A program made the position numbers and the translations under genes. Positions 1 to 64,000 of a stretch of DNA of 64,000 nt are shown one piece after another; position 1 is the first letter of the stretch; each line of letters starts with the position of its first letter. Where the stretch lies: the NCBI GenBank assembly GCA_016191815.1, contig JACPVI010000063.1, forward strand, positions 1 to 64,000, given 5' to 3'. This DNA comes from Myxococcales bacterium (GTDB lineage: Bacteria; Myxococcota; Myxococcia; Myxococcales; Myxococcaceae). The notes under the pieces were generated by a model. The model saw nothing but the letters and a program-made list of their open reading frames with translations. It was not told where the DNA came from and did not search any database.

Positions 1-17
1 CCCCCCCCCCCCCCCCC
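1..17. other. homopolymeric C run at window edge
   Basis: The window opens with 17 consecutive C residues. A run like this exactly at the end of a sequence is more likely a contig-end or sequencing artefact than biology. The bases up to 106 hold nothing I can identify apart from the ribosome site of the first gene. Confidence 0.4.
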
Positions 18-106
18 AATCTTGTAACTCACCGAAACGGCACTGGTTTTTCGCATCCGCCGCGCTCCGGTCAAGCTCCTGCCGCGCTTGGCCGTAGGAG
101 CGCGCC

Positions 107-1761
<1,655 letters not shown>

Positions 1762-1765
<4 letters not shown>

Positions 1766-2073
1766 GCGGAGCCCTCGAGGATGGGCCGCCGCGTGCGGCC
1801 CGGTCGCCGGTCGCCCTGAAATCCCTCCCCCCAGGGGCGACCGGCGATGTCCGCGCGCCAGCCCGCGGCCCCGCGCACGCCATGCCCGCCGAGAGTGATG
1901 CTCGCCGCGAGCGGTCCCAGAAGGCCGAGGAGTTCCTCGTCCTCAACGAAAAGGTGCGCCACGAGGAGGCGACGCCCGCCGAGCGCGAGCGGTGGCTCCG
2001 CCTGCGCGACGACCTGCTCGGCGCAGGTGGTCCCGCGCCGCCGTCGCCCGACACCGGGGAACGCACGCGATGA
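1762..2073 (+). CDS. small hypothetical protein
   Basis: A short frame that begins as GTGA over the stop of the kinase gene. Its first 40 residues are low complexity. The credible part starts at the internal ATG at 1882 (MPAESDARRER), followed by a charged helical stretch with EEFLVLNEKVRHEEATPAER and WLRLRDDLL. That helix resembles the N-terminal segment I associate with myxobacterial PilZ-type proteins, but no PilZ domain follows. No clear ribosome site favours either start. Function is unknown, and the frame could be fortuitous in this GC-rich sequence. Confidence 0.4.
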
Positions 2074-2100
2074 GCCGCCTCCTCCACGCGCGCGCACCGG

Positions 2101-2415
2101 CTACGAGCGCCGCCGCGCCCTCGTCCCGGGCTCCCCGTCGAAGAACGTCCGCAGCGGCACCTGGTAGCCCATCGCCAGGGCCACGAGCGTGGCGACCGTG
2201 GCGTTGGCGCTGCCCTGCTCGATGCGCTGCAGGTGCTTCGGGTGGATGCCCGTCCGCTCCGCGGCCCGCTCCTGCGTCAGCTCGCGTTCCTCGCGGACCG
2301 CGCGCAGGCACCGGCCGAGGCGGCGCTGCTCCCGGCGGATCGCCTGGCGCGTCGAGGCGCGCTCCCAGATCTCGGAGCGGCCGTGGGCGTGCGGTGATGT
2401 CCCAGAGGCGGCCAC
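2101..2415 (-). CDS. XRE-family transcriptional regulator
   Basis: A 104-residue protein with a Cro/C1-type helix-turn-helix in its second half: LRAVREERELTQERAAERTG, then IHPKHLQRIEQGSANATVATL. The recognition-helix pattern and the RIE(Q/R)G signature are typical of XRE regulators. The start at 2415 is GTG with a weak ribosome site, so a shorter version is possible. It is read away from the response regulator at 2600, and a 12-bp inverted repeat lies 18 bases upstream of its start, which fits autoregulation. Confidence 0.8.
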   Translation of the reverse strand: MAASGTSPHAHGRSEIWERASTRQAIRREQRRLGRCLRAVREERELTQERAAERTGIHPKHLQRIEQGSANATVATLVALAMGYQVPLRTFFDGEPGTRARRRS

Positions 2416-2433
2416 CCATCGTTGCTACCCGTG

Positions 2434-2465
2434 GGAACTCATGAGATACACAACTCATGAGTTCC
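2434..2465. promoter_or_regulatory. inverted-repeat operator upstream of the XRE gene
   Basis: Two perfect 12-base arms, GGAACTCATGAG (2434-2445) and CTCATGAGTTCC (2454-2465), are separated by 8 bases. Each arm contains the self-palindromic octamer CTCATGAG, so two dimer sites could be stacked. It lies in the divergent region between the XRE gene (start 2415, minus) and the response regulator (start 2600, plus). Binding by the adjacent XRE protein is inferred from position. Confidence 0.7.
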
Positions 2466-2504
2466 ACTCGGACGAGAAAGGGTCACGAAGGCCGTGGCCC
2501 CACC

Positions 2505-2543
2505 GCCGGCCGCCTCGATTCCCCCCATCGAGTCACGGCCGGC
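2505..2543. terminator. nested hairpin before the response regulator
   Basis: Outer arms GCCGGCC (2505-2511) and GGCCGGC (2537-2543) enclose an inner stem CTCGAT (2514-2519) / ATCGAG (2527-2532). The right side runs into GGCCTTTCTT. It could be a terminator or a leader hairpin for the gene starting at 2600. Confidence 0.4.
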
Positions 2544-2599
2544 GGCCTTTCTTGCTCGGCGCCGCCGTCGCGCGAGGTGAGGAGAGAGGGGAGGGACGG

Positions 2600-2998
2600 A
2601 TGGAGGCGCGGAGCATCAAGGGCCCAACCCCGGCCGCGCCACGCGAGGTGAAGGCGTCGCGCCTCATCCTCGTCGTCGAGGACGACGAGGAGCTCCGCGA
2701 CCTCCTCACGCAAACCATCGAGGGCCTCGGGTACGCCGTCGAGACCGCGAGCCATGGGCTCAAGGCGATCGACCATGTGCGGCGCCGCCGCCCGGACCTC
2801 GTCCTCTTCGACCTCCAGATGCCCGTCTGCGACGGGGTGCGCCTCCACGAGGAGCTCGTGGCGCTGAGCTTCCCTGTCGAGAGGCTTGTGCTCATGAGCG
2901 CGGCGGATGATGGTCGCCGGCGGGCGTCGAGCATGGGGGTCCGCTTCCTCAAGAAGCCCTTCGATGTTGATCAGCTCCGGGAGGCGTTGGAGCGGTAG
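2600..2998 (+). CDS. single-domain response regulator (receiver only)
   Basis: A 132-residue CheY-like receiver. The acidic pocket is VVEDDEE, the phosphoacceptor is Asp71 in VLFDLQMP, the switch residue lies in LMSAAD and the conserved Lys in LKKPFD. There is no output domain, so it must act through protein contact, perhaps with the hybrid kinase upstream or the EAL protein 49 bases downstream. The ATG at 2600 follows a purine-rich GAGAGGGGAGGG ribosome site; earlier in-frame starts would extend it into non-conserved sequence. Confidence 0.85.
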   Translation: MEARSIKGPTPAAPREVKASRLILVVEDDEELRDLLTQTIEGLGYAVETASHGLKAIDHVRRRRPDLVLFDLQMPVCDGVRLHEELVALSFPVERLVLMSAADDGRRRASSMGVRFLKKPFDVDQLREALER

Positions 2999-3047
2999 CA
3001 TCACAATCGAACCGTCGTGAGCCCACCAGGGACAAGGGGAGGGATGG

Positions 3048-4325
3048 TTGCCGCAGGACGAGTCGAACGCCACACGGCCGGGGACGCCCGGGGAGCCGGA
3101 GCCGCCCGCGGCCGCGCTCCCGTGGATCGGCTCGGTCATCGGCGACGTCCAGGCAAGGCTCAAGGCGGGCGGCTGCCTCGGCGTCCTCCTCATCGACCTT
3201 GAACCGCTGTGCAGCATCGAGGCGGAGTGCGGCAGCGCCGTCTACAACGAGATCCTGGCGGCCATCGTCCGCGAGCTGGCGGCGCTCCGGCAGTCGGTCA
3301 TCCGCGCCGCGGACGTGCTCTGCTCGGTGCAGCCGAACGCCGAGGAGCTCGTGCTCCTCCTCGAGCCCTCCCGCTCGGGAAAGACCGTGACCACCACGGC
3401 GCTGGAGGGCGTGGCGGACCGCGTGTGGGCGGCGCTCGCGCCGCGCGTCGCCGAGCTCACGCACCCCTACGGGACCCGCGGCGGCTTCCGGCTGGGCTAC
3501 TCGGTGATGCTCGCGAACTCGATGATCCAGACCGAGAGGCTTCTCCACCGCGCCGTCAACCAGGCGCGCACGCTGGCCACGGACTACTCCCGCCGCGTCC
3601 TCGCGCGCGGGCGCGAGCGCCTGCGGGACCTCATCGTGACCGGCCAGCTCAGCACGGTGTTCCAGCCCATCTACGAGCTCTCCGGACCGACGCTCCGCGC
3701 CTACGAGGCCCTGGTCCGCGGCCCAGCGGACTCCGACCTCACGAGCCCCACTCTGCTGTTCAACCTGGCGCAGCTCACGGACCTGGTCGCGGAGCTCGAC
3801 CGGGCCTGCTGCGAATCCTCCCTCGCGAGCGCGGCGAACTTGCCGGACGGCGCGCTCCTGTTCATGAACGTCATGCCCGCGCTCATCAACGACCCAGCGT
3901 TCCGCGCCAGGATGATCGACTTCGGCGAAAGGAACGCCCCGTCGAGAGTCGTCCTGGAGCTCAACGAGGGGGTGGCCGTCCGCAGCTACCAGGTCCTCAC
4001 CAGGGGGATCGCCGAGCTCCGCGCGCATGGCATCCGGGTCGCGGTGGACGACCTCGGCGCGGGCCACGCCAACCTGGACCACGTCCAGCGCCTCGAGCCC
4101 GACTTCCTGAAACTCGACATCTCGCTCGTGCGCGGCGTACACCAGAGCGCCGTCAAGCAGACGTTCGTCGAGAGCCTAGTCGCCATCGGCCGCGCCCTCG
4201 AGGCGACCGTCATCGCGGAGGGGATCGAGGAGCCCCAGGAGCGCGACGCGCTCGCCTCGCTGAACGTGGCGTGGGGGCAAGGCTTCCTCTTCGCCCGTCC
4301 CGAGCCGGGATTCCTCCAAACCTGA
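3048..4325 (+). CDS. EAL-domain cyclic-di-GMP phosphodiesterase with degenerate GGDEF-like N-terminus
   Basis: A 425-residue protein. The first 190 residues resemble a diguanylate cyclase fold but lack a GGDEF active site. The EAL domain (about 195-425) has the signature YEALVRG (Glu220), MNVMP, the metal ligands LELNE and VAVDDLGAGHANL, the lysine of DFLKLDIS, IAEGIEE and GQGFLFARP, so it looks catalytically complete. It should hydrolyse c-di-GMP in the cytosol. The start is TTG at 3048, placed by the AGGGGAGGG ribosome site; there is no better-placed ATG. Confidence 0.88.
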   Translation: MPQDESNATRPGTPGEPEPPAAALPWIGSVIGDVQARLKAGGCLGVLLIDLEPLCSIEAECGSAVYNEILAAIVRELAALRQSVIRAADVLCSVQPNAEELVLLLEPSRSGKTVTTTALEGVADRVWAALAPRVAELTHPYGTRGGFRLGYSVMLANSMIQTERLLHRAVNQARTLATDYSRRVLARGRERLRDLIVTGQLSTVFQPIYELSGPTLRAYEALVRGPADSDLTSPTLLFNLAQLTDLVAELDRACCESSLASAANLPDGALLFMNVMPALINDPAFRARMIDFGERNAPSRVVLELNEGVAVRSYQVLTRGIAELRAHGIRVAVDDLGAGHANLDHVQRLEPDFLKLDISLVRGVHQSAVKQTFVESLVAIGRALEATVIAEGIEEPQERDALASLNVAWGQGFLFARPEPGFLQT

Positions 4326-4352
4326 TCACGATCTTTGCGCCAACGCAGGTAG

Positions 4353-4401
4353 ACCTCCGACGAGGGGCACGAGGGGCAGCACGCCCTTGCTCGGCGGAGG
4401 T
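4353..4401. terminator. hairpin after the EAL gene
   Basis: ACCTCCG..CGAG..GGGC (from 4353) pairs with GCCC..GCTCGGCGGAGGT (4383-4401) with one mismatch and a small bulge. It lies 28 bases after the EAL stop codon and just before the operator of the next operon. There is no T tract, so it is a terminator by position and stem only. Confidence 0.45.
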
Positions 4402-4405
4402 TGAT

Positions 4406-4427
4406 GGGTGACAAATCTTGTCCACCC
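4406..4427. promoter_or_regulatory. operator-like palindrome before the XRE-DprA operon
   Basis: The inverted repeat GACAA-ATC-TTGTC (4410-4422) is extended by GGGTG/CACCC, giving an imperfect 22-base dyad. It ends 17 bases before the ATG at 4444, where a repressor would block initiation. The XRE protein encoded immediately downstream is the natural candidate. Confidence 0.6.
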
Positions 4428-4443
4428 CTGTACGTTGGTAGTC

Positions 4444-4797
4444 ATGGGTGCAACCGCATCAACCGAACTGGGGGCGCGACTCAGGGAGCTCCGACGGCGG
4501 CGCCATGTAAGCATGAAGGGGCTCGCAAGGCGGCTCGGGGTCGATCCGTCGTTTCTGAGCCGGGTCGAGCGTGGATGCGTCCCCGCACCGGCGCATCTGG
4601 TCCGCCGCGCCGCGACCGAGCTGGGCACCACGGCTGAACCCTTGCTCGTGTTGGCCGGGCACCTCCCAGAGGACGTGCAGGCGATCCTTCGCGCGCAACC
4701 CGAACGGGCGCTGAATCTGCTCCGCAGGCGCCTTGGCGCTCGCCGCAAGGAAGCGGCCCCACGGGCGGCGTCGATGCCGCGCGAGAGGGAGGCATGA
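4444..4797 (+). CDS. XRE-family repressor of the DprA operon
   Basis: A 117-residue regulator with an N-terminal XRE helix-turn-helix: LGARLRELRRRRHVSMKGLA, then RRLGVDPSFLSRVERG. A helical tail (LVLAGHLPEDVQAIL) resembles the C-terminal part of XRE proteins that control small defence operons. An earlier in-frame GTG at 4408 lies inside the operator palindrome, so I prefer ATG 4444, whose transcript would have little or no leader. The stop overlaps the ATG of the DprA-like gene (ATGA), so the two are translationally coupled. Confidence 0.82.
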   Translation: MGATASTELGARLRELRRRRHVSMKGLARRLGVDPSFLSRVERGCVPAPAHLVRRAATELGTTAEPLLVLAGHLPEDVQAILRAQPERALNLLRRRLGARRKEAAPRAASMPREREA

Positions 4798-5843
4798 TGG
4801 ATCGAGGCATTCCCTCGACAAGCGCCACGGGTGTGTTGACCCTTCTGGGTCTGCGGGGAATCGGACCGCAGACGGCTGACCGCCTCGTCACGCGCTTCGG
4901 GACCCTGGGCGAGCTACGCGAGGCCTCGCCGCGCGATCTCGAAGGCGCCGTGTCCGCCGGGGCTCTTCCGACGTTGCGTGAAGAGAAGGCCTGGGAGATC
5001 GCCCACCGCCACGCGCAAGAGCTGCTCGAGGAGGCAGATCGCCGCAGCGTCCAGGTGCTGACCGCGTGGGAAGATACCTACCCGGTCCATCTGCGGACGA
5101 TCCCGGACCGGCCCCTCGTCGTCTACCTACGCGGGCAGCTGCCAACCAGCCCGAGGACGGTCGCGTGCATCGGCACCCGCGAGCCAACCCACTTCGGTGA
5201 GAAGGCGACGCGGGGCATCGTAAGCGCGCTCGTCGAGCGCGGTTGGAGCATCGTGAGCGGACTTGCGCTCGGGGTCGACGCGCTCGCGCACGAGGCCGCG
5301 CTGGAAGCCAAGGGTCACACGGTAGCAATCCTCGGGAACGGCCTCGACGCCGTCTACCCGAAGAAGAATGCCGACCTCGCGGAGCGCATCCTGGCCGCTG
5401 GCGGCGCTTGGATGAGCGAGCAGCCATTCGGCGCCCCCGCCGTTCCACGCAACCTGGTGCAGCGTGATCGGCTTCAGAGCGGCATGTCGGTCGGCACCGT
5501 AGTCATGCAGACCGACATCGTCGGCGGCTCGATGCACACCGTGCGGTTCACGCTTCTGCAGGGGCGCCTGCTGTTCGCGCCCGTCCCGCAGGGTCCGCAC
5601 GCGGCGGAACCAAAGAGTCGCGGCATTCTGGCACTCACGCAGCGGACGGGAGTGGAGCTGGCCCGCCTCCTAGAGACGCAGGGCGAGTACGCGGAGCTCC
5701 TGCGCCGCGAGTATGCCACGCGCCCGGTCGCCACTCCGATCGTCGGCCGCGAGGACTATGACAAGCTCCTCCAGACGCTGGAGGCGGTCGTCGAGGGCCG
5801 TCGCCCCGCCGGGCGTCGTGACCCACAGCTCGGCCTCTTCTAG
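4794..5843 (+). CDS. dprA: DprA/Smf-like Rossmann-fold DNA-processing protein
   Basis: 349 residues. A helix-hairpin-helix-like N-terminus (GLRGIGPQTADRLVTRFG) precedes the DprA Rossmann domain (about 110-320), with VACIGTREPT, IVSGLALGVDALAHEAAL, VAILGNGLDAVYP and RNLVQRDRLQSGMS. Classical DprA loads RecA on incoming single-stranded DNA. Here the gene is coupled to an XRE repressor and a HAD/phosphoribosyltransferase, a context suggesting an immune role rather than transformation. The last five residues are QLGLF (345-349), matching the sliding-clamp-binding consensus, so DnaN contact is likely. Family membership is clear; the role is inferred. Confidence 0.85.
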   Translation: MMDRGIPSTSATGVLTLLGLRGIGPQTADRLVTRFGTLGELREASPRDLEGAVSAGALPTLREEKAWEIAHRHAQELLEEADRRSVQVLTAWEDTYPVHLRTIPDRPLVVYLRGQLPTSPRTVACIGTREPTHFGEKATRGIVSALVERGWSIVSGLALGVDALAHEAALEAKGHTVAILGNGLDAVYPKKNADLAERILAAGGAWMSEQPFGAPAVPRNLVQRDRLQSGMSVGTVVMQTDIVGGSMHTVRFTLLQGRLLFAPVPQGPHAAEPKSRGILALTQRTGVELARLLETQGEYAELLRREYATRPVATPIVGREDYDKLLQTLEAVVEGRRPAGRRDPQLGLF

Positions 5844-5866
5844 CCGCCGCAACCCGGAAAAGACGC

Positions 5867-7099
5867 GTGCCGCCGACGGCCTTCCTGTTCGACCTCGACA
5901 TGACGTTGGTGGATTCTTCGGCGCTCGACGATTGGCGTACGCGTCAATTGTGGCAGCACGTCCGCGCCAACATGGGACAGGTCAAGCCCTTCGCCTTCAG
6001 CACCGTCTCCGCGCACGAGCTGCCTGGCCGGTTGAAGGCGCTCGGGCACCGGGTCGCGGTGGTGACCTCGTCGCCCCGGTGGTACGCGGAGCAGCTCCTG
6101 TCACAGTTCGGCGTGACCTACGACGCGCTCGTAGCCTACGGGGATACGACGCAGCACAAGCCCGACCCGGAGCCCATCAACGCTGCTCTTGCCACGCTCG
6201 GCGCCGCGGCGGAAGACGCCTACCATATCGGCGATGCGCCCATCGACGTTGAGGCGAGCTATCACGCCGGTGTCGCCTCTATTGGCGCGGGCTGGGGGGT
6301 TCGGGACCTCGAAACCTTCTGTTCGGCGGCGCCTGACATCCTCGTGCTCAAGCCGAGCTCGTTGCTCAAGCTCGACACGCTGGAGCGCCGAGGCTACTTC
6401 GCCGAGGTCCTTTCCGACGGCTTGGAACCGAAGGCGCATCGCGGGTCCATCCTCCCGTGTGGTGGCACTCCGGTGCGGTACGCGCTCGGGCGCTACTTCA
6501 CCGCCTCCGACCCACGGCACGCGACGAGCAAGCTGTCATCGAATCTGCTCACGCTGAAGAACGGCGACGGTCCCGCATCCGTGATGGGCCGCGCGCTCGG
6601 TGAGTTCCTGAAGAAGATCGACTGGACCCCAGATTACATCGTCCCAGTGCCGCCCAAGCCCAGCCAGCCTCGGAACCGCTTCAAGGCCGTCCTTGAGGCC
6701 GCAGAGCCGTGGATTCCAGAAGAGACCAACGTTTACCTCGACGGTCTTGCGTGCGTGAAAGAGGTTCAGGGCTACAAGGCCATGGGCCCGCTCGAGCGCG
6801 CGGCGGCCATTCGCGGTGTTTTCGCATCGAAGTACACGTGGAACAACGGGCGCGTGCTGCTCCTGGACGACGTCCTCACGACCGGGGAGACAGTCACGGA
6901 GTCTGCACGCGTGCTCATGGCCAACGCGGTCGCCGAGGTCCGTGTCGTGGCCCTCGGCAAGGACCAGCAAGTCTTCATGCACAAGCAGTGCCCGAGCTGC
7001 GGGCGCACGATGAAGGTGCGGACCAACAGCTACACCGGCGAGAAGTTCTGGGGCTGCTCCGGCTATCCCGACTCCTGTCAGTACAGCGAGAACCTGTAG
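5867..7099 (+). CDS. HAD hydrolase - phosphoribosyltransferase - topoisomerase-type zinc finger fusion
   Basis: 410 residues, three domains. An N-terminal HAD phosphatase has FDLDMTLVDSS, the motif II serine in VVTSSPRWYA, HKPDPEP and GDAPIDVEA. A ComF/PRT-like domain carries the PRPP loop LLLDDVLTTGETV. The C-terminus (about 375-405) is a four-cysteine finger (CPSCGRTM...GCSGYPDSC) like those of topoisomerase I tails. It starts at GTG 5867, 23 bases after dprA, completing the XRE-dprA operon. A nucleotide- or DNA-linked immune function is plausible but unproven. It ends 13 bases from the stop of the convergent phage polyprotein, at the prophage boundary. Confidence 0.82.
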   Translation: MPPTAFLFDLDMTLVDSSALDDWRTRQLWQHVRANMGQVKPFAFSTVSAHELPGRLKALGHRVAVVTSSPRWYAEQLLSQFGVTYDALVAYGDTTQHKPDPEPINAALATLGAAAEDAYHIGDAPIDVEASYHAGVASIGAGWGVRDLETFCSAAPDILVLKPSSLLKLDTLERRGYFAEVLSDGLEPKAHRGSILPCGGTPVRYALGRYFTASDPRHATSKLSSNLLTLKNGDGPASVMGRALGEFLKKIDWTPDYIVPVPPKPSQPRNRFKAVLEAAEPWIPEETNVYLDGLACVKEVQGYKAMGPLERAAAIRGVFASKYTWNNGRVLLLDDVLTTGETVTESARVLMANAVAEVRVVALGKDQQVFMHKQCPSCGRTMKVRTNSYTGEKFWGCSGYPDSCQYSENL

Positions 7100-7112
7100 C
7101 CCCGACTGTTGG

Positions 7113-10100
7113 TCAGGCTGACTGGGTTCGAATCGCATTCCCGCCGATGCTCCAGCCGGAAATTGCGCCGTCCTTGATCTGCTTCCAGAGGTCGTTGTCC
7201 AGTACGCGCGCGGCGAGGAGCCACGTCCCCTTCTTCACCCGCTTGCCGTCGACCTCGAAGTCGACGGGCGCCAGGTACGACTCGAGGATCTTGACCTGGT
7301 CGCCGAGCAGCTCCCGGTGCATGAGGCCGATGTTGCGGTACTCCTCCATGAACCGGTGCGCGGCATCCCGGACCTCGGCGCCCGAGTACACGTCCTTCTG
7401 GGCGTCCACGGTCTCGGGCTCGAGCACGATGCCCAGCACGTAGCGCTCCTCGCCCGTCTTCAGGAGCGGGATGCGCTTGGCGAGCGCGGCGGCGAGCATC
7501 TTCTTGAACTCCTGCGGCTGCGCCAGGTGGATGACCTCCTCGGGGGACATCGGCGGCTCGGCGGTGCGGTCGATGACGACCGGCGTGAACCACGTGATGC
7601 TCTGCTTGCCCCCGGCGCGGTCGATGAGAAGCTCGGTCACCTCCACGCGGATGACGTCGCCCACGTTGGCATCGAGCTTCGCGTTGAACGTCTTCCCGAC
7701 CGGCGCGTAGAGCTTTCCGCCGACGTCCACGGTCTCCTTCCAGCGGTCGGCCTCCTCGCGCGGGACGGGGCCGACGGCGCCGAAGAAGTTGTAGACGTCG
7801 GGCGCGTCCTTCACGGGGTGCCGGTCGTAGACGAGAGCGCGGACCTCGCGGACGAGCTTGAGCTTCGCCCACGCGTCGTTCTCTCCGCCGAGCGAGTAGG
7901 TCGAGGAGATGAGCTTGAGCATGGCGCCCTCGGAGCCCGGGATCTTCGCCGCGCGGTCGATGGCGCGCCGGAGCGCGTCGATGGTGCGGGCAGTCGAAGT
8001 CTCGACTTCCTCCAGGTGCTTGAGTCGCCGTCCCTCGAAGAAGAGATCCAGGACCTCGCGGCGACGCACGTAGGGCTCGAAGGTGAGGTTGCGGTGGCGC
8101 CAGTAGAGGATGTCGAAGACCTGCACGCGCGCGCGGGAGTCGTCGCGCGCCTCGTCCGTGCGGAACTCTCCGAGCTCGCGCCGCGGCACCGGGTCGCCCG
8201 CCTCGTCGAAGTCGAAGAACTCGCCGTCGAGGATGAAGTCCCCGGGGAGGGCGGCGAGCTCGGCGGAGAGGTTCGGCAGCGCCGGCGAGATGTCGCGCTT
8301 GGTGTCCTCGGTGAAGACGAGGACCTTGTCCCCGGCCTTCTCCAGGACGACGCGGAAGCCGTTGAACTTGGGCTCGATGGCGATGCCGCCCTTGAGCATC
8401 TCGGGCGTGGCCCACGCGAGGGCGGCGTCCACCTCCCGGAACTCGTTGGTCGCGCGCGGCGCCGGCTTCATCGGCTGGAAGATGGCGAGCGGCCGGAGCT
8501 GCGCGCGGTCGACGTCGGGGTCCTTCCGCGCCGGGTCCCAGATCTGCACCCCGTCCCGCACCGGCACCTCGGCCTTGGCCTCCGGGATGGCGCGGCCCGG
8601 GTCCTGGCCCCGCGCGAGCTGCCAGATGTCGCTGCCCGCCTCCTCGGCGGTGAGCGTGAACACGCCGCGGAGCTTCTGGCCCTCGAAGCGGACCTTCTTG
8701 AACGTCCGCTGGTCGTCGAGCAAGACGGCGCGCCCCCGGTCCTGGATGCGGATGGTCGAGGGCGTCTCCTTGGTGTCGTTCAGGACGTCGCCGCCCACGC
8801 CCTGGCCGGGGGCCACGTCGCCGTCGAAGGCGAGCAGCTCCTTGGACCGCCGCGGCGTCGCCACCGCGGTGATGCGCTCCTCGCCGGAGAGCGGGTCTGC
8901 CTGCAGCACCCAGGTGTCGAGCCCTGCGCCCGCGCGGTCGAGGGCCAGGTGCCACACCTGCCGCGACGGCGCGGCGCGGATGACCGTCTGCCCCTTCCAG
9001 AACTGCCACGAGAGCGTGAAGTCGACCTCGCGCGGCTGCTTCTCGACCTCCGCGGGCACGTCGTCGTCCACCCACTCCACGTCGTCGAGCTTGCGGAGCT
9101 TGCACGAGGCGACGAAGAGCCGGCTGCGCTTCTGCCACTGGCCCGCGCTCCGTCCCTCCGGAATGCGCATCGTGAAGGGTCGCCCGACCTTGGCGAGCGC
9201 GCGCCGCGCCCGGGCCGAGTCCGTGTACGCGATGACGTAGTCACCCTTGAGCTTGGACACCGCGGCGGCGATCTCCTCGGGCGCGATGCCGTCGCCGACC
9301 GCCCACTCCTCGGTGTAGGGCGGGTCCAGGAAGAAGAGCGTGCCCGGTCCGTCGCACTCCCCGAGCGTCTTCTCCCAGTCCTGCGTCACGAGCCGCACGC
9401 CCTTCAGGCGCTCCTGGAACTTCCACAGCTCGCCCAGGTCGTAGGTCTGCCCGTCGTGGATGGTGGCGAAGCCGCTCATGTTCGGCTTCGCGCCCCAGGT
9501 GCAGAGCCGGCCGTAGATGAGCTTCCAGACGCGCTCGGCGTCCGAGCCCGGCTCGCTCGCCCGGGCGCGCTCGAACCCGGTTCGGGAGACCTTCCACGGA
9601 TACCGCTCGAGCGCCGCGAACGACTTCTTGCTCAGCCGTTGGATGTAGCGGAGCGCGAAGACCACCTCCGGGTTGGCGTCCGCGAGGACCTCCTCGCGCG
9701 CCGGCTCCTTGGCGAAGAAGACCGCCGCGGCGCCGCAGAAGGGCTCGACGTACCGGGCGTGCTCCGGGAGCCGCGCCGCGAGCTTCCGCGCGTACTTGGC
9801 GGACCCGCCCCACTGCTGGAACGGGATGACGCGGGCCTTCTCCACCTCGGCATCGGTCGTCGGGGCGGAGAGGAAGAGCTTCTGCACGACGCGCCGGAAC
9901 TCGCCATCGACGAGCCTGATGTTGTCCGCGGTGAAGAAGCCCGACTCCACGAGCGCGTCGCGCATCCCGCGGGCATCCTCGCCCTTGGCCTCCCAGTAGC
10001 GGTGCTCCTTCGGCGTCACCCGCTCGAGCGACAGCGGCAACGCCGAGTAGCCGTCGGGCGGCATCGAGCGCGTCTCGACGGCGCGGGGCTTGACGACCGA

Positions 10101-13100
10101 GGGCAAGAGCTCCTTCGACAGGAACGCCGTCCAGAACGCCTCGCCCTCGGGCGAGCGGCGCCCGGCCTCGATTTCCCCCTGGGGCTCGCCGGGCTGCCCG
10201 GTGAGGAGCCTGAAGTAGAGGATGCCGTTCAGCTCCTGGCCGCCGGAGAAGAAGTACTCGTGGGAGAAGGGCTTCTGCAGGCCCCACTCGACCTTGGGGT
10301 GGTCGATGGCGACGATGACGCCCTTCTCGTTCGCGGTCGCGCCCACCTCGCCCTCGCCGAAGACCTCGCCGTCCACGTCGAGCCAGACCACGGGCTGGCG
10401 GGCCTTGGGGGCGGCGAAGACCTTGGCGGGGGCCACCAGCGGCTTCGCGTAGCGGTCGCCCTGGACGGAGAACGACCGCGCGATGCGCCGCGCCTCCTCG
10501 ACGGTGTCGACCGCGTCCGCGATGGCGCCGGGGCGCTGGAGCGAGAGCGTCCAGCCGACCAGGTGGTCGTCCACGCGCAGCCGCAGGTCGCCGTGCACGC
10601 TCCTGCCGCGGAAGTGGTACTGGAGCACCGCCGGGTGCGGGCCGCGCTCCTTGGGCAGGTCGAGCAGCGGGTCATCCTGCTTCTCGACGAGCCGCATGCG
10701 CTTGACGTCGAGCTTCGGCCGCACCTCCACCACGAGGTCGGCCAGCTCGACGTGGCTCGTGAACGGCCCGGCGTACTCGTCGTCGAGGAGCTGAAGGCGC
10801 GACGACAGCTCGGGCGGGAGCATGCGGCCCAGGCGGAACTCGATCGCCTTCCGCAGCTCGGGCGGTAGGTCGCCGCGGACGAGCACGTCGACGTCGTTCT
10901 TCGTGGCGCCGTTGTTGGCGAGGCCGCCGACCAGGTAGAGGAACGGCGCGCGCAGCTTGAAGGACTGGAAGTGGGGCAGGACCTCGGCGAGGGTGATCTC
11001 CGGCCCCATCGCCTGCCCGGAGGGGTGGACCGGCGCGAGCGCGCGCTTCACGGTGCGCCGCAGGGTCGCGGCCTCGCGGGCGAGCTCGTCGTCGGCCGCG
11101 TGCTCCATGCCGCGCCGGTGCAGCTCGTCCTGAACGAACAGCTCGGCGTTCACGAGGTCCTCGCGCTTGAGGTCCGCGGCCGACAGCCGGTCGTTGCCGG
11201 CGAAGTTGCCGCCGAAGAGCTGGTGCAGCCGGCGGTGGATGGACAGCAGCTCCTCGTCGGGCACGCCGCGCAGGCGCTCGGGGTGGACCTCGGCGACCTC
11301 GAGCTTGCGGGTCTCGACGGCGAGCGCCGCGACCCGTGCCCTGACGACCTCGGGCACGTCGCCGGCGTCAGCCTCGACGTCGATGACCTCGAGCAGCTCG
11401 TCGAGCTCCCACCCGCCCCCGAGGGACTTCTCGGTGATGGCGTAGTTCGCGATGAGGAGCTGGGGCAGCGTCTTCGGGCCGCCGACGCCTCGCATCGCCC
11501 GGATGCTGCGGGGTGTCCGGATCTTCCGGACGTGAAAGCCCTTCGTGTCGAGCTTGCCGCGCGTCCCGTAGGTCACGAGGAACCGACCCTTGATGCCGTC
11601 GAGCACCTTGCGGAACTCCATCTCGTCGAAGATGTCCTCGCCGATCTCGACGTCGTGGCCCGGGTACGGCGGGTCGAGGAAGAAGAACGTGTCCTTGCCG
11701 TCGAACTCCTTCACGAGCTCGGCGTAGTGGGCGTGGCGGACCTTCGCCGCCCGGAGGCGGTCCCGGTGCAGCTCGATGCGGTCGATGGTCCGCGCCTCGA
11801 CGCCCTCGGCGTTCGGGTTGTAGCTCTTGCCGCGCAGCTTCCCGTAGGAGAAGTGCGAGAGGTACAGGAACCGGTAGAGCTTCTCGACCTTGTTCCTCGG
11901 CCGAGCCTCCTGCAGCGCCTTGAACGTCGTCCTCCGGCCGACCCATTCCTTCTTGCGCAGGGCCTCGAGCTCGCCGTCGGTCAGCGTCTTGATGGCCTTG
12001 AAGGCGAAGGCGATGTCGGGGTCCGCGTCGCCGAGCACCTCGACCTCGACCGGCTCCTTTTCGAAGAAGACGGCCGCGCTGCCAGCGAACGGCTCGACGT
12101 AGACCTTGTGCGGCGTGATGAGCTTGACGAGGCGGGCCGCCAGCCGTTTCTTGCCCGCGGGAGAGCCCCAGATGGTCTTCTCCACGGGGTCGGCCGCGGT
12201 GATGTTCGGCAGCAGCATCTGCCGCTCCTGTGGCTCGGCGGCCTTCTCGAGGCGGTAGTTGGTCGCGACCAAGGTCACGCTCTTGCCGAGGCCTTGGCCT
12301 TGGTGCGCGCCGACGCCCGAGGTGTGCCGCCAGCGCGCGACGTGGAAGCCCTTGAAGAGCTGGTCCGTGCCCTCGGAGCGCGTGCCGTAGGTGACGAGGA
12401 ACTTCCCGTCGATGCGCCGCAGCGCCTTGCCGAAGCGCTTCTCGTCCCAGTCGTCGTGGCCGACCTCCGCCTCGTACCCAGGGTACGGCGGGTCGAGGAA
12501 CAAGAACGTGTCTGGTGCGTCGAACTCGTCGACCACGTCCTCGTAGTCGGCGCACCGGACGACGACGTTCTTGAGCCGCGGCGCGAACTTCTCCAGGCGG
12601 TCGATGAACCGGGCCTCGACGCCGATGTGCTTGTCCGGCATCGTGCCGCGCCGCAGCTTGTTGAACGAGAAGTACGCGAGGTAGGCGAAGCGGTAGAAGC
12701 GCTCGACATCGTCCTCGGGCTCGGACTCGTAGAGCTTCCTGAACCGCTCCGCGTCGCCCACCCAGGACCTGCGCTTGAGGCGCGCGAGCTTCGCGGGCGT
12801 GAGGTTCTTCACGAACCGGAACGCGAAGGCGATCTCAGGGTCGCGGTCGGCGAGCACCTCGACCTCGGACGGCTCCTTGGCCCAGAACACCTGCGCGCCA
12901 CCCGCGAAGGGCTCCACGTATACGCGGTGCTTCGGGATGGCCGCGACGATGCGCTTCGCCAGGAGCTTCTTCCCGGCGGGAGAGCCCCACAGCGACTTCT
13001 CGATGTCACAGTCGCCGCGCAGGAGGGCGAGGAGGGAGCCCGCGCGGGCGAGCGCCTCTTCGGCCGCGACATCGGGACGCGACGCCTCGACGAATGCGCG

Positions 13101-13163
13101 CGCCCGCGCGAGCGCCGCCTCCACGGGCTCGGCCCGCTTCGCGATGGGAGCCGCCTCTTCCAC
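7113..13163 (-). CDS. phage polyprotein: three Dam methyltransferases, nucleotidyltransferase-like, LigD-PE-like, DNA ligase, XkdF protease
   Basis: One uninterrupted frame of 2016 residues. Two near-tandem Dam-type (D12) methyltransferases have VEPFAGG/VEPFAGS and DPPYPG at Asp224 and Asp497. A nucleotidyltransferase-like motif follows (VGGLA...NDVDVLV, Asp757/759), then a LigD 3'-phosphoesterase-like segment (HFRGRSVHGDLRLRV, His850). A third, diverged methyltransferase has DPPYTE (Asp1280), followed by a degenerate LigD-like segment. An ATP-dependent ligase core starts at Lys1599 (KFNGFR; Asn where Asp is usual), with ILDGEFFDF, EGAMLK and AKLKL, plus an OB-like segment. The C-terminus (about 1890-2016) is an XkdF-type phage protease, with likely catalytic His1949 (GLMHRE) and Ser2005 (GWSIGG). 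GTG 13163 is chosen because it overlaps the upstream stop; ATG 13271 would read back through the neighbour. Confidence 0.85.
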   Translation of the reverse strand: MEEAAPIAKRAEPVEAALARARAFVEASRPDVAAEEALARAGSLLALLRGDCDIEKSLWGSPAGKKLLAKRIVAAIPKHRVYVEPFAGGAQVFWAKEPSEVEVLADRDPEIAFAFRFVKNLTPAKLARLKRRSWVGDAERFRKLYESEPEDDVERFYRFAYLAYFSFNKLRRGTMPDKHIGVEARFIDRLEKFAPRLKNVVVRCADYEDVVDEFDAPDTFLFLDPPYPGYEAEVGHDDWDEKRFGKALRRIDGKFLVTYGTRSEGTDQLFKGFHVARWRHTSGVGAHQGQGLGKSVTLVATNYRLEKAAEPQERQMLLPNITAADPVEKTIWGSPAGKKRLAARLVKLITPHKVYVEPFAGSAAVFFEKEPVEVEVLGDADPDIAFAFKAIKTLTDGELEALRKKEWVGRRTTFKALQEARPRNKVEKLYRFLYLSHFSYGKLRGKSYNPNAEGVEARTIDRIELHRDRLRAAKVRHAHYAELVKEFDGKDTFFFLDPPYPGHDVEIGEDIFDEMEFRKVLDGIKGRFLVTYGTRGKLDTKGFHVRKIRTPRSIRAMRGVGGPKTLPQLLIANYAITEKSLGGGWELDELLEVIDVEADAGDVPEVVRARVAALAVETRKLEVAEVHPERLRGVPDEELLSIHRRLHQLFGGNFAGNDRLSAADLKREDLVNAELFVQDELHRRGMEHAADDELAREAATLRRTVKRALAPVHPSGQAMGPEITLAEVLPHFQSFKLRAPFLYLVGGLANNGATKNDVDVLVRGDLPPELRKAIEFRLGRMLPPELSSRLQLLDDEYAGPFTSHVELADLVVEVRPKLDVKRMRLVEKQDDPLLDLPKERGPHPAVLQYHFRGRSVHGDLRLRVDDHLVGWTLSLQRPGAIADAVDTVEEARRIARSFSVQGDRYAKPLVAPAKVFAAPKARQPVVWLDVDGEVFGEGEVGATANEKGVIVAIDHPKVEWGLQKPFSHEYFFSGGQELNGILYFRLLTGQPGEPQGEIEAGRRSPEGEAFWTAFLSKELLPSVVKPRAVETRSMPPDGYSALPLSLERVTPKEHRYWEAKGEDARGMRDALVESGFFTADNIRLVDGEFRRVVQKLFLSAPTTDAEVEKARVIPFQQWGGSAKYARKLAARLPEHARYVEPFCGAAAVFFAKEPAREEVLADANPEVVFALRYIQRLSKKSFAALERYPWKVSRTGFERARASEPGSDAERVWKLIYGRLCTWGAKPNMSGFATIHDGQTYDLGELWKFQERLKGVRLVTQDWEKTLGECDGPGTLFFLDPPYTEEWAVGDGIAPEEIAAAVSKLKGDYVIAYTDSARARRALAKVGRPFTMRIPEGRSAGQWQKRSRLFVASCKLRKLDDVEWVDDDVPAEVEKQPREVDFTLSWQFWKGQTVIRAAPSRQVWHLALDRAGAGLDTWVLQADPLSGEERITAVATPRRSKELLAFDGDVAPGQGVGGDVLNDTKETPSTIRIQDRGRAVLLDDQRTFKKVRFEGQKLRGVFTLTAEEAGSDIWQLARGQDPGRAIPEAKAEVPVRDGVQIWDPARKDPDVDRAQLRPLAIFQPMKPAPRATNEFREVDAALAWATPEMLKGGIAIEPKFNGFRVVLEKAGDKVLVFTEDTKRDISPALPNLSAELAALPGDFILDGEFFDFDEAGDPVPRRELGEFRTDEARDDSRARVQVFDILYWRHRNLTFEPYVRRREVLDLFFEGRRLKHLEEVETSTARTIDALRRAIDRAAKIPGSEGAMLKLISSTYSLGGENDAWAKLKLVREVRALVYDRHPVKDAPDVYNFFGAVGPVPREEADRWKETVDVGGKLYAPVGKTFNAKLDANVGDVIRVEVTELLIDRAGGKQSITWFTPVVIDRTAEPPMSPEEVIHLAQPQEFKKMLAAALAKRIPLLKTGEERYVLGIVLEPETVDAQKDVYSGAEVRDAAHRFMEEYRNIGLMHRELLGDQVKILESYLAPVDFEVDGKRVKKGTWLLAARVLDNDLWKQIKDGAISGWSIGGNAIRTQSA

Positions 13164-13741
13164 TACGCCCCCGGGTTGCGCACGCCGGCCGGGTCGGCGC
13201 CCCACGCCGGTCCGTCCTCGGCCTTCCGCACGCCCTCGCGGAACTCCGGCGTGTTCATATCGAAGGGCCACGTCGCGTCCTCGCCCTTGGCCACCTTGCC
13301 CTCGCCGCCCTTGTCCGCCTTCTGAGCCGGGGCGCGCAGCGCCTGCAGCTCCGTGCCGAGCCGGGTGAGCGCCTTGTTCAGGTCCTCGGGGTTCGCTGCG
13401 AAGGCCGAGCTCCCGAGCGCCGCCTCGAGCGCGACCGGGGACACCTCCTTCTCCGACTTGTCCGCGGCCGCGGTGGTCTCCTCCACGAAGACCTGGACCT
13501 CGATGGCCTCGCTCTCGCTGTCCACGAACGCCTGCTTGGCCGCCTCCACCGTCTGGCCGAGGGCGCGCAGGCGGCGGACGGCCTTGTCGGGCGGCTCCTT
13601 CGCCGCCTTCTCGAGCTGCGCGATCGCGTAGCCGACGAGGTCATCGGGTCCCATCCGCTGCGTCTTGGCCACCGGGCGCGTGTCCTTGAGCACCCGCTCG
13701 ACCGCCGTCGAGACCTTCTCCAGCATCGTCATCGCTTCCAT
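13163..13741 (-). CDS. phage head-operon protein, possible scaffold
   Basis: 192 residues, largely helical and charged (DDLVGYAIAQLEKAAKE, VRRLRALGQTVEAAKQAF), with a lysine/glycine-rich tail and WPFDMNTPEFREGV near the C-terminus. It sits between the MuF/portal genes and the protease-bearing polyprotein, where scaffolding proteins are often encoded, and its stop overlaps the GTG of that gene. The start at ATG 13741 has an AAGGAGAGG ribosome site. The scaffold role is inferred from position and helical character; no family motif was recognised. Confidence 0.7.
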   Translation of the reverse strand: MEAMTMLEKVSTAVERVLKDTRPVAKTQRMGPDDLVGYAIAQLEKAAKEPPDKAVRRLRALGQTVEAAKQAFVDSESEAIEVQVFVEETTAAADKSEKEVSPVALEAALGSSAFAANPEDLNKALTRLGTELQALRAPAQKADKGGEGKVAKGEDATWPFDMNTPEFREGVRKAEDGPAWGADPAGVRNPGA

Positions 13742-13781
13742 GTGCCTCTCCTTCTTGCCGGCCGCGCCGGCGTCTGTGGGT

Positions 13782-14078
13782 TCACGTCTCTCCGTCGCTC
13801 GGCACCCAGACCGTCCGGGCCTCGGGCCTCCACGGCACGCCGTCGAGCTCGCACCGCAGGTACTTCGGGAGGTGGTCGAGGACCCGCTGCAAGCCCCAGC
13901 CGAGGTCGCCGCGAAGCTGGCGAAGCAACCGCTCGCAGAGGGCGAAGCGCCGCCGAACCTCGTCGCCGGTCGGGCGCGAGCCGTCCTCGGCGAAGCTCCC
14001 CGAGATGGCGCGCTCGACGGCGAGCATCACCCGCGCCACCTGGTCCCGCGTCACGAGGTCGAGGAAGGGGCCGGTCAT
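13782..14078 (-). CDS. small phage head-operon protein
   Basis: A 98-residue protein whose ATG overlaps the stop of the MuF gene (ATGA). It is mostly helical (VARVMLAVERAISGSF, RRRFALCERLLRQLRGDLG) and ends WVPSDGET. The overlap and collinearity with portal and MuF make it a genuine phage gene. I recognise no domain. It could be a head-completion or scaffold-related factor, on position alone. Confidence 0.65.
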   Translation of the reverse strand: MTGPFLDLVTRDQVARVMLAVERAISGSFAEDGSRPTGDEVRRRFALCERLLRQLRGDLGWGLQRVLDHLPKYLRCELDGVPWRPEARTVWVPSDGET

Positions 14079-15122
14079 GCTGCCACCAAGGTGCTGCGAC
14101 AGCGGCCGTGCAAGGGCGGCAACTGCAAGCCAGCCGCCTCGATCTGTCGCTCCGAGAGCGCCCGCGAGTAGTCGCCGACCTCGTCGCGCCTCCCCACCGC
14201 CGGTTCGTCCACCTGGGCCACCGCCCGCCGGCGACCGCCCCGCTCGTAGAAGAGCACCTGGTTGCCGTCGCGGTCGGCGCCGACCTGCACGAACGGTTGC
14301 ACCTCGCGGATGAGCTCCGGGTCGCGCGCCCGCTCGACCTCGCGGAACCGGTCCGCGGCCTTGGCGACCATGAACACCTTGCCGTGCATGAACCGGCAAA
14401 CCTCGCTGGTCGCCTCGTCGAGCACCGCCTCGAAGCGGTAGCGCTCGATGCCGGCCTCCTCGAACGCCGCGACCTGGGTGAACGTCCGGGCCCGGTTCGT
14501 GAAGACCATCGACACGACCTCCCAGTAGTCGCGGCCGCGGTCGAAGGCGTCCCGCGACATGGCGCCCGAGAGCTCGGCCACGATGTCGTCGCGCCCGAGG
14601 CCGCGCTCGACCCCGGACGTCACGATGTCCTTCGCCTTCCGCGAAAAATCCTCCCGGCGCCGGCCGTACTCGTCGCGGACGAAGTTGCCCTGGCTCTCGC
14701 GCACGAACTTCGCGATCCGCTCGTCGGTGGAGGTGAGGTCCGCCCCGATGCGCAGGCCGAAGCGGCGCACGGCCGACTGCCTGGCGCGGCCGACGACGCG
14801 CTCGGCCTCGGCCTCGAACTGCTGCTCGACCACGGGCAGCACCTGGTCCTCGACGCCGCGCAGGGCCTGCCGCGCCGCGCGCACCACCTGGTCCCGGGCG
14901 GCGGGCGCCAGGTTCGGCCAGTCGACGTCGAGCCGCTCGAGCGCGTGCCGCAGGGCCGCGTCCTCGGCGGGCCGGGCCACGCCCCGCAGCGCCCGCGACA
15001 GCCGGCGGACGATGGTCATGAAGTCGCCCTGGTCGAGCGGGTCGAGTGCCTTCTCGACGCGGTAGACGTCCCGGAGGAGGTCGTCCGCCGCATCGGCGCC
15101 GGCGCCGAGGAGGTCGAGGGCT

Positions 15123-15133
<11 letters not shown>
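14075..15133 (-). CDS. MuF/SPP1 gp7-type phage head morphogenesis protein
   Basis: 352 residues. An N-terminal helical half precedes the MuF-like domain: VVSMVFTNRARTFTQVAAFEEAG, ATSEVCRFMHGKVF and the C-terminal LPPLHGRCRSTL. The C..HG...HGRCRS pattern is the usual signature of phage minor head proteins. These sit beside the portal and are injected or help DNA exit. ATG 15133 lies inside the end of the portal gene, an 11-base overlap. The protein ends shortly after the MuF motif, so no toxin is fused to it. Confidence 0.82.
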
Positions 15134-17050
<1,917 letters not shown>

Positions 17051-17051
<1 letters not shown>

Positions 17052-17347
17052 CACACGGCCCTCTCGTCGAAGCCGGCGAGCACGGCCTTCGGATCGCCGG
17101 ACGTGTAGGCCGCCGTCCGCACCCGAACGAACTCCAGCGTCTCCGGCACGGGCACGACGCCCGGCGCGCTCTGCGCGGCGCCGACGGCGAAGTAGTCGCT
17201 GCCGTCGATGCTGCCCTCGACCTGCACCGTCGCGACGAACGTGCCGTGGATCTGGACGTACTTGTCGCGGAAGCGGAACACCTGCTCCGCGCGACCGGCC
17301 TCGACCGCCTGCTTGACCTCGAGCCGCACCTTCTCCGGGCGTGCCAT
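17051..17347 (-). CDS. small phage structural-region protein
   Basis: 98 residues, beta-rich (YVQIHGTFVATVQVEGSIDG, FVRVRTAAYTSGD), consistent with a small beta-sandwich virion or head-tail component. The ATG follows AGGAGGACGCTG and overlaps the stop of the preceding gene. No family was assigned; it is supported by tight packing between TerL and portal. Confidence 0.65.
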
Positions 17348-17616
17348 CAGCGTCCTCCTCTCTTCCGCCTGCTGGGCTGCGCGGGCGCCGGCGTTGACGG
17401 TGGTGACTCCGCCGGGAACACCACCGCGGCGAGGCCTCCGTCGGCCGTGAACGACAGCGACCGCACCCGGCGGCCGTCGGCGGCCAGCCGCGCGAGCGCC
17501 GCCCGGCGCGCGTCCTCGAGCGTCTCCGCAGACACCGCGAAGTCGCTGGCCGGCACGGCCTTCGCCTCCGGCTTCGCGTCGCGGGCAATCTCCAGCACCT
17601 TGACCGGGAAGTTCAC
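17347..17616 (-). CDS. small phage protein after terminase
   Basis: 89 residues starting at GTG 17616, preceded by a strong AGGAGG site 8 bases after the TerL stop. It begins [19 protein letters not shown], has a compact alpha/beta segment ([33 protein letters not shown]) and ends in a proline-rich basic tail. The stop overlaps the next ATG. Function is unknown. Confidence 0.6.
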
Positions 17617-17624
17617 TGCGCCTC

Positions 17625-19055
17625 CTATCCGATGATCCGCACGCCGACCTCGATGACGTCGCCCGGCTGCGGGCCGCGCTCCTTGCGGCACGCGAGCATC
17701 ACGGCCCAGGCGCGGTCGGCGTGGCCGCGAGCCACCTCGTCCCGCTCGACCTCGAACGACGGTTTGCCGCTCGGGGTGAGCCGCCGCTTGATGCTGTGGA
17801 CCTGGGCCACGAGGTCTCGGTCCTTGGGCAGCACGACGTCCTTGCGCTGCAGGAGAATCTTGAGGTCGTTCGCCCAGGTCTCCTTCGACTCGTTGGTGAA
17901 CGTCTCGGGAACCACCTGCGCGAAGTCGCGGCGGAGGTTCTCCGCAAGGTGCATGCCGAGGCCGTTCTGGTCGATGGACAGCCGGCCGATGGGCAGCGTG
18001 TTGAGCAGCCTGCGGAGGTCCGCCTCCTGCTCGGCGAACGGTACGCGGTCGTAGCTCCGGAGCAGCCGGCACTCCTTCTTGCCGTCCAACTCCTCGAACA
18101 GCGCCAGCTCCGAGAGGTCCCGCTTGCGTCCGACGTCGAAGCCGGCGACGAGCCGGCCCTTCACGACCGGGAGCCCGGCGAAGTCGTCCGCGAGCACGAG
18201 GTCGTCGCTCGTGCACGGGAGGATGAGCTCGTAGGGGAAGAACGAGTAGCTCTCGTCGCAGTACTGGCACTCGAACTCCTGCTCGAAGTCCTCGAGCAGC
18301 AGCGAGTCGAACTGGTCCTGGATGTCCTTGGTGCCGAAGGCGCGCACGCGCTGCTCGGTGGGCATGAGCACCGCCTCGCGCGAGGCGCGCTGGACGTCCG
18401 TGCTGAAGAACCGGCACAGCCACCACGGCGCCCGCAGCCGCCAGTAGGTCGGGTAGCGGCGCAGCTCCTGGCGGGCAATCTCCCAGAACACCCCGCGCCG
18501 GCCAAGCGGCGACGAGCAGCCCGTGAGCTGACCGCGGGAACGGAGGATGAGCGCGGTCGAGCCCTTGTAGACCTCGCGGTCGTTGGCGTAGTGGGCGAGC
18601 TCGTCCAGGTACAGGTCGCCCTTCTTCCCGCGCGGCGCCTTCGACGGGTTCGAGATGATGCGCGAGACGCGCTTCGAGGCGCTGTTGGAGAGGAAGGCGA
18701 GTTCCGTCTTCGAGTCGGTGACGAGCTTCTTGCGGAAGGCGAGCGGCAACTCCTCGGCGAGCTGGCGCGCGTAGTTCACCTTTTCTTTCGCATCCTCGAG
18801 GTTGTAGCTGACCATCACCGAGGTGTGCGCCTCGCGCAGGTGACAGCGCGCGATGGCTTCGCACGCGAACAGGAACGAGAAGCCCACCTGGCGCGCCTTC
18901 TCGACCCACCTGTACTTCTTCGCCGAGCGCAGGAACGCCACCTGGTACGGCTCGAAGACCAGCGGCTCCTCGTTGTAGTGACCGACGCCCGTGAGGAACC
19001 CGAGCTCGGTGCCGAGCCAGTCGAGGAGATCCTGCTCGTCCCTCTTCACGACCAC
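17625..19055 (-). CDS. phage terminase large subunit
   Basis: About 476 residues. The deviant Walker A is [16 protein letters not shown] and Walker B is [10 protein letters not shown]. The nuclease domain has the RNase-H-type acidic residues in [21 protein letters not shown] and [16 protein letters not shown] in the middle (ECQYCDESY) may bind metal. It powers DNA packaging and cuts the concatemer. GTG 19055 is the most likely start; GTG 19049 is possible. It is divergent from the integrase at 19134, and TerS lies 2 kb upstream across the HNH gene. Confidence 0.88.
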
Positions 19056-19098
19056 GAGCGGCCCGCCGCTCGCCTTGCCTTCCTCCGCGACCCGAGCC

Positions 19099-19119
19099 TG
19101 AGTGTGTGGAAGACACTCA
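19099..19119. promoter_or_regulatory. symmetrical 7-7-7 site upstream of the integrase gene
   Basis: TGAGTGT (19099-19105) and ACACTCA (19113-19119) form perfect 7-base arms around a 7-base centre, 14 bases before the integrase ATG and in the divergent gap with TerL. The geometry (inverted arms, 7-base spacer) fits either an operator or a tyrosine-recombinase core site. Confidence 0.5.
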
Positions 19120-19133
19120 CCAGGAGGTTCGCC

Positions 19134-19751
19134 ATGTCCGCCTACGCCGCCGCCATCCGCCGCCCGCCCCGCACGCTCACCGAGGTCGAGCAGGCCCTGC
19201 TGCTCAAGGTCACCGGGGAGCACCGGGAGGGCTTCCGGGACCACGTCATCCTGGCAGTCGCCCTCGGCACGGGGCTGCGCGAGCATGAGATCTCCGCCCT
19301 CGACGTGGGCGACGTCCTGCACGACGACGGCCGCGTCCGCCGGCGTGTCGCGCTGCGCGTCTTCAAGCGGGCGACCGACGACCCCGCGCCGCAGGAGGTC
19401 TTCCTGCCCGACAGCGTCTGGTACAAGCTGGGCAAGTTCGTCGCCTGGAAGAAGGGGCGCGGCGAGAGCCTCGAGCCCGGGGCCCCGCTCTTCGTCTCCC
19501 GGCGTGGGGAGCGGATCGCCACCCGGACGCTGCGCCACCTCTTCCGCGTCTGGCAGCAGCGGGCAGGGTTCGACCGCCTCTTCAGCTTTCACTCCTTGAG
19601 GCATTCGAGCCTGACCAATGCCTACCGGTCCACGCGCGACATCCGCCTCGTCCAGCGCCTCGCCCGGCACAAGAGCGTCGACACGACCACCGTGTATGCC
19701 GCGCCCAGCGACGAGGACATCCTCCGCGCCGTCCGCGACCTGCCTTGCTAG
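19134..19751 (+). CDS. compact tyrosine recombinase (catalytic domain only)
   Basis: 205 residues covering just the catalytic domain. Conserved Arg is in [12 protein letters not shown], the HxLRH box in [13 protein letters not shown], and the second His and nucleophile Tyr in [14 protein letters not shown]. The usual N-terminal core-binding domain is missing, as in minimal Xer/resolvase-like enzymes. The ATG has AGGAGG 7 bases upstream. It is read against the packaging genes, between TerL and the HNH gene, an odd place for a phage integrase; resolution of multimers is an alternative role to integration. Confidence 0.82.
19710..19751 (+). repeat. integrase 3' end, copy 1 of a direct repeat
   Basis: The last 42 bases of the integrase gene (encoding [13 protein letters not shown] plus stop) recur at 20492-20533 with 34 of 42 identical bases, including a stop codon in register. 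The two copies flank the core of the HNH gene. Confidence 0.7.
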
Positions 19752-19771
19752 ATCGAGCGCGAGAGCGGGCT

Positions 19772-20995
19772 TCATGCGACTCTCCCTCGAATGCGCCGCG
19801 GGCGGAACTCCGGCAGGAGCGCCTCGATCAAGAACGTGAACTCGGCCGCCATCCTGAGCGTGCGCTCGATCGCGGCGAGCCGGTGCGGGCTATAGAACTC
19901 CTTGGGCGAGCGCACGCCCTTGCTCGCGTTGCAGGCGCGGCAGAGCAGCACGGCGTTGCCGGGCTCGATCGGCACGCCCTCGGCCGCTGGCCAGTGGTGG
20001 TCAATGGTCAGGTCATCGGGCGAGTTGCAGGACGCACAGCGCTCGCAGAAGAGCTTCCAGGTGACACGGTACGCAATGAAGGAGAAGCTCGGTTCAAGCC
20101 CGAGAACACGATCCTTCCGCCGCTTCTGCTCTGCGGAGTTCCGGAGCCGGAAGAGGGCTCCGGGTGCGCCCGCATCGCCGCGCATCCGGCACTTCCGCTC
20201 TTGCTTGCGGAGTCTGCACACCGGCGATCGCGGGTAGCAGGCCCCGCAGTATCCGCGCATGCAGTGCTGTACGTGGCCGCGACCGCAGCCCAGACACTCC
20301 AAGGCGTAGCGCGACCACCGCGCTGGAGGAAGGACGTCATCTTGGGGGAGCGTCCCGCCGCGGTATCTCGCCTGGTAGCAGCGCGCGCAGAATCCCTGGC
20401 CGTAGTGAGGCCGATTCACCGAAGAACAGTCACGGCACTGGTCCCAACGAAGCGACCAGAAGGCCGGTCGGCTATCTGTGCGGCTTCCAGAGACGAGGAC
20501 CTGCTGCGCACCGTCCGCGACCTGCATTGTTGACGGAACTTGACGCCGTCCATATCCCTCGGCGCTGGTTTCCAATTTCGGGAACGCGCCTTCTCCGGCA
20601 CCTTTGGCTGCGTCCATTTTCGCCTCGGCTCCCCGGTGCGAGACGGCAGTAGGAACGGCCGGCGCGCGTGGCGAAAATGGGGGATCGCCCCCCGGGGGGT
20701 GCGCCGCGTCGTTGGCCGCGTCGCGCGCCACGTTGGCCCACGTCGCGTCGTCGCCGGGCCCGGCGATCTCCGGCGCGACCTCGTTCGGCGGCGCGCCCAC
20801 GGGCGCGACGGGCGCGCACGCCACGACGGCGCCCGCGGCCTGGCCCGGGTCAGGAAAGCGGCAATCCGCTTCCGGACCTGGCGCCGCAAACGCGCGTGCA
20901 ACCTCGCGAATCTCCGAGGTGGCCGGCTCGCGGATTGCCGCTTTCGTCACGAAGCGGCAGTCCGGAGCCGCGTCAGTGGACCGCGCGTTCGCCAT
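19772..20995 (-). CDS. HNH endonuclease with zinc-ribbon segments
   Basis: The C-terminal third is a clear HNH nuclease: [16 protein letters not shown], then [18 protein letters not shown]. Two cysteine clusters precede it (QCRDCSS...GFCARCYQ and LECLGCGRG...YCGACYP). The frame opens at ATG 20995, overlapping the TerS gene, but its first 156 residues are low-complexity Ala/Pro. ATG 20527 (MQVADGAQQ) is a credible alternative start. HNH genes beside TerL often assist cos cleavage in HK97-type phages; a homing-type insertion is the alternative, favoured by the flanking direct repeats. Confidence 0.75.
20492..20533 (+). repeat. integrase 3' end, copy 2 of a direct repeat
   Basis: This copy encodes [13 protein letters not shown] plus stop on the plus strand and matches the end of the integrase gene. 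Similarity extends weakly about 15 bases upstream and stops at the stop codon. On the other strand it overlaps a possible start (ATG 20527) of the HNH gene. Confidence 0.65.
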
Positions 20996-21587
20996 CGGGG
21001 GCGCCCTCGTCGATGGCCGTGCCCTCGAGCTCCGGCGTGAGAGTGTCGAGCTGCGCGCGGAGCCGCTGGTGGCGCTGCTGGATGCTCTCCAGCGTCAGCC
21101 CGCCGCGCAGCTCCTGGCGCGAGTCCGCGTTGCCGACGAGCAGCTCCTTGAGCCGGACCAGGCGGTCGAGATCCGCGGGGCTGTCGAAGCGGACCTTCCC
21201 CCCATCGACCGCCTGCTGGAAGCCGCGGATGTAGTCGTCCACAACCTGGACCACGTCCGCGGTGGCGAGCGCGCGCGCCTCTGCCACCTTCTCGACCACT
21301 TTCTCTTCGAAGCGGGCCTGCGCCTTGAGCCGCGCTTCCTCGCGCCGCTGGTAGCAGCGGGCCTTCGAGGCGTACTGCCAGACGCGGTTGCGCGAGACGC
21401 CGTAGCGCGCGCCCAAGTCCGCGAGAGACGGGAACTTCACCGCCTCGCGGTCGGTGTCGGGGTCCTTCACCACCTCGCCGAAGACGAGCAGGCGGTCGAC
21501 CTCGTCCCAGGGGACGATGGGCGCGTCCGCCTTCTTCGGCCGACCTCGCGGTCGTGCGGGCTTGGCCGTGGGTTCGGTGGGGTCCAT
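20973..21587 (-). CDS. terminase small subunit-like DNA-binding protein
   Basis: 204 residues. An AT-hook-like RPRGRPKK precedes a helix-turn-helix (SLADLGARYGVSRNRVWQYA) and long charged helices (EEARLKAQARFEEKVVEKVAEA). That order (HTH, then oligomerisation helices) and the place at the head of the packaging operon fit a TerS that recognises pac/cos and recruits TerL. ATG 21587 lies only 8 bases from the -10 of a strong promoter, so the transcript may be nearly leaderless. Confidence 0.75.
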   Translation of the reverse strand: MDPTEPTAKPARPRGRPKKADAPIVPWDEVDRLLVFGEVVKDPDTDREAVKFPSLADLGARYGVSRNRVWQYASKARCYQRREEARLKAQARFEEKVVEKVAEARALATADVVQVVDDYIRGFQQAVDGGKVRFDSPADLDRLVRLKELLVGNADSRQELRGGLTLESIQQRHQRLRAQLDTLTPELEGTAIDEGAPDGERAVH

Positions 21588-21595
21588 CCTCTTCG

Positions 21596-21624
21596 AGTAT
21601 ATGGAACTTCCATATCAGCGTCAA
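21596..21624 (-). promoter_or_regulatory. packaging-operon promoter with embedded palindrome
   Basis: Reading the minus strand: -35 TTGACG (21619-21624), a 17-base spacer and -10 TATACT (21596-21601). The spacer holds ATATGGAA-C-TTCCATAT (21599-21615), a perfect 17-base palindrome reaching into the -10. It is a housekeeping-type promoter placed to be repressed directly. The ATG of the TerS-like gene is 8 bases after the -10. Confidence 0.8.
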
Positions 21625-21776
21625 CGAGAGGAGCGCGGGCGGCTCGACGCCGGCGAGAGGTTCGACGGCGCCGTGTCGGAGCCCGCCTGGGTGCGCGGTT
21701 GCGTCGACGCACGTGCCAGATGCGATGCTTGGGCCACCAGCCAGTCGGGGCTCGCCGCTGGCAACGGGTTCGCACA

Positions 21777-21989
21777 TCAGCTCGCATTCTCGTCCTCCGG
21801 GTCGTCAGGGTCCGCGGGCTCGAACCCCAGGCAGCTCGTGATGGTGACGAGCAGGTTCGGGTCGAGCGCCTTCGCCATGCCGCAGACCAGGTGGTGGTCG
21901 CACTTCAAGCAGAGGTGCTGCTCGCGGTGGCGGGCCTTCAGCTCGCCGAGAGGCAGCTCGTCGAGGGCGGCGTGTCTCGTCTCGTTCAA
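21777..21989 (-). CDS. small four-cysteine phage protein
   Basis: 70 residues with CLKCDHHLVCG and a later Cys (ITSCLG), a likely small zinc-binding module, and an acidic C-terminus. The start is TTG 21989, justified by a strong AGGAGGTG 5 bases upstream and by overlap with the RuvC stop (TTGA). It is the last gene of the recombination operon. Function is unknown. Confidence 0.65.
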   Translation of the reverse strand: MNETRHAALDELPLGELKARHREQHLCLKCDHHLVCGMAKALDPNLLVTITSCLGFEPADPDDPEDENAS

Positions 21990-22504
21990 CGGGCACCTCC
22001 TGTGGCGCGCAGCATGGGTAGACGGCAGGCGTGGGTGATGGCGGCGGCGAGCGCGTCGGCCGCATGCTCCGGCTTCGGCAGCTCAGCCATGGCGAGTTGG
22101 AGCTTCACCATCTTCTGCACCTGCACCTTCTCGGCGTTCGCGTAGCCCGTGACCGCGCGCTTGATGTCCTGCGCCGAGTACTCGGCCACAGGGACGCCGT
22201 GGGCGCGTAGCGCCTCGCGGAGCATCCCCACGACGTTCGCGACCTGGAGGGACGAGGTGACCGCCTTGCCGTAGAAGCGGAACTCCTCGATGGACGCGGC
22301 CTCGGGATGCTGCTCGTCGAGGAGTGCCTCGAACGCGCGGGCGAGCTCGCCGATCCGGATGGTGAGGTCCCGGCCGACGGAGAGGCCGGGGCGGCGCTTC
22401 GTGCGAAAGACGCCGTGCGTCCGCGCGGTCATGCGCTTGCCCTCGACGGTGATGACGCCGTAGCCGAGCGCCGCGAGGCCAGGGTCCACACCGAGGACAA
22501 TCAC
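21986..22504 (-). CDS. ruvC: RuvC-type Holliday junction resolvase
   Basis: 172 residues with the RuvC catalytic pattern: Asp in VLGVDPGLAALGYG, Glu in AASIEEFRFYGK and the final acidic pair in PEHAADALAAAITHA. The length matches bacterial RuvC. Phage copies resolve branched replication or recombination intermediates before packaging. It starts at GTG 22504, overlapping the upstream stop. It sits in an operon with an exonuclease-like gene, supporting a recombination role. Confidence 0.88.
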   Translation of the reverse strand: MIVLGVDPGLAALGYGVITVEGKRMTARTHGVFRTKRRPGLSVGRDLTIRIGELARAFEALLDEQHPEAASIEEFRFYGKAVTSSLQVANVVGMLREALRAHGVPVAEYSAQDIKRAVTGYANAEKVQVQKMVKLQLAMAELPKPEHAADALAAAITHACRLPMLRATGGAR

Positions 22505-22821
22505 GGCGTGGCCTCCGCCCCCGGCCGGAAGAGCCGGTTGACGACCGGGATGCCGCGCTCCTGCGCCGCGGAGATCTCCCGCTCCATGCCGGAGGTGATT
22601 GCCGTCCCGTAGAACCAGAGCGCGTCGCAGCAGCTGACGAGCTCGACGCAGAACCGGAGCGCGAGTTCGCGGTCGGTCTCCTCGTCGAGGAAGGCCGGCA
22701 GGTACAGGTGGGGCGCGATCGGCAGGTGCCCCTCGGCGACGACGGCCTTGCAGATGGCGCGGACGCGCTTGACGTTGGCGGCCACATCGCCGGCGAAGGG
22801 ATGGGCGACGTAGACCTTCAT
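22501..22821 (-). CDS. nucleoside 2-deoxyribosyltransferase-like protein (DUF4406 type)
   Basis: 106 residues with the fold pattern of nucleoside deoxyribosyltransferase relatives: MKVYVAHPFAGDVAANVKR, ALWFYG and the Glu-bearing SGMEREISAAQERGIPVV. Similar phage proteins are thought to act on nucleotides, although activity has rarely been shown. ATG 22821 overlaps the end of the nuclease gene and its stop overlaps the RuvC start, so it belongs to the same operon. Confidence 0.7.
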   Translation of the reverse strand: MKVYVAHPFAGDVAANVKRVRAICKAVVAEGHLPIAPHLYLPAFLDEETDRELALRFCVELVSCCDALWFYGTAITSGMEREISAAQERGIPVVNRLFRPGAEATP

Positions 22822-24014
22822 GGCGCATCCCCGGCTGGTGCCGTGGTCGCTCTCTGGGCGTTGAAGCGAGGAGACACCGATTTCTCGGCTATGGCTTCGA
22901 TCCGCGCCTTGAGCATCCGGGCATCGGCCGGGGCCAGCGACTTGGTGAGGTCCTTGACGAGGGCGTCGACCTTCGCCTTCTCGACCGAGAGCAGGAGCGG
23001 GACGAGCTCGTCCTCGTTCTTGCCCGTGAGCTCCCGGAAGACGGTCAGCGTCGGCTCGGTGGCGTAGCTGACCTGGGTGGTCTTCCCGATGGTGTAGACC
23101 ATCCCTCCGAGCTCGAGGCGGTCGACCTCCTGGAGCTGCGCCTTCAGGATCTTCTCGAGCGCATCCTTGCGGGCGTAGAGGATCTTCGCCATGCGAGCGA
23201 CCTCCTCGCGCTCGCGGGCGACCGCCTCGATGTCCTTCTCGTCCTGGCAGACCGACTCGACCTTGCCGAGCAGCGCGCGGTGGTAGGTCGGGCACTGCGC
23301 GCTGTGATCGCACCAGACGCAGTTCTCGTTGAGCCGGGCAGGGAACTCGGTGGCGCTCTCCGTCTCTTGCCCGAGCATCGCGATGTACTCCCGGGCGGCG
23401 GCGAGGTCCTCCTCGGTGCGCGTCGTCTCCATGAGGATGCCGTGGCGCAGCAGGTAGAGGCCGAGGCGGACGTTCTTCGCCCAGGGCCAGAGCATCCGCG
23501 CGGCCATCGCGTAGATGGAGAGCTGGAGGTCGTAGTCGATCTCCTCGCGCGTGAAGATGGCCCGGTTCGACTTGTAGTCGACGATGGCGACCGTCTCGTC
23601 GTCCACCTTGTCGACGCGGTCGATGTACCCGAGGACCTGGAACCGCTCGACCGACAGCCGGAACTCCTGCTCGACCGAGAGGATGCTCGTGTGGTCGACG
23701 AGGGCGTGCTGGCGGGCGAAGTTGCCGAGGATGGTGAGTCCCTCCTGGAACACGGCGAACTCGCTCAGGCCCGAGCGGCTCCACTCGTCCTTGTACGCGG
23801 CGAGGAGCCGGTCCTCGGGGAAGCGGCCGGAGAGCTTCTCGGCGACGATTTCCCGGTAGACGCGCTCGAGCGCGGCGTGCAGGAGCGAGCCGAACAGGAG
23901 AGACGCGTTCGGCGTCGAGGGCGCCTTCTGGATGTAGTGGAGCTGGTAGCTCTTCGGGCACTGCGCGTAGCGTTTCAGGCGGCTGAATGACAGGTAGTCG
24001 TTGGCGAAGCTCAT
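22818..24014 (-). CDS. PD-(D/E)XK nuclease, Cas4/RecB-like
   Basis: 398 residues. Nuclease core: SFSRLKRYAQCPKSY with the first Cys, FGSLLHAALE, GYIDRVDKVD (Asp) and AIVDYKSN (Asp...Lys). Three further cysteines in ENCVWCDHSAQCPTY complete a likely 4Fe-4S site as in Cas4/AddB-type exonucleases. The final 140 residues are helical and less conserved. In phages these nucleases process DNA ends for recombination. It overlaps both neighbours by 4 bases. Confidence 0.85.
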   Translation of the reverse strand: MSFANDYLSFSRLKRYAQCPKSYQLHYIQKAPSTPNASLLFGSLLHAALERVYREIVAEKLSGRFPEDRLLAAYKDEWSRSGLSEFAVFQEGLTILGNFARQHALVDHTSILSVEQEFRLSVERFQVLGYIDRVDKVDDETVAIVDYKSNRAIFTREEIDYDLQLSIYAMAARMLWPWAKNVRLGLYLLRHGILMETTRTEEDLAAAREYIAMLGQETESATEFPARLNENCVWCDHSAQCPTYHRALLGKVESVCQDEKDIEAVAREREEVARMAKILYARKDALEKILKAQLQEVDRLELGGMVYTIGKTTQVSYATEPTLTVFRELTGKNEDELVPLLLSVEKAKVDALVKDLTKSLAPADARMLKARIEAIAEKSVSPRFNAQRATTAPAGDAP

Positions 24015-24760
24015 CGAGCACCGTCCTTGCTGTCGAAGAGGGTGGTCTGGGCGGGCGGTGCCGCGGACTCGGGCGCGGGCTGCGCCGTCGTCCGCTCGCG
24101 CAGGCGACGGAGGTGTTCACGGGCGTCGTCGGCGCTCGGTTCGGCCGGAGCCACAACCGGACCAGGCAGACCCCGCGGGCCTCCGGTTGTCCCAGCCAGC
24201 CGGGCCTCGTGGGCCTCTGCGCGACTGTCTGCCTGGGCCGGTTCTGACTCCGAGAGAAGAGACGCCGCTTCGGCGATCGCCGCCGGGCTGGCGTCGGGCA
24301 GCGGCTTACCGTCGCGGGTGAGCGAGGCGATGCGACCGCCGAAGGCGTGGACGACGTTCGCGAGCGTCACCGCCTCCTCGACGGTGAGCTCCATCCGGTC
24401 CTGGCCCGTGCGGGCGGGCACCAGCCAGAACGTGCCGAGCGGCGACTTGAGCTCGACCTCGACGCTGAGCTTCCTGAAGCTCTCGACGTCCTCGCGCGTG
24501 AGGAGCTGGCCCTCCTTGAGCGTGGGTGTCACCGCGCCGATCGCGTTCGAGAGGGCGGTGCCGTCGGTCTTGGGGGCGTTGCGCTTCATCCACTCCACGC
24601 ACATGAACTCGTCGGGGCGCGCGCACGCCCCGTTGTCCACGTAAGAAACGCAGCGCTTCCCCTCGCCTGGGACGTACTTCTCGCACGTGATGCCGGCCGG
24701 GCGCTCCAACGGCGCCGCGGGCGCGGTGGGCTCTGGCTTCAGCAGATCGGTGAGGGGCAT
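24011..24760 (-). CDS. hypothetical phage protein with N-terminal cysteines and C-terminal clamp motif
   Basis: 249 residues, first gene of the recombination operon. Cysteines at GITCEKYVPG, KRCVSYV, NGACARP and FMCVEW suggest a metal-binding N-terminus. The middle (VEVELKSPLGTFWLVPART, ELTVEEAVTLANVVHAFGG) is an unassigned alpha/beta region and the rest is Pro/Ala/Glu-rich. Near the end is QTTLFD (from Gln238), which fits the sliding-clamp-binding consensus. A TGTCCC/GCGTTT promoter lies upstream and a second look-alike inside the gene (24646-24674). It may escort recombination factors to the replisome; this is inference. Confidence 0.65.
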   Translation of the reverse strand: MPLTDLLKPEPTAPAAPLERPAGITCEKYVPGEGKRCVSYVDNGACARPDEFMCVEWMKRNAPKTDGTALSNAIGAVTPTLKEGQLLTREDVESFRKLSVEVELKSPLGTFWLVPARTGQDRMELTVEEAVTLANVVHAFGGRIASLTRDGKPLPDASPAAIAEAASLLSESEPAQADSRAEAHEARLAGTTGGPRGLPGPVVAPAEPSADDAREHLRRLRERTTAQPAPESAAPPAQTTLFDSKDGAR

Positions 24761-24804
24761 GGGGCTGGTTCCTCGTCACGAGCGCTTCGTGCGCGCCGTG
24801 AGAG

Positions 24805-24834
24805 AAACGCAGCCTGTTCACGTGCCTGGGACAG
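24805..24834 (-). promoter_or_regulatory. phage-type promoter A (recombination operon)
   Basis: On the minus strand: TGTCCC, 17 bases, GCGTTT (-10 element 24805-24810), 45 bases before the ATG at 24760. It shares with three other prophage intergenic sites the pattern CTGTCCCA...AGGCTGCGTTT. Assignment to the phage sigma factor is inferred. Confidence 0.65.
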
Positions 24835-24841
24835 CCGCTGG

Positions 24842-25163
24842 CGAACGGGACAGCAAGTGGCCCCCATTGGCCCGGAACGGGACAGCATGTTGTCCCGCAA
24901 TCTTGTCAGTCAGCCCGGGACCTTGCCCTTCAACAGGACAGACGGGACGTCTTCTTTTCAGTAGGTCTATTAAGGAGATGAGGTTCGCGTTTTTCGTGAG
25001 AGAGGATAGAGGCGAATTCGCTTCTCCATACGCATGTCCTATGTCCTCCAGAAACCCGTCCCGTCTGTCCCGTTCGCCGTAACCCATTGATGCGGCTCTG
25101 GAAAACAGTGGACACCGATCCGTCCCGAACCCAGGCAATGAGGGCCACTTGCTGTCCCGTTCG
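24842..25163. promoter_or_regulatory. 320-bp imperfect dyad control region between divergent genes
   Basis: This fills most of the 494-base gap between the genes starting at 24760 (minus) and 25255 (plus). Outer arms at 24842-24863 and 25142-25163 are perfect 22-base inverted copies beginning CGAACGGGACAG. Similarity continues inward on the same register for about 25 bases. Inner arms at 24935-24949 and 25057-25071 match 14 of 15 and share the same centre (about 25003). CTGTCCC(G)TTCG-type elements recur on both sides, and GGGACA...TGTCCC also forms a local palindrome at 24879-24896. It may be an inverted-duplication regulatory region or a replication origin. Confidence 0.7.
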
Positions 25164-25254
25164 AGCGCGAGGACCCAGGTCCGACGCTTCTCAGCGGGCG
25201 CCGGTAGGTACGTGGTGAGCGCGGACTCCCCGCGCCGGCAACCACGGAGGCCGC

Positions 25255-25545
25255 ATGCGCCACGACGTCTACCGCTACACGTTCGACGAGAAGACCCCGC
25301 AGGCTGAAGTCCGGGACTCCCTCTTCCTCGCCGTCTTCTGTGCCGAGGGACTACATGGTCGGGCCCAGGTGCGCCTGGACGCCGCCTTCTCCCTCGACGA
25401 GAAGAAGCGCGCCTGCGTGATAGACGCCGCCACGCCCGTGGGCCGGACCATCGCGCAGATCTTCACCGGCCTGCTGTCGCGCGAGTTCGGCGAGGACGCC
25501 TTCACGGTCGAGCGTGTCGGCGAGTCACCTGAACGCCGGGCATGA
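25255..25545 (+). CDS. hypothetical phage protein
   Basis: 96 residues, compact and soluble (FDEKTPQAEVRDSLFLAVFC, GLHGRAQVRLDAAFSLDEKK, IAQIFTGLLSREFGEDAF). The ATG follows ACGGAGGCCGC. It is the only rightward gene in this part of the element, is read from the dyad control region, and is convergent with the replication operon 35 bases away. Position suggests an early regulatory or accessory product; I recognise no domain. Confidence 0.6.
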   Translation: MRHDVYRYTFDEKTPQAEVRDSLFLAVFCAEGLHGRAQVRLDAAFSLDEKKRACVIDAATPVGRTIAQIFTGLLSREFGEDAFTVERVGESPERRA

Positions 25546-25580
25546 CACCAGCGCGCCGTTGGCGCCGAGCGGTGCGCCGC

Positions 25581-26159
25581 TTACAGGCCTCGGGGGTCGC
25601 CGCGGCGAGGAGAGGCCCCGAGCGCCTGGACCTGGGCCCAGTCGAGGACGACCACCCGGCGCCTGCCACGCACGCCGTGGAAGTACACCTGCATCCGCGT
25701 CCCCACCACGAGCCCGGGGCGTGTGTCGCTCGCCAGGACCAAGGCGCGGTCGACGTCCGCGCGCGGGAGGGAGAAGCCAAACCGCGCCACGGCGGGGAGC
25801 GCGGACTCGAGGTGGACCGCGAGGTGGCTGCACTCGTCCAGAGAGGCGTGCCGGAACCCGGGCAGCGGCGCCTGCCGAAATCGCGTGGTCTTGCCGCGCA
25901 GGGTCGCCACGTGCTCGCCGTCCCGAAGGACGTTGCTGTGGACCCCTTGCGCGATGGAGCGCATCAGCCAGCAGAGGTCGTCCGCCCACCAGGGTCGCGA
26001 GAGGTTCGGTTGGTCGAGGCGGGCGTCGCGCAAGAGCGCGGCGACGGTGGCCCGGTACTCGTCGGGAGCAAGGGCGCCCTGGCGCTTCCGAAGCGTGAGC
26101 GCACGGATCTCGCGGAGGGCGGCATCGAGGCGCTTCGCCGGCGTGTCGTGCGGGTCCAT
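25581..26159 (-). CDS. hypothetical protein, last gene of the replication operon
   Basis: 192 residues. The N-terminal 60 are helical (AALREIRALTLRKRQGALA), followed by ADDLCWLMRSIAQGVHS, PGFRHASLDECSHLAVHLES and a beta-rich C-terminal half with VGTRMQVYFHGVRGRRRVVV. The start lies 4 bases after the primase-helicase stop, so translation is probably coupled. No family was recognised; a conserved, short-range role in replication is the only inference. Confidence 0.6.
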   Translation of the reverse strand: MDPHDTPAKRLDAALREIRALTLRKRQGALAPDEYRATVAALLRDARLDQPNLSRPWWADDLCWLMRSIAQGVHSNVLRDGEHVATLRGKTTRFRQAPLPGFRHASLDECSHLAVHLESALPAVARFGFSLPRADVDRALVLASDTRPGLVVGTRMQVYFHGVRGRRRVVVLDWAQVQALGASPRRGDPRGL

Positions 26160-26163
26160 GCCG

Positions 26164-29100
26164 TCAGTCTCCGTACCGAGGGGAGTAGCTGGACCCGAAG
26201 CCTCGATCCTTCTCTTCTTCCTGTGGCCAGCTCTCGGGGTCGATCATCGGTGTCTTCGTTGGATCCACGCCGAAGGCCCGGCGTCGGTTGGAGTTCACGC
26301 CGAAGTAGACGCGCTCTCCTTCGAGCGTCACGTAGCCGCCCTGGCGTTGGTTTTCGTGGATGAGCCGGCGGAGCGCCTTCAGGTCCACGAGCTCGCCCTC
26401 GTACCCGATGTTCTTGCAGTGCTTTCGGAACGAGTCGTAGGCCGACTCGAGGTGGATGAAGAGGACGCCGTCGTTGAAGACGTAGTGCACGCGGTGCCGG
26501 AGCTCGCCCTGGATGGCCATCACCTGGAGCATGTCGATGAAGTGGTCGAGCGCGTTCTTGACGCCGTGGTCCGTCTCGAGGACGTCGGCGAGGACCGCGT
26601 CCACCGCCTCCCGCACCCCGAGGTCGGCCGGCAGCGCGTGGCCGCAGGCCTCCGCGAACTGCTCGAAGAGGTAGACGCCAAGGAGCATGGCGGTGACGTT
26701 CTCCGCCACGCGGATAGGCACCTTGCGGTCGGCGAGGAGCTTGCCGGCCACCGCGCGCGCCACCGCCAGGTCGGCGTCGAAGTCGCGCCCGAGGCAGAAC
26801 TGAATGTAGCGCGGCGCGAACACGCCAAGCTCGAGCGCCTTGAGCTCGCGGAACGCCGCCCGGAAGTCCTGGCGCTCCTCGAGCGTCGTCTTGGCCGGGT
26901 TTGTTGTCAGGATGCGCTCGAGCAGCGCCGCCTCGGTCGGCCGGGTCTCGCCGGCGACGCAGAGCGGCGCCTGCAGGTGGTAGGTGTTGACGGTCTGGTC
27001 CGGCCGCCCGCGCTCCTCGGTCTCGCCCCGGTACAGCCGCCGCAGGTAGCGGTGCAGCGTGTTCAGTCGGTGGCGGGGCATGTCGAACGGCTTGTACTCG
27101 TCGATGAAGATGGGGATGGAGCGCGTGGAGGTGAGGATCTTGAGGAGCGCGAACTCCGTCTCCGTGGCGCTGTAGGGCTCGGCATCCCGGATGCCAGAGA
27201 GGGGCCAGAAGACGTCGCTCACGAGCGAGCTCTTCCCGGAGCCTTGGGTGCCCCAGATGAACAGCGTCGGGAACGAGCCGACGCGCTCCATGAAGCGCGG
27301 TTTCACCGGCGCGGCGAAGAACCAACCGAGGACGGGCACGATGACCTCGGGGATGTTCACGCGCGGCAGGAACTCGAACACCTTGTCCGCGACGGCCTTG
27401 AACGCGTCGTCATCCGCGACCGGGTACTGCACACGGCCGTCGAGCGAGCCGCCGCTCGGCACGTAGATGACGGGCGACGGGTTCATGAACCCGTCCTTGG
27501 TGATGGCGCCCTTCGGGCAGAGCCACAGGTGGTGCTCGCCGTGCTTGTAGTCGCCGAGGACGGTGGAGCCCGGGCGCCGCGGCACTGGGTAGCGAGCGAG
27601 GACGCGCAAGAGGCCCTGGACGTTGTTGTCGCTGCCCGTCCACTGGAGGTCGGCCGACGGCAGGTGGCGGATGAGGTCGCGCTTCGAGTGGAAGGCCTTG
27701 AGCGGCAGACGCAGCGCCTCGACGGTTGTGCCCTTGTCCGTCCGGGCGCTGCCGAGGATGATTTCGGTGTCCTCGGTCTCGACGCGCATCTGCGGGGTGA
27801 TGTTGAACGAGGAGACGTACCGCGTCTCCCCGCGAGCGCTCATCGTGTAGTAGCAGCTCGTGTCCTCCCAGACCTCTCCCTCGATGGTGTCCTCGGGTTC
27901 GGCCTTGTTCGGGGCGCGGCTCGCGTCAGCGCCGTTCTCGTGGGGCCGCTCACCCGCCTGGGTGACGGAGCGCCGCAGGTCCTTCTGCTTCAGCCCGAAG
28001 CGCTTCCCGAGCAGGTCGATGTAGCGGCCCTGCATCGAGGGGTCGCGGTGCGCGATGGCCTCGAAGATGGGCTTGAGGCGGTACTCCAGCTCTCGGGCGG
28101 GGGAGTCCTCGGGGATGGCCTGCACGGCCTTCTCGATGTCGAAAACGTAGTCGTAGATTTCGCACCGCGCGCCAGGCTCGCGGTTGACGCGGCAGTAGCC
28201 GAGCTTCTGCAGCGAGTGGCACGGCGGCGCGACGGTTCCGTCCTCCCGCACCGTGCCGATGACCTTTTCGTAGCACTGGCGGATGTACGCCGGCCCGTCG
28301 CGGCCTGCGAGCTTGCCGAGCCCGCGCCGGTCGTACTCGAGGACGAGCTCGGTGATCTCGTCCAGGCCGAGGCCCTTGTGCACGAAGAACCGCACCATGT
28401 TGAAGATGGCGCGGCTGCGGTCGTCTTCGCCCTGCTCCCAGAGGCGCTGGACGGGGCCGCACATCTCGACGGGTGACTCCCAGTGGTACTCGCCCTCCGG
28501 CGTGCGGTGCGCCTTCGCCGTGGCCGCGGGCGACTGGTTCAGCACCGGCAGCCGGTGCGCGCCGTTCGAGGTGGTGGTCGCCGCCGGTGGCGGCGCCAGC
28601 AGGCGCTTCGCCAACGCGCCGTCCTCAACGCGGTCGATGTGGTCGAGCGCCACGCTGGTGCGGTGCGGCCTCTCCGCGCTCGGCTCGCCCTTGAGGCTCA
28701 CCGTGCCGATGACCTTGATGATGCGCGCCAGGTCGTGGATGGAGTCGACCTTGATGGCCTCCGACTCGACGCGCGAGCGCACCTCGGCCTCGAACGCGCG
28801 CAGGTTCGCCTGCACCGCCTCGCGGTTCTCCTCGGTCAGCGCGGTGGGCGGGACGGCGAACCAGAGCTGGGCGCCGTTGCCGCTCATCATGCGGCGCGGG
28901 CGCAGGAGCCCCTGGCCCTCGCACCACGCCGCCGCCGCGTCGCCCGCGGTGATGGCCGCCGCGAGCTCGGCCTCGGTGCTGGCGGTGTCCTTCGGCCGCA
29001 CCGGGTCGAGGTCGATGACCGTGGCGGTCACCACTTCGACGTCCTTGCGCCCGGCGCCGGTCTTGAGCGGCCGGATGGCGTTCGCGGCCATCTCGAGGAG

Positions 29101-29319
29101 CCGCCTCGGCCGGGGCTGGATGCCCACGTAGACGTTGGCGATGGCGTTCGCGCGGAGGCACTCGCGGACGAACGACTCCTCGTCGTCGAAGAAGCCGATG
29201 CCGAGGATGCCGGCCCCGCCCGGGCGGATGGCCCGGACCTCGCTCACGCCGTGGGGTGCATGCGCGAGCCAGCGGTAGGTCGCACGGATGACTTCTCCGT
29301 CTGGTCGGGGCGCCTCCAC
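26164..29319 (-). CDS. phage primase-helicase (AEP primase plus P-loop ATPase)
   Basis: 1051 residues. The N-terminal third is an archaeo-eukaryotic-type primase with metal motif VIDLDPVRPKD (near residue 105), SGNGAQLWFAVP and HDLARIIKVIGT. A cysteine cluster (CHSLQKLGYCRVNREPGARC, about 355-375) follows. The C-terminal half has Walker A WGTQGSGKSS (near 693) and Walker B PIFIDEYKPFD, as in phage D5/DnaB-like helicases. It would prime and unwind at the phage origin. There is no phage DNA polymerase in the window, so host polymerase is presumably recruited. It lies 6 bases from the helicase gene upstream. Confidence 0.82.
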   Translation of the reverse strand: MEAPRPDGEVIRATYRWLAHAPHGVSEVRAIRPGGAGILGIGFFDDEESFVRECLRANAIANVYVGIQPRPRRLLEMAANAIRPLKTGAGRKDVEVVTATVIDLDPVRPKDTASTEAELAAAITAGDAAAAWCEGQGLLRPRRMMSGNGAQLWFAVPPTALTEENREAVQANLRAFEAEVRSRVESEAIKVDSIHDLARIIKVIGTVSLKGEPSAERPHRTSVALDHIDRVEDGALAKRLLAPPPAATTTSNGAHRLPVLNQSPAATAKAHRTPEGEYHWESPVEMCGPVQRLWEQGEDDRSRAIFNMVRFFVHKGLGLDEITELVLEYDRRGLGKLAGRDGPAYIRQCYEKVIGTVREDGTVAPPCHSLQKLGYCRVNREPGARCEIYDYVFDIEKAVQAIPEDSPARELEYRLKPIFEAIAHRDPSMQGRYIDLLGKRFGLKQKDLRRSVTQAGERPHENGADASRAPNKAEPEDTIEGEVWEDTSCYYTMSARGETRYVSSFNITPQMRVETEDTEIILGSARTDKGTTVEALRLPLKAFHSKRDLIRHLPSADLQWTGSDNNVQGLLRVLARYPVPRRPGSTVLGDYKHGEHHLWLCPKGAITKDGFMNPSPVIYVPSGGSLDGRVQYPVADDDAFKAVADKVFEFLPRVNIPEVIVPVLGWFFAAPVKPRFMERVGSFPTLFIWGTQGSGKSSLVSDVFWPLSGIRDAEPYSATETEFALLKILTSTRSIPIFIDEYKPFDMPRHRLNTLHRYLRRLYRGETEERGRPDQTVNTYHLQAPLCVAGETRPTEAALLERILTTNPAKTTLEERQDFRAAFRELKALELGVFAPRYIQFCLGRDFDADLAVARAVAGKLLADRKVPIRVAENVTAMLLGVYLFEQFAEACGHALPADLGVREAVDAVLADVLETDHGVKNALDHFIDMLQVMAIQGELRHRVHYVFNDGVLFIHLESAYDSFRKHCKNIGYEGELVDLKALRRLIHENQRQGGYVTLEGERVYFGVNSNRRRAFGVDPTKTPMIDPESWPQEEEKDRGFGSSYSPRYGD

Positions 29320-29325
29320 TCCGCC

Positions 29326-30762
29326 CTACCCCTGTCCACCGGAGGCCGTGGACAACCTGTTGACACCCGGTGGATGGGCGCTCGTGAGCGAGGCCCTGAC
29401 GCCCAGCACCTCCGCGTAGAGCTTCCGCCGCTCGACGTGGTGGCGCCGGAGGATGGGGACGCGCCGGTCGACGAAGTCGAACAGCACCGCGCTCGCCTTG
29501 TCGGGGTGCGGGCGCATGAGCCGCCCGAGGCGCTGCATCGTCCGGCCGCGCGCCCGGCCCGGGTAGGCCAGGAAGACGCGCGAGAGGCGTGGCAGGTCGA
29601 GTCCCTCGTCGGCCAGGCTCGTGGCGACGAGCACCGCGAGCCGGCCCGCGCGCGCCTCGTCGAGCAGCTCCTTGCGCCGGTCCTTCGGCACCTGGCCGGT
29701 GAGCAGCGCCGCCGTCACGCCCGCCGCCGCGAGGCGCCGGACGAGCGCCTCGCAGTGGTCGATGCGGCCCGAGAGGACGAGGCACGTCTGGCCGGCGTGC
29801 GCCTCGTTGGCCACCGTCTCCGCGATGAGGGTGTTCCGGGCGTCGTCCGCCGCGAGCGCGGCGAGCATCGGGGCGTAGTCGTCCGCGCCGCCGTAGGCGT
29901 AGGTGAACTCCGTCTGGATGCTGCGGATCTCCGGCAGCGTCAGCACACCGGCGGCGACCAGCTCCTCGTGCGACACGACTGCGAGCGCCTCACCAAGGTA
30001 CAGCTCGAGGAGCGGGGTGAGGCCGTCCTCCCGCTCGGGCGTGGCGGTAAGCCCCAGCCGGTAGCGGGCCGGGCAGCGGCCGACGAGCTCGCGGAAGGTG
30101 CTCGCGGCCACGTGGTGGGCCTCGTCGAGGATGAGCAGGCCCGAGTTGCGCAGGAGCACCTCGAGCGCCGTCGGCGTCCAGCGGCTCAGCGCCTGGATGA
30201 CGCCGACCGTGACGCGGCCCAGCCGCGCCTCGCCGTCCCCGATGAGGCCTGCCTCGAGCCCCAGGAGCGACCGGAGCTCGCCGCGCCACTGCTCGGCCAG
30301 GTCGAGCGTATGGACCAGGATGATGGTCGGCGTGCGCAGGCGGGCGATGGCGCCGATGCCGACGCGCGTCTTGCCGCCGCCGCACGGGATGACCGCGGTC
30401 CCCTGCGTCACCGCGGCGAGACGCGCGACCGCCGCGTGCTGGTAGTCGCGCAGGGGCGGGCTGGGCAGCTCCAGGAGCCGCTCCGGCGGCAGCACCCGGC
30501 GGTCTTCGCACTCGATCGCCGTGTCCTCGATGGCCGCCAGCCGGCGCAGGACGTGGATGGCCCCGCGCGGCAGCCGCACCTCGCGCTCGTCGTCCTCGAC
30601 GAGGCAGAGCAGCTCGGGCTCGCCGCCCGGGTGAAGCCCGAGCCGGAGCCGGTCGAGGTAGGCCGGGTTGGGGAAAGACAGCGCGCGCCGCAGCCGCTCG
30701 AGGAGCTTCTCCGGCACCTCGCCGCGGCCCACGTGGAGGCAGGCATCAACCCGCACGCGCAT
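29326..30762 (-). CDS. superfamily 2 DEAD/DEAH helicase (UvsW/XPB-like)
   Basis: 478 residues. Walker A GTAVIPCGGGKTRVGIGA, DEAH box LLILDEAHHVAA, motif III LGLTATPEREDG, and C-terminal motifs VLVATSLADEGLDLPRLS and RTMQRLGRLMRPH. A 100-residue N-terminal part (VRLPRGAIHVLRRL) is likely a DNA-binding region. Phage members remodel forks and R-loops, switching origin-initiated to recombination-driven replication. ATG 30762 overlaps the end of the DinG-like gene by 17 bases. Confidence 0.85.
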   Translation of the reverse strand: MRVRVDACLHVGRGEVPEKLLERLRRALSFPNPAYLDRLRLGLHPGGEPELLCLVEDDEREVRLPRGAIHVLRRLAAIEDTAIECEDRRVLPPERLLELPSPPLRDYQHAAVARLAAVTQGTAVIPCGGGKTRVGIGAIARLRTPTIILVHTLDLAEQWRGELRSLLGLEAGLIGDGEARLGRVTVGVIQALSRWTPTALEVLLRNSGLLILDEAHHVAASTFRELVGRCPARYRLGLTATPEREDGLTPLLELYLGEALAVVSHEELVAAGVLTLPEIRSIQTEFTYAYGGADDYAPMLAALAADDARNTLIAETVANEAHAGQTCLVLSGRIDHCEALVRRLAAAGVTAALLTGQVPKDRRKELLDEARAGRLAVLVATSLADEGLDLPRLSRVFLAYPGRARGRTMQRLGRLMRPHPDKASAVLFDFVDRRVPILRRHHVERRKLYAEVLGVRASLTSAHPPGVNRLSTASGGQG

Positions 30763-32680
30763 CGCCAGCCTCCTCGAGGAACCGCGAGATGTTCTCCAGC
30801 CGCCGGGTGGTGAGCATCGGCGGCAGGCTCTTCAGGAACTGCCGGCCGTACGCCTTCTCCGCGATGCGCCGGTCGAGCAGCACCACCACGCCCACGTCCT
30901 TCTGGCTGCGGATGAGGCGCCCGACGCCCTGGCGCAGGGTGATGATGGCCTTGGGCACGAGGTAGTTCTGGAAGGCGCGCGGGTCGCGCTCGCAGATGGC
31001 GTCGATGACCGGGTCCTCCGGGTGCGGGAAGGGCAGCTTGTCGATGACGAGCCCGGTCAGCGCCTCGCCCGGCACGTCGATGCCGGTCCAGAAGCTGTCG
31101 GTGCCGAGCAGGACGGAGGAGATGTCCTCCTTGAAGATGCGGGTCAGCTCGGCACGCGGTAGCTCCCCCTGCCGCAGGACCCGGTGGCCGTTGCCCACCA
31201 CGCGCTCGTACACGGCGTTGAGGTTCTTGTAGGAGGTGAAGAGCCCCAGCGTGCGGCCGTTGCACAGCTCAATGACGCGACGGACGACTTCGGCCACGGC
31301 GCCGACGAAGGTGGGCTCCCGTGGATCCGGCAGGCCCTCGGGCACAATCAGCAGCGCCTGGCGCTCGAAGTCGAACGGCGTCTCGGCCACGACCTCGAGC
31401 GCGCCGTCGGGCACGCCCACCTCCCGCCGGACAAAGTCGAAGGTCCCCGCCGCGGTGAGCGTCGCGGAGACGAGCGTCACCGAGTCCGTCTGCTCGAACA
31501 GCTCGGCGCGCAGGACCGCGCTCACGTCGACTGGCTTGGCCTTTAGGCGCGCGCGCCCCTTGCCGTCGAGGTCGATCCAGTAGACTTTGCCCGGGTCTGC
31601 CTGTTGAACGGCCTCCGTGATGCGCTCCGCCGCGGTCGTGGCGAGCCGGTAGGCGTTGCGTGCGGTGGCTCTCTTCTCCCGCTCGAGTCCCTCGTCCTCG
31701 ACCCGCGCGAGCGCCTTGCTAGCGAGCACCCGCAGCTCGCCCACCACCGTGGTGGTGTCGGCGAAGCCCGGCGTCTTCAGCCGGCGGCGGTACGCCGGCG
31801 AGCGGGCGAACGAGGCCACGCGGGAGAAGAACGCCTCGGCCTCGCGCCGCAGCCGGTCCGCGAGCTTCTTGTCTCCGAAGTCGGCCGCGTAGCGCGCGAG
31901 CCTGCCGACGCTGTGCTCGGAGACGCTGAAGCCGAAGAAGTCGCGGGCGATCTCCGCCGCCTCGTGGGCCTCGTCCAGCACCAGGAGGTCGAACGAGGGC
32001 AGCACCAAGTCCTGGCCCGTCTCGCGCCGCACCGCGAGGTGCGCGAAGAGCAGGTGGTAGTTGGTGACGACGATGTCGGCCGCCTTCGCCGTCTCCTTCG
32101 CGCGCTCGGAGAAGCACGTCTCCCGAAAGCGGCACTCCTCGCCCTTGCACTCGTCCGAGGTGACTGAGACCTTCGACCACACCTGCGGCAGCGGCACGAA
32201 GGAGAGCTCGGACATGTCGCCGGTCGCCGTCCCCTTCGCCCAGGCGAGGACGGCGTCCATCTGCCGGTCCTGCTCGTCGTCGTAGAGCCCGGAGAGCTCG
32301 CCGCGCCCCTCGGACTCGGCCGCGCGGTCGCTGCACCAGTAGTTGTTCCTCCCCTTGAGGAGCGCGAAGGAGAACTTCCACGGCAGCACCTCGGCGAGCA
32401 TCGGCAGGTCCTTGGTGACGAGCTGCTCCTGGAGCGCGATGTTCGCCGTCGCGATGACGACGCGCTTCTTGTGGTGGTGCGCGTGGTAGACGGCCGGGAC
32501 GCCGTAGGCGACGCCCTTGCCGGTGCCGCACGGCCCCTCACCCAGTGCGTGTCGCTCCTCACGCATCGCCTGGTCGACGATGCGGGAGAGGGCCACCTGG
32601 CCGTCCCGCATCTCGTAGCCGGGGAAGCGCGCGGCGAACAGGCCGTCCTTCCCAAAGACCTCATCGAGGTAGTCGCTCAT
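30746..32680 (-). CDS. DinG/Rad3-type iron-sulfur helicase
   Basis: 644 residues. Walker A GEGPCGTGKGVAYGVPA; four cysteines of the Fe-S domain in NNYWCSDRA...DECKGEECRFRETCF; ADIVVTNYHLLFAHL; DEAH box LLVLDEAHEAAEI; C-terminal helicase motifs FWTGIDVPG and QGVGRLIRSQKDVG. It unwinds 5' to 3' and can clear DNA-RNA hybrids. ATG 32680 is chosen over an upstream extension because sequence similarity begins at MSDYLDEVF and a GGGAGA site precedes it. It is part of the replication operon. Confidence 0.87.
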   Translation of the reverse strand: MSDYLDEVFGKDGLFAARFPGYEMRDGQVALSRIVDQAMREERHALGEGPCGTGKGVAYGVPAVYHAHHHKKRVVIATANIALQEQLVTKDLPMLAEVLPWKFSFALLKGRNNYWCSDRAAESEGRGELSGLYDDEQDRQMDAVLAWAKGTATGDMSELSFVPLPQVWSKVSVTSDECKGEECRFRETCFSERAKETAKAADIVVTNYHLLFAHLAVRRETGQDLVLPSFDLLVLDEAHEAAEIARDFFGFSVSEHSVGRLARYAADFGDKKLADRLRREAEAFFSRVASFARSPAYRRRLKTPGFADTTTVVGELRVLASKALARVEDEGLEREKRATARNAYRLATTAAERITEAVQQADPGKVYWIDLDGKGRARLKAKPVDVSAVLRAELFEQTDSVTLVSATLTAAGTFDFVRREVGVPDGALEVVAETPFDFERQALLIVPEGLPDPREPTFVGAVAEVVRRVIELCNGRTLGLFTSYKNLNAVYERVVGNGHRVLRQGELPRAELTRIFKEDISSVLLGTDSFWTGIDVPGEALTGLVIDKLPFPHPEDPVIDAICERDPRAFQNYLVPKAIITLRQGVGRLIRSQKDVGVVVLLDRRIAEKAYGRQFLKSLPPMLTTRRLENISRFLEEAGDARAG

Positions 32681-32704
32681 GGAGTCATCTCCCGGCCACG
32701 GGAG

Positions 32705-32772
32705 CTCTCCGGTCGGCGGACGCGCGGACCTGCGGCTTGGCCGCCCGGCACGCGCCATCCGCCGCCGGAGAG
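32705..32772. terminator. long hairpin in the replication operon
   Basis: CTCTCCGGTCGGCGGA (32705-32720) pairs with TCCGCCGCCGGAGAG (32758-32772) with one bulge, enclosing a GC-rich loop. It fills the 118-base gap between the SSB-like gene and the DinG-like gene. With no T tract, it may attenuate rather than stop transcription. Confidence 0.45.
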
Positions 32773-32798
32773 ATCCGACGCGGCGCCGGCGTGCCGGC

Positions 32799-33539
32799 TC
32801 AGCTGAAAGGGTCGACGTCGCCGCCGCTCTTGGTCGCCTTGAACTCCCCCTCGAGCGTGTCGAGGTAGGCCACCGCCTTCTCCACCTGCGCGGCCGGGAG
32901 GTCCTTGATGCGCGCGACGCCGAACTTCTTGCAGAAGCGGTCGACGGCGTCCTTGGGCAGCGCCTTCAGCACCACCGCGATGGACTGCGCGGTCTTCGGC
33001 TCGACCGTGTCACCGCCCTTCTTGTCGTAGCTGCCGAGCGCGCCGCCCTCGCTTCCGCCCCCGCCGGCGCTGTCGCCGTAGAGCTTCTCGAGGTCGTGCT
33101 GCGGCAGCGCCTGGAACTCCTTCTGCTGCTCGGGCGTGAGCTGGTGTTCGGGCAGGAGGGAGTACGTCGTCTTCGGGTCCTTGGCGGCCCCGTGGCGCTG
33201 CACCTCGAAGGCCCACTTGTCGAGGCCGTACTTCGCCCGGATCTGAACGAGGTCCTTGAAGAAGACCACGCCCTGCTCGAGGACCTTGACCTCCTTGGTG
33301 TCGTAGAGCGCGACGTTGAGCGCGACGCGGAGCGAGGGCTTGAGGCCCTGCGCCTTCAGCTTCTCGTCGAACGGCATGTACTTGCCGTCGACGAAGCAGA
33401 CCTCGCGCGGATACGGCTCGCCGAGGAACACCACGACGGCCTTGTCACCGTCGCCTGCCAGCTTCACCCACTGCCCTCCGCCCTGGTCGTGCTTCTTCGC
33501 CAGCTCCTCGGTCTGCTGCCACATGTTGCTCGGTGCCAT
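32799..33539 (-). CDS. single-stranded DNA-binding protein candidate (phage gp32-like)
   Basis: 246 residues. It has VKLAGDGDKAVVVFLGEPYP, VCFVDGKYMPFD, LKPSLRVALNVALYD and VLEQGVVFFKDLVQIRAKY, a beta-rich pattern I associate with phage gp32-like proteins, and ends VDPFS, an acidic/aromatic tail like those that recruit partners. A Gly/Ser-rich linker separates a helical C-terminal part. The ATG follows AAGGAGGAG. It sits upstream of the helicases and primase. SSB function is likely but rests on remembered family resemblance. Confidence 0.65.
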   Translation of the reverse strand: MAPSNMWQQTEELAKKHDQGGGQWVKLAGDGDKAVVVFLGEPYPREVCFVDGKYMPFDEKLKAQGLKPSLRVALNVALYDTKEVKVLEQGVVFFKDLVQIRAKYGLDKWAFEVQRHGAAKDPKTTYSLLPEHQLTPEQQKEFQALPQHDLEKLYGDSAGGGGSEGGALGSYDKKGGDTVEPKTAQSIAVVLKALPKDAVDRFCKKFGVARIKDLPAAQVEKAVAYLDTLEGEFKATKSGGDVDPFS

Positions 33540-33542
33540 GGT

Positions 33543-33740
33543 TCACTCCTCCTTCTGGTTGGGCTCCCGCCGGTACACGGCGAAGAGCGGGGTTCCGTCG
33601 GAGGCGTCACCGGCCTCCTCGATGTGAAAATCCGAGCCGGGGACGAGCACCTGCTCGATTTCCCAGCGTCGGAAGAGCCCCGGCAGCCGGATGAACTGCT
33701 CCGGGTCCGACTGCGGGGTGGGGGTCTCGTTCTCGTTCAT
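33543..33740 (-). CDS. small phage protein
   Basis: 65 residues (EQFIRLPGLFRRWEIEQVLV, PLFAVYRREPNQKEE). Its stop lies within the spacer of the next gene's ribosome site and its ATG overlaps the previous stop, so it is translationally coupled to both. No domain was recognised. Confidence 0.6.
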   Translation of the reverse strand: MNENETPTPQSDPEQFIRLPGLFRRWEIEQVLVPGSDFHIEEAGDASDGTPLFAVYRREPNQKEE

Positions 33741-34000
33741 CGCGGGTCCTCCTCGGTGTCGATGAGCCGGAGGAGGCCCGCGATCGCCGGGTGCGGCGCG
33801 AGCGCCGTGCCCGGGCCCGCGGCGCTCGCCGCTCCACCGCCGGACCGGTTCTTCCGGGCGCGGCGGTAGGCGCGGTCGAGGCCCCGGGCGACCTGGCAGA
33901 CGGTCTCGTCGTCCGTCTTCCGGACGGCGAAGACGCCGCCCAGGACGAGCACAACGTCTCGGAAAAGCTCGGAGAGTTCGTCGTTGGGTCGGGCGGCCAT
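33737..34000 (-). CDS. small helical phage protein, first gene of the replication operon
   Basis: 87 residues: MAARPNDELSELFRDVVLVLGGVFAVRK, then a basic helix VARGLDRAYRRARKNRSG and GLLRLIDTEEDPR (shown in parts). ATG 34000 is preceded by GGAGGAAG. An earlier in-frame GTG would run through the phage-type promoter, so I use 34000. It opens the operon that leads to SSB, helicases and primase. Confidence 0.6.
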   Translation of the reverse strand: MAARPNDELSELFRDVVLVLGGVFAVRKTDDETVCQVARGLDRAYRRARKNRSGGGAASAAGPGTALAPHPAIAGLLRLIDTEEDPR

Positions 34001-34030
34001 CAGGGCTTCCTCCGTTTCGGTCGACCTTGA

Positions 34031-34059
34031 AAACGCAGCCTCGGGTCCGAACTGGGACA
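34031..34059 (-). promoter_or_regulatory. phage-type promoter B (replication operon)
   Basis: On the minus strand: TGTCCC (34054-34059), 17 bases, GCGTTT (34031-34036), 31 bases before the ATG at 34000. It shares CTGTCCCAGTTCG and AGGCTGCGTTTTC with the other copies. Confidence 0.7.
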
Positions 34060-34068
34060 GGTCGCCGT

Positions 34069-34842
34069 TCACCGCGGCCGGCCCAGGTGGCGCCGCAGCC
34101 GCTCGAAGGCGCGCTGCACGCGCTTACGCGCCGCCTCGTGCGTGAGCCCCAGCCGCTCGCCGAGCAGCCGCTGGCTCTGGCCGTAGATGGCGGCGCCGAT
34201 AACCAGGTCGGTGTCGTCGCCGACGATGGGCAGGAGGTGCCGCCGGATGACGGCCACCTCCTCCTCGTCCGGGAGGTCGCCCTTCAGGCCGAACTGCGAA
34301 CGCGGAGGCGGGTCCTCCGACTCGATGGGACCGACCGCGCCCAGGGCGCTCTTATCCGTGAGCTCCGCCCGGCGGGTCTGGTCCGCCCAGACCCGCCGAC
34401 GGCGCTTGACGACGTCACGCTCGGTGCCCCGCGCCAGCCATGCAGCGACGCGACTCACGCGGGCGACATCGAGGCGTTCGATGAGCGCGGTCAGCGCGTC
34501 GCCGATGTCCGAGACGAGCTCGTCAGCGGCCTCCGGGTAGAGTCGGACGCGACGGCGGAAGATGCGGTCGAGCACAGGCCACAGGCCCAGCCACAGGAGG
34601 GACGACGCGAGCTCCGCCCCGTTCCCCCCGGCCTTCACCGTCTCGACCAGCGCCGCGTAGACGGCGTCCTTCTCGTCGAGGTCCCCGTCCTTTCGGTGCA
34701 GGTGATCGACGAACGAGACCGGATCTTCGAAGGCGCGCAGCACCTCGTGGCGCCGCTTCATCTCGTTGAACTGCTGCTCCGCTGCCAGGGTACGAACCGA
34801 ACGCATGAGGCTCGCGTGAAGAGCCTCCCAACCGGCGCGCAT
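34069..34842 (-). CDS. phage-encoded sigma-70-family factor
   Basis: 257 residues. The region-2-like half is LLWLGLWPVLDRIFRRRVRL, DELVSDIGDALTALIERL and VAAWLARGTERDVVKRRRR. The region-4-like HTH at the C-terminus is YGQSQRLLGERLGLTHEAAR followed by KRVQRAFERLRRHLGR. The two are joined by an acidic linker, as in ECF-type factors. It should redirect host RNA polymerase to phage promoters. A matching two-part promoter lies 75 bases upstream of its own ATG and at three other operons. The assignment is by motif; direct promoter recognition is inferred. Confidence 0.75.
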   Translation of the reverse strand: MRAGWEALHASLMRSVRTLAAEQQFNEMKRRHEVLRAFEDPVSFVDHLHRKDGDLDEKDAVYAALVETVKAGGNGAELASSLLWLGLWPVLDRIFRRRVRLYPEAADELVSDIGDALTALIERLDVARVSRVAAWLARGTERDVVKRRRRVWADQTRRAELTDKSALGAVGPIESEDPPPRSQFGLKGDLPDEEEVAVIRRHLLPIVGDDTDLVIGAAIYGQSQRLLGERLGLTHEAARKRVQRAFERLRRHLGRPR

Positions 34843-34916
34843 GGGCGCCCGCCTTTCCGGCCGGGCGTCACGCGCTCACGGAGGGCCGAGCTAAGGCGTC
34901 ATGCGCTCTGGTTTGA

Positions 34917-34946
34917 AAACGCGGTCTGACCGCGCGAACTGGGACA
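34917..34946 (-). promoter_or_regulatory. phage-type promoter C (sigma gene)
   Basis: On the minus strand: TGTCCC (34941-34946), 18 bases, GCGTTT (34917-34922), about 75 bases before the sigma gene. It is the most diverged copy (AGACCGCGTTTT) and has one extra spacer base. It starts right after the com stop, so the sigma gene can be transcribed alone and may be autoactivated. Confidence 0.65.
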
Positions 34947-34947
34947 G

Positions 34948-35160
34948 CTACGCGGTCGCCACCTCGGGCCGCGCCGTCGTGGAGAGCCGCAGGACGTTCA
35001 ACTTCCGGCAGCTCCGCCGGTAGCAGACGAGCGCGGCGTGGAACTCACCGTCGAAGGTGGCTTGCAGCTCGCCGCGCCGGATGGTGAGGCCGCTCTCGTC
35101 GACGGCGGCGAGCAGGATGCCGCACGCCTTGCAACGGACTTCTCTGGGCTGGGTTCGCAT
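34948..35160 (-). CDS. Com-like zinc-binding protein
   Basis: 70 residues with VRCKACGILLAAVD near the start and LVCYRRSCRKLNVL near the end. The CXXC plus CX4-5C layout matches the Mu Com family of small translational regulators. In Mu, Com opens an RNA structure to allow translation of the mom modification gene; here no mom neighbour is seen. ATG 35160 has ACGGAGG upstream, directly below an 8-base-pair hairpin. Confidence 0.75.
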   Translation of the reverse strand: MRTQPREVRCKACGILLAAVDESGLTIRRGELQATFDGEFHAALVCYRRSCRKLNVLRLSTTARPEVATA

Positions 35161-35174
35161 CGAAGACCTCCGTG

Positions 35175-35195
35175 GCCCGCGGGAAATCCGCGGGC
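35175..35195 (-). promoter_or_regulatory. hairpin abutting the com ribosome site
   Basis: GCCCGCGG (35175-35182) and CCGCGGGC (35188-35195) form a perfect 8-bp stem with a 5-base loop. In the minus-strand transcript it ends immediately before the CACGGAGG of com. Between here and 35285 there is only a purine-rich tract. Confidence 0.5.
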
Positions 35196-35285
35196 GTTAC
35201 GGGGGCCAGGTTCGAGGCGAGAGGGAGGGGGGAGTCGAAGGTGGGAAAGGGGCGGTTGTCCCCCATCCCTACGGCGGCTGTTCCC

Positions 35286-36494
35286 CTATCCCCTGGGAGC
35301 AGTCGGGAGCTGGGTCAGGCCGAGCTTCCTGATGCCGTCGACGAGCTTCTTGGAGACCGCGCGCGAGTGCGCGAGGTTCTTCTCCAGCACGGCCGCACCG
35401 GGCGTCCGCCGTCGCTCGCCGGACTTGGTCGTCGTCTGCTGCTCGCCGACGAAGCGGAAGTCGGCGAGGCTGGCGTCGAAGACGATGTGATGCGGGTCGA
35501 GGGCGAGCCGGACAGTCGAGTTCCGGTCGGGCGAGGTCTTCACCAGCGCCGCGCGCTCGGCCTCGTTGAGCTGCGGGTGGTCGTGCTTGCGTAGCTCCTC
35601 GCGCAGCTTCTCGAGGCCTTTGGCCTTATCGTCCGCGACTTGGAGCTTCACCATCTTGGTCCACCCGCCCTCCTCGACGTCTTTGTCGAAGGCGCGCACG
35701 GTCGCGAGGTAGAGGAGGCGCAGGAACTTGAGGTCGCTCTTCTGGAAGCCGCCGAACTCGTGCCCGTTGATGCGGACCAGGTGGCGCTGGCCGGGGACGG
35801 TGGAGAACTCCAGCGTCACCTCGTCGAAGATGGCCTTGGGGTCGGTCGGGCGTCGCTCGCGGTAGCGCGGGTCCAGGATGTCGAGGGCGCGCCAGAGCTC
35901 CAGATCGCCGCTGGCGTTGTCCGGGATGTCGAGCACGGCCACGCGCGCGCTTGCAGGGAAGCTCGTCGCGGGCTGGTCGAGGAGCACCACCAGTCCGTCG
36001 CCGCCGAGCTTCTGCCGCAGGCCGAGGCAGACCTCGTTGAGTGCGGCCACCGGCTGCAGCATGAGCACCACCGGCAGGCGCATGCCGCGGCGGGAGAGGG
36101 TGCCAAGCGGCAGGATGGCGCCGCCCGCGGCGGCGTCGAGCTGCTCGAGGATGTTCCTCTTGCGCAGTGCTGCCGCCACGTCGCCGAGCCATGCCGGGAC
36201 GTCCAGGTGGTAGACGACGAGGTCACGCCTTTGCAGGCGGAGCGGGGGGCACTCGGCCGGGCTGTTGCCGCACACCGCGACGATGTCGTCCGGCGCATGG
36301 ACGACGACCCTGCGTGGGCAGTGGTCGCCGCCCGGGCTCGGGCACGGGAAGGCCTCGGCCAACCTCTGCTCCGGCTTCAGGAAGCTCCGGATGCGCTCGA
36401 GGTCTGGGCCGAGCCGCTCCCGCCACTCCGCTTCGACGCCGGCGGGGACCGCCGCCGACTCAAGCGCTCGCCACAGCCGCCTGAACTCGCGCAT
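35286..36494 (-). CDS. uncharacterised protein, second gene of an XRE/ImmA-linked pair
   Basis: 402 residues. The N-terminal part has cysteines (EAFPCPSPGGDHCPRRVV, AVCGNSPAECPPLRL) followed by LVVYHLDVPAWLGDVAAALR, GLVVLLDQPATSF and VAVLDIPDNASGDLEL. The C-terminal 150 residues are basic and helical (KFLRLLYLATVRAFDKDVEE, MVKLQVADDKAKGLEKLREE). A conserved catalytic motif is not evident. It overlaps its upstream partner by 35 bases, so the two are a unit. Its place between Com and the XRE/ImmA switch suggests lysogenic cargo, perhaps defence; this is inference. Confidence 0.65.
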   Translation of the reverse strand: MREFRRLWRALESAAVPAGVEAEWRERLGPDLERIRSFLKPEQRLAEAFPCPSPGGDHCPRRVVVHAPDDIVAVCGNSPAECPPLRLQRRDLVVYHLDVPAWLGDVAAALRKRNILEQLDAAAGGAILPLGTLSRRGMRLPVVLMLQPVAALNEVCLGLRQKLGGDGLVVLLDQPATSFPASARVAVLDIPDNASGDLELWRALDILDPRYRERRPTDPKAIFDEVTLEFSTVPGQRHLVRINGHEFGGFQKSDLKFLRLLYLATVRAFDKDVEEGGWTKMVKLQVADDKAKGLEKLREELRKHDHPQLNEAERAALVKTSPDRNSTVRLALDPHHIVFDASLADFRFVGEQQTTTKSGERRRTPGAAVLEKNLAHSRAVSKKLVDGIRKLGLTQLPTAPRG

Positions 36495-37659
36495 CCTCTT
36501 CGACCGCCTCCTGCGTGTAGCCGCGCTTGCGCATGAAGTCCTCGAACACCACCGCGTCCCCGTCGCGGGTGTAGCTGGCGACGTTATTGGGCCGGATCGT
36601 CGCCCTGCGCGGCGTCTTCGAGTCCGTGAACTTCACCAGGAAGCCCGCGCGCAGGATACGCGACATCTCCGGGATGGCGCGGCCCCGCCGCTTGAGGACG
36701 GAGAAGATGTCGCTCGCCTTGCGGATCTCCACCTCGCCCTCCGGGCCGCCCCAGTAGTAGTGAATCTCGACGAGCCGGATCCACTCCATGCCCTCGACGT
36801 CGCTGCACACGAGCGCGGCCTCGCCGAGCTTCTTGAGCGGCTCGAGCGTGTACTTGGCGGTGCCCGGGAACTGGCGGGCGTCCCCGAAGAAGTGCAGGCC
36901 GAACTTCTCCCGGTAGAGGGCGCAGATCTTCTTGTTCTCGGCGTTCAGGCACAGCTCGCCGAGGTGAGGGTCGTACTTCAGGACGTCGTACCGCTCGGGG
37001 CGGTAGTAGACGCTCGATGAGCCGCCGTCGTCGATGGCCCCCTCGCGCTTGCACGGGTCGCCGTGGCGCACGAGGAACCAGATGCCGTCCTCCTTCTCGT
37101 AGACGAAGACCTTGGAGTTTCGGCCGCGCTTCATCTCATCGAAGCGGTCGTCGAGCGCGGCCTCGATCGCGGCGAACGCCTTCGATGACGGTGTGCGGAA
37201 GGTCCAGTCCGCGCCCTTCTTTGCCTGGAAGTACTCGAACGAGCGCTTCGAGGTGAGGAAGTGCTCGGCGTGCTTCCGCTCGAGCAGGTCGGGGTCCTTG
37301 AGGCGCACCTGCACCGCCACGTCGGCCGGCGTCGGGTCTGGCCCGAGGTCGAGCCTGATCCGGTCCTTCGGCGGCTGGGCCGCGATCTCCTCTCGCAGGG
37401 CGTCCATGGCCTCTACGGTGGCCATCTCGTGGACAAAGTAGAGGTCATCGACAAGCCCCTTCGGCGTGTGCTCGTCGGGCGTCATGAGCACGCGCACGAT
37501 GCCCTCGTAGTCGAGCCCGCTTCCGTTGACGGGCGAGAGCGCCACGCCGCGGCCGCGGAAGTGGTCCCCGTGCCGCTCGAGCAGCGCGATGAGGTTGTGC
37601 TCCTGGATTGCCTTCAGCGCTTCCGGACTCGAAAATCTCCTCAACGTAAACGTGGCCAT
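36460..37659 (-). CDS. uncharacterised protein, first gene of an XRE/ImmA-linked pair
   Basis: 399 residues, soluble, with segments FTLRRFSSPEALKAIQEHNL, LLERHGDHFRGRGVALSPVN, MKRGRNSKVFVYEKEDGIWF, SSSVYYRPERYDVLKYDP and TPRRATIRPNNVASYTRDGD. The alternation of strands and helices suggests two or three domains, but I recognise none. ATG 37659 is followed downstream by the overlapping partner. A GTTT-CCT-AAAC site lies 118 bases upstream and matches one before the XRE gene, so the pair is probably under XRE/ImmA control. Confidence 0.65.
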   Translation of the reverse strand: MATFTLRRFSSPEALKAIQEHNLIALLERHGDHFRGRGVALSPVNGSGLDYEGIVRVLMTPDEHTPKGLVDDLYFVHEMATVEAMDALREEIAAQPPKDRIRLDLGPDPTPADVAVQVRLKDPDLLERKHAEHFLTSKRSFEYFQAKKGADWTFRTPSSKAFAAIEAALDDRFDEMKRGRNSKVFVYEKEDGIWFLVRHGDPCKREGAIDDGGSSSVYYRPERYDVLKYDPHLGELCLNAENKKICALYREKFGLHFFGDARQFPGTAKYTLEPLKKLGEAALVCSDVEGMEWIRLVEIHYYWGGPEGEVEIRKASDIFSVLKRRGRAIPEMSRILRAGFLVKFTDSKTPRRATIRPNNVASYTRDGDAVVFEDFMRKRGYTQEAVEEDARVQAAVASA

Positions 37660-37776
37660 GCTGGCTCCTTCGTCTCCACGACAAGTTTCACCCCGACGAC
37701 CGTGCCGTGGAATCCCATGGCGACGAGGCCCTGCGCTCTTCTACTCTGTGGGTCTGATCCTCTTTCTCTCCACACC

Positions 37777-37787
37777 GTTTCCTAAAC
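37777..37787. promoter_or_regulatory. XRE operator-like site before the unknown gene pair
   Basis: GTTTCCTAAAC is a palindrome (GTTT/AAAC arms) set in ACCGTTTCCTAAACCGT. Nearly the same sequence (ACCGTTTAGGCAAC on the minus strand) occurs before the XRE gene at 38888-38898. It lies between the ImmA stop (37820) and the start of the pair (37659). Confidence 0.55.
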
Positions 37788-37819
37788 CGTGAACGCCGAG
37801 GGCGAAAAAAACCCGGGCC

Positions 37820-38518
37820 TCACAGCAGCGTCCCGCTCACCTCCGACTTGTCGCGCACCAGCTTCAGGTCCACCAGACGCCGGCGCATCGCCTCGTTCGA
37901 GACGTTCGAGAAGTTCCCCTGGGTGATCATCGACGACGCCAGCCCCCGCAAGCGGTCATCCTTCTCGTCGGCCTCGAACTTCTTCCGGAGCCCATCCCAC
38001 ACCGGGGACTCACCGCCGCACAGCGCGCGCATGGTGGCGATTACGTCCGAGGCCGGCATGAGCACGCGCGCCGCGAACTGGTTGGCCTGCCACTCGGCTG
38101 GGGCCTGGCGCTGGCTCGAACGGCACACCACGGCCGGTTCGGCCGCCTTCGCGCCCGGCCCCTCGGCGAAGAGCGGCCTCGTCACCTTGTCTGCCTCGTA
38201 GAGCGGGCGATGAAGCACCCAGTGGCCAACCTCGTGGGCGAGCGTGAACGAGAACCGTCCTTCTTGGCCCTCGAGCGACTCGTCGACGCAGACGCGCTTC
38301 TCGTCGAACCAGGTGGCGCCGAGCACGTCCGGGACGCCGAGTTTTTCCTGGAGATTGACGACCGCGAACTCGAGCTGTAGGTGGCCCTCGACGATGTCGT
38401 CGATGTCGATGGGCGGCCTGGGGATGGCGCCTTTCCACTTGGAGTACTTCCGCAGGAGCTCGGCCGCGGCGCTGTCGAGCTCCTGCGGCTTGAGGAAGGG
38501 CACGTTCAGCTTGAGCAT
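37820..38518 (-). CDS. ImmA/IrrE-family metallopeptidase
   Basis: 232 residues with the gluzincin motif FTLAHEVGHWVLHRPL and a downstream Glu in EWQANQFAARVLMP. In ICEBs1-type elements ImmA cleaves its partner XRE repressor to induce the element. The ATG shares bases with the stop of the XRE gene, so repressor and protease are one unit. The C-terminal 60 residues (SSMITQGNFSNVSNEAMRRR) look like the usual regulatory helix bundle. Confidence 0.85.
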   Translation of the reverse strand: MLKLNVPFLKPQELDSAAAELLRKYSKWKGAIPRPPIDIDDIVEGHLQLEFAVVNLQEKLGVPDVLGATWFDEKRVCVDESLEGQEGRFSFTLAHEVGHWVLHRPLYEADKVTRPLFAEGPGAKAAEPAVVCRSSQRQAPAEWQANQFAARVLMPASDVIATMRALCGGESPVWDGLRKKFEADEKDDRLRGLASSMITQGNFSNVSNEAMRRRLVDLKLVRDKSEVSGTLL

Positions 38519-38865
38519 CAGCGCCCGTCCTTCTTCTTCGACTCGAGCAGCTGGCGCAGTTCGTCGCCGGTCACGTTATGCTTGCGGGCCGTGCGCAAGA
38601 ACTCCGGCATCGTGGGGTCCCCGGTGATGACCTTCTTCACGTCCTGCGGGATGCGCCCCGCAAGCGTCATCAGGATGTCGGAGTCGTCGCCGAGCACCTT
38701 GGCCAGCGCGCGGATCTTCTCCTCGTCCGGTGGGCTCTTCTCGTCGTTGCTCTCGATGCGCGAGAGGAAGCTGGCCGACATGCCCGCCTTCTCCGCGGTC
38801 TCGCGCAGCCCCAGCTTGCGCTCCTTGCGCAAACGCCTGATGCGTTCTCCGAGTCTCTCGCCCAT
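38518..38865 (-). CDS. XRE-family repressor paired with ImmA
   Basis: 115 residues. The HTH is IRRLRKERKLGLRETAEKAG, then MSASFLSRIESNDEKSPPDE, followed by a helical linker and a C-terminal tail likely to be the ImmA target. A consensus promoter lies upstream on the minus strand: TTGACA (38923-38928), 17 bases, TTTTAC (38900-38905). An operator-like palindrome overlaps the start region at 38888-38898, so it should repress itself. It is the best candidate for the lysogeny switch of this element. Confidence 0.83.
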   Translation of the reverse strand: MGERLGERIRRLRKERKLGLRETAEKAGMSASFLSRIESNDEKSPPDEEKIRALAKVLGDDSDILMTLAGRIPQDVKKVITGDPTMPEFLRTARKHNVTGDELRQLLESKKKDGR

Positions 38866-38887
38866 GTCCTGGTGGTTCCCTCTCCTT

Positions 38888-38928
38888 GTTGCCTAAACGG
38901 TAAAACACGGGAGAGATGAGCCTGTCAA
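38888..38928 (-). promoter_or_regulatory. XRE/ImmA promoter and operator
   Basis: Minus strand: -35 TTGACA (38923-38928), 17-base spacer, -10 TTTTAC (38900-38905), then GTTTAGGCAAC (38888-38898), the same operator class as at 37777-37787. The operator is just downstream of the -10, where a repressor would block initiation. Confidence 0.6.
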
Positions 38929-38988
38929 GAGGCTGACGAAATCGGCAGGCGCCGCATTGACTTCGGCGTCGCGATGGCGCGCCGGCCA

Positions 38989-39017
38989 TGTCCCAGTTCG
39001 AGGGCGAGGCTGCGTTT
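38989..39017 (+). promoter_or_regulatory. phage-type promoter D (recombinase operon)
   Basis: On the plus strand: TGTCCC (38989-38994), 17 bases, GCGTTT (39012-39017), 28 bases before the GTG at 39045. Sequence between is AGTTCGAGGGCGAGGCT, nearly the same as in copy B. It is the only copy facing right and would drive the DUF2924 and serine recombinase genes. Confidence 0.68.
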
Positions 39018-39044
39018 CTTCTCCGAACCCACCGGAGAGCAAGC

Positions 39045-39320
39045 GTGGCCACGACGAACGACGAGAGCAGGCGCGAGCGAGGGACGGAAGCCGATGCTCG
39101 CGCCCGGGCAGCGGTCGCCCGCGCCGAGCTCGTCGACATCCTCTCCGGCGCCGTCTTCACGCTGCTTCTCGAGGGCCGCGTCGCCGGCGCGGGAAGCTCT
39201 CCGGCTGAGAGGGCCCAAGAGGCGCCCAGCTCGGACTCGCCTTGCCTTGTTCACCAGAGACCGCCCTCATGTCCTCGGACGGCGGCACCTACCAGCCGCC
39301 CCAAGGAGGCAGCGAAATGA
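39045..39320 (+). CDS. small protein opening the recombinase operon
   Basis: 91 residues from GTG 39045 (GGAGAG ribosome site). An Ala/Arg-rich helix (ARARAAVARAELVDILSGAV FTLLLEG, in two parts) is followed by a low-complexity tail. Its stop overlaps the ATG of the DUF2924 gene. The helix around VDILSGAVFTLLL recalls the small protein commonly found just before DUF2924/recombinase pairs; function unknown. Confidence 0.55.
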   Translation: MATTNDESRRERGTEADARARAAVARAELVDILSGAVFTLLLEGRVAGAGSSPAERAQEAPSSDSPCLVHQRPPSCPRTAAPTSRPKEAAK

Positions 39321-39871
39321 GCGGCAAGAGGGCATTGGCGTCGAGCGCGGAACGCGCGGCGGTGGCCAGCACGGCACTCCAGCTCGCGGCGCTCGAAAAG
39401 ATGAGCGTGGGCGAGCTCGCGGAGAAGTACCGCGAGGTGTTCGGCGAGCCGACGCGCACCAGGAACAAGGAGTACCTGCGCAAGCGCATCGCCTGGCGCA
39501 TCCAGGAACTGACCGAGGGCGGGCTCTCCACGCGCGCGCTCAAGCGCATCGAGCAGCTCGCCCCGGAAGCGCCCGTGCGCTGGCGGCAGCCGGTTGCGCG
39601 GAAGGACGGCGCCGGCGGCAAGGTCGTCCCCATCACGCGCCCCGCGCGCGATCCGCGCCTTCCGCCAGCGGGGACGGTCATCACGCGCCTCCACGACGGC
39701 GTCGAGCACAAGGTCACCATCCTCGATGACGGGTTCGAGTACGGGGGCGAGCGCCACCGGTCGCTCTCGAAGGTGGCCCGCCTCATCACGGGCACCCCGT
39801 GGAACGGGTTCCTCTTCTTCTTCGGTCGCGCCAACGGCACCCGGCCCCAGGCCGAGGAAGGTGCCGCATGA
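39317..39871 (+). CDS. DUF2924 family protein
   Basis: 184 residues: LAALEKMSVGELAEKYREVF, GEPTRTRNKEYLRKRIAWRI, then PPAGTVITRLHDGVEHKVTI, LDDGFEYGGERHRSLSKVAR and LITGTPWNGFLFF. This matches the DUF2924 family, which I know chiefly as the constant upstream partner of large serine recombinases; it may help site recognition or direction. ATG 39317 follows AAGGAGG. The stop overlaps the recombinase ATG. Confidence 0.85.
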   Translation: MSGKRALASSAERAAVASTALQLAALEKMSVGELAEKYREVFGEPTRTRNKEYLRKRIAWRIQELTEGGLSTRALKRIEQLAPEAPVRWRQPVARKDGAGGKVVPITRPARDPRLPPAGTVITRLHDGVEHKVTILDDGFEYGGERHRSLSKVARLITGTPWNGFLFFFGRANGTRPQAEEGAA

Positions 39872-41454
39872 AGCGGGCGAAGAACGGCGGTCAGAAGGCC
39901 GCGCCTGAGGTGAAGCGGTGCGCGGTCTACACGCGAAAGTCGACGTCGCAGGGCCTCGAGCAGGAGTTCAACAGCCTCGACGCGCAACGCGAGGCCTGCG
40001 TCGGCTACATCCAGCGGCAACCGGGCTGGACGCTCGTGGACGAGCACTACGACGACGGCGGCTTCACCGGCGCGAACATCGAGCGGCCGGCCTTCCAGCG
40101 CCTCCTGGCCGACGCCGAGGCGGGGAAGATCGACGTGGTGGTCGTCTACAAGGTCGACCGGCTGAGCCGCTCGCTCCTCGACTTCGCCAAGGTCATGGAG
40201 CGGTTCAACGCCGCGGACGCGTCGTTCGTCTCGGTGACCCAGAACTTCTCGACCGCCGACGCGATGGGGCGGCTCACGCTCAACATGTTGATGAGCTTCG
40301 CCGAATTCGAGAGGTCCATGATCGCCGAGCGCACGCGGGACAAGATCACGATGGCGCGCCGGAGGGGGAAGTGGACCGGCGGTCCCGTCCCGCTCGGCTA
40401 CAAGGTCGAAGAGAAGCACCTCGTGGTGGACGAGCTCGAGGCGGTGCTCGTGCGCGAGATTTTCGCGGTCTACCTCGAGCAGCGCTCGGCCCTGGCGGTC
40501 GCGCGCATCCTCAACGAGCGTCATCGCTCGACGAAGCGCCACCGCGCCGCCAACGGCAACCTCCGCGAGTCGCGGGGCTGGAACAAGGCCGACGTGCTGC
40601 GCGTCCTCAAGAACCCCGTCTACGCGGGCTACATGCCCTGCGGGGGCGAGCTGCACGAGGCCGAGCACGCGCCGCTCATTCCCCGGGAGACCTTCACGCG
40701 GGCGACGACCCTCCTCGAGGAGGCGACGCTCTCGAAGGAGGACCATGGCCGGAACCCGGACTACCTGCTTCGCGGGCTGCTCCGGTGCGCGTGCTGCGGC
40801 GCGGGATTCACGCCGGCGTCCACCCGGAAGGGCCGAAGGGAGTTTCGGTACTACCGCTGCATCACGAGGGACAAGGAAGGGAAGGACGCCTGCCCGTCGC
40901 GCCCGCTCTCGGCCGGCGCCATCGAGGACTACGTGCTCGAGCGGCTGCGCGCGGAGGCCGCCGATGGCTCGCTCGCCACCGAGGTCGTCACGGGCGTGAA
41001 GCAGCGGGTCGCCGCCCGGCGGAAGGACATCTTGACGGAGCGCCAGAAGCTGCCGCCGGAGATCGCCTCCCTCTCGGACGAGGGCAAGCGCCTCGTCGAG
41101 ACCATCGCCAGCGTGAACGGCGCCGGGCGCCGGCTGCTTGACGAGCGCCTGCAGGAGGTCGGCGAGCAGCTCGCGCGGTGCGAGGCGCGCCTGGCGACGG
41201 CTGAGCGCGAGCTCGCGAACCTCGACGCTCTGGAGGTCGAGGTCACCTGGGTCGCGCAGTGCCTCGCGGACTTCGACAAGGTCTGGGACGTGCTGACGCC
41301 CGAGAACCGGGGCCGCGTCCTTCGCACCATGGTTGAGCGCGTCGAGGTGAACGAGCCCGCCAACCAGGTGAGCGTGTTCGTCACCGACCTCACCGCCGGG
41401 CTGCCCGGCGAGACGCCGACATCCGAACCCAAGCAGCAGGAGGCCCGGCCATGA
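39868..41454 (+). CDS. large serine recombinase
   Basis: 528 residues. The resolvase domain has catalytic Ser25 in VYTRKSTSQGLEQEFNSL, then VVVYKVDRLSRSLLDFAKVM and SFAEFERSMIAERTRDKI. Next come the recombinase domain (LAVARILNERHRSTKRH, VLRVLKNPVYAGYMP), a zinc ribbon (CACCGAGFTPAS...YRCITRDKEGKDACPSR) and a coiled coil (about 390-480). It integrates or excises the element between att sites. It is read from promoter D and coupled to DUF2924 before and an HTH gene after. The att sites could not be identified by eye. Confidence 0.9.
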   Translation: MKRAKNGGQKAAPEVKRCAVYTRKSTSQGLEQEFNSLDAQREACVGYIQRQPGWTLVDEHYDDGGFTGANIERPAFQRLLADAEAGKIDVVVVYKVDRLSRSLLDFAKVMERFNAADASFVSVTQNFSTADAMGRLTLNMLMSFAEFERSMIAERTRDKITMARRRGKWTGGPVPLGYKVEEKHLVVDELEAVLVREIFAVYLEQRSALAVARILNERHRSTKRHRAANGNLRESRGWNKADVLRVLKNPVYAGYMPCGGELHEAEHAPLIPRETFTRATTLLEEATLSKEDHGRNPDYLLRGLLRCACCGAGFTPASTRKGRREFRYYRCITRDKEGKDACPSRPLSAGAIEDYVLERLRAEAADGSLATEVVTGVKQRVAARRKDILTERQKLPPEIASLSDEGKRLVETIASVNGAGRRLLDERLQEVGEQLARCEARLATAERELANLDALEVEVTWVAQCLADFDKVWDVLTPENRGRVLRTMVERVEVNEPANQVSVFVTDLTAGLPGETPTSEPKQQEARP

Positions 41455-41876
41455 CCACGACCGCCAAGGTGTTCACCGGCGCCCTGCACCGCATGCAGCG
41501 CGGGCACGAGCAACGCTTCGTCGCCGAGCCGCCTCCGGGCCCCGTGCGCCGCCCCGCCCGTGTCGCCGTGATGCTCGCGCTCGCGCACAAGATCCAGGAG
41601 GCCATCGCGCGGGGCAAGGTGCGCGATCAGGCCGACGTCGCGCGCAGGCTCGGCTTCACGCGCGCGCGGCTGACCCACCTCCTCGACCTGCTGCTGCTCG
41701 CGCCCGACGTGCAGGAGAGCGTGCTGTTCCTCGAAGCGGTGGACGGCGTCCAGCCGATCAGCGAGCGCGCCCTTCGAGCGGTGGCGCACCTCCGGAGCTG
41801 GGAACAGCAGCGGACCGCCGCGGATGCCCTACAAGGCGAGAACGTCGATGGGCTTCGTGGCCACCGCGTCCCATGA
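41451..41876 (+). CDS. KorB/ParB-type HTH protein following the recombinase, 3' end replaced
   Basis: 141 residues. The HTH part is LALAHKIQEAIARGKVRDQA, DVARRLGFTRARLTHLLDLL and LLAPDVQESVLFLE, the ParB/KorB style seen after DUF2924/recombinase pairs. The last 16 codons are antisense to the HAD gene, so the natural C-terminus was probably lost when that cassette entered. A related gene lies at 55482 and a fragment of another at 43118. It probably regulates or assists the recombinase. Confidence 0.72.
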   Translation: MTTTAKVFTGALHRMQRGHEQRFVAEPPPGPVRRPARVAVMLALAHKIQEAIARGKVRDQADVARRLGFTRARLTHLLDLLLLAPDVQESVLFLEAVDGVQPISERALRAVAHLRSWEQQRTAADALQGENVDGLRGHRVP

Positions 41877-42308
41877 GCCCGAATTAAGGACCGGCGACCA
41901 GCCCGCACCAACCGCGCGGACGCCGGCCGCCTGGTACGCGCGCAGGTCTATCTCCGCATCGCCAACGCCGACGACTTCCTCCGGGCGGAGCGACAGCCTC
42001 TTCAGGGCAAGCGCAACGGGCGCTGGGTTCGGCTTCGGCGGGGCGTCGTGATAGGCGATGCAGACCCCGCCCTTGAACCCGTGGTGCGCGACCACCTTGT
42101 TGGCGTAGTAGGACACCGAGGTCGTCACGATGGCCCACGGGAGCTCGCGCACACCAAGCTCGCGCATCAGCTCGTCGATCCCCTCGAAGAGCCGCGTTTC
42201 GTGAAGACGCGCTACCGCTTCCTTCCAGCGCCTGGCCTCGCGGAGAGCGCGCAGGATCGCCGTGTCCACCAGGGTATCGTCGAGATCGAAGACCACTCCC
42301 TTCAACAA
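41829..42308 (-). CDS. HAD-family hydrolase
   Basis: 159 residues with all HAD motifs: VFDLDDTLVDT, WAIVTTSVSYYA, KPNPAPVAL and GVGDAEIDLRAYQAAG. There is no large cap. The start is TTG 42308, with nothing better nearby. It lies 48 bases after the phosphoribosyltransferase gene. The pair repeats the HAD + PRT combination that is fused in the gene at 5867-7099. Its 3' end overlaps the truncated HTH gene on the other strand. Confidence 0.82.
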   Translation of the reverse strand: MLKGVVFDLDDTLVDTAILRALREARRWKEAVARLHETRLFEGIDELMRELGVRELPWAIVTTSVSYYANKVVAHHGFKGGVCIAYHDAPPKPNPAPVALALKRLSLRPEEVVGVGDAEIDLRAYQAAGVRAVGAGWSPVLNSGSWDAVATKPIDVLAL

Positions 42309-42356
42309 GACGCGCTCCTCAACGACGGCGGCGCCGCCACGTGGGCGGTGGCAGGT

Positions 42357-43064
42357 CTACTTCCAGTTCACGAACTCGATGTCCTCGGACGGTCGCCACG
42401 CCCGCTCTTTCTGGCCTTCGAGCCACACGATCAGGCTTTTCGCCGATACGACGTCCTGCCCACCGTAGTCGGCGCCGACCGTGTGGGTCGCCGTCATGAC
42501 CCGAACCTCAGGGGTGAAACCGCCACGCCGGAGCGCGACCATGGCTCCCATCACGTTGGTTCCCGACGACACGACGTCGTCGAGGATAGTGATCGCACAG
42601 CCCTTGGGGACCATCTTCAGGTCTACGCTCAGCGAGGTCGCGTGCGTCTCGACGGAGGCGCGCTTGTCGGCGGAGACCGCGTGGGACTTCTGCACGGCGC
42701 TGTTGCGCACCAAGACGGGGCCGGCGCCCGCCACGACCTTGGCCTCGGCCCAGCGCATCGCTACGTCGAACATCGGCCAGGCCCCGCGAGAGGGCGGAGT
42801 AGGAGTCACGGCCGACGATGGCATCGGGACCACGAACACATCCTTGCCGAGGAACTCGCTCGGGACGTGCTTTCCCATCGCGTCACGGACCAGGTCGGCG
42901 AACCACTCCGTCGCGTCTTGATGCTTGCCCGTTCCGTCGGTGACCTGCCTCCCGTCCTTCAAGGCGTACAACAGCCCCTGAAGGCGTTTCTGCTTCTCGG
43001 ACTTCGCGTTCGCCTTCGTGAAGTAGGGGAACATCGAGAACGCGTCCAACGTCTGCCTGCTCAT
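42357..43064 (-). CDS. phosphoribosyltransferase-fold protein
   Basis: 235 residues. The PRPP-binding loop is CAITILDDVVSSGTNVMGAM. Upstream are FVVPMPSSAV, as in ComF-type proteins that read a promoter of nucleotide salvage folds, and SVETHATSLSVDLKMVPKG. The N-terminal 100 residues (LQGLLYALKDGRQVTDGTG) are specific to this group. The ATG has GGGAGGC upstream. Paired with the HAD gene it resembles a split version of the left-hand HAD-PRT protein. The substrate is unknown. Confidence 0.75.
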   Translation of the reverse strand: MSRQTLDAFSMFPYFTKANAKSEKQKRLQGLLYALKDGRQVTDGTGKHQDATEWFADLVRDAMGKHVPSEFLGKDVFVVPMPSSAVTPTPPSRGAWPMFDVAMRWAEAKVVAGAGPVLVRNSAVQKSHAVSADKRASVETHATSLSVDLKMVPKGCAITILDDVVSSGTNVMGAMVALRRGGFTPEVRVMTATHTVGADYGGQDVVSAKSLIVWLEGQKERAWRPSEDIEFVNWK

Positions 43065-43117
43065 GTCGCTCGCCTCCCGGTCATCCCGGTCTTGATGCTG
43101 TTCGGGCGCCGCCTCGC

Positions 43118-43191
43118 CGCTCTTCCTCGACGCCTCGGATGGGGTTCTGCCGATCAGCGAGCGCGCGCTTGCGTCGGTGGCACACGCGGGG
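43118..43191 (+). pseudogene. fragment of a recombinase-associated HTH gene
   Basis: The plus strand encodes LFLDASDGVLPISERALASV AH, matching VLFLEAVDGVQPISERALRAV AH of the gene at 41451, with 17 identical bases in a row in the middle. There is no upstream HTH part. With the copy at 41720-41790 it brackets the HAD/PRT cassette, so it is a scar of an earlier, related element. Confidence 0.65.
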
Positions 43192-43255
43192 AAAGTCGGG
43201 GGGCATAGATGCCTCTTGGAACGATCGCCGCTGTACCTGAGGCCGCGCCATTGGA

Positions 43256-43283
43256 TTGAAAGCCTGTCGCCCTTTGGTATAGT
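43256..43283 (+). promoter_or_regulatory. promoter of the DUF499 defence operon
   Basis: -35 TTGAAA (43256-43261), 16-base spacer, -10 TATAGT (43278-43283). It is directly followed by an inverted repeat and the HTH gene at 43331. This is a good housekeeping-type promoter in otherwise GC-rich DNA. Confidence 0.7.
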
Positions 43284-43289
43284 CTAGCG

Positions 43290-43314
43290 ACTCTTGGCAA
43301 CGCCTGGCAAGAGT
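43290..43314. promoter_or_regulatory. operator downstream of the defence promoter
   Basis: ACTCTTGGCA (43290-43299) and TGGCAAGAGT (43305-43314) are inverted with one mismatch around a 5-base centre. The site sits at the expected transcription start, ideal for repression, perhaps by the HTH product encoded next. Confidence 0.6.
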
Positions 43315-43330
43315 TGGAGCCGACGCCACC

Positions 43331-43561
43331 ATGCCCGACGAAATCCTGACCCTACCCGAAGTCGCCCAGCTCCTGAAGGTGGCGGAGAAGACCGTCTACA
43401 CGATGGCCCAGAATGCGGAGATCCCGGCATTCAAGGTCCGTGGCCAGTGGCGCTTCAAGCGAACGGACATCGATCGGTGGATCGAAGAACGCAAGGCGGC
43501 CTCGCGTGACGACGAAGGGGGCAGCGATGAGAAGGGCCCGACGTCGAAGAGGCCGCGATGA
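43331..43561 (+). CDS. excisionase/MerR-type HTH protein, first gene of the defence operon
   Basis: 76 residues: DEILTLPEVAQLLKVAEKTV, YTMAQNAEIPAFKVRGQWRF and KRTDIDRWIEERKAA form a winged helix of the excisionase (HTH_17) family. Such small proteins head several defence operons and act as autorepressors. The tail is acidic and variable. Its stop overlaps the helicase ATG (ATGA). The palindrome at 43290-43314 is the likely binding site. Confidence 0.82.
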   Translation: MPDEILTLPEVAQLLKVAEKTVYTMAQNAEIPAFKVRGQWRFKRTDIDRWIEERKAASRDDEGGSDEKGPTSKRPR

Positions 43562-46500
43562 AGGTCAGCGATCTGAAGCCGGGGATCATCGTTCGCGGGC
43601 CAATGCTCCCGGAGGCCATCGAGGTACTCGTCGTCACGCCGCTCGGCGACGTCGTGAAGCTGACGGGCGCTGGTCAAAAGACGGGACAGGTCCATCAGCG
43701 CGTGCTCCACCCCGACCAGCTCAAGCTGCTCGACGCGACGCCCGAGACCGAGCCGTTCGACGGCGACCCGCTTCACTTCAAACTCGGCGTCGAGGCGGCG
43801 CGCCTCGGCCTCGCCTACGAGTACGACCCGTACTTCTCGCTGTCGATCGCTCGCGTCGATCCGCTCCCCCACCAACTCGAGGCCGTCTACGACTACTTCC
43901 TGAAGCTGCCGCGCATCCGCTTCCTCCTCGCCGATGATCCAGGCGCCGGCAAGACGATCATGGCGGGGCTGCTTCTCAAGGAGCTGAAGGTCCGCGGCCT
44001 CGTGACCCGCACGCTGATCGTCGCGCCGGCGAACCTCACGTTCCAGTGGCAGCGCGAGCTCAAGGACAAGTTCCGCGAGCAGTTCGACGTCATGCGCGGC
44101 GAGGTGCTGCGGACCCAGTACGGCCAGAATCCCTGGCAGGAGCGGAACCAGGTCGTCACCTCGGTCTCGTGGATCTCTCGCGTCGAGGATGCCAAAGAGA
44201 GCCTGCTCCGCTCGTCGTGGGACCTCGTCATCGTCGACGAGGCGCACAAGATGAGCGCCTACAGCTCGGACAAGAAGACGCTCGCCTTCCAGATAGGCGA
44301 GGCGCTCTCGCAGCGCACCGACCACTTCCTGTTGATGACCGCGACGCCGCACAAGGGCGACCCGGAGAACTTCCGCCTGTTCCTGAGCCTGCTTGATCGC
44401 GACGTGTACGGCGACGTGAAGAGCCTCGAAGAGGCGATGCGCCGCCACGAGGCGCCCTTCTACCTACGTCGCCTGAAGGAGGCTCTGGTTTCGTTCCCCG
44501 ACCCCGAGACCGGCGAGGTGAAGAAGCTGTTCACGAACCGCGACGTCCGGACGACAAAGTTCGAGCTCGACGGCGACGAATTCGACTTCTACGACGCGCT
44601 CACCCGCTACGTCGAGGACCAGTCCATCAAGGCCGCCGCTGCCGAGAACGTGCAGGCGAACATCCTCTCGTTCCAGATGGCAATGCTGCAGCGCCGGTTC
44701 GCATCGAGCATGTACGCCGTCCGGCGGAGCCTCGAGCGCATGCGCGACAAGCGAAAGCGGATCCTCGAAGACCCGGAGCGCTACCGGCAGGAGCAAATCG
44801 ATCGGCGGCTGCCCGACGACTTCGACGACCTGCCCGAGGACGAGCAGTCGAAGATCATGACTAACGCCGAGGAGACGGTCCTGGCCGTCGACCCGGTTTC
44901 GCTTCGTGACGAGATCCAGCGGATCGACAAGCTCGTCGACCAGGCGCGCGGGCTGGAGAAGCGCGAGATCGAGTCGAAGCTCAAGAAGCTCCGCCAGGTG
45001 CTGAACGAGCAGCACATCTTCAAGGACCCGCGGATGAAGCTCCTCGTTTTCACCGAGCACAAGGACACGCTCGACTACCTCGCGGGCGATGGCCGCGACG
45101 GTCGCCCCCTCGGGAAGCTGCGAGAGTGGGGGCTGAGCGTCACCCAGATTCACGGCGGCCTCCCGATCGGCGATCGCGACACGCCGAACACGCGCATCTA
45201 CGCCGAGCGCGAGTTCCGCGAGGACTGCCAGGTGCTCGTGGCCACCGAGGCGGCCGGCGAGGGCATTAATCTCCAGTTCTGCTGGCTGATGATCAACTAC
45301 GACATCCCATGGAACCCTGTACGCCTCGAGCAGCGCATGGGCCGCATCCACCGCTACGGGCAGCAGAAGGACTGCCTCATCTTCAACTTCGCTGCGGTGA
45401 ACACGCGCGAAGGCCGCGTGCTCGAAAAGCTCCTGATGCGGCTCGCGGAGATCAAGGAGGAACTCGGGACGGACAAGGTCTTCGACGTCGTCGGTGAGAT
45501 GCTGCCGTCGAACCTGCTCGAGAAGATGTTCCGCGAGATGTACGCGAAGAGAATCAGCGAGAGCAACATCGCCGATCGCATCGTGCACGACATCGATCCC
45601 GAGCGCTTCAAGCGCATCACGGGCTCGACGCTCGAGGGGCTCGCGAAGAAGGAGCTGAACCTCTCGGCGCTCGTCGGCAAATCGGTGGAAGCGAAGGAGC
45701 GGCGACTCGTTCCCGAGGTGGTGGAGGACTTCTTCACCGTGGCGGGGCCCATCGCGGGAGTCCACCCATCGCCCGTCCGAGGGAAGGACCATGTCTATCG
45801 CGTCGGGAAGGTGCCGAAGACGCTGAGCGCGATCGGTGAGCGCCTCGAGCCGCGGTTCGGCAAACTCGGGCGCGAGTACCAGCGCGTCGTCTTCGACAAA
45901 CGGCTGCTCGGTGACGACGCCACGCTCGAGTGGGTGACGCCGGGACACCCGCTGTTCGAGGTCGTTCGCAGTGACGTCTCCGATCGCGTCAGCGATGATC
46001 TTCGCCGGGGTGCCGTGCTCTGGGACTTGCACGCCAAGGCGCCCTACCGCCTCGACCTATACGCCGCGTCGATCAAGGACGGTCGCGGCAACACGCTGCA
46101 CAAGAAGCTCTTCGTTGTGCGAGCCGATCCAGACGGGACGCTCACGCTCCGCCAGCCGACGCTGTTCCTCGACCTGATCCCGTCCGCGAAGGGGACTCTG
46201 TCACCGACCCTGGCCGCGCTTCCCGATCGCGATGCTGTCGAGGTCCACCTCGTGAATCAGGCGCTCAACCCGTTTCTCTCCGAGGTCGCGGACCAGCGCA
46301 CGAAGGAAAACCGGATCGTGCGCGAGCACATCGAGATCTCGCTGCAGGAGCTCATCAACCGGCAGCAGATCGCGCTCGCCGAGCTGCTCAACCGCCGCGT
46401 CGGCGGCGAAAACATCCCTGGGCTCGAGGGCAACATCAAGCAGGCGGAGGACCACCTCGACGAGCTCAACGCCCGCCTCGACAGGCGCCGGCAAGAGCTC

Positions 46501-46995
46501 GAGATGGAGCGCCACTGCTCGATCGGCGACGTCCAGCACATGGGTCGGGCCTGGGTGATGCCGCATCCAGATCGCGGGGCGCCTGGCATCGCGCCCATGG
46601 TGAGCGACCCCGAGATCGAGAAGATCGCCGTGCGCATCGCGATGGAGCACGAGCGGGCGCGCGGGTGGGTGGTCGAGAGCGTCGAGAACGAGAACCGCGG
46701 CTACGACCTGCTCTCGAAAAGGCCGCACCCCTCCGAGCCGGGCGTCTTCGTGCAGGCCCGCTTCATCGAGGTGAAGGGCCGTGCCGGCGTCGGCGAGGTC
46801 GCGCTGACCGCGAACGAATATCGGACCGCGCAGCGGCTCGGTGAGGACTTCTGGCTGTACGTCGTCTTCGACTGCGCCAGGACGCCGGCCCTGAACGCCA
46901 TCCAGGACCCGGCCAAGCTCGGATGGGAACCGGTGGTGAAGGTCGAGCACTACCACGTGACGGCGAAGGCGATTCTGGAGGCAGCGCGTGGCTGA
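43558..46995 (+). CDS. SNF2-family helicase with C-terminal DUF3883-type nuclease-like domain (DrmD-like)
   Basis: 1145 residues. Walker A LADDPGAGKTIMAGLL (Lys132), VAPANLTFQWQRELK, DEAH-type VIVDEAHKM (Asp227), MTATPHKGDPENF, and C-terminal motifs VATEAAGEGINLQFC and EQRMGRIHRYGQ. The last 110 residues have ENRGYDLLS (Asp1050) and RFIEVKGRA (Glu1071-Lys1073), a PD-(D/E)XK-like pattern of DUF3883 domains. It closely resembles DrmD, the helicase of class 1 DISARM, in motifs and length. It would translocate on invading DNA. Its stop overlaps the methyltransferase start. DrmA, B and C are not in this window. Confidence 0.87.
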   Translation: MKVSDLKPGIIVRGPMLPEAIEVLVVTPLGDVVKLTGAGQKTGQVHQRVLHPDQLKLLDATPETEPFDGDPLHFKLGVEAARLGLAYEYDPYFSLSIARVDPLPHQLEAVYDYFLKLPRIRFLLADDPGAGKTIMAGLLLKELKVRGLVTRTLIVAPANLTFQWQRELKDKFREQFDVMRGEVLRTQYGQNPWQERNQVVTSVSWISRVEDAKESLLRSSWDLVIVDEAHKMSAYSSDKKTLAFQIGEALSQRTDHFLLMTATPHKGDPENFRLFLSLLDRDVYGDVKSLEEAMRRHEAPFYLRRLKEALVSFPDPETGEVKKLFTNRDVRTTKFELDGDEFDFYDALTRYVEDQSIKAAAAENVQANILSFQMAMLQRRFASSMYAVRRSLERMRDKRKRILEDPERYRQEQIDRRLPDDFDDLPEDEQSKIMTNAEETVLAVDPVSLRDEIQRIDKLVDQARGLEKREIESKLKKLRQVLNEQHIFKDPRMKLLVFTEHKDTLDYLAGDGRDGRPLGKLREWGLSVTQIHGGLPIGDRDTPNTRIYAEREFREDCQVLVATEAAGEGINLQFCWLMINYDIPWNPVRLEQRMGRIHRYGQQKDCLIFNFAAVNTREGRVLEKLLMRLAEIKEELGTDKVFDVVGEMLPSNLLEKMFREMYAKRISESNIADRIVHDIDPERFKRITGSTLEGLAKKELNLSALVGKSVEAKERRLVPEVVEDFFTVAGPIAGVHPSPVRGKDHVYRVGKVPKTLSAIGERLEPRFGKLGREYQRVVFDKRLLGDDATLEWVTPGHPLFEVVRSDVSDRVSDDLRRGAVLWDLHAKAPYRLDLYAASIKDGRGNTLHKKLFVVRADPDGTLTLRQPTLFLDLIPSAKGTLSPTLAALPDRDAVEVHLVNQALNPFLSEVADQRTKENRIVREHIEISLQELINRQQIALAELLNRRVGGENIPGLEGNIKQAEDHLDELNARLDRRRQELEMERHCSIGDVQHMGRAWVMPHPDRGAPGIAPMVSDPEIEKIAVRIAMEHERARGWVVESVENENRGYDLLSKRPHPSEPGVFVQARFIEVKGRAGVGEVALTANEYRTAQRLGEDFWLYVVFDCARTPALNAIQDPAKLGWEPVVKVEHYHVTAKAILEAARG

Positions 46996-49918
46996 GGCTC
47001 AGAAGTACCCGAAGCGGCTGATCGAAGTTGATCTGCCGATCCGCAAGATCTCAGACAACGCTCGATCTGAGCGTTCGACCGGACCGATCTCGACCCTCCA
47101 CCTGTGGTGGGCGCGCCGCCCTCTCGCCGCGTGCCGCGCTGTCATACTCGCATCCGCTCTCCCTGACCCCGCGGACTCGCGTTGCACCGACACGTTCCGC
47201 ACATCAGCCGCTGCCATCCTGCGCGAACATGGCTTTATGCGTGAGAGTACCGATGGTACCGATGACGTTCACGCGCTACGGGCAGGCCTGCTCGAGTTGG
47301 TTGGAATCATTTCGGATCGGAAGGCGGCAGAAGACCAACGCTTCCTCCGGCCGGCACGGCTGCTGATCGGCGCGGCAGCGAAAGAGCTCGGGGAGGAGAA
47401 CCTCGTCCTTGCCGACCCGTTCGCTGGAGGGGGCGCCATTCCCGTCGAGGCTGCGCGCCTCGGGGTCCGAGCAATCGCTTCTGATCTGAACCCCATCCCT
47501 ATCGTGCTCAACCGTCTTCTCGTCGAAGCGGTGCCTCGCTTCGGCGCCCAGCAGCTCTCAGCAGCAATTGAGGACGCATCTCGGCAGGTCGAACAGCGAG
47601 CGAAGGCACGGCTCGCAGAGGTACATCCTGCGGAGAAGAATGGGCACGCTATCGCCTACCTGTGGGCCCGCACGATCCGTTGCGAGGGGCCTGGCTGTGG
47701 GATCGAACTACCCCTCGTGCGATCGTACTGGCTGGACAAGAAGTCGGCCAGCAAGGCTCGGTTGCAGCTGGCCTCGAAGACGGGAGAGCTTGTATTCGCC
47801 GTCGCTCAAGGTAGTGGCGCCGGCGAGGGAATCATGCGTGGCGGCTCCGCGAGCTGCCCCGCATGCGGATTCACCACCGCCAACACTGCTCTCCGAGCGC
47901 AGCTTGCAATGCGTCGTGGAGGGGCTCGGGACGCGCGTCTACTTGCTGTGGCCACAACTGACGCGTCGGGACGTGGGCGCCGCTTCCGTACGCCGACCGC
48001 CGCCGATCATACGGCATTCGAGCTCGCAGCCGAGCGCCTGGCAAACCTTCCCGATGGAGCACTGCCTACCGAGTTGGTGAGCGAGCTGAGGCCGTCTCCA
48101 AACGCACGGGGACTCTCGGCAATCACGCGCATCGGAGTTCGTGAGTTTCAGGATCTCTTTACGGCCAGGCAGGCGTACTGCTTGGCCGTATTCCTTGACG
48201 AGATTCAGCGAGCAGAGGGTGAGTTCGCGCAGCGCCACGAGAAAGTCCTCGTCGATGCTGTTGTCCTGGGCCTCGCGGCCGCACTCGGGCGATGCGCCGA
48301 TCACTGGAATTCCTGCTGCACATGGAACCCTACCGGGTTGAAGCTCCAGCAAATGTTCAAGCGCCAGGCGATCCCGGTCGTCTGGGACTTCTGCGAAGCA
48401 AACCCATTCGGTGGCTCCGTTGGCTCTTGGGACTCCGCAGTAGAGTGCGTCACGAGTGCCCTGAAGAACGCAGGGCATGCCGCCGTCCAGGGAACGGTTC
48501 TTCAGGCTGACGCCGGGAAGCACCCACTGCCCGACGACGCGGTAGACATCCTCTTCACCGATCCCCCGTACTACGACTCCGTTCCTTACGCGGACCTCTC
48601 CGACTTCTTCTACGTCTGGCATAGGAGGCTGCTGCGCAGGCGCTTCCCGGACCTCTTCGACCGGGAACTCACGCCCAAGGACGAGGAGGCAATCTGGAAC
48701 CCGTCGCGGACGCACGTCCCTTCGGGACAGCCGAAGAACAAGGAGTTCTACGAGGCAAAGATGCGCGACAGCCTCGCTGAAGCGAGGCGCGTCACGAAGC
48801 CGTCCGGCATCGGCATCGTCGTCTTCGCGCACAAGTCGACTGCGGGCTGGGAAGCGATTCTGTCGGCGCTGGTAGATGCAGGCTGGGTGGCCACTGCATC
48901 GTGGCCCCTCGATACGGAGCTTGGCACCCGGATGAATGCCATGGGCACGGCCTCGCTCGCTTCGTCGGTTCACATCGTTTGTCGTCCGCGTGAGACGGAG
49001 GACGGGAATCTCGACAAGACGAGTGTTGGGGACTGGCGCGAGGTATTGCGAGAGCTGCCTACCCGAATGCACGAGTGGCTTCCGCGCCTCGCGTCCGAGG
49101 GGATCGTCGGAGCTGACGCAATCTTCGCGTGCCTTGGCCCTGCCCTGGAGATCTTCTCGAAGCACGCCCGTGTGGAGAAGGTGTCCGGTGAAGGCGTCGC
49201 CTTGAAGGAGTATCTGGAGCAGGTCTGGGCCGCAGTCTCGAAGGAAGCGCTGTCGATGATCTTCAACGACGCCGATACCGTTGGCCTCGAGGAAGATGCG
49301 CGGCTAACGGCCATGTGGCTGTGGACGCTCGTTGCGGCGCGGTCGCCTACTGCGACGGAAGACGTGTCGGGCGAGGACTCCGACGAGGAGGCGGAAGAGA
49401 GTGACGAGGACGTCAAGGCCACGGGTGCAGCGTCTGGCTTTTCGCTCGAGTACGACACCGCTCGCAAGATCGCGCAGGGGCTCGGTGCGCGTTTGGACGA
49501 ACTCCACCACGTCGCCGAGATCAAGGGCGACAAGGCGCGCCTCCTCGCGGTTGTCGAGCGCACCAAGCACTTGTTCGGCAAGGCGGAGGGTGTGCCGACG
49601 GCGAAGAAGGCCGCGAAGAAGAAGCAGATGACGCTCTTCGCCGAGCTTGAACAGGCCGCCGAAGTGCAGGGCTGGGGCGAGGTCGGGGCACCGAAGGCCG
49701 CCACGACTACGCTAGATCGCGTCCACCAGGCGATGCTCCTCTTCGGTGCCGGCCGCGGCGAGGCGATGAAGCGCTTCCTCGTCGAGGAAGGCGTTGGGAA
49801 GCAGGCCCAGTTCTGGAAGCTCGCGCAGTCTCTCTCCGCGCTCTACCCGAGCGGATCAGACGAGAAGCGCTGGGTTGACGGCCTCCTCGCGCGCAAGAAG
49901 GGGCTGGGCTTCGGATGA
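46988..49918 (+). CDS. DUF1156/COG1743-type adenine-specific DNA methyltransferase with zinc ribbon
   Basis: 976 residues. The DUF1156 N-terminus is RLIEVDLPIRKISDNARSER, then LHLWWARRPLAACRAVILAS. SAM motif I is LADPFAGGGAIPVEAARLG and catalytic motif IV is FTDPPYYDSVPY (Asp525). Zinc ligands are in RCEGPGCGIELP and ASCPACGFTT. Near the C-terminus QMTLF (Gln880) fits a clamp-binding motif. It probably methylates host DNA at N6-adenine to mark self. It starts at GTG 46988, overlapping the helicase. Base composition looks slightly lower in G+C than its neighbours. Confidence 0.88.
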   Translation: MAEAQKYPKRLIEVDLPIRKISDNARSERSTGPISTLHLWWARRPLAACRAVILASALPDPADSRCTDTFRTSAAAILREHGFMRESTDGTDDVHALRAGLLELVGIISDRKAAEDQRFLRPARLLIGAAAKELGEENLVLADPFAGGGAIPVEAARLGVRAIASDLNPIPIVLNRLLVEAVPRFGAQQLSAAIEDASRQVEQRAKARLAEVHPAEKNGHAIAYLWARTIRCEGPGCGIELPLVRSYWLDKKSASKARLQLASKTGELVFAVAQGSGAGEGIMRGGSASCPACGFTTANTALRAQLAMRRGGARDARLLAVATTDASGRGRRFRTPTAADHTAFELAAERLANLPDGALPTELVSELRPSPNARGLSAITRIGVREFQDLFTARQAYCLAVFLDEIQRAEGEFAQRHEKVLVDAVVLGLAAALGRCADHWNSCCTWNPTGLKLQQMFKRQAIPVVWDFCEANPFGGSVGSWDSAVECVTSALKNAGHAAVQGTVLQADAGKHPLPDDAVDILFTDPPYYDSVPYADLSDFFYVWHRRLLRRRFPDLFDRELTPKDEEAIWNPSRTHVPSGQPKNKEFYEAKMRDSLAEARRVTKPSGIGIVVFAHKSTAGWEAILSALVDAGWVATASWPLDTELGTRMNAMGTASLASSVHIVCRPRETEDGNLDKTSVGDWREVLRELPTRMHEWLPRLASEGIVGADAIFACLGPALEIFSKHARVEKVSGEGVALKEYLEQVWAAVSKEALSMIFNDADTVGLEEDARLTAMWLWTLVAARSPTATEDVSGEDSDEEAEESDEDVKATGAASGFSLEYDTARKIAQGLGARLDELHHVAEIKGDKARLLAVVERTKHLFGKAEGVPTAKKAAKKKQMTLFAELEQAAEVQGWGEVGAPKAATTTLDRVHQAMLLFGAGRGEAMKRFLVEEGVGKQAQFWKLAQSLSALYPSGSDEKRWVDGLLARKKGLGFG

Positions 49919-50508
49919 CAGGACTGGCGACGAAGTGGGCGTCGCAGTTCTACGCGACGCTCGGAGACGACCGGCCAGCAGCCGAGGAGCTGCGGGATGC
50001 ATCGCTCCGTTCCGATCTCATGCGATGGACGGCGACGCTCACCGGGATCGTGGTCCGTTCGTTCGAGCAGCTCGGACTGGCTGCTGCGGGGAAGGGATAT
50101 CGGTGCTCAGTTCTCCCGGTGAAGCGGAACGAGTACCTCGCGCAAGACGTGATGGCGTTCCCGTCGGCCGGCAACGGATGGCGCTTTCCGGCTGCCGTTT
50201 GCGAACTCGAGAACTCGGCGGACGGCGACCTCGTGGCCTACTCCCTCTGGAAGGTGCTCTGCGTTCGCTGCGGGCTTCGCGTCGTCTTCTGCTACCGCCC
50301 CGACCCTGCTGCAGGCCCGTCATTTGTCTCGGCGCTCGCGAGCAATGTCGTCGATGCGATGCCCATCGCCGAGCGTGCCGCGCTCGACGGCGAGACGCTT
50401 GTCGTCGTCGGCTCGCGCAACGAGTCCAGCACCTTCCCCTACGGCTTCTTCCAGGCGTGGAAGCTCAACTCCAACACGGGGCGTTTCGAGCGCTTCGCGC
50501 GGCAGTGA
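49915..50508 (+). CDS. small protein of the DUF499 operon, possible PD-(D/E)XK fold
   Basis: 197 residues between the methyltransferase (4-base overlap) and the DUF499 gene (14-base gap). It contains LPVKRNEYLAQDVMAFPS, FPAAVCELENSADGDLVAYS, LWKVLCVRCGLRVVFCYR and VVVGSRNESSTFPYGFFQAW. The order Glu, Asp, strand with ELEN, then helix and strand, is that of a restriction-endonuclease-like core in which Asn takes the place of Lys. That makes an effector or inactive nuclease possible, but I have no family match. It is the least understood part of this operon. Confidence 0.7.
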   Translation: MTGLATKWASQFYATLGDDRPAAEELRDASLRSDLMRWTATLTGIVVRSFEQLGLAAAGKGYRCSVLPVKRNEYLAQDVMAFPSAGNGWRFPAAVCELENSADGDLVAYSLWKVLCVRCGLRVVFCYRPDPAAGPSFVSALASNVVDAMPIAERAALDGETLVVVGSRNESSTFPYGFFQAWKLNSNTGRFERFARQ

Positions 50509-50522
50509 AAGGCGAGAACAAC

Positions 50523-53315
50523 ATGGCCATGAAGCCCTGGTACAAGATCGTCACCCCCCGCGAGGACCTCCGCGATGGGAAGCCGCTCGACGCATCCGAG
50601 TTCGCGGTCCACCTAGACCACGTTCGCGACGGCCGCGCGCCAGCGGTGTACCAGAACCCGGCCGAGTTCTTCGAGCGCACGTTCCTGACGAAGAACCTGC
50701 GAGACCTGACCGCGCAGGTCGTTCGCCGTCTCTCCGGTGTGAAGGTCGAGACCTCAGCGATCTTCAACCTCTCCACGCAGTTCGGCGGAGGCAAGACGCA
50801 CTCGCTGACCCTCCTCTACCACCTGGCGCAGAATGGCGATGCCGCGAAGCCATGGAAGGGAGTGAATGGCATCCTCCAGGACGCCGGGATGACGTCGGTG
50901 CCCACGGCGGCGACCGCGATCTTCGTGGGCACGGAGTTCGACTCCATCACGGGGCGCGGTGGCAACGACGGGACTCCAGTCCGCAAGACACCCTGGGGCG
51001 AGATCGCGTTTCAGCTCGGAGGTGTCGACGGGTTCCGTCTAGTCGAGGAGCACGAGAAGCTGCTGACCGCGCCTGGCGGCGACGTCATCGAGCGGATGCT
51101 CCCGAAGGGGAAGCCGATCTTGATCCTTCTCGACGAGCTGATGAATTACGTCAGCCGCAGCCGGAAGAGCGGCCTCGCGGCCCAGCTCTACAACTTCCTC
51201 CACAATCTCTCGGAGGTTGCGCGCGGACGGGACAACGTCGTGCTCGCCGTTTCGATTCCGGCGTCGGAGCTCGAGATGACGGCCGAGGACCAGTCGGACT
51301 TCGAGCGCTACAAGAAGATGCTCGACCGGCTTGGCAAGGCCGTGATCATGTCGGCTGAAACTGAGACCTCGGAGATCATCCGGCGGCGACTCTTCGAGTG
51401 GAACGGCCTGCCCAAGGACGCGCTTGGGACCATCGAGGAGTACGAGGTCTGGCTGCAGTCCAACAAGCAGCAGCTCCCGAGTTGGTTTCCCGTCGAGAAC
51501 GCGCGCGAAGCGCTGAAGGCATCGTATCCTTTCCACCCGTCGCTACTCTCGGTCTTCGAGCGCAAGTGGCAGGGGCTGCCGCGCTTCCAGCAGACGCGCG
51601 GCGTCCTACGGCTTCTGGCTCTTTGGGTCTCGAAGGCGTTCAGCCAAGACCACCAGAAGGCGTACAAGGACCCGCTGATCTCTCTTGGGTCCGCGCCCAT
51701 CGAAGATCCGCTCTTCCGCGCAGCTCTATTCGAGCAGCTCGGCGAGGCCCGGCTCGAGCCGGCGGTCACGACCGACATCGCGGGCAAGGACCACTCGCAC
51801 GCTTTGCGCCTCGACGCGGAGGCGACTCCCGAAGTGAAGAAGGCTCGTCTCCACCGGAAGGTGGCGACGACCATTCTGTTCGAATCGAACGGCGGGCAGC
51901 AGCGTGGCGAAGCGACGCTTCCCGAGGTGCGTCTCGCTGTGGCCGAGCCGGGGCTGGATATCGGCAGCGTCGAGCAGTGCCTCGAAGCGCTCTCTGACAG
52001 CTGCTACTTTCTCGCCGCCGAGCGCAACCGCTACCGGTTCAGCTTCCAGCCGAACCTGAACAAGCTCCTCGCGGACCGTCGCGCGAGCGTCAGCGCCCCA
52101 GCCATCGACGAGTACGTGCGGAAGGAGATCCAGAAGGTCTTCGCCGCAGGTAGCGGGGTCGAACGGGTGCCCTTCCCGCGCAAGAGCAGTGAGGTCCCGG
52201 ACCGGCCCGTGCTCGCGCTCTGCATCCTCGCTCCGGAGAATGCGGCCTCGGATCCGGCGACGAAGAACTTCATCACGACGATGACAATAGAGAGCGGCTC
52301 CTCGTCGCGAACCTTCAAGAGCGCGCTCATTTGGGTCGCAGCGGAGGATCCGACACCGCTCCTCGAGGAAGCACGTAAGCTGCTGGCGTGGAAGGACATC
52401 GAGGGCGACGCGGCGGAACTGAAGCTTGACGAGACGCAGCAGCGGCAGCTCACCGAGAACGCGAAGCGCGCCGAGCGCGACCTGCGCGAAGCCGTCTGGC
52501 GCGCGTACAAGAACGTGTTCCTGCTGGCCGACGATAACTCGCTCCGCAAGATCGACCTCGGCCTCGTCCATTCGAGCATGTCCACGGTCGGACTCGTCGA
52601 CGTCATCCTGTCGCGCCTCAGGCAGGAGGACATCGTCGTCGATGGCGTGAGCCCGAACTTCCTCACCCGGTACTGGCCGCCCGCTCTTCCGGAGTGGAGC
52701 ACCAAGTCCGTGCGCGATGCCTTCTACGCGTCGCCGAAGTTCCCACGTCTGCTCAAGCCGGATGCCGTCAAGGACACCATCTCCCGAGGGCTCGACGCGG
52801 GAAGCGTGGCCTACGTCGGCAAGGCGGCAGACGGCAGCTATGAGCCGTTCATCTACAAGCGCTCTCTGGCCGCCGCGGACATCGAGTTCGCCGACGACGT
52901 CTACCTCATCGCGCGCGAGCGCGCGGACGAGTACCTTGCCAAGAAGGCTGTGCCCACGGCGCCCACGGGCGCGCCACAGCCGACGCTCACGTCCGGGGGC
53001 ACAACGGGCGGAACGGTGCCAGCCGGCGCGCCCACGGGCACCACGACGGAACCTACGGGCGGGACTTCGGAGCCGCCGCCACCCGGGTTGGAGATCGCCG
53101 GCTTCCGCTGGACGGGCGAGATCTCGCCCCAGAAGTGGATGAACTTCTACACGAAAGTCCTGTCCCGGTTCGCCACCGCAGGAGGCTTGAAGTTGACGGT
53201 CACGGTCGACGTTACGCCTCCGGGGGGCGCGACCATCTCGAAGATGGACGAGACCAAGGTCGCCCTTCGCGAACTCGGATTGCCGGAGGACATCGTGGTT
53301 CAGAGGCGGGAATGA
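50523..53315 (+). CDS. DUF499 (COG1483) AAA-type ATPase, copy 1
   Basis: 930 residues. The N-terminus KPWYKIVTPREDLRDGKPLD and NPAEFFERTFLTKNLRDL is typical of DUF499. Walker A is TQFGGGKTHSLTLLYHLA (Lys91) and Walker B is PILILLDELMNYVSR. The core is followed by a Thr/Gly/Pro-rich linker (about 805-850) and an 80-residue beta-rich end (GLKLTVTVDVTPPGG). DUF499 ATPases accompany DNA methylases in phage-defence clusters and may sense or move along foreign DNA. It lies between the small nuclease-like gene and TcmP. A second, diverged copy is at 61053. Confidence 0.87.
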   Translation: MAMKPWYKIVTPREDLRDGKPLDASEFAVHLDHVRDGRAPAVYQNPAEFFERTFLTKNLRDLTAQVVRRLSGVKVETSAIFNLSTQFGGGKTHSLTLLYHLAQNGDAAKPWKGVNGILQDAGMTSVPTAATAIFVGTEFDSITGRGGNDGTPVRKTPWGEIAFQLGGVDGFRLVEEHEKLLTAPGGDVIERMLPKGKPILILLDELMNYVSRSRKSGLAAQLYNFLHNLSEVARGRDNVVLAVSIPASELEMTAEDQSDFERYKKMLDRLGKAVIMSAETETSEIIRRRLFEWNGLPKDALGTIEEYEVWLQSNKQQLPSWFPVENAREALKASYPFHPSLLSVFERKWQGLPRFQQTRGVLRLLALWVSKAFSQDHQKAYKDPLISLGSAPIEDPLFRAALFEQLGEARLEPAVTTDIAGKDHSHALRLDAEATPEVKKARLHRKVATTILFESNGGQQRGEATLPEVRLAVAEPGLDIGSVEQCLEALSDSCYFLAAERNRYRFSFQPNLNKLLADRRASVSAPAIDEYVRKEIQKVFAAGSGVERVPFPRKSSEVPDRPVLALCILAPENAASDPATKNFITTMTIESGSSSRTFKSALIWVAAEDPTPLLEEARKLLAWKDIEGDAAELKLDETQQRQLTENAKRAERDLREAVWRAYKNVFLLADDNSLRKIDLGLVHSSMSTVGLVDVILSRLRQEDIVVDGVSPNFLTRYWPPALPEWSTKSVRDAFYASPKFPRLLKPDAVKDTISRGLDAGSVAYVGKAADGSYEPFIYKRSLAAADIEFADDVYLIARERADEYLAKKAVPTAPTGAPQPTLTSGGTTGGTVPAGAPTGTTTEPTGGTSEPPPPGLEIAGFRWTGEISPQKWMNFYTKVLSRFATAGGLKLTVTVDVTPPGGATISKMDETKVALRELGLPEDIVVQRRE

Positions 53316-53376
53316 CTGTACCTGAACGCATGACCAGTGTACCCTGGGAAGGTGCCTGAGAGGGGAACTCAGACCC

Positions 53377-54468
53377 ATGGCAACGCCGAAAGAGACCATC
53401 TGGGAACTCGACCCGCACACGACGGCGAAGCACGAGATTCTGCGCCGATACCTCGGGGCCTGGTTTCCGATTCTCGGCACCTATCACGGCCGCATCCTCT
53501 ACATCGACGGTTTCTCCGGGCCGGGTCGATACCAGAACGGCGAGCCCGGGTCGCCGATGATTGCGCTCGATGTCGCTGTCAACCATCGCAAGTCGACCAG
53601 CGGCGAGATCGTGTTCTGGTTCATAGAAGAACGCGACGACCGCCTCGCGCACCTGAAGCAGGAGCTGGCCGCGCTTCACTTGCCAGCGCATTTCAAGGTG
53701 CGAGCCGAGGCAGGACGCTTCGACGAGAAGTTCGGCAACGTGCTCGCCTCGATCGAGGCCGACAAGAACACGCTCGCGCCGACCTTCGCGTTCATCGACC
53801 CCTTCGGCTTCTCGGGCATCCCATTCTCGTTGATCCAGCGCCTGCTCGGCCACAAGCGGTGCGAGGCGTTCATCACGTTCATGGTCGACGCCATCAACCG
53901 CTTCCTCGAACACCCCGAGGACAAGGTCGTCCAGCACATCGCGGAGGCGTTCGGGGGCGACGAGGCCGTCCAGATCGCCAAGGGACCTGGCGACCGCATT
54001 GTGAAGCTACGGGAGCTGTACCAGCGGAAGCTCTCGAGCGTCGCGAAGTACGTCCGGTACTTCGAGATGCGCGACCGGCAGGATCGAACCCAGTACTACC
54101 TGTTCTTTGCGACGAACAATGAGCTGGGCCACCTAAAGATGAAGGAGGCGATGTGGAAGATGGACCCCGACGGGGACTTCCGCTTCTCCGACGCGACCAA
54201 CCCCGGTCAGTTGGTGCTCTTCGAAGCCGACCCGACCAAGGTCCTCGCTTCGCAGGTCCGCGAGGAATTCCGCGGGAAGGGCACGGTCACGGGGTTCCAG
54301 GTGCGCACCTTCGTCGAGAACCGAACCGCGTACCTCAAGAAGCACATGACCGGCGTGCTCAAGCAGGAGGAGGAGAGCGGGCAGCTGAAGGTCGATGAGC
54401 TCAAGACAGACGGGAAGAAGCGGCGCGCGAACACCTTCCCCGATGAGGCGAGGCTCACGTGGGTTTGA
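53377..54468 (+). CDS. tcmP: three-Cys-motif partner protein TcmP
   Basis: 363 residues. It begins [20 protein letters not shown] and has [38 protein letters not shown] and [20 protein letters not shown], matching the TcmP family. The DGFSGPG loop resembles a SAM-binding glycine loop, so a methyltransferase-like fold is likely. The family was named for its constant pairing with three-Cys-motif proteins such as the next gene, which it overlaps by 10 bases. Inclusion in a DUF499/DUF1156 operon supports a defence or DNA-modification role. The ATG follows GAGAGGGG. Confidence 0.87.
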
Positions 54469-55220
54469 AGTCGGCCATCGAATGGACCGAGTCAACGTGG
54501 AACCCCGTCACGGGCTGCACGAAGATCAGCCCTGGGTGCAAGCACTGCTATGCCGAGCGGATGGCGGAGCGGCTTCAGGCGATGGGCCAGGAGAACTACC
54601 GGAACGGCTTCGAGCTGACGCTCCAGCCGCACATGCTCGAGCTGCCGCTGCGGTGGAAGAAGCCGCAGACGATCTTCGTCAACTCGATGAGCGACCTGTT
54701 CCACAAGGACGTGCCGCTCCAGTACATCCAGCGCGTCTTCGATGTCATGCGGCGCGCGAGCTGGCACCGCTTCCAGATCCTCACAAAGCGCTCCGAGCGA
54801 CTCGCCGAGCTCGATGCGAAGCTGGAGTGGGCGCCCAACATCTGGATGGGCGTGAGCGTCGAGAACGAGAAGTACCGCTCGCGCATCGACGACCTCCGCA
54901 CGACGCGGGCGACCATCAAGTTCCTGTCGCTCGAACCGCTCCTCGGACCCCTGCGCGACCTCGATCTCAGAGGAATCGACTGGGTGATCGTGGGCGGCGA
55001 GTCGGGGCCGGGGGCGCGCCCGATGGACCCCGAGTGGGCACGCGACCTGCGCAACCAGTGCCGCCGCTCGAAGGTTCCATTCTTCTTCAAGCAGTGGGGC
55101 GGCAAGAACAAGAAGCAGGCCGGGCGCGTGCTCGATGGCCGGACGTGGGACGAGATGCCCACAGATCCGGCGCCACGCGTGAAGCGACTGCGCCAGGTCT
55201 CGCTCGCGGTGGTGTCGTGA
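54459..55220 (+). CDS. three-Cys-motif (phage Gp37/Gp68, DUF5131) radical-SAM-like protein
   Basis: 253 residues. The N-terminal signature is [20 protein letters not shown], then [13 protein letters not shown], giving a CX6CX2C cluster ligand set. Further conserved pieces are [49 protein letters not shown] and [20 protein letters not shown]. The cysteine spacing differs from classic radical SAM CX3CX2C, but the barrel pattern is alike. The start is GTG 54459 inside tcmP. As the last gene of the operon it probably modifies DNA, a nucleotide or a protein with TcmP; the substrate is unknown. Confidence 0.87.
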
Positions 55221-55231
55221 CCGCGAGGCTG

Positions 55232-55464
55232 TTAACCAGCCCCTCTCGGCCGGCCGAACCTGTTAACCGCTCTCTGCCGTTCTCTACCCGCGGGCGCCTT
55301 CAGAGAGCAGAAACGGGCGCCAGCGGACCGCTCGTCGGGCGCGCCGGCGTTCTCAGGATCGTCGCCGCGATCGCGCCCGCCGCGGGCCCCTCGCGCAGAA
55401 CGCCGCGAACACTGGCGCTTTCAAGGCGAAGCCCCGCGAGTTGCCTCGCGGGGCTCCTGTTAAC
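55232..55464 (+). repeat. three CTGTTAAC repeats in an intergenic region
   Basis: The sequence CTGTTAAC(C/T) occurs with GTTAAC at 55232-55237, 55262-55267 and 55459-55464, all in the same orientation, within 233 otherwise GC-rich, gene-free bases. Between them CTCTCTG and CAGAGAG can pair. They may be protein-binding sites or remnants of an attachment region. Confidence 0.4.
55430..55455 (+). terminator. terminator hairpin after the DUF499 defence operon
   Basis: AGCCCCGCGAG (55430-55440) and CTCGCGGGGCT (55445-55455) form a perfect 11-bp stem with a TTGC loop. It stands 210 bases after the last gene of the defence operon and 27 bases before the next gene. There is no T run, but this is the strongest hairpin nearby. 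Confidence 0.65.
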
Positions 55465-55481
55465 TGCGCCCCCACCTTCGG

Positions 55482-56003
55482 TTGGTGGTGGAGGAAGAAT
55501 GGCTCCCCGATGACTACTCATGGCAAGTCAACGATTTCGGCCTCTTAGACCGCTTCTCGTTCCACGCCCTGGGCCACGACCTGCGCCCGGGCTTTCCGCC
55601 GCCACCCCCCGACCCGCACCCGGCGCCGATCGTCCGCTACCTGCGGTGGGCCCTCCAGATCCAGAAGGACATCGACGAGAAGGGCTGGACCTTCCGCCAG
55701 GCGGGCCGCTTCCATGGCATCAGCTACGCCCGCGTCAGCCAGCTCCTGGAGTTGACCCGGCTCGCGCCGGACATCCAGGAGAAGGTGCTCGCCCTGAAGA
55801 CCAGCACGCCGTGCCATCCAGTCACCGTGCAGAAGCTCCGCGGCGTCGCTCGCGAGCTCGACTGGAAGCGCCAGCGGGAGCAATTCGCCCTGCTGATGGT
55901 CGGGGAGCACGAGGCGCCGGCCGGAAGGGACGTCAGCGCAGATCGCGGAGGCGGCGAGCTGGGCCCTCGCGCGGAGACCCTCCTTCCGGCCGAAGGTGCG
56001 TGA
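55482..56003 (+). CDS. KorB/ParB-type HTH protein
   Basis: 173 residues from GTG 55482. An N-terminal proline-rich segment precedes RYLRWALQIQKDIDEKGWTF, RQAGRFHGISYARVSQLLEL and TRLAPDIQEKVLALK, clearly the same family as the recombinase-associated gene at 41451. No recombinase stands before it here, so it may be the remnant end of another integrated element. The C-terminal 30 residues are variable. Confidence 0.7.
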   Translation: MVVEEEWLPDDYSWQVNDFGLLDRFSFHALGHDLRPGFPPPPPDPHPAPIVRYLRWALQIQKDIDEKGWTFRQAGRFHGISYARVSQLLELTRLAPDIQEKVLALKTSTPCHPVTVQKLRGVARELDWKRQREQFALLMVGEHEAPAGRDVSADRGGGELGPRAETLLPAEGA

Positions 56004-56018
56004 TACACAAAGTGCACG

Positions 56019-56378
56019 ATGCCGGACGTCGTCGTCTTCAACATCCTCATCCCGTGTACCGAGAACGCGACGGGCATCGTGCATCCGCCGGCGAAGTTCG
56101 ATGCCTGGCTGCTGGAGACGGTGGAGCGCTTCGGTGGGGCCACCGTCATGGGCGTCGCGCTCCGTGGCCTCTGGTTCGACCCCGAGTTGCCGCGCGAGGC
56201 GAACCCGATCGAGGACCACAACAACTGGTACAAGGTCGGCGTGCAGCCTCACCGGGTGGACGAGCTCCGCGAGCACGTCCAGGAGACCGCCCGCTCCTTT
56301 GGCCAGAAGTGCCTGTACTTTGAGCGAGCTGGCGAGGCCGAGTTCGTCTGGGACCCTGCGCATAGGCCCACGGCCTAG
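56019..56378 (+). CDS. hypothetical protein
   Basis: 119 residues, compact alpha/beta: MPDVVVFNILIPCTENATGI, FDAWLLETVERFGGATVMGV, DHNNWYKVGVQPHRVDELRE and ETARSFGQKCLYFERAGEAE. The regular strand-helix pattern and Met start make it a likely real gene. I recognise the look of a widespread small hypothetical in accessory DNA but cannot name a domain. It is 15 bases after the HTH gene and probably cotranscribed with it. Confidence 0.65.
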   Translation: MPDVVVFNILIPCTENATGIVHPPAKFDAWLLETVERFGGATVMGVALRGLWFDPELPREANPIEDHNNWYKVGVQPHRVDELREHVQETARSFGQKCLYFERAGEAEFVWDPAHRPTA

Positions 56379-56407
56379 GTTGACAAATTTCAACCGAGGA
56401 CTATTCT
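56378..56407 (+). promoter_or_regulatory. promoter with inverted repeat over the -35
   Basis: -35 TTGACA (56380-56385), 16-base spacer, -10 TATTCT (56402-56407). The -35 lies inside GGTTGA-CAAATT-TCAACC (56378-56395), a 6+6 inverted repeat, and a further GTCAACC half site follows at about 56415. It drives the gene at 56435, which encodes an HTH protein. Confidence 0.65.
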
Positions 56408-56434
56408 AAGAGTGTCAACCACGCGAGGTGGAAC

Positions 56435-56986
56435 ATGGCCAAGGCACCTTCAAGGAAGTACACGCTGCTCGATGGACGACGGCTGAAGCTGGCCGGCGTG
56501 GACGCGCGCGAGCGGGCCTTCCTGGCCGACATCGAGAAGATGGTTCGCCAGGGCATCAGCTACTTCGAGGTCTACCGTGCCGCGGTCGGACCCGGCTCGG
56601 TCGCGCTCGGCGGGCGCAACCGAATCGACCGCAAAATCGCCGAGAGCCCGCTGTACCTGGTCGCTGTCGACCTCGCGACCCGAGCGGGCATCAAGCAGGG
56701 CCTCGTCCTTGCGCCGGAGCATGAGCACGAACGCGCCAGCGCGCCGAAGGACGGCTCGATGATCAGCGTCGCGCAGGCGGCCGACCTGATCGGCATCTCC
56801 CGCGCCGCTGTCTACAAGGCCATCGAGAAGGGCGCTCTCCGGACGCGACGAATCGGGAACGTGACGATCGTCGATCGCAAATCAGCCGCCGAGTACCGGG
56901 AGCGGCGCTCGGCGGGGGAGTCACCCGAAGCTGCCAAGCACGCGAGCGGTTCGCGCGCCGCGGAGGATTCACGGGCGTCGGCCTGA
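56435..56986 (+). CDS. HTH protein with C-terminal excisionase-type domain
   Basis: 183 residues. The N-terminal half (ARERAFLADIEKMVRQGISY, FEVYRAAVGPGSVALGGRNR, AESPLYLVAVDLATRAGIKQ) is a conserved-looking helical module of unknown role. The C-terminal half is an excisionase-type winged helix: MISVAQAADLIGISRAAVYK, AIEKGALRTRRIGNVTIVDR. An operator-like repeat overlaps its promoter, so it probably autoregulates. The next gene starts immediately after it. Confidence 0.75.
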   Translation: MAKAPSRKYTLLDGRRLKLAGVDARERAFLADIEKMVRQGISYFEVYRAAVGPGSVALGGRNRIDRKIAESPLYLVAVDLATRAGIKQGLVLAPEHEHERASAPKDGSMISVAQAADLIGISRAAVYKAIEKGALRTRRIGNVTIVDRKSAAEYRERRSAGESPEAAKHASGSRAAEDSRASA

Positions 56987-56987
56987 C

Positions 56988-57302
56988 GTGGAACGTTCAG
57001 TGACGGTGGCATCGGGCAAGACGACATGGAGCGGCGCGCTGATCGGCATCCAGCCGCGAATCTGGCTGACGAGGTCCTTCGACCAGCGGAGCCACACGTA
57101 CCAAGGCTACGTGCTACGCGTGCGGGGCGCGGTCGGCGACGAGGATCGGGAGGTAGTCGTCGCCATCGGCGAGGCTGCGCACGCCGAGCACCAGTTCCGC
57201 GTCGGCGATTGCGTGAGCGGCGAAGGAGTGCCGGTCGCCGATCCACGCACCGAGACCGCCGCGCTCTACAAGGTCAGCAAGCTCAAGCTCCTCGAACGTG
57301 GG
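56988..57302 (+). pseudogene. OB-fold-like protein gene, 3' end lost
   Basis: The frame starts 2 bases after the previous gene and gives a coherent 100-residue beta-rich domain: GKTTWSGALIGIQPRIWLTR, SFDQRSHTYQGYVLRVRGAV, FRVGDCVSGEGVPVADPRTE, YKVSKLKLLE. From about 57300 the frame runs on only as antisense of vsr and dcm (open to 58616), which is not a protein I believe. From memory of related small OB-fold proteins, a cysteine-bearing C-terminal part should follow. It appears cut by the arrival of the methyltransferase module. Confidence 0.55.
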
Positions 57303-57772
57303 TCCGACGCGTCGGGCAGCGCCCCCCGGATTCGGTCAAGGCAGCGCTTTGGATCCTTCGCGAGTTGGCATTCCCAGACGCGCACGACCGTCCATCCAGC
57401 CTGGCGGAGGCGCTGGGTGGCTTTCCGGTCGCGCTCTTTCGTCCGGCGGATCTTCTCCGCCCAGGCCTCCACGTTCGTCCGTGGGCTCAGGTTCCTGCCG
57501 CAGTCGTGCCCATGTCCATGCCAGAAGCAGCCATCGACGAACACGGCGACCTTGACGCTGCGCCAGGCGAAGTCCGGTCGCCCGGCCACTCTGAAGTGGC
57601 GCCGCCACCCGGCCAGCCCCGCGTCTCGGAGCAATGACGCCAGCCGCTGCTCGGTCGTCAGGTTCCCGGAGCTACGGATACGCGCCATCAACTCACCGCG
57701 GGACAGCGCGCCGAAAGTCGTCCGCTCCCGTTGCGCGTCCCCAGGCCACCGACCGTCTGTGCCTCGAGTCAT
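57266..57772 (-). CDS. vsr: very-short-patch repair endonuclease Vsr
   Basis: 168 residues. Signature sequences are LMARIRSSGNLTTEQRLASL, FRVAGRPDFAWRSVKVAVFV, DGCFWHGHGHDCGRNLSPR and QAGWTVVRVWECQLAKDP. The catalytic Asp and the zinc- and Mg-binding His/Cys pattern are present. Vsr nicks T:G mismatches made by deamination of 5-methylcytosine, and so is the usual companion of a cytosine methyltransferase, here the gene just upstream (31-base gap). ATG 57772 is chosen. The last 40 codons overlap the truncated OB gene on the other strand. Confidence 0.9.
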   Translation of the reverse strand: MTRGTDGRWPGDAQRERTTFGALSRGELMARIRSSGNLTTEQRLASLLRDAGLAGWRRHFRVAGRPDFAWRSVKVAVFVDGCFWHGHGHDCGRNLSPRTNVEAWAEKIRRTKERDRKATQRLRQAGWTVVRVWECQLAKDPKRCLDRIRGALPDASDPRSRSLSLLTL

Positions 57773-57803
57773 TTCGCTCCAGCGCATCTGCTCCGTAACA
57801 AGT

Positions 57804-58877
57804 TCACCTGAGTGCCTTGAGCACCTTCCGGCCAACAAGTCTCGCGTAGGGCGGAGGGACAGCGTTCCCGATGAGGTCGCAGACCGCGTCCATTTCGTCG
57901 GTGACGAAGCGGTAGTTCTCGGGAAACCCCTGAAGAAGTGCCGCCTCGCGCACGGAGATGGTGTATCGACGCCGGTCGGGGTGTCCGAATCTGCCCTTGC
58001 AGGGAGTTGTGCATCCGCCGGTAATCGTCGGCGCTGGCTCATCCCAGGCCATGCGGCCGTAGACGTTGGTGAACCCGTTGTAGCCGCCCTGGTGGCACTC
58101 GGGACGCAGAGCTTCATCGACCCCAAGCCAAGTCTCGCCCGGCTGCGCCGCCCGGAGCCGCGCCTTCGTCTGAGGCTGAAGGTCACGCACCACGTACCAG
58201 TTGTGCGCTTCCGGGCCCCCGTTTCTGAGCGCGCGGCGCAGCGTCACAGGCGCGCACGTCTCTCCAATCGCTTCCCGCACGGTCCTCCATTCCTTGAGGC
58301 CAGAGTTGGGATTCGGAACTCGCGCGTGCGTTGGCGAGGGGAACGTGACCGGGAAGCCTCGACCAGCCAACAGGACCAGGCGACGCCGAGACTGAGCAAG
58401 GCCGAAGTTGGCCATCTGCTCGACGCGCCAGTCGTACAAGTATCCATGGCCGCGCAGGATCCGGAGGAACTTGTCGAAGATCGGCTTACCCCGAGCAGCG
58501 AGCCCCGGCACGTTCTCCATCATCAACGCCTTCGGTCGGAGGCGTTCGATGAGCGACCCCATGACGAGAAGCAACTCGTTGCGCGGATCTTCACGCTCGC
58601 GCCTCGCGGTGAGTGAACAAAACCCTTGGCACGGCGCGCATCCCGCTAGCAGTGAAATGTTCCCGCCGCCGGCGGCGCGCCGCAGCTCATTGGCGGACAC
58701 CTCTCGAATGTCCTTCTCAATTAGCCTCGTCCTCTGGTTGTTTCGTCTGTACGTGCGCGCGGCAATCGGGTCGATCTCAACCGCGGCCGCGACATCGAAC
58801 CCTGCGTCGCGGAGCCCTCGAGTCAGACCACCGCATCCAGCAAACAGGTCGATAGCGATTGGCCGCTCGGACCTCAC
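57804..58877 (-). CDS. dcm: DNA (cytosine-5) methyltransferase
   Basis: 357 residues with the C5 motifs in order: [38 protein letters not shown] (catalytic Cys in PCQG), [32 protein letters not shown], and [17 protein letters not shown] with [13 protein letters not shown]. It would protect host DNA at a cytosine in a specific site. Its ATG overlaps the stop of the GHKL/nuclease gene by 4 bases, so modification and the putative restriction subunit are made together. Confidence 0.92.
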
Positions 58878-60925
58878 GACCTCTTCCTCTGCCTTCGCGT
58901 GCGCGTCGGCTTTCGTCCTTTCGCAGCAGCGACTGCCTTCGGGCGACCCGCCCGTTTCGCCTGCGGCGCGTTGTCGATCCCGAGGTCCTGCATGCGTGGG
59001 TCATCGGACGGTGCGCGCAGCTTCACGACGTCAAGGAACTCCTTGTGCATCGTTTCCGTCGTGGATAGGAGGTTCCCCCACGCGCGGATGTCGAACAACG
59101 CGGCGTCCTGATAGGTTTTTGCATGCGCTTCATCCCCAGAGCGCACGCGATCCGCGATCAACAGCCCGCGCACCACGGCCCGCTTGTGAGCTGGATCGGT
59201 CGACTCCTCCTGCAACTTTCGTCGAAGGAACAGGACATAGTCTCGCAGTTGGTCGAATTCCTTCCGCCCGACCAGATCTCCTGGACGCTTCGCTTCGACA
59301 ACATGCGCGGTCTGGTAGCGATCACCAAGGCAGAAGAAATCGAGGCGACGGGCACCCTCGGCGTCTCCTGCCGAGTCAATCTGGAACTCGTCGGCAACCA
59401 GCTTGTCGAGTGACTTCTCGTGGACGAGCATCGTCCACTTCGGATCGATCAGCCACGGGTGCTCTCGGAGGTAGTCCTGCATGTCGGGCTTCTCGGGGAC
59501 CTTGTCTCGGATCATTTGCGCGAATTTGCGGATGATCTCCACGCGGCCCTTCACGAGGTGGGCCGTGTTGACGGCCTCGAGGATGTCCCACTCCGACAGA
59601 ACCTCGGCCAACTGGGCAACGTCATCTGCGGAGGCTGCGTTCAGGCGACGAATGGTGTCGAGGAAGGACCGGTTCGTCAGCGCGTTGTAGGCGAATTCGA
59701 CCAGCTCGTCGGCGATGTCTTTGCCTTCCTTGTCCTTGTCGAGCTGTGGGATCGCGACGATGCGGTCGACAACGGCCTTGAAGATCTTCCGATCCTTCTC
59801 CGGCAGCTTCTCGGCGAGATCTAGGTATCGCTGGATCTTCGGGCTCTTCGCCTTGGCCTCTCGTCGTTTGTCGGTCCAGCTTTCAAGGAGCTCGCGGATT
59901 TTCTTACGGCCCCAGTCCTTGAGCGGAACGGCCTGCGGATCTTCCCACCGAACCGTGCCGCGGTCCGTCGCGATCAGGTCGACCGCGTCATCGAGAAAAT
60001 CCGCCTGCACCTCGCCGGTGAGGTACTGCATGCCGTGCTGGCCCCAAACGCCCCCGCTCAGATCGAAGAACCACGGAGTCTGCGCCAGCTTGCCGCGGAC
60101 ATAGACAACGAAGCCACGTTGTTCTTCATCGGGGATCGTGTCCTTGCAGAAGCCGGCCCACCACTGAATCTGCTGGCCGTTGCCGAGATCGGCCGTCTGC
60201 CACTTGCCGGGCTTCGAAGGAAAGCGGAACTGGAACGGGATTTCCTGGCGCGAAATGGGCTTGCCGTTCACGTGCACCGTGAAGTCCTTGGCGAGCACGA
60301 GAAGCCTGCGGGCGAGACCGCGCTTGAATTCTTCCTCGTCGATCGCGCGGCTTATCTTCAGCTGGGACAGCGTAACCGTCGTCCCGGCCTTCTCCTTGAC
60401 GCCGGAGCCGTCGTCGGAAAGCGCCTCGGGGCTGTAGCCGTTGGTGTCGGCAAAGCTCTGGCTCTTGGTGAGTGCGGCGAAGTCGAGCGCAAAGTGGGCG
60501 AGCTGCTTCTCCTTGACCGTGCGGATTTCGAGTCGGTCGGCAACGCCAAAGCCGGCAAGCTTGCCGATCCCCTTGCGGCCCTGGACCTTCCGCGGCTTGA
60601 TCCCGTTGTACGCCTTGGTCCATTCACTCGCGCCAGCGCGCCGATTCCGTCCGACCGCCAGGTAGGACGCGTTGCACTCCTCGAACGTCATCCCCTGGCC
60701 GTCGTCCATGACCACGACTTCGTCAGAAGCCTCGATGGGTCGACCCGTTGGAATCGTGATCCAGACGTTCCGTGCCATCGCGTCGTACGCGTTGGAGATG
60801 AGCTCGGAAATCGCCGGCACCGCGCCCGCATACATTTGGAGGCCGAGGTGCTTGAAGAGCTGGCCTGCCACCGTCATCCGGTACGTTCGCGCCTGCACGG
60901 TGCCTCGTGTCTTCCTGCTGGCCAT
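58874..60925 (-). CDS. GHKL (MORC/MutL-like) ATPase fused to a PD-(D/E)XK-type nuclease domain
   Basis: 683 residues. The Bergerat ATP site has [29 protein letters not shown] and [21 protein letters not shown] transducer-like middle and helical region follow. Near 520-560 come [40 protein letters not shown], with Asp and Glu-x-Lys of a restriction-type nuclease. The basic tail ends RTRRQRKRS. This matches the class of MutL/MORC-like ATPases reported in restriction-modification contexts. ATP-driven clamp closure on unmodified DNA followed by cleavage is the likely mode; this is inferred. It is coupled to dcm and vsr. Confidence 0.82.
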
Positions 60926-61052
60926 GATCACGGCGCTCTCTCGTGAAAGTTCCTGCCTCGGACCCTCAACAAGTAAACGTCTGGAACACGGTCGTCTGGG
61001 GACATCCTGAACGTCGGGAGCGACGCTCGCTCGGGTGTGGTTCGGCGGCCGC

Positions 61053-63986
61053 TCATTCGCTCTCAAACCCGTGGGTGTCGAACTTGAGCGTCCGGCTGTT
61101 CTCGGTGACCGTTCGGACGACGTTCTCGGGCACCCCGGCGGGCACCTCAGCCTCGATCTCCAGGGTGACCTTGACCTGCGCGCCCACAAGACCGCCGAGG
61201 TGCGTGATGACCTCGTCGGCTACCTTGCTGGCGTCGCGGCCGACCCTCGTGGCGTCGAGCGTCACGGTGCCGTGGAACCGCCTGGGCCGTGCCGGTGTGG
61301 GCGATGCTCCGGGCGTCCCCGGCGACGCGCCAGCGGGCTGACCGGATGGCGGACCCAACACGGCGGTGGAGGCACCGGCGGCTTGTCCCGCCGTACCGGC
61401 CGGCGCCGCGGCGCGCTCGGCATCGACCTGCCGGCGCACCGCATCGGGCTTGACCAGCAAGCACTGCGAGTCCGCCTCGACCCTGTTGACGTGACGCCCG
61501 AACTGGAGCCCGCGGTACCGCGCGCCGGCCTCGTCGTAGCTGTCGGCGAAGGCGAAGGAGTCGTGCTCCCAGGTGAGCAGGCCGAGACCGCTCCGGATCG
61601 CCTCGACGAGCACCGAGGGCTCCTGCAACCGCGGCAGGTAGAGGTAGCGAGAGAAGTCGTCGACGAGCTGCTTGATCGTGACGTGGTCGCCGCGCCACAG
61701 GGGCACGCGGTCGAGCTCCATGCGGAGCCGTGAGGCGGCGAAGCTCGTGACCAGCAGCTCGTCGTTCTTGAGCTTCTTGCTGGCGCGCACGGCGAGCGCG
61801 TCCTGTCCCGAGAGACGGAACGCTTGCCACTCGACCGACGCCTGCGGGGTGCTCTGCGTGGGAACGAGCAGCCACTGGTAGGCTTCGGGAAGCCTAGCGT
61901 CGACGACGCCGTCGGCGGCCCCCTGCTGCGTCTCGGCCTGCTTCACCTGGTGAGGCGATAGGTCCAGGTTGTTCTGCTCGGCGACGATGGACTCCCACGC
62001 GAGGTAGCGGCGCACCGCTTCGTCGAGGTCCTGCAGGCGCGTCTTGTCCACCGCGAGGAAGACCAGCGTGTTGCCGAAGAGTCGGGGCGCGCTGCCCCGC
62101 GAGGCGAGGATTGCCTTCGCGGCCGCCTCGGCCGGGCTGTTCGGCTCCTTGCTGTAGGGGTGATCGACGCCGAGCACGACCAGGCGCGCGTCGAGGTCGT
62201 CCGGTACGTCCTGACCGGACCGGGGCAGCGGGTGGACCCGGCTGAAATCGCCCGTCTTGCGAAGGTCGGCACGCAGGCGTTTCTCGAGCTCCTGCACCAC
62301 CTTGTCGGGATCGCGCTTGAGCTGCTCGGCGCGGTCCTCGGCGAGCTTCGTGACCGTGGGCTGCGTCGAATACCAATAGCGGGGGCCGTCCTGGTACAGG
62401 TACGTGGCAGCCCCGGCGAGCCGCCGCAGCGCGTCGCCGAAGACCGCGGGCGACTCGCCCGGCATCACGCACCCGAGTCGCACGCGCCGATCCTCGATGC
62501 CGCGGTTGGCAGCGGTGGGCGTGGGCGCCGAGCCCAGGTAGATCGCGCGCGCCACGCGCCGGCAGGCAGCGAACTTGCCGAGATTAGGGACCTCGCCATC
62601 CAGCCGCAGCGGCAGCGAGTTGGGGCCGTCCACATCCTTCTCGATGACCGGGATCCAGTTGTCGGAGAGGTAGCGCGTGAGCTCGAACAGCACTCGCGGA
62701 TCGTCGATCGGGATGTTCGACGGCAGAATCAGCGGGTTGCGGTCGCCCTTCTCCCACAGGCTGTGAATCACCGCCGCCATCAGCCGCAGCACGCCGCGGG
62801 TGCGCTGGAACTTCACCAGCGTGGACCAGTCGGTGTAGAGGCGGTCGAACACCTCGGGGTGGATGGGGTACGCGGCGCGCAGGCGCTTCTCGTAGTCGGC
62901 ATCGCGGCACTCGATCGGGAACTCCTGGTGCTGCGTGCGATAGATCTCGTAGAACTCGCGGGCCACGGTGTCGCGGGCCACGAACTGCGTCTGATCGATG
63001 AGAGGCTCGAAGAGACGGCGGCGCACGATCTCGAAGCCCTCCTCGGCGCTCGCCGGACGCCACGAGGACTCGACGCGTCCGATCACGTTGCGGAGGCGAT
63101 CGAGCGCCTCGCGGCCACGCTGCCCGCCGACCTCCGAGTCGTCGGCCTGCGTGTGCGGCGAGCCCACGGTGTCCGAGGCGGGCAGGCTGATGACGAGCAG
63201 GCAGTTCTTCGCGAGCTTGGCGGACTCGGTGAGCGCCTGGGCGAAGGAGAACTGCGTCTCGAAGCTCCCCGCCGGCAGATCGCTCTGGTCGTGGAGCTGC
63301 CGCGCGTAGGCCACCCACTCGTCGATGAGCACGAGGCACGGCCCGTACTCCTTGAACAGCTCGCGCAGCACGTCCCCGGGGCTCGTGGCCTTCTCGTCGT
63401 CCGCACGCACACGCTCGAAGGCCTTCTTCCCGCCGAGTTGCCAGGCCAGCTCGCCCCACAGCGTACGGACCACGGTGCCGTCGGGCTTCTTCACGGGGTT
63501 GCCCGGTGAGATCTTGTTTCCGACCAGGACGACCCGCCGCGCCGTCGGAAGCTTCGACGCGCCGGCATCCGCCAGCACGCCATCGACGCCCACGAGCTCG
63601 CCTTGCGAGGTGCCCGAGACGAGGTGGTAGAGCGCGAGCATCGAGTGGGTCTTGCCGCCGCCGAAGTTGGTCTGGAGCTGCACGACCGGATCGCCGCCCT
63701 TGCCCGCGAGGCGCTCGACCGCCCCGACGAGCAGACGCTTCAGGCTCTCCGTGAGATACGTGCGACGAAAGAACTCGGCGGGGTTCTTGTACTCATCGGT
63801 CCCTTCGCCCACGTGCACCTGCCACAGGTCGGCCGCGAACTCGGCCTGCTGGTAGCGCCCGCTCGCCACGTCCTTGTGCGGCGTGATCACTTCGCGCCAG
63901 GGCTTCAGGTTCCCCGTGGCCTGACTCTCGATGGCAGTGCCCGCGCTCTTCCGCTTCTCGGTCCGCACCTGCTCGTCGAATCGCAC
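61053..63986 (-). CDS. DUF499 (COG1483) AAA-type ATPase, copy 2 (5' end at or beyond window edge)
   Basis: About 977 residues visible; the frame stays open to the right edge, so the start is uncertain (GTG 63986 is usable). Landmarks are NLKPWREVITPHKDVASGRY, NPAEFFRRTYLTESLKRLL, Walker A QTNFGGGKTHSMLALYHL, Walker B PCLVLIDEWVAYARQL, a Pro/Gly/Ala-rich linker and a beta-rich C-terminus (GTVTLDATRVGRDASKVADE). The layout equals that of copy 1, but sequences are well diverged. It leads an operon continuing, after 127 gene-free bases, to the GHKL/nuclease, dcm and vsr genes. Other members may lie beyond the window. Confidence 0.85.
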   Translation of the reverse strand: MRFDEQVRTEKRKSAGTAIESQATGNLKPWREVITPHKDVASGRYQQAEFAADLWQVHVGEGTDEYKNPAEFFRRTYLTESLKRLLVGAVERLAGKGGDPVVQLQTNFGGGKTHSMLALYHLVSGTSQGELVGVDGVLADAGASKLPTARRVVLVGNKISPGNPVKKPDGTVVRTLWGELAWQLGGKKAFERVRADDEKATSPGDVLRELFKEYGPCLVLIDEWVAYARQLHDQSDLPAGSFETQFSFAQALTESAKLAKNCLLVISLPASDTVGSPHTQADDSEVGGQRGREALDRLRNVIGRVESSWRPASAEEGFEIVRRRLFEPLIDQTQFVARDTVAREFYEIYRTQHQEFPIECRDADYEKRLRAAYPIHPEVFDRLYTDWSTLVKFQRTRGVLRLMAAVIHSLWEKGDRNPLILPSNIPIDDPRVLFELTRYLSDNWIPVIEKDVDGPNSLPLRLDGEVPNLGKFAACRRVARAIYLGSAPTPTAANRGIEDRRVRLGCVMPGESPAVFGDALRRLAGAATYLYQDGPRYWYSTQPTVTKLAEDRAEQLKRDPDKVVQELEKRLRADLRKTGDFSRVHPLPRSGQDVPDDLDARLVVLGVDHPYSKEPNSPAEAAAKAILASRGSAPRLFGNTLVFLAVDKTRLQDLDEAVRRYLAWESIVAEQNNLDLSPHQVKQAETQQGAADGVVDARLPEAYQWLLVPTQSTPQASVEWQAFRLSGQDALAVRASKKLKNDELLVTSFAASRLRMELDRVPLWRGDHVTIKQLVDDFSRYLYLPRLQEPSVLVEAIRSGLGLLTWEHDSFAFADSYDEAGARYRGLQFGRHVNRVEADSQCLLVKPDAVRRQVDAERAAAPAGTAGQAAGASTAVLGPPSGQPAGASPGTPGASPTPARPRRFHGTVTLDATRVGRDASKVADEVITHLGGLVGAQVKVTLEIEAEVPAGVPENVVRTVTENSRTLKFDTHGFESE

Positions 63987-64000
63987 GCGCAGGAGCTCCA

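What the first reader, a model, noticed from the sequence alone, without database searches (positions are those of the whole stretch)
5826..5843. Perfect clamp-binding tail on the DprA-like protein
The protein ends exactly with QLGLF (345-349), the consensus by which polymerases and mismatch-repair proteins bind DnaN. I do not recall this as a normal DprA feature. It would tie the system to replication forks, for example to sense phage replication.
Basis: partly seen in the sequence, partly recalled or inferred. Interest (0 to 1): 0.5.

Follow-up and report, generated by a model that had tools for sequence, protein, structure and literature searches.

The report
Clamp-binding tail on ShosA antitoxin
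A bacterial antitoxin of the ShosTA phage-defence family ends in the short peptide that repair enzymes use to hold on to the DNA replication clamp; the same kind of tail recurs in about half of its sampled relatives, which suggests that the antitoxin works at replication forks.

Summary
The 349-aa DprA-like protein (4794-5843) ends exactly in QLGLF. It is a ShosA-type antitoxin: the next gene is a HAD + phosphoribosyltransferase + Zn-ribbon toxin whose best full-length structural matches are ShosT entries. The tail is not seen in canonical-type DprA (0 of 33) or in background ORFs of this genome (0 of 280). It recurs in ShosA proteins after a variable, disordered linker: in 12 of 15 members of the close clade (QLGLF, QMSML, QTSML, QPSLF, QISMI) and in 21 of 41 clusters of the sampled family (QLSLL, QLSLF, QLDLL, QISMDF...), against 0.7 expected from shuffled tails. 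The E. coli ShosA in the PDB has it too (9vzo: QLSLL-GDE); the 8zva chain stops before it. Against: two close relatives from the genome's own taxonomic family lack the motif, and so do 20 of the 41 clusters. Best reading: a real DnaN-binding motif that tethers the antitoxin to the clamp, so that its DprA fold promotes recombinational repair at forks damaged by ShosT. Sensing of phage replication is possible but has no direct support. Binding was not tested. A search for ShosA with 'sliding clamp' found no paper; the main ShosTA paper could not be read.

The parts
4794..5843 (+). ShosA-type DprA-like antitoxin gene, 349 aa; its ATG lies in an ATGA overlap with the upstream HTH gene
   Evidence: PADLOC ShosA 2.8e-71; Pfam DNA_processg_A 1.3e-53
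4836..4943 (+). helix-hairpin-helix region, residues 15-50
   Evidence: Pfam HHH_2 8.1e-6, just under its curated cut-off
5037..5600 (+). DprA Rossmann-type core, residues 82-269
   Evidence: Pfam; fold matches 3maj and 8zva
5793..5825 (+). linker, residues 334-344, variable in length and sequence among orthologues
   Evidence: alignment A2; 22 to 28 residues between the DY motif and the last five in 13 rows; pLDDT under 50 for 337-349
5826..5840 (+). QLGLF, candidate DnaN (beta clamp) binding motif at the exact C-terminus
5867..7099 (+). ShosT-type toxin gene, 410 aa: HAD hydrolase, phosphoribosyltransferase (LLLDDVLTTG), C4 zinc ribbon
   Evidence: Pfam HAD_2 5.4e-19, Pribosyltran 2.1e-4 (under its cut-off); catalytic motifs conserved; best full-length fold matches 8zvd, 8zvb, 8zvc
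6986..7096 (+). C4 zinc ribbon of the toxin, residues 374-410
   Evidence: Pfam Zn_ribbon_Top1 1.3e-6, under its curated cut-off; four cysteines invariant in 12 of 12 rows
4408..4797 (+). XRE-type HTH gene directly upstream, perhaps the operon's regulator; not found in the related loci compared
   Evidence: Pfam HTH_31 3.4e-12; tblastn hit only in the window's own locus among 32 loci

Best explanation
The protein is a ShosA-family antitoxin, and its last five residues are a genuine clamp-binding motif. A flexible linker lets QLGLF dock in the hydrophobic pocket of DnaN, so the DprA-like body, which probably binds DNA and helps recombination, is carried on clamps at replication forks and fresh gaps. 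There it repairs or prevents the damage that the phosphoribosyltransferase/pyrophosphatase toxin ShosT causes through the nucleotide pool. When a phage shuts down or diverts host replication or expression, this protection fails and ShosT kills or stalls the infected cell. Shown by computation: the family, the gene pair, the motif, its conservation and the predicted disorder of the tail. Inferred: DnaN binding, action at forks, failure of protection during infection.
For: Identity of the pair: PADLOC ShosA 2.8e-71; neighbour with HAD, PRTase and Zn-ribbon matches whose three top PDB fold matches, over about 400 columns, are 8zvd and 8zvc (titled ShosT) and 8zvb (titled the ShosTA system); the antitoxin model matches DprA 3maj and ShosA 8zva. 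Motif: Q in 12 of 13, S in 12 of 13, [LM] and [FLI] in 13 of 13 at positions -5, -3, -2, -1 of the A2 rows, at 3.1-3.9 bits against at most 2.33 bits at -4 and at -6 to -24, after a linker of differing length and in the only segment of three or more residues with pLDDT under 50. Recurrence: strict motif in 21 of 41 clusters (80% identity) of 66 ShosA-type proteins; shuffled tails give mean 0.70, highest 5 in 5000; 8 of 10 new clusters from a scan whose patterns lay in the core. Some motifs lie 2-3 residues before the end (QLSLL-GDE, QFSLF-DE, QLNMF-NF). Canonical-type DprA 0 of 33, background 0 of 280. The E. coli ShosA in the PDB has it: the 9vzo chain runs to QLSLLGDE, the 8zva chain stops 14 residues short. 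Partner: one DnaN match in the genome, with the stretches TRYILNG, ATDGHRL and VVMPMR kept. Mechanism: ShosA binds DNA and likely recruits factors for recombination (review); RecB and RecF are also clamp partners (PMC13254535, passages).
Against: Two close relatives from the window genome's own taxonomic family (L004 63%, L005 59%) end KGRLLQSEA and KSTMLQTGE, without the motif, and none is hidden in any frame of the 150 bases after their stops. 20 of 41 clusters fail the strict motif, among them the SopEPhi type (NTSLL, NNSLF, NNYLF), the two Bacteroidota, PfAC02a, phiOH2 and Mana. L137 and L138 were fetched because their tblastn match reached the tail; without them 19 of 39. Clusters are not independent events (7 label changes on the tree of 38 rows, against 12.9 for shuffled labels). 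No binding, affinity or phenotype was measured, and the main ShosTA paper could not be read.
Confidence: 0.7

Rival explanations
1. The tail is a sensor of phage replication: ShosA bound to clamps is displaced, or signals, when phage replication takes over forks or clamps, and this frees ShosT.
For: A clamp motif would place ShosA where such a change is felt; [quoted passage not shown]
Against: No feature found here points to sensing. The one published trigger I could read of is T7 Gp0.7, described as an inhibitor of host RNA polymerase. It could be true together with the best explanation.
Confidence: 0.2
2. The tail binds the toxin, or another ShosA subunit, and the likeness to a clamp motif is coincidental.
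For: RqlI and RqlH, a related pair, bind each other (PMC4670107, passages).
Against: The same consensus recurs with unlike toxins: HAD-PRTase-Zn fusions, separate PRTase and HAD genes (L062; L063), a 161-aa PRTase in E. coli (L096) and the 424-aa ShosT of phage P2_4C9. The conserved letters (Q, S, L/M, F/L) are those of the clamp consensus.
Confidence: 0.08
3. The tail is a C-terminal degron that keeps the antitoxin short-lived.
For: Antitoxins are often proteolysed (recalled); the tail is short and hydrophobic and often terminal.
Against: Several members carry 2-3 further residues after the motif, and Q at its first position is conserved, which a terminal hydrophobic degron would not require (recalled knowledge of degrons).
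Confidence: 0.05
4. ShosA jams the clamp, as the toxins SocB and RipA are reported to do, so that the tail itself slows replication.
For: Toxins of other toxin-antitoxin pairs target the clamp pocket (PMC12795458, passages).
Against: There it is the toxin; here the motif is on the presumed antitoxin.
Confidence: 0.04

Closest known systems
ShosTA (E. coli APEC O1; PDB 8zva, 9vzo, 8zvb-8zvd)
   Same: DprA-like gene next to a HAD/PRTase-type toxin; folds match; a clamp-type tail, QLSLL-GDE
   Different: Sequence match to 8zva only in the core (residues 85-272, 1.3e-25); here the motif is at the exact end, and the toxin has a C4 Zn ribbon, while the P2_4C9 ShosT has four scattered cysteines; my searches found no report of the tail
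RqlHI / PsyrTA
   Same: DprA-like antitoxin with a PRTase toxin (PMC4670107, passages); PADLOC PsyrA 6.6e-18 and PsyrT 3.3e-5
   Different: The toxin there is a RecQ-like helicase with a PRTase domain; the one RecQ-linked relative looked at here (L070) ends KAKGGLL, no strict motif
Canonical DprA/Smf
   Same: DprA core and fold
   Different: The genome's own other DprA (L001) and 33 canonical-type proteins end otherwise, without the motif
DNA polymerase II and other clamp clients
   Same: Identical pentapeptide QLGLF at the C-terminus (PMC3716654, passages); RecB QVEMEF is like the hexameric tails QISMDF and QTSMAF
   Different: Unrelated proteins; only the motif is shared

Membership tests
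ShosTA toxin-antitoxin/defence | DprA-like antitoxin of ShosA type | tested here: met
   PADLOC ShosA 2.8e-71; fold match 8zva
ShosTA toxin-antitoxin/defence | adjacent phosphoribosyltransferase/pyrophosphatase-type toxin | tested here: met
   HAD, PRTase and Zn ribbon; motifs conserved; ShosT entries are the top full-length fold matches. PADLOC ShosT by sequence is weak, 6.7e-5
ShosTA toxin-antitoxin/defence | toxicity, neutralisation and phage resistance | not testable with these tools
   needs expression and phage assays
beta-clamp client (clamp-binding motif) | sequence Q-phi-x-[L/M]-[F/L] or its hexameric form | tested here: met
   QLGLF; definition from PMC11139829 (passages)
beta-clamp client (clamp-binding motif) | lies in an accessible, often disordered segment or C-terminal tail | tested here: met
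   residues 337-349 are the only segment with pLDDT under 50
beta-clamp client (clamp-binding motif) | conserved in orthologues | tested here: met
   12 of 15 in the close clade, 21 of 41 clusters in the family; not met in L004, L005 and, strictly, L042
beta-clamp client (clamp-binding motif) | host clamp with an intact pocket | tested here: met
   one DnaN match; pocket stretches match P. aeruginosa beta 4tr8; mapped to the E. coli residues named by eye
beta-clamp client (clamp-binding motif) | measured binding to DnaN | not testable with these tools
   no complex prediction or assay available here
Canonical competence DprA | C-terminal winged-helix domain (recalled) | tested here: not met
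   no such Pfam match listed; the model ends in a helix, 321-333, and a disordered tail

The most novel reading that the evidence does not exclude
Clamp tethering is an ancestral, so far unremarked working part of ShosA antitoxins: the antitoxin rides on DnaN, and the state of the clamp at forks gates the toxin, so that the cell's own replication machinery acts as the safety catch of a phage-defence system.
Probability: 0.25. Interest if true: 0.8.

Novelty: new variant of a known kind. Interest (0 to 1): 0.55.

Why it matters
ShosTA is described as acting by damage and repair of DNA, but how the DprA-like antitoxin finds the place to act is, as far as I could read, open. A clamp motif gives a specific, cheap test: remove or mutate five residues. 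It also shows that the deposited 8zva chain lacks this tail, and it would add a phage-defence antitoxin to the clients of the bacterial clamp, where the toxin-antitoxin parts I saw reported are toxins (SocB, RipA).

Tried and rejected
Chance: rejected by background, shuffles and conservation. A normal DprA feature: rejected (0 of 33, six of 39 sources giving no ORF under its filter; an earlier run had 0 of 38, with one row, L011, showing another end than). A frameshift hiding the motif in L004/L005: none in any of three frames of the 150 bases after their stops. Toxin-docking and degron: see rivals. A promoter for the operon: none by a sigma-70 scan of 4000-7300, which says little here. A tRNA at a prophage end: none in the window. 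A home-made PRTase pattern found nothing even beside known ShosT genes and was dropped; one search used tblastn on 30 loci instead: 28 have a toxin-like match (not L071, L156; five of the 28 weak: L154, L158-L161, E 1e-10 to 4e-5). Scans without relatives; brought back the loci. Rows left out of the 66 proteins: cut by contig ends L043, L092; repeats or near repeats L033, L039, L055, L059, L074, L082-L084, L086-L091, L095, L098, L133-L135, L140-L143; loci without a DprA gene L068, L069, L072; DprA without a toxin neighbour on Pseudomonas plasmids L035-L037; canonical-type L060, L061, L130. L145-L148 are in the 66 though they repeat L129/L136 loci (same clusters). Many further tblastn hits listed were never fetched.

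Full report
The observation. The ORF 4794-5843 on the + strand encodes 349 aa and ends ...GRRDPQLGLF; QLGLF is 5826-5840 and the stop 5841-5843. Its ATG lies in an ATGA overlap with an XRE-type HTH gene (4408-4797), and 23 bases after its stop a 410-aa ORF begins (5867-7099).

What the protein is. PADLOC calls it ShosA (2.8e-71) and, more weakly, PsyrA (6.6e-18); Pfam finds the DprA core (1.3e-53) and weak helix-hairpin-helix matches. The neighbour has HAD hydrolase matches and weaker phosphoribosyltransferase and topoisomerase-type Zn-ribbon matches, with the HAD and PRPP-loop motifs and four ribbon cysteines conserved in 12 of 12 rows. AlphaFold2 models of both are good (best-model mean pLDDT 86.4 and 86.6). 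The first matches DprA 3maj (4.4e-19) and ShosA 8zva (2.3e-18). The second has as its three best matches 8zvd and 8zvc (titled ShosT) and 8zvb (titled the ShosTA system), over 402-427 columns (E 6.8e-10 to 1.5e-8), with a high rmsd (17-18), which I take as a different angle between domains. So this is a ShosTA-type pair. The genome has one further DprA match, on another contig, with an unlike end (L001, GRRYEKV).

Is the tail more than chance? The pattern for QLxLF-stop (Leu as CTN) hits once in the 6.77-Mb genome, here; the pattern read backwards hits three times. A wider motif, Q..[LM][FLI] or Q..[LM].[FLI] within three residues of the end, is in 0 of 280 ORFs from 395 kb of the genome, in 1 of 43 ORFs of the window, and in 0 of 33 canonical-type DprA proteins (39 sources given, six without an ORF under the filter).

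Close relatives. Apart from the genome itself, the two best hits in the 195 genomes of the phylum that were searched, both from the window's own taxonomic family, are 63% and 59% identical and lack the motif: KGRLLQSEA and KSTMLQTGE; no frame of the next 150 bases holds it either. A 66% relative, L043, is cut by its contig before the tail. The other close relatives, from Acidobacteriota, rhizobia, Methylobacterium, Hydrogenophilaceae and an unplaced MAG (51-57% identical in alignment A2), end QPSLF, NPSLF, QMSML, QTSML and QISMI, each next to the same kind of toxin. In the 13 rows of A2 the positions -5, -3, -2 and -1 carry Q 12/13, S 12/13, [LM] 13/13 and [FLI] 13/13, at 3.1 to 3.9 bits, while position -4 and positions -6 to -24 have 2.33 bits or less. 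The stretch between a conserved DY and the last five residues is 22 to 28 residues long in these 13 rows. The codons differ synonymously in places (CAA/CAG, ACC/ACG, TTG/CTC). On a tree built without the last 25 residues, the close clade has 15 rows, 12 with the strict motif; L004 and L005 are sisters (99/99), so one loss is enough there, and the third, L042, has N for Q. In the model, 337-349 is the only segment of three or more residues under pLDDT 50.

The wider family. More distant antitoxins beside split or fused toxins end QGQLL, QISMDF, QTSMAF and QLNMF-NF. The E. coli ShosA with solved structures is carried by phage P2_4C9 (L129) and ends QQLSLLGDE. The PDB chain 9vzo matches it to this end; the chain 8zva matches residues 22-335 and lacks the last 14. 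Paracoccus ends QLSLF, Pseudomonas fragi QFNLDI, Sinorhizobium alkalisoli QASFL and a genome of the Mesorhizobium order QLSFF-DGD; the first two were fetched because their matches reached the tail, so they are biased picks, and the last two fail the strict motif. A last scan of viral contigs, by patterns in the core, gave 17 loci, 14 with the strict motif (QLSLL-GDE, QLSLL-EGD, QLDLL-GTS, QQSLDL, QLPLI, QFSLF-DE, QLSLL, QLQLL); four of the 17 repeat loci already held; by clusters 8 of 10 new ones have it. In all, 66 sequences form 41 clusters at 80% identity and 21 carry the strict motif; shuffling the last 25 residues gives a mean of 0.70 and at most 5 in 5000 trials. Before that scan the count was 13 of 31, with 0.38 expected and at most 4 in 2000 shuffles, and the same test at other end points in those proteins hit 85 of 8651 times. 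The 20 misses include the SopEPhi type (NTSLL, NNSLF, NNYLF), two Bacteroidota, PfAC02a, phiOH2 and Mana. Some misses keep the hydrophobic part with N or K in place of Q; N for Q is reported to have only modest effects on binding (PMC11139829, passages), but I did not count them.

The partner. The genome has one DnaN match, an ordinary beta clamp by PDB sequence matches; the stretches that form the motif pocket (TRYILNG, ATDGHRL, VVMPMR) are kept in its alignment with P. aeruginosa beta. QLGLF is the end of the E. coli Pol II peptide solved on the clamp (PMC3716654, passages).

How it most likely works. A review's summary of Pu et al. 2025 says that ShosT is a phosphoribosyltransferase and pyrophosphatase that disturbs purine metabolism and leads to DNA duplications, filamentation and death; that ShosA binds DNA and probably recruits factors for homologous recombination; and that T7 Gp0.7 is a trigger (PMC12593503, passages). 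The clamp is also used by recombination proteins, RecF and RecB among them (PMC13254535, passages). A clamp motif on ShosA supplies a missing address: it would carry the DprA body to forks and gaps where the toxin's damage appears. Family, motif, conservation and predicted disorder are shown; binding and function are inferred. That the motif also follows unlike toxins, and sometimes lies 2-3 residues before the end, speaks against a toxin-docking peptide and against a terminal degron.

Novelty. Searches of the held library: DprA with 'clamp-binding motif' and DnaN (one paper); DprA with 'sliding clamp' (13 papers, of which I opened two, PMC12448304 and PMC12795458, passages only; no passage shown describes a clamp motif on DprA); clamp motif with anti-phage terms (10 of 771 listed); a mixed DprA/clamp search (15 of 35 listed); ShosA with 'sliding clamp' (none). 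ShosTA names by themselves: (40 of 152 listed). None of what I saw reports this tail. The main ShosTA paper is not held, so I cannot exclude that it mentions the tail.

Surroundings. The pair is convergent with a run of minus-strand phage genes (a protease-bearing ORF 7113-13271, portal 15123-17588, terminase 17625-19775, RuvC-like resolvase, exonuclease, helicases), somewhat as ShosA genes of E. coli and Salmonella prophages lie beside a P2-like portal gene. Further on lies a defence cluster with HmaA, HmaB and HmaC matches and a second HmaC with a restriction-type gene.

Noticed in passing
window 7113-13271 (-): One 2052-aa ORF joins three D12-class adenine methyltransferase matches, an ATP-dependent DNA ligase domain and an XkdF-type phage serine protease: an odd fusion, or an unusual phage polyprotein.
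   Followed up: partly
window 43558-53315 (+): HmaA, HmaB and HmaC matches in a row (PADLOC 1.3e-188, 1.2e-116, 8.8e-126), followed by a PDC-M30A match in the ORF at 53377-54468.
   Followed up: partly
window 58874-63986 (-): A second HmaC (E 0) next to a type II restriction-enzyme-like match, on the other strand.
   Followed up: no
L160, end of the antitoxin: This antitoxin ends FDQLTLLDELKDPQLSLL, with two clamp-type motifs whose starts lie 11 residues apart.
   Followed up: no
L038 3383-4801: In Deinococcus wulumuqiensis plasmid pDrdI a HAD domain and a DprA domain are fused in one protein, without a clamp-type tail.
   Followed up: no
window 1-17: The contig starts with a run of 17 C, probably an assembly edge artefact.
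   Followed up: no

Follow-up and report, generated by a model that had tools for sequence, protein, structure and literature searches.

Is a phage reading frame of 2016 codons, in which DNA methyltransferases are joined to repair-type enzymes and a head protease, one real protein, and what would such a protein do? We addressed this for a locus in the window, the 64,000-nucleotide stretch of DNA analysed here. The frame runs from a GTG at 13163 down to 7113 on the minus strand (2052 aa if the GTG at 13271 is used). Catalytic residues are given below in the 2016-aa numbering, and the domain ranges 725-830, 870-1010 and 1425-1560 in the 2052-aa numbering. In TAGTG the start codon overlaps the stop codon of the gene before it, and the giant ORF is therefore probably translationally coupled to that gene. 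By codon usage it was called as the best-scoring coding frame of its region (860 log-odds units); the plus-strand reading of 7113-13163 contains stops, its long ORFs being antisense shadows. An earlier, sequence-only reading had placed all its motifs in a single frame, naming no strand. We found every one of them in this uninterrupted minus-strand frame, and the positions of D224, D497 and D1280 (each in DPPY), D757/D759, H850, K1599, H1949 and S2005 were exact.

Domain content of the giant ORF

The giant ORF and its domains, in order from the N-terminus, are as follows:

7113..13163, minus strand: giant ORF, 2016 aa from GTG
12237..12989, minus strand: Dam1, D12-class N6-adenine methyltransferase, DPPYPG (Pfam PF02086, TIGR00571, motif)
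11412..12194, minus strand: Dam2, DPPYPG (profile matches)
11079..11282, minus strand: small helical domain
10782..11099, minus strand: NT, Pol-beta-type nucleotidyltransferase, VGG...NDVD (motif conservation)
10242..10655, minus strand: PE1, LigD-type 3'-phosphoesterase, H..RG...H.D.R (conservation and predicted structure)
9108..9821, minus strand: Dam3, DPPYTE (profile matches)
8595..8999, minus strand: PE2, second, degenerate LigD_N-like barrel without the PE1 histidines (residues 1425-1560)
7857..8489, minus strand: ATP-dependent DNA ligase (LIG) adenylation domain, K1599 in KFNG (Pfam, sequence profiles, fold)
7527..7802, minus strand: ligase OB fold (C-terminal model)
7128..7451, minus strand: XkdF-type head maturation protease (Peptidase_S78_2), H1949 and S2005 (Pfam, PHROGs, conserved residues)

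Three Dam enzymes, ligase-type domains and a head protease had been read from the letters, and the reading of the frame as three Dam enzymes, a nucleotidyltransferase, a LigD-type phosphoesterase, a ligase and XkdF proved correct. MethyltransfD12 matched three times above the Pfam cut-off (2e-44), each time with DPPY, as in D12 Dam enzymes. The protease and ligase segments, for which profile searches had been proposed, both exceeded their Pfam cut-offs: Peptidase_S78_2/XkdF at 1e-26 (93.5 bits against a cut-off of 24), with conserved His and Ser, and DNA_ligase_A_M at 3e-20. PHROGs added head maturation protease families to the XkdF assignment, and by its fold we take XkdF to be assemblin-like. 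The C-terminal structure model contains a ligase and an OB fold, and sequence profiles also match DNA ligases. No helicase domain was found in the giant ORF with Pfam or PHROGs.

Region 725-830, which Pfam leaves unnamed, shows the Pol-beta pattern GG...DxD; in relatives the first G of VGG and the first D were invariant (28/28), and the second D was kept in 27/28. The helical domain is conserved directly before NT across the family described below, and in relatives it matches Pyr_excise (T4 endonuclease V-like) weakly. We rejected its identification as a genuine T4 endonuclease V, since it had no PDB match and the Pfam matches were weak only. Profile matches to PE1 were also weak (PF13298, 0.018; TIGR02777, 9.7e-4). 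The structure predicted for region 870-1010 is a beta barrel, mostly with pLDDT above 85, and its best Foldseek matches in the PDB were archaeal and Pseudomonas LigD 3'-phosphoesterases (3p43/3n9b; E 8.4e-5, probability 1.00). Structure prediction, another proposed check, thus confirmed the LigD-phosphoesterase and ligase folds. In relatives, both histidines and the aspartate of the PE1 signature were present in 36/36 and the arginine in 35/36.

A phosphoesterase fold and an ATP-dependent ligase in one chain are also found in LigD, the bacterial NHEJ ligase. The giant ORF has the LigD 3'-phosphoesterase fold with the conserved H..H.D.R; for the ligase, where LigD carries KxDG, it has the fold and the lysine, but in a KxNG motif. 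Unlike LigD, it gave no Pfam or NCBIfam match to an AEP primase/polymerase domain and has the Pol-beta-type NT instead, and it is fused to Dam and to a head protease. The host genome carries a Ku gene, so an NHEJ partner is available. We refer below to the NT, PE and ligase modules as the kit.

A second copy on the same contig

At a distance of 92 kb on the same contig (105,832 bp in total), and facing the other way, lies a second element arm whose gene order is unchanged. The giant ORF there shares 85% identity over 1630 codons (dN 0.09, dS 0.39, overall dN/dS 0.23), with dN/dS between 0.13 and 0.26 for every enzymatic domain, and its domain order is the same until the contig ends inside the ligase. 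A frameshift or assembly join within 7113-13163 had been named as what would undo the single-protein reading; a second copy that keeps the same order up to the ligase at this dN/dS argues against a frame artefact. The two copies share about 100 identical bases at 8.27-8.37 kb, where the contig of the second copy stops, and an identical stretch of this kind commonly causes a contig to break. This stretch is what speaks for an artefact, in which a sequencing error, or recombination between the copies during assembly, would have fused unrelated genes, and as the second copy ends in the ligase, the ligase-to-XkdF join rests in this genome on one copy. The ligase-OB-XkdF and NT-PE joins nevertheless recur in independent virus contigs. 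Since the second copy and these contigs keep the joins, we rejected an assembly artefact, which we consider hardly credible.

In the second copy, Dam2 and NT are separated by an additional insert of 295 aa. It is ADP-ribosyltransferase (ART)-like by motifs read by eye (YRG..., FTTS, HGEL), with a weak DRAT match only (E 0.045) and no PDB match.

The kit family in other viruses

With the full-length giant protein as query, no relatives were found among virus and genome contigs; alignments of single domains found them, although a scan of genome contigs with NT was again without result. The kit family came to 50 distinct proteins at 95% identity, 49 besides the window ORF, drawn from IMG/VR contigs, the archaeal virus ANMV-1 and the second copy, and a few of them cut by contig ends. 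The NT-PE1 module matched 1 of 50,697 phage records (ANMV-1) and 1 of 193 phylum genomes (this one), and a phage-database search with the stretch 7500-9000 (PE2-ligase-OB) gave no match. The family is largely invisible to annotation, with relatives in dozens of uncultured virus contigs.

Two kit orders were found, NT-PE1-PE2-LIG-OB and NT-LIG-OB-PE1-PE2. Kit proteins with XkdF are 739-2310 aa long, and XkdF is C-terminal in all 30 distinct ones, a count enriched by a third scan that had XkdF among its patterns; the scan with PE1 only had already given a dozen. The second order is that of ANMV-1, a virus of methane-oxidising archaea, whose "ATP-dependent DNA ligase" AJP62006 (KP703175) contains the same NT, ligase, OB, PE1 and PE2 as the giant ORF and lies between portal and MuF genes. 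AJP62006 differs in module order and in having neither Dam nor XkdF; most kits of this order lack XkdF. The main text of the ANMV-1 paper never mentions the ligase (PMC4372165). Ligase motif I is KxDG in members of the ANMV-type order and KxNG in the giant ORF and nearly all NT-PE-PE-LIG-XkdF members. One kit member (L084) has no motif I lysine, and two (L137, L139) have lost the detectable ligase.

No described protein with this exact domain order was known to the sequence-only reading, and we likewise found no family member with an identical order. The closest is L123, Dam-Dam-helix-NT-PE1-PE2-LIG-OB-XkdF. No other kit member combines the first two Dams with a third one at this position, L083 having the third Dam alone.

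Among 195 phylum genomes the common form is Dam-XkdF of about 460 aa (phrog_13242); Dam-Dam-XkdF was found in two genomes and Dam-Dam-Dam-XkdF in one (G186). These proteins of Myxococcaceae-type prophages have homologous Dam and XkdF at both ends and lie at the same site after MuF, but unlike the giant ORF they have one or two Dams (three in G186) and no NT/PE/ligase kit. The proteins of G186, L144 and L149 were 60-79% identical to the giant ORF in most shared parts, with both kit blocks absent in frame (residues about 637-1083 and 1400-1928 for G186). Another relative, L082, was 63% identical over NT-PE1 and 50% over PE2-ligase-XkdF, and has no Dam. From these alignments the giant ORF looks like two module sets interleaved in one frame.

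One XkdF type is thus joined to one, two or three Dams, or to the kit, in some cases accompanied by Dam and in others not: while the C-terminus stays the same, the payload is modular and interchangeable. On an XkdF tree (84 rows, 115 columns) kit presence switches 9 times, with at least 4 switches forced by well-supported branches, and the XkdF of the window falls among those of kit-less Dam-XkdF proteins. Other payloads in relatives include metallo-beta-lactamase and Pyr_excise-like segments. An extra N-terminal module in relatives was tried as ASCH-like and rejected (weak match, E about 0.1).

Prophage context

In transcription order, the genes upstream of the giant ORF are:

17625..19058, minus strand: terminase large subunit (TerL)
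15123..17054, minus strand: portal protein
14075..15133, minus strand: MuF-type minor head protein
13163..13741, minus strand: small gene (g009), 192 aa, whose stop overlaps the giant ORF start; also in the second copy and G186

This order fits a head-delivered cargo, and a portal-terminase head context is also that of polyvalent proteins. For 35 distinct kit loci, 3.5 kb or more of upstream sequence was available; the window's own models placed a portal and/or MuF gene there in 23 of them, and PHROGs gave a portal for at least six more (L092, L101, L102, L107, L108, L111). Several major head protein families occur among the neighbours of the kit.

In relatives, the gene after XkdF begins ...VHRLVDMVVEEVSLV... 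and is followed by one for a 312-aa protein, taken to be the major capsid protein (MCP) by its position. In the window, a convergent gene, itself preceded by a ShosA-type gene, lies 13 bp from the end of the giant ORF. Neither of the relatives' two downstream genes, the putative MCP included, has a homologue in this genome, which indicates that the prophage arm was cut directly after the protease. No att repeats of 18 bp or more were found at the 7.1 kb junction. Rfam gave no matches. Since no capsid or tail genes were found left in this prophage, this copy may no longer be packaged.

The protein could accordingly be a relic of a decaying prophage arm, or be kept for another use such as DNA modification for the surrounding defence-rich island. 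In favour of this are the missing MCP and scaffold homologues, the 13-bp distance to the convergent ShosA-linked gene and the end of the contig inside the second copy. Yet both copies keep long open frames at a dN/dS of about 0.23, and decay would concern this copy only, as the family elsewhere lies in head clusters with major head protein families. We regard decay as rather improbable.

Relation to polyvalent proteins and possible function

The giant ORF, with several distinct enzymatic domains in a single polypeptide, resembles the polyvalent proteins with a C-terminal assemblin-like peptidase, which are likewise very large and multi-domain and occur in a head context (Iyer et al. 2017, PMC5512222). 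In that class the protease is always last, as here, Pol-beta NTase and ART modules are known, and processing during virion assembly is proposed for the C-terminal peptidase. DNA ligase is mentioned nowhere in the paper, and we found no LigD-type phosphoesterase and ligase core with Dam and XkdF described there. Nor did we find, in open-access literature, a description of a ligase or a LigD-type phosphoesterase in polyvalent head-protease proteins. The class is a known one; this payload appears to be new.

Large enzymes that are packaged in the head and injected are known from P1 DarB (250 kDa) and T4 Alt, the latter processed by T4 gp21 (PMC9024508, PMC9026906). P1 Dar and T4 Alt with the internal proteins offer a model that works alike, although their payload is not homologous to the kit and includes neither a protease fusion nor repair enzymes. 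The methylases of the giant ORF are D12 Dam enzymes, not of the DarB methylase-helicase type.

We lean towards a polyvalent head cargo that would be cut free by its own protease after packaging and, once injected, would methylate, clean and seal DNA on entry. This view is based on the domain content and order, the conserved NT, PE1 and XkdF catalytic residues, purifying selection, the site among head genes, the C-terminal protease and the interchangeable payload. The giant protein would be translated alongside portal and MuF during head assembly, and its XkdF domain, belonging inside the procapsid, would carry the polypeptide in. At maturation XkdF would cut itself, and perhaps the modules too, free, and the payload would be ejected together with the DNA. 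The three Dam enzymes could then mask restriction sites on the entering DNA, the phosphoesterase trim blocked 3' ends and the Pol-beta-type enzyme add or fill nucleotides. The ligase would seal nicks or join ends, leaving damaged or linear entering DNA intact, modified and circular. The enzymes point to two tasks: protection from restriction through adenine methylation, and the cleaning of ends, addition of nucleotides and sealing of nicks or ends, whether to repair damaged virion DNA or to circularise it. Against the cargo reading stand the lack of a recognisable cleavage motif at the module borders, the KxNG motif, the losses in L084, L137 and L139, the ANMV-type kits without XkdF and the lack of capsid genes here.

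Alternatively, the enzymes could do their work inside the cell that makes the particles, either ahead of packaging or while it proceeds, methylating new DNA and sealing nicks in concatemers, with nothing injected. Fusion to the protease would then ensure co-expression or hold the enzymes at the portal, and the protease would simply release itself. In favour of this, the genes belong to the late head operon, phage Dam enzymes usually occur as free proteins at work in the producing cell, and a ligase would help to package nick-free DNA. Such a role leaves unexplained the repeated fusion of payloads to a procapsid-internal protease, the swapping of modules and the ART-like module of the second copy; we consider it unlikely, less so than prophage decay.

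Returning to the head cargo, the occurrence of dozens of relatives among uncultured viruses suggests that phage particles may be loaded with a kit for DNA protection and repair. On a wider scale, we give an even chance to the proposal that particles of tailed bacterial and archaeal viruses contain a protease-released end-repair kit of phosphoesterase, nucleotidyltransferase and ligase, in some cases joined by methylases. At entry this kit would repair the genome, close it into a circle and mask it, in the manner of an NHEJ/BER-like pathway packaged in the virion. If true, this would extend protein injection by phages to DNA repair and end joining. It would also amount to a naturally occurring delivery system, one constant domain with exchangeable cargo, whose loading and release may be the task of the XkdF protease.

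The NT domain could instead modify proteins, a role proposed by Iyer et al. (PMC5512222) for other polyvalent Pol-beta-type domains; we favour an action on DNA because NT is always accompanied by PE and ligase. Checks of the linker preceding XkdF and of a motif resembling R[DN]x.G[RK][FW] revealed no recurrent, recognisable cleavage motif at the module borders. A conserved ...K..EERYV segment appears to be where XkdF begins.

Prophage arms and defence genes on the contig

Two related prophage arms were found in opposite orientation on the full-length contig (C57), at about 7.1-38.8 kb and 72-105.8 kb, and together flank its defence genes. Between the arms, in mirror orientation, lie two defence systems of the HmaABC type, made up of an SNF2 helicase, a methylase and an ATPase (window 43558-53315 and contig 61053-71511); a serine recombinase is encoded at contig 39868-41454. 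Adjoining the prophage break, ShosA (PADLOC 5e-71) is followed by a HAD-phosphoribosyltransferase gene, together forming a ShosTA-like pair (window 4833-7099).

Additional modules in the second copy and in relatives

In the giant ORF's second copy, Dam2 and the nucleotidyltransferase are separated by a 295-aa insert (C57:102128-103027, corresponding to L027:3128-4027). It opens with a QPRDEGGRF motif and is ADP-ribosyltransferase-like, with motifs YRG, FTTS and HGEL. Among the relatives, an 85-aa module recurs in 1-3 copies ahead of the kit, in the N-terminal parts of L083, L087, L088, L091, L093 and others; it is ASCH-like, though by a weak PDB match (E 0.1). In the kit protein L096:1360-3804, an N-terminal metallo-beta-lactamase domain (Pfam 2e-9) precedes Dam.

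At the relative locus L105:265-3495, a Dam-PE1-Dam-S78 protein adjoins a MuF gene, whose product gave a HipA-C-like kinase match below the cut-off. The MuF-type protein of archaeal virus ANMV-1 (L004:5868-9368) has a very long cysteine-rich repeat region ahead of its MuF-like end.
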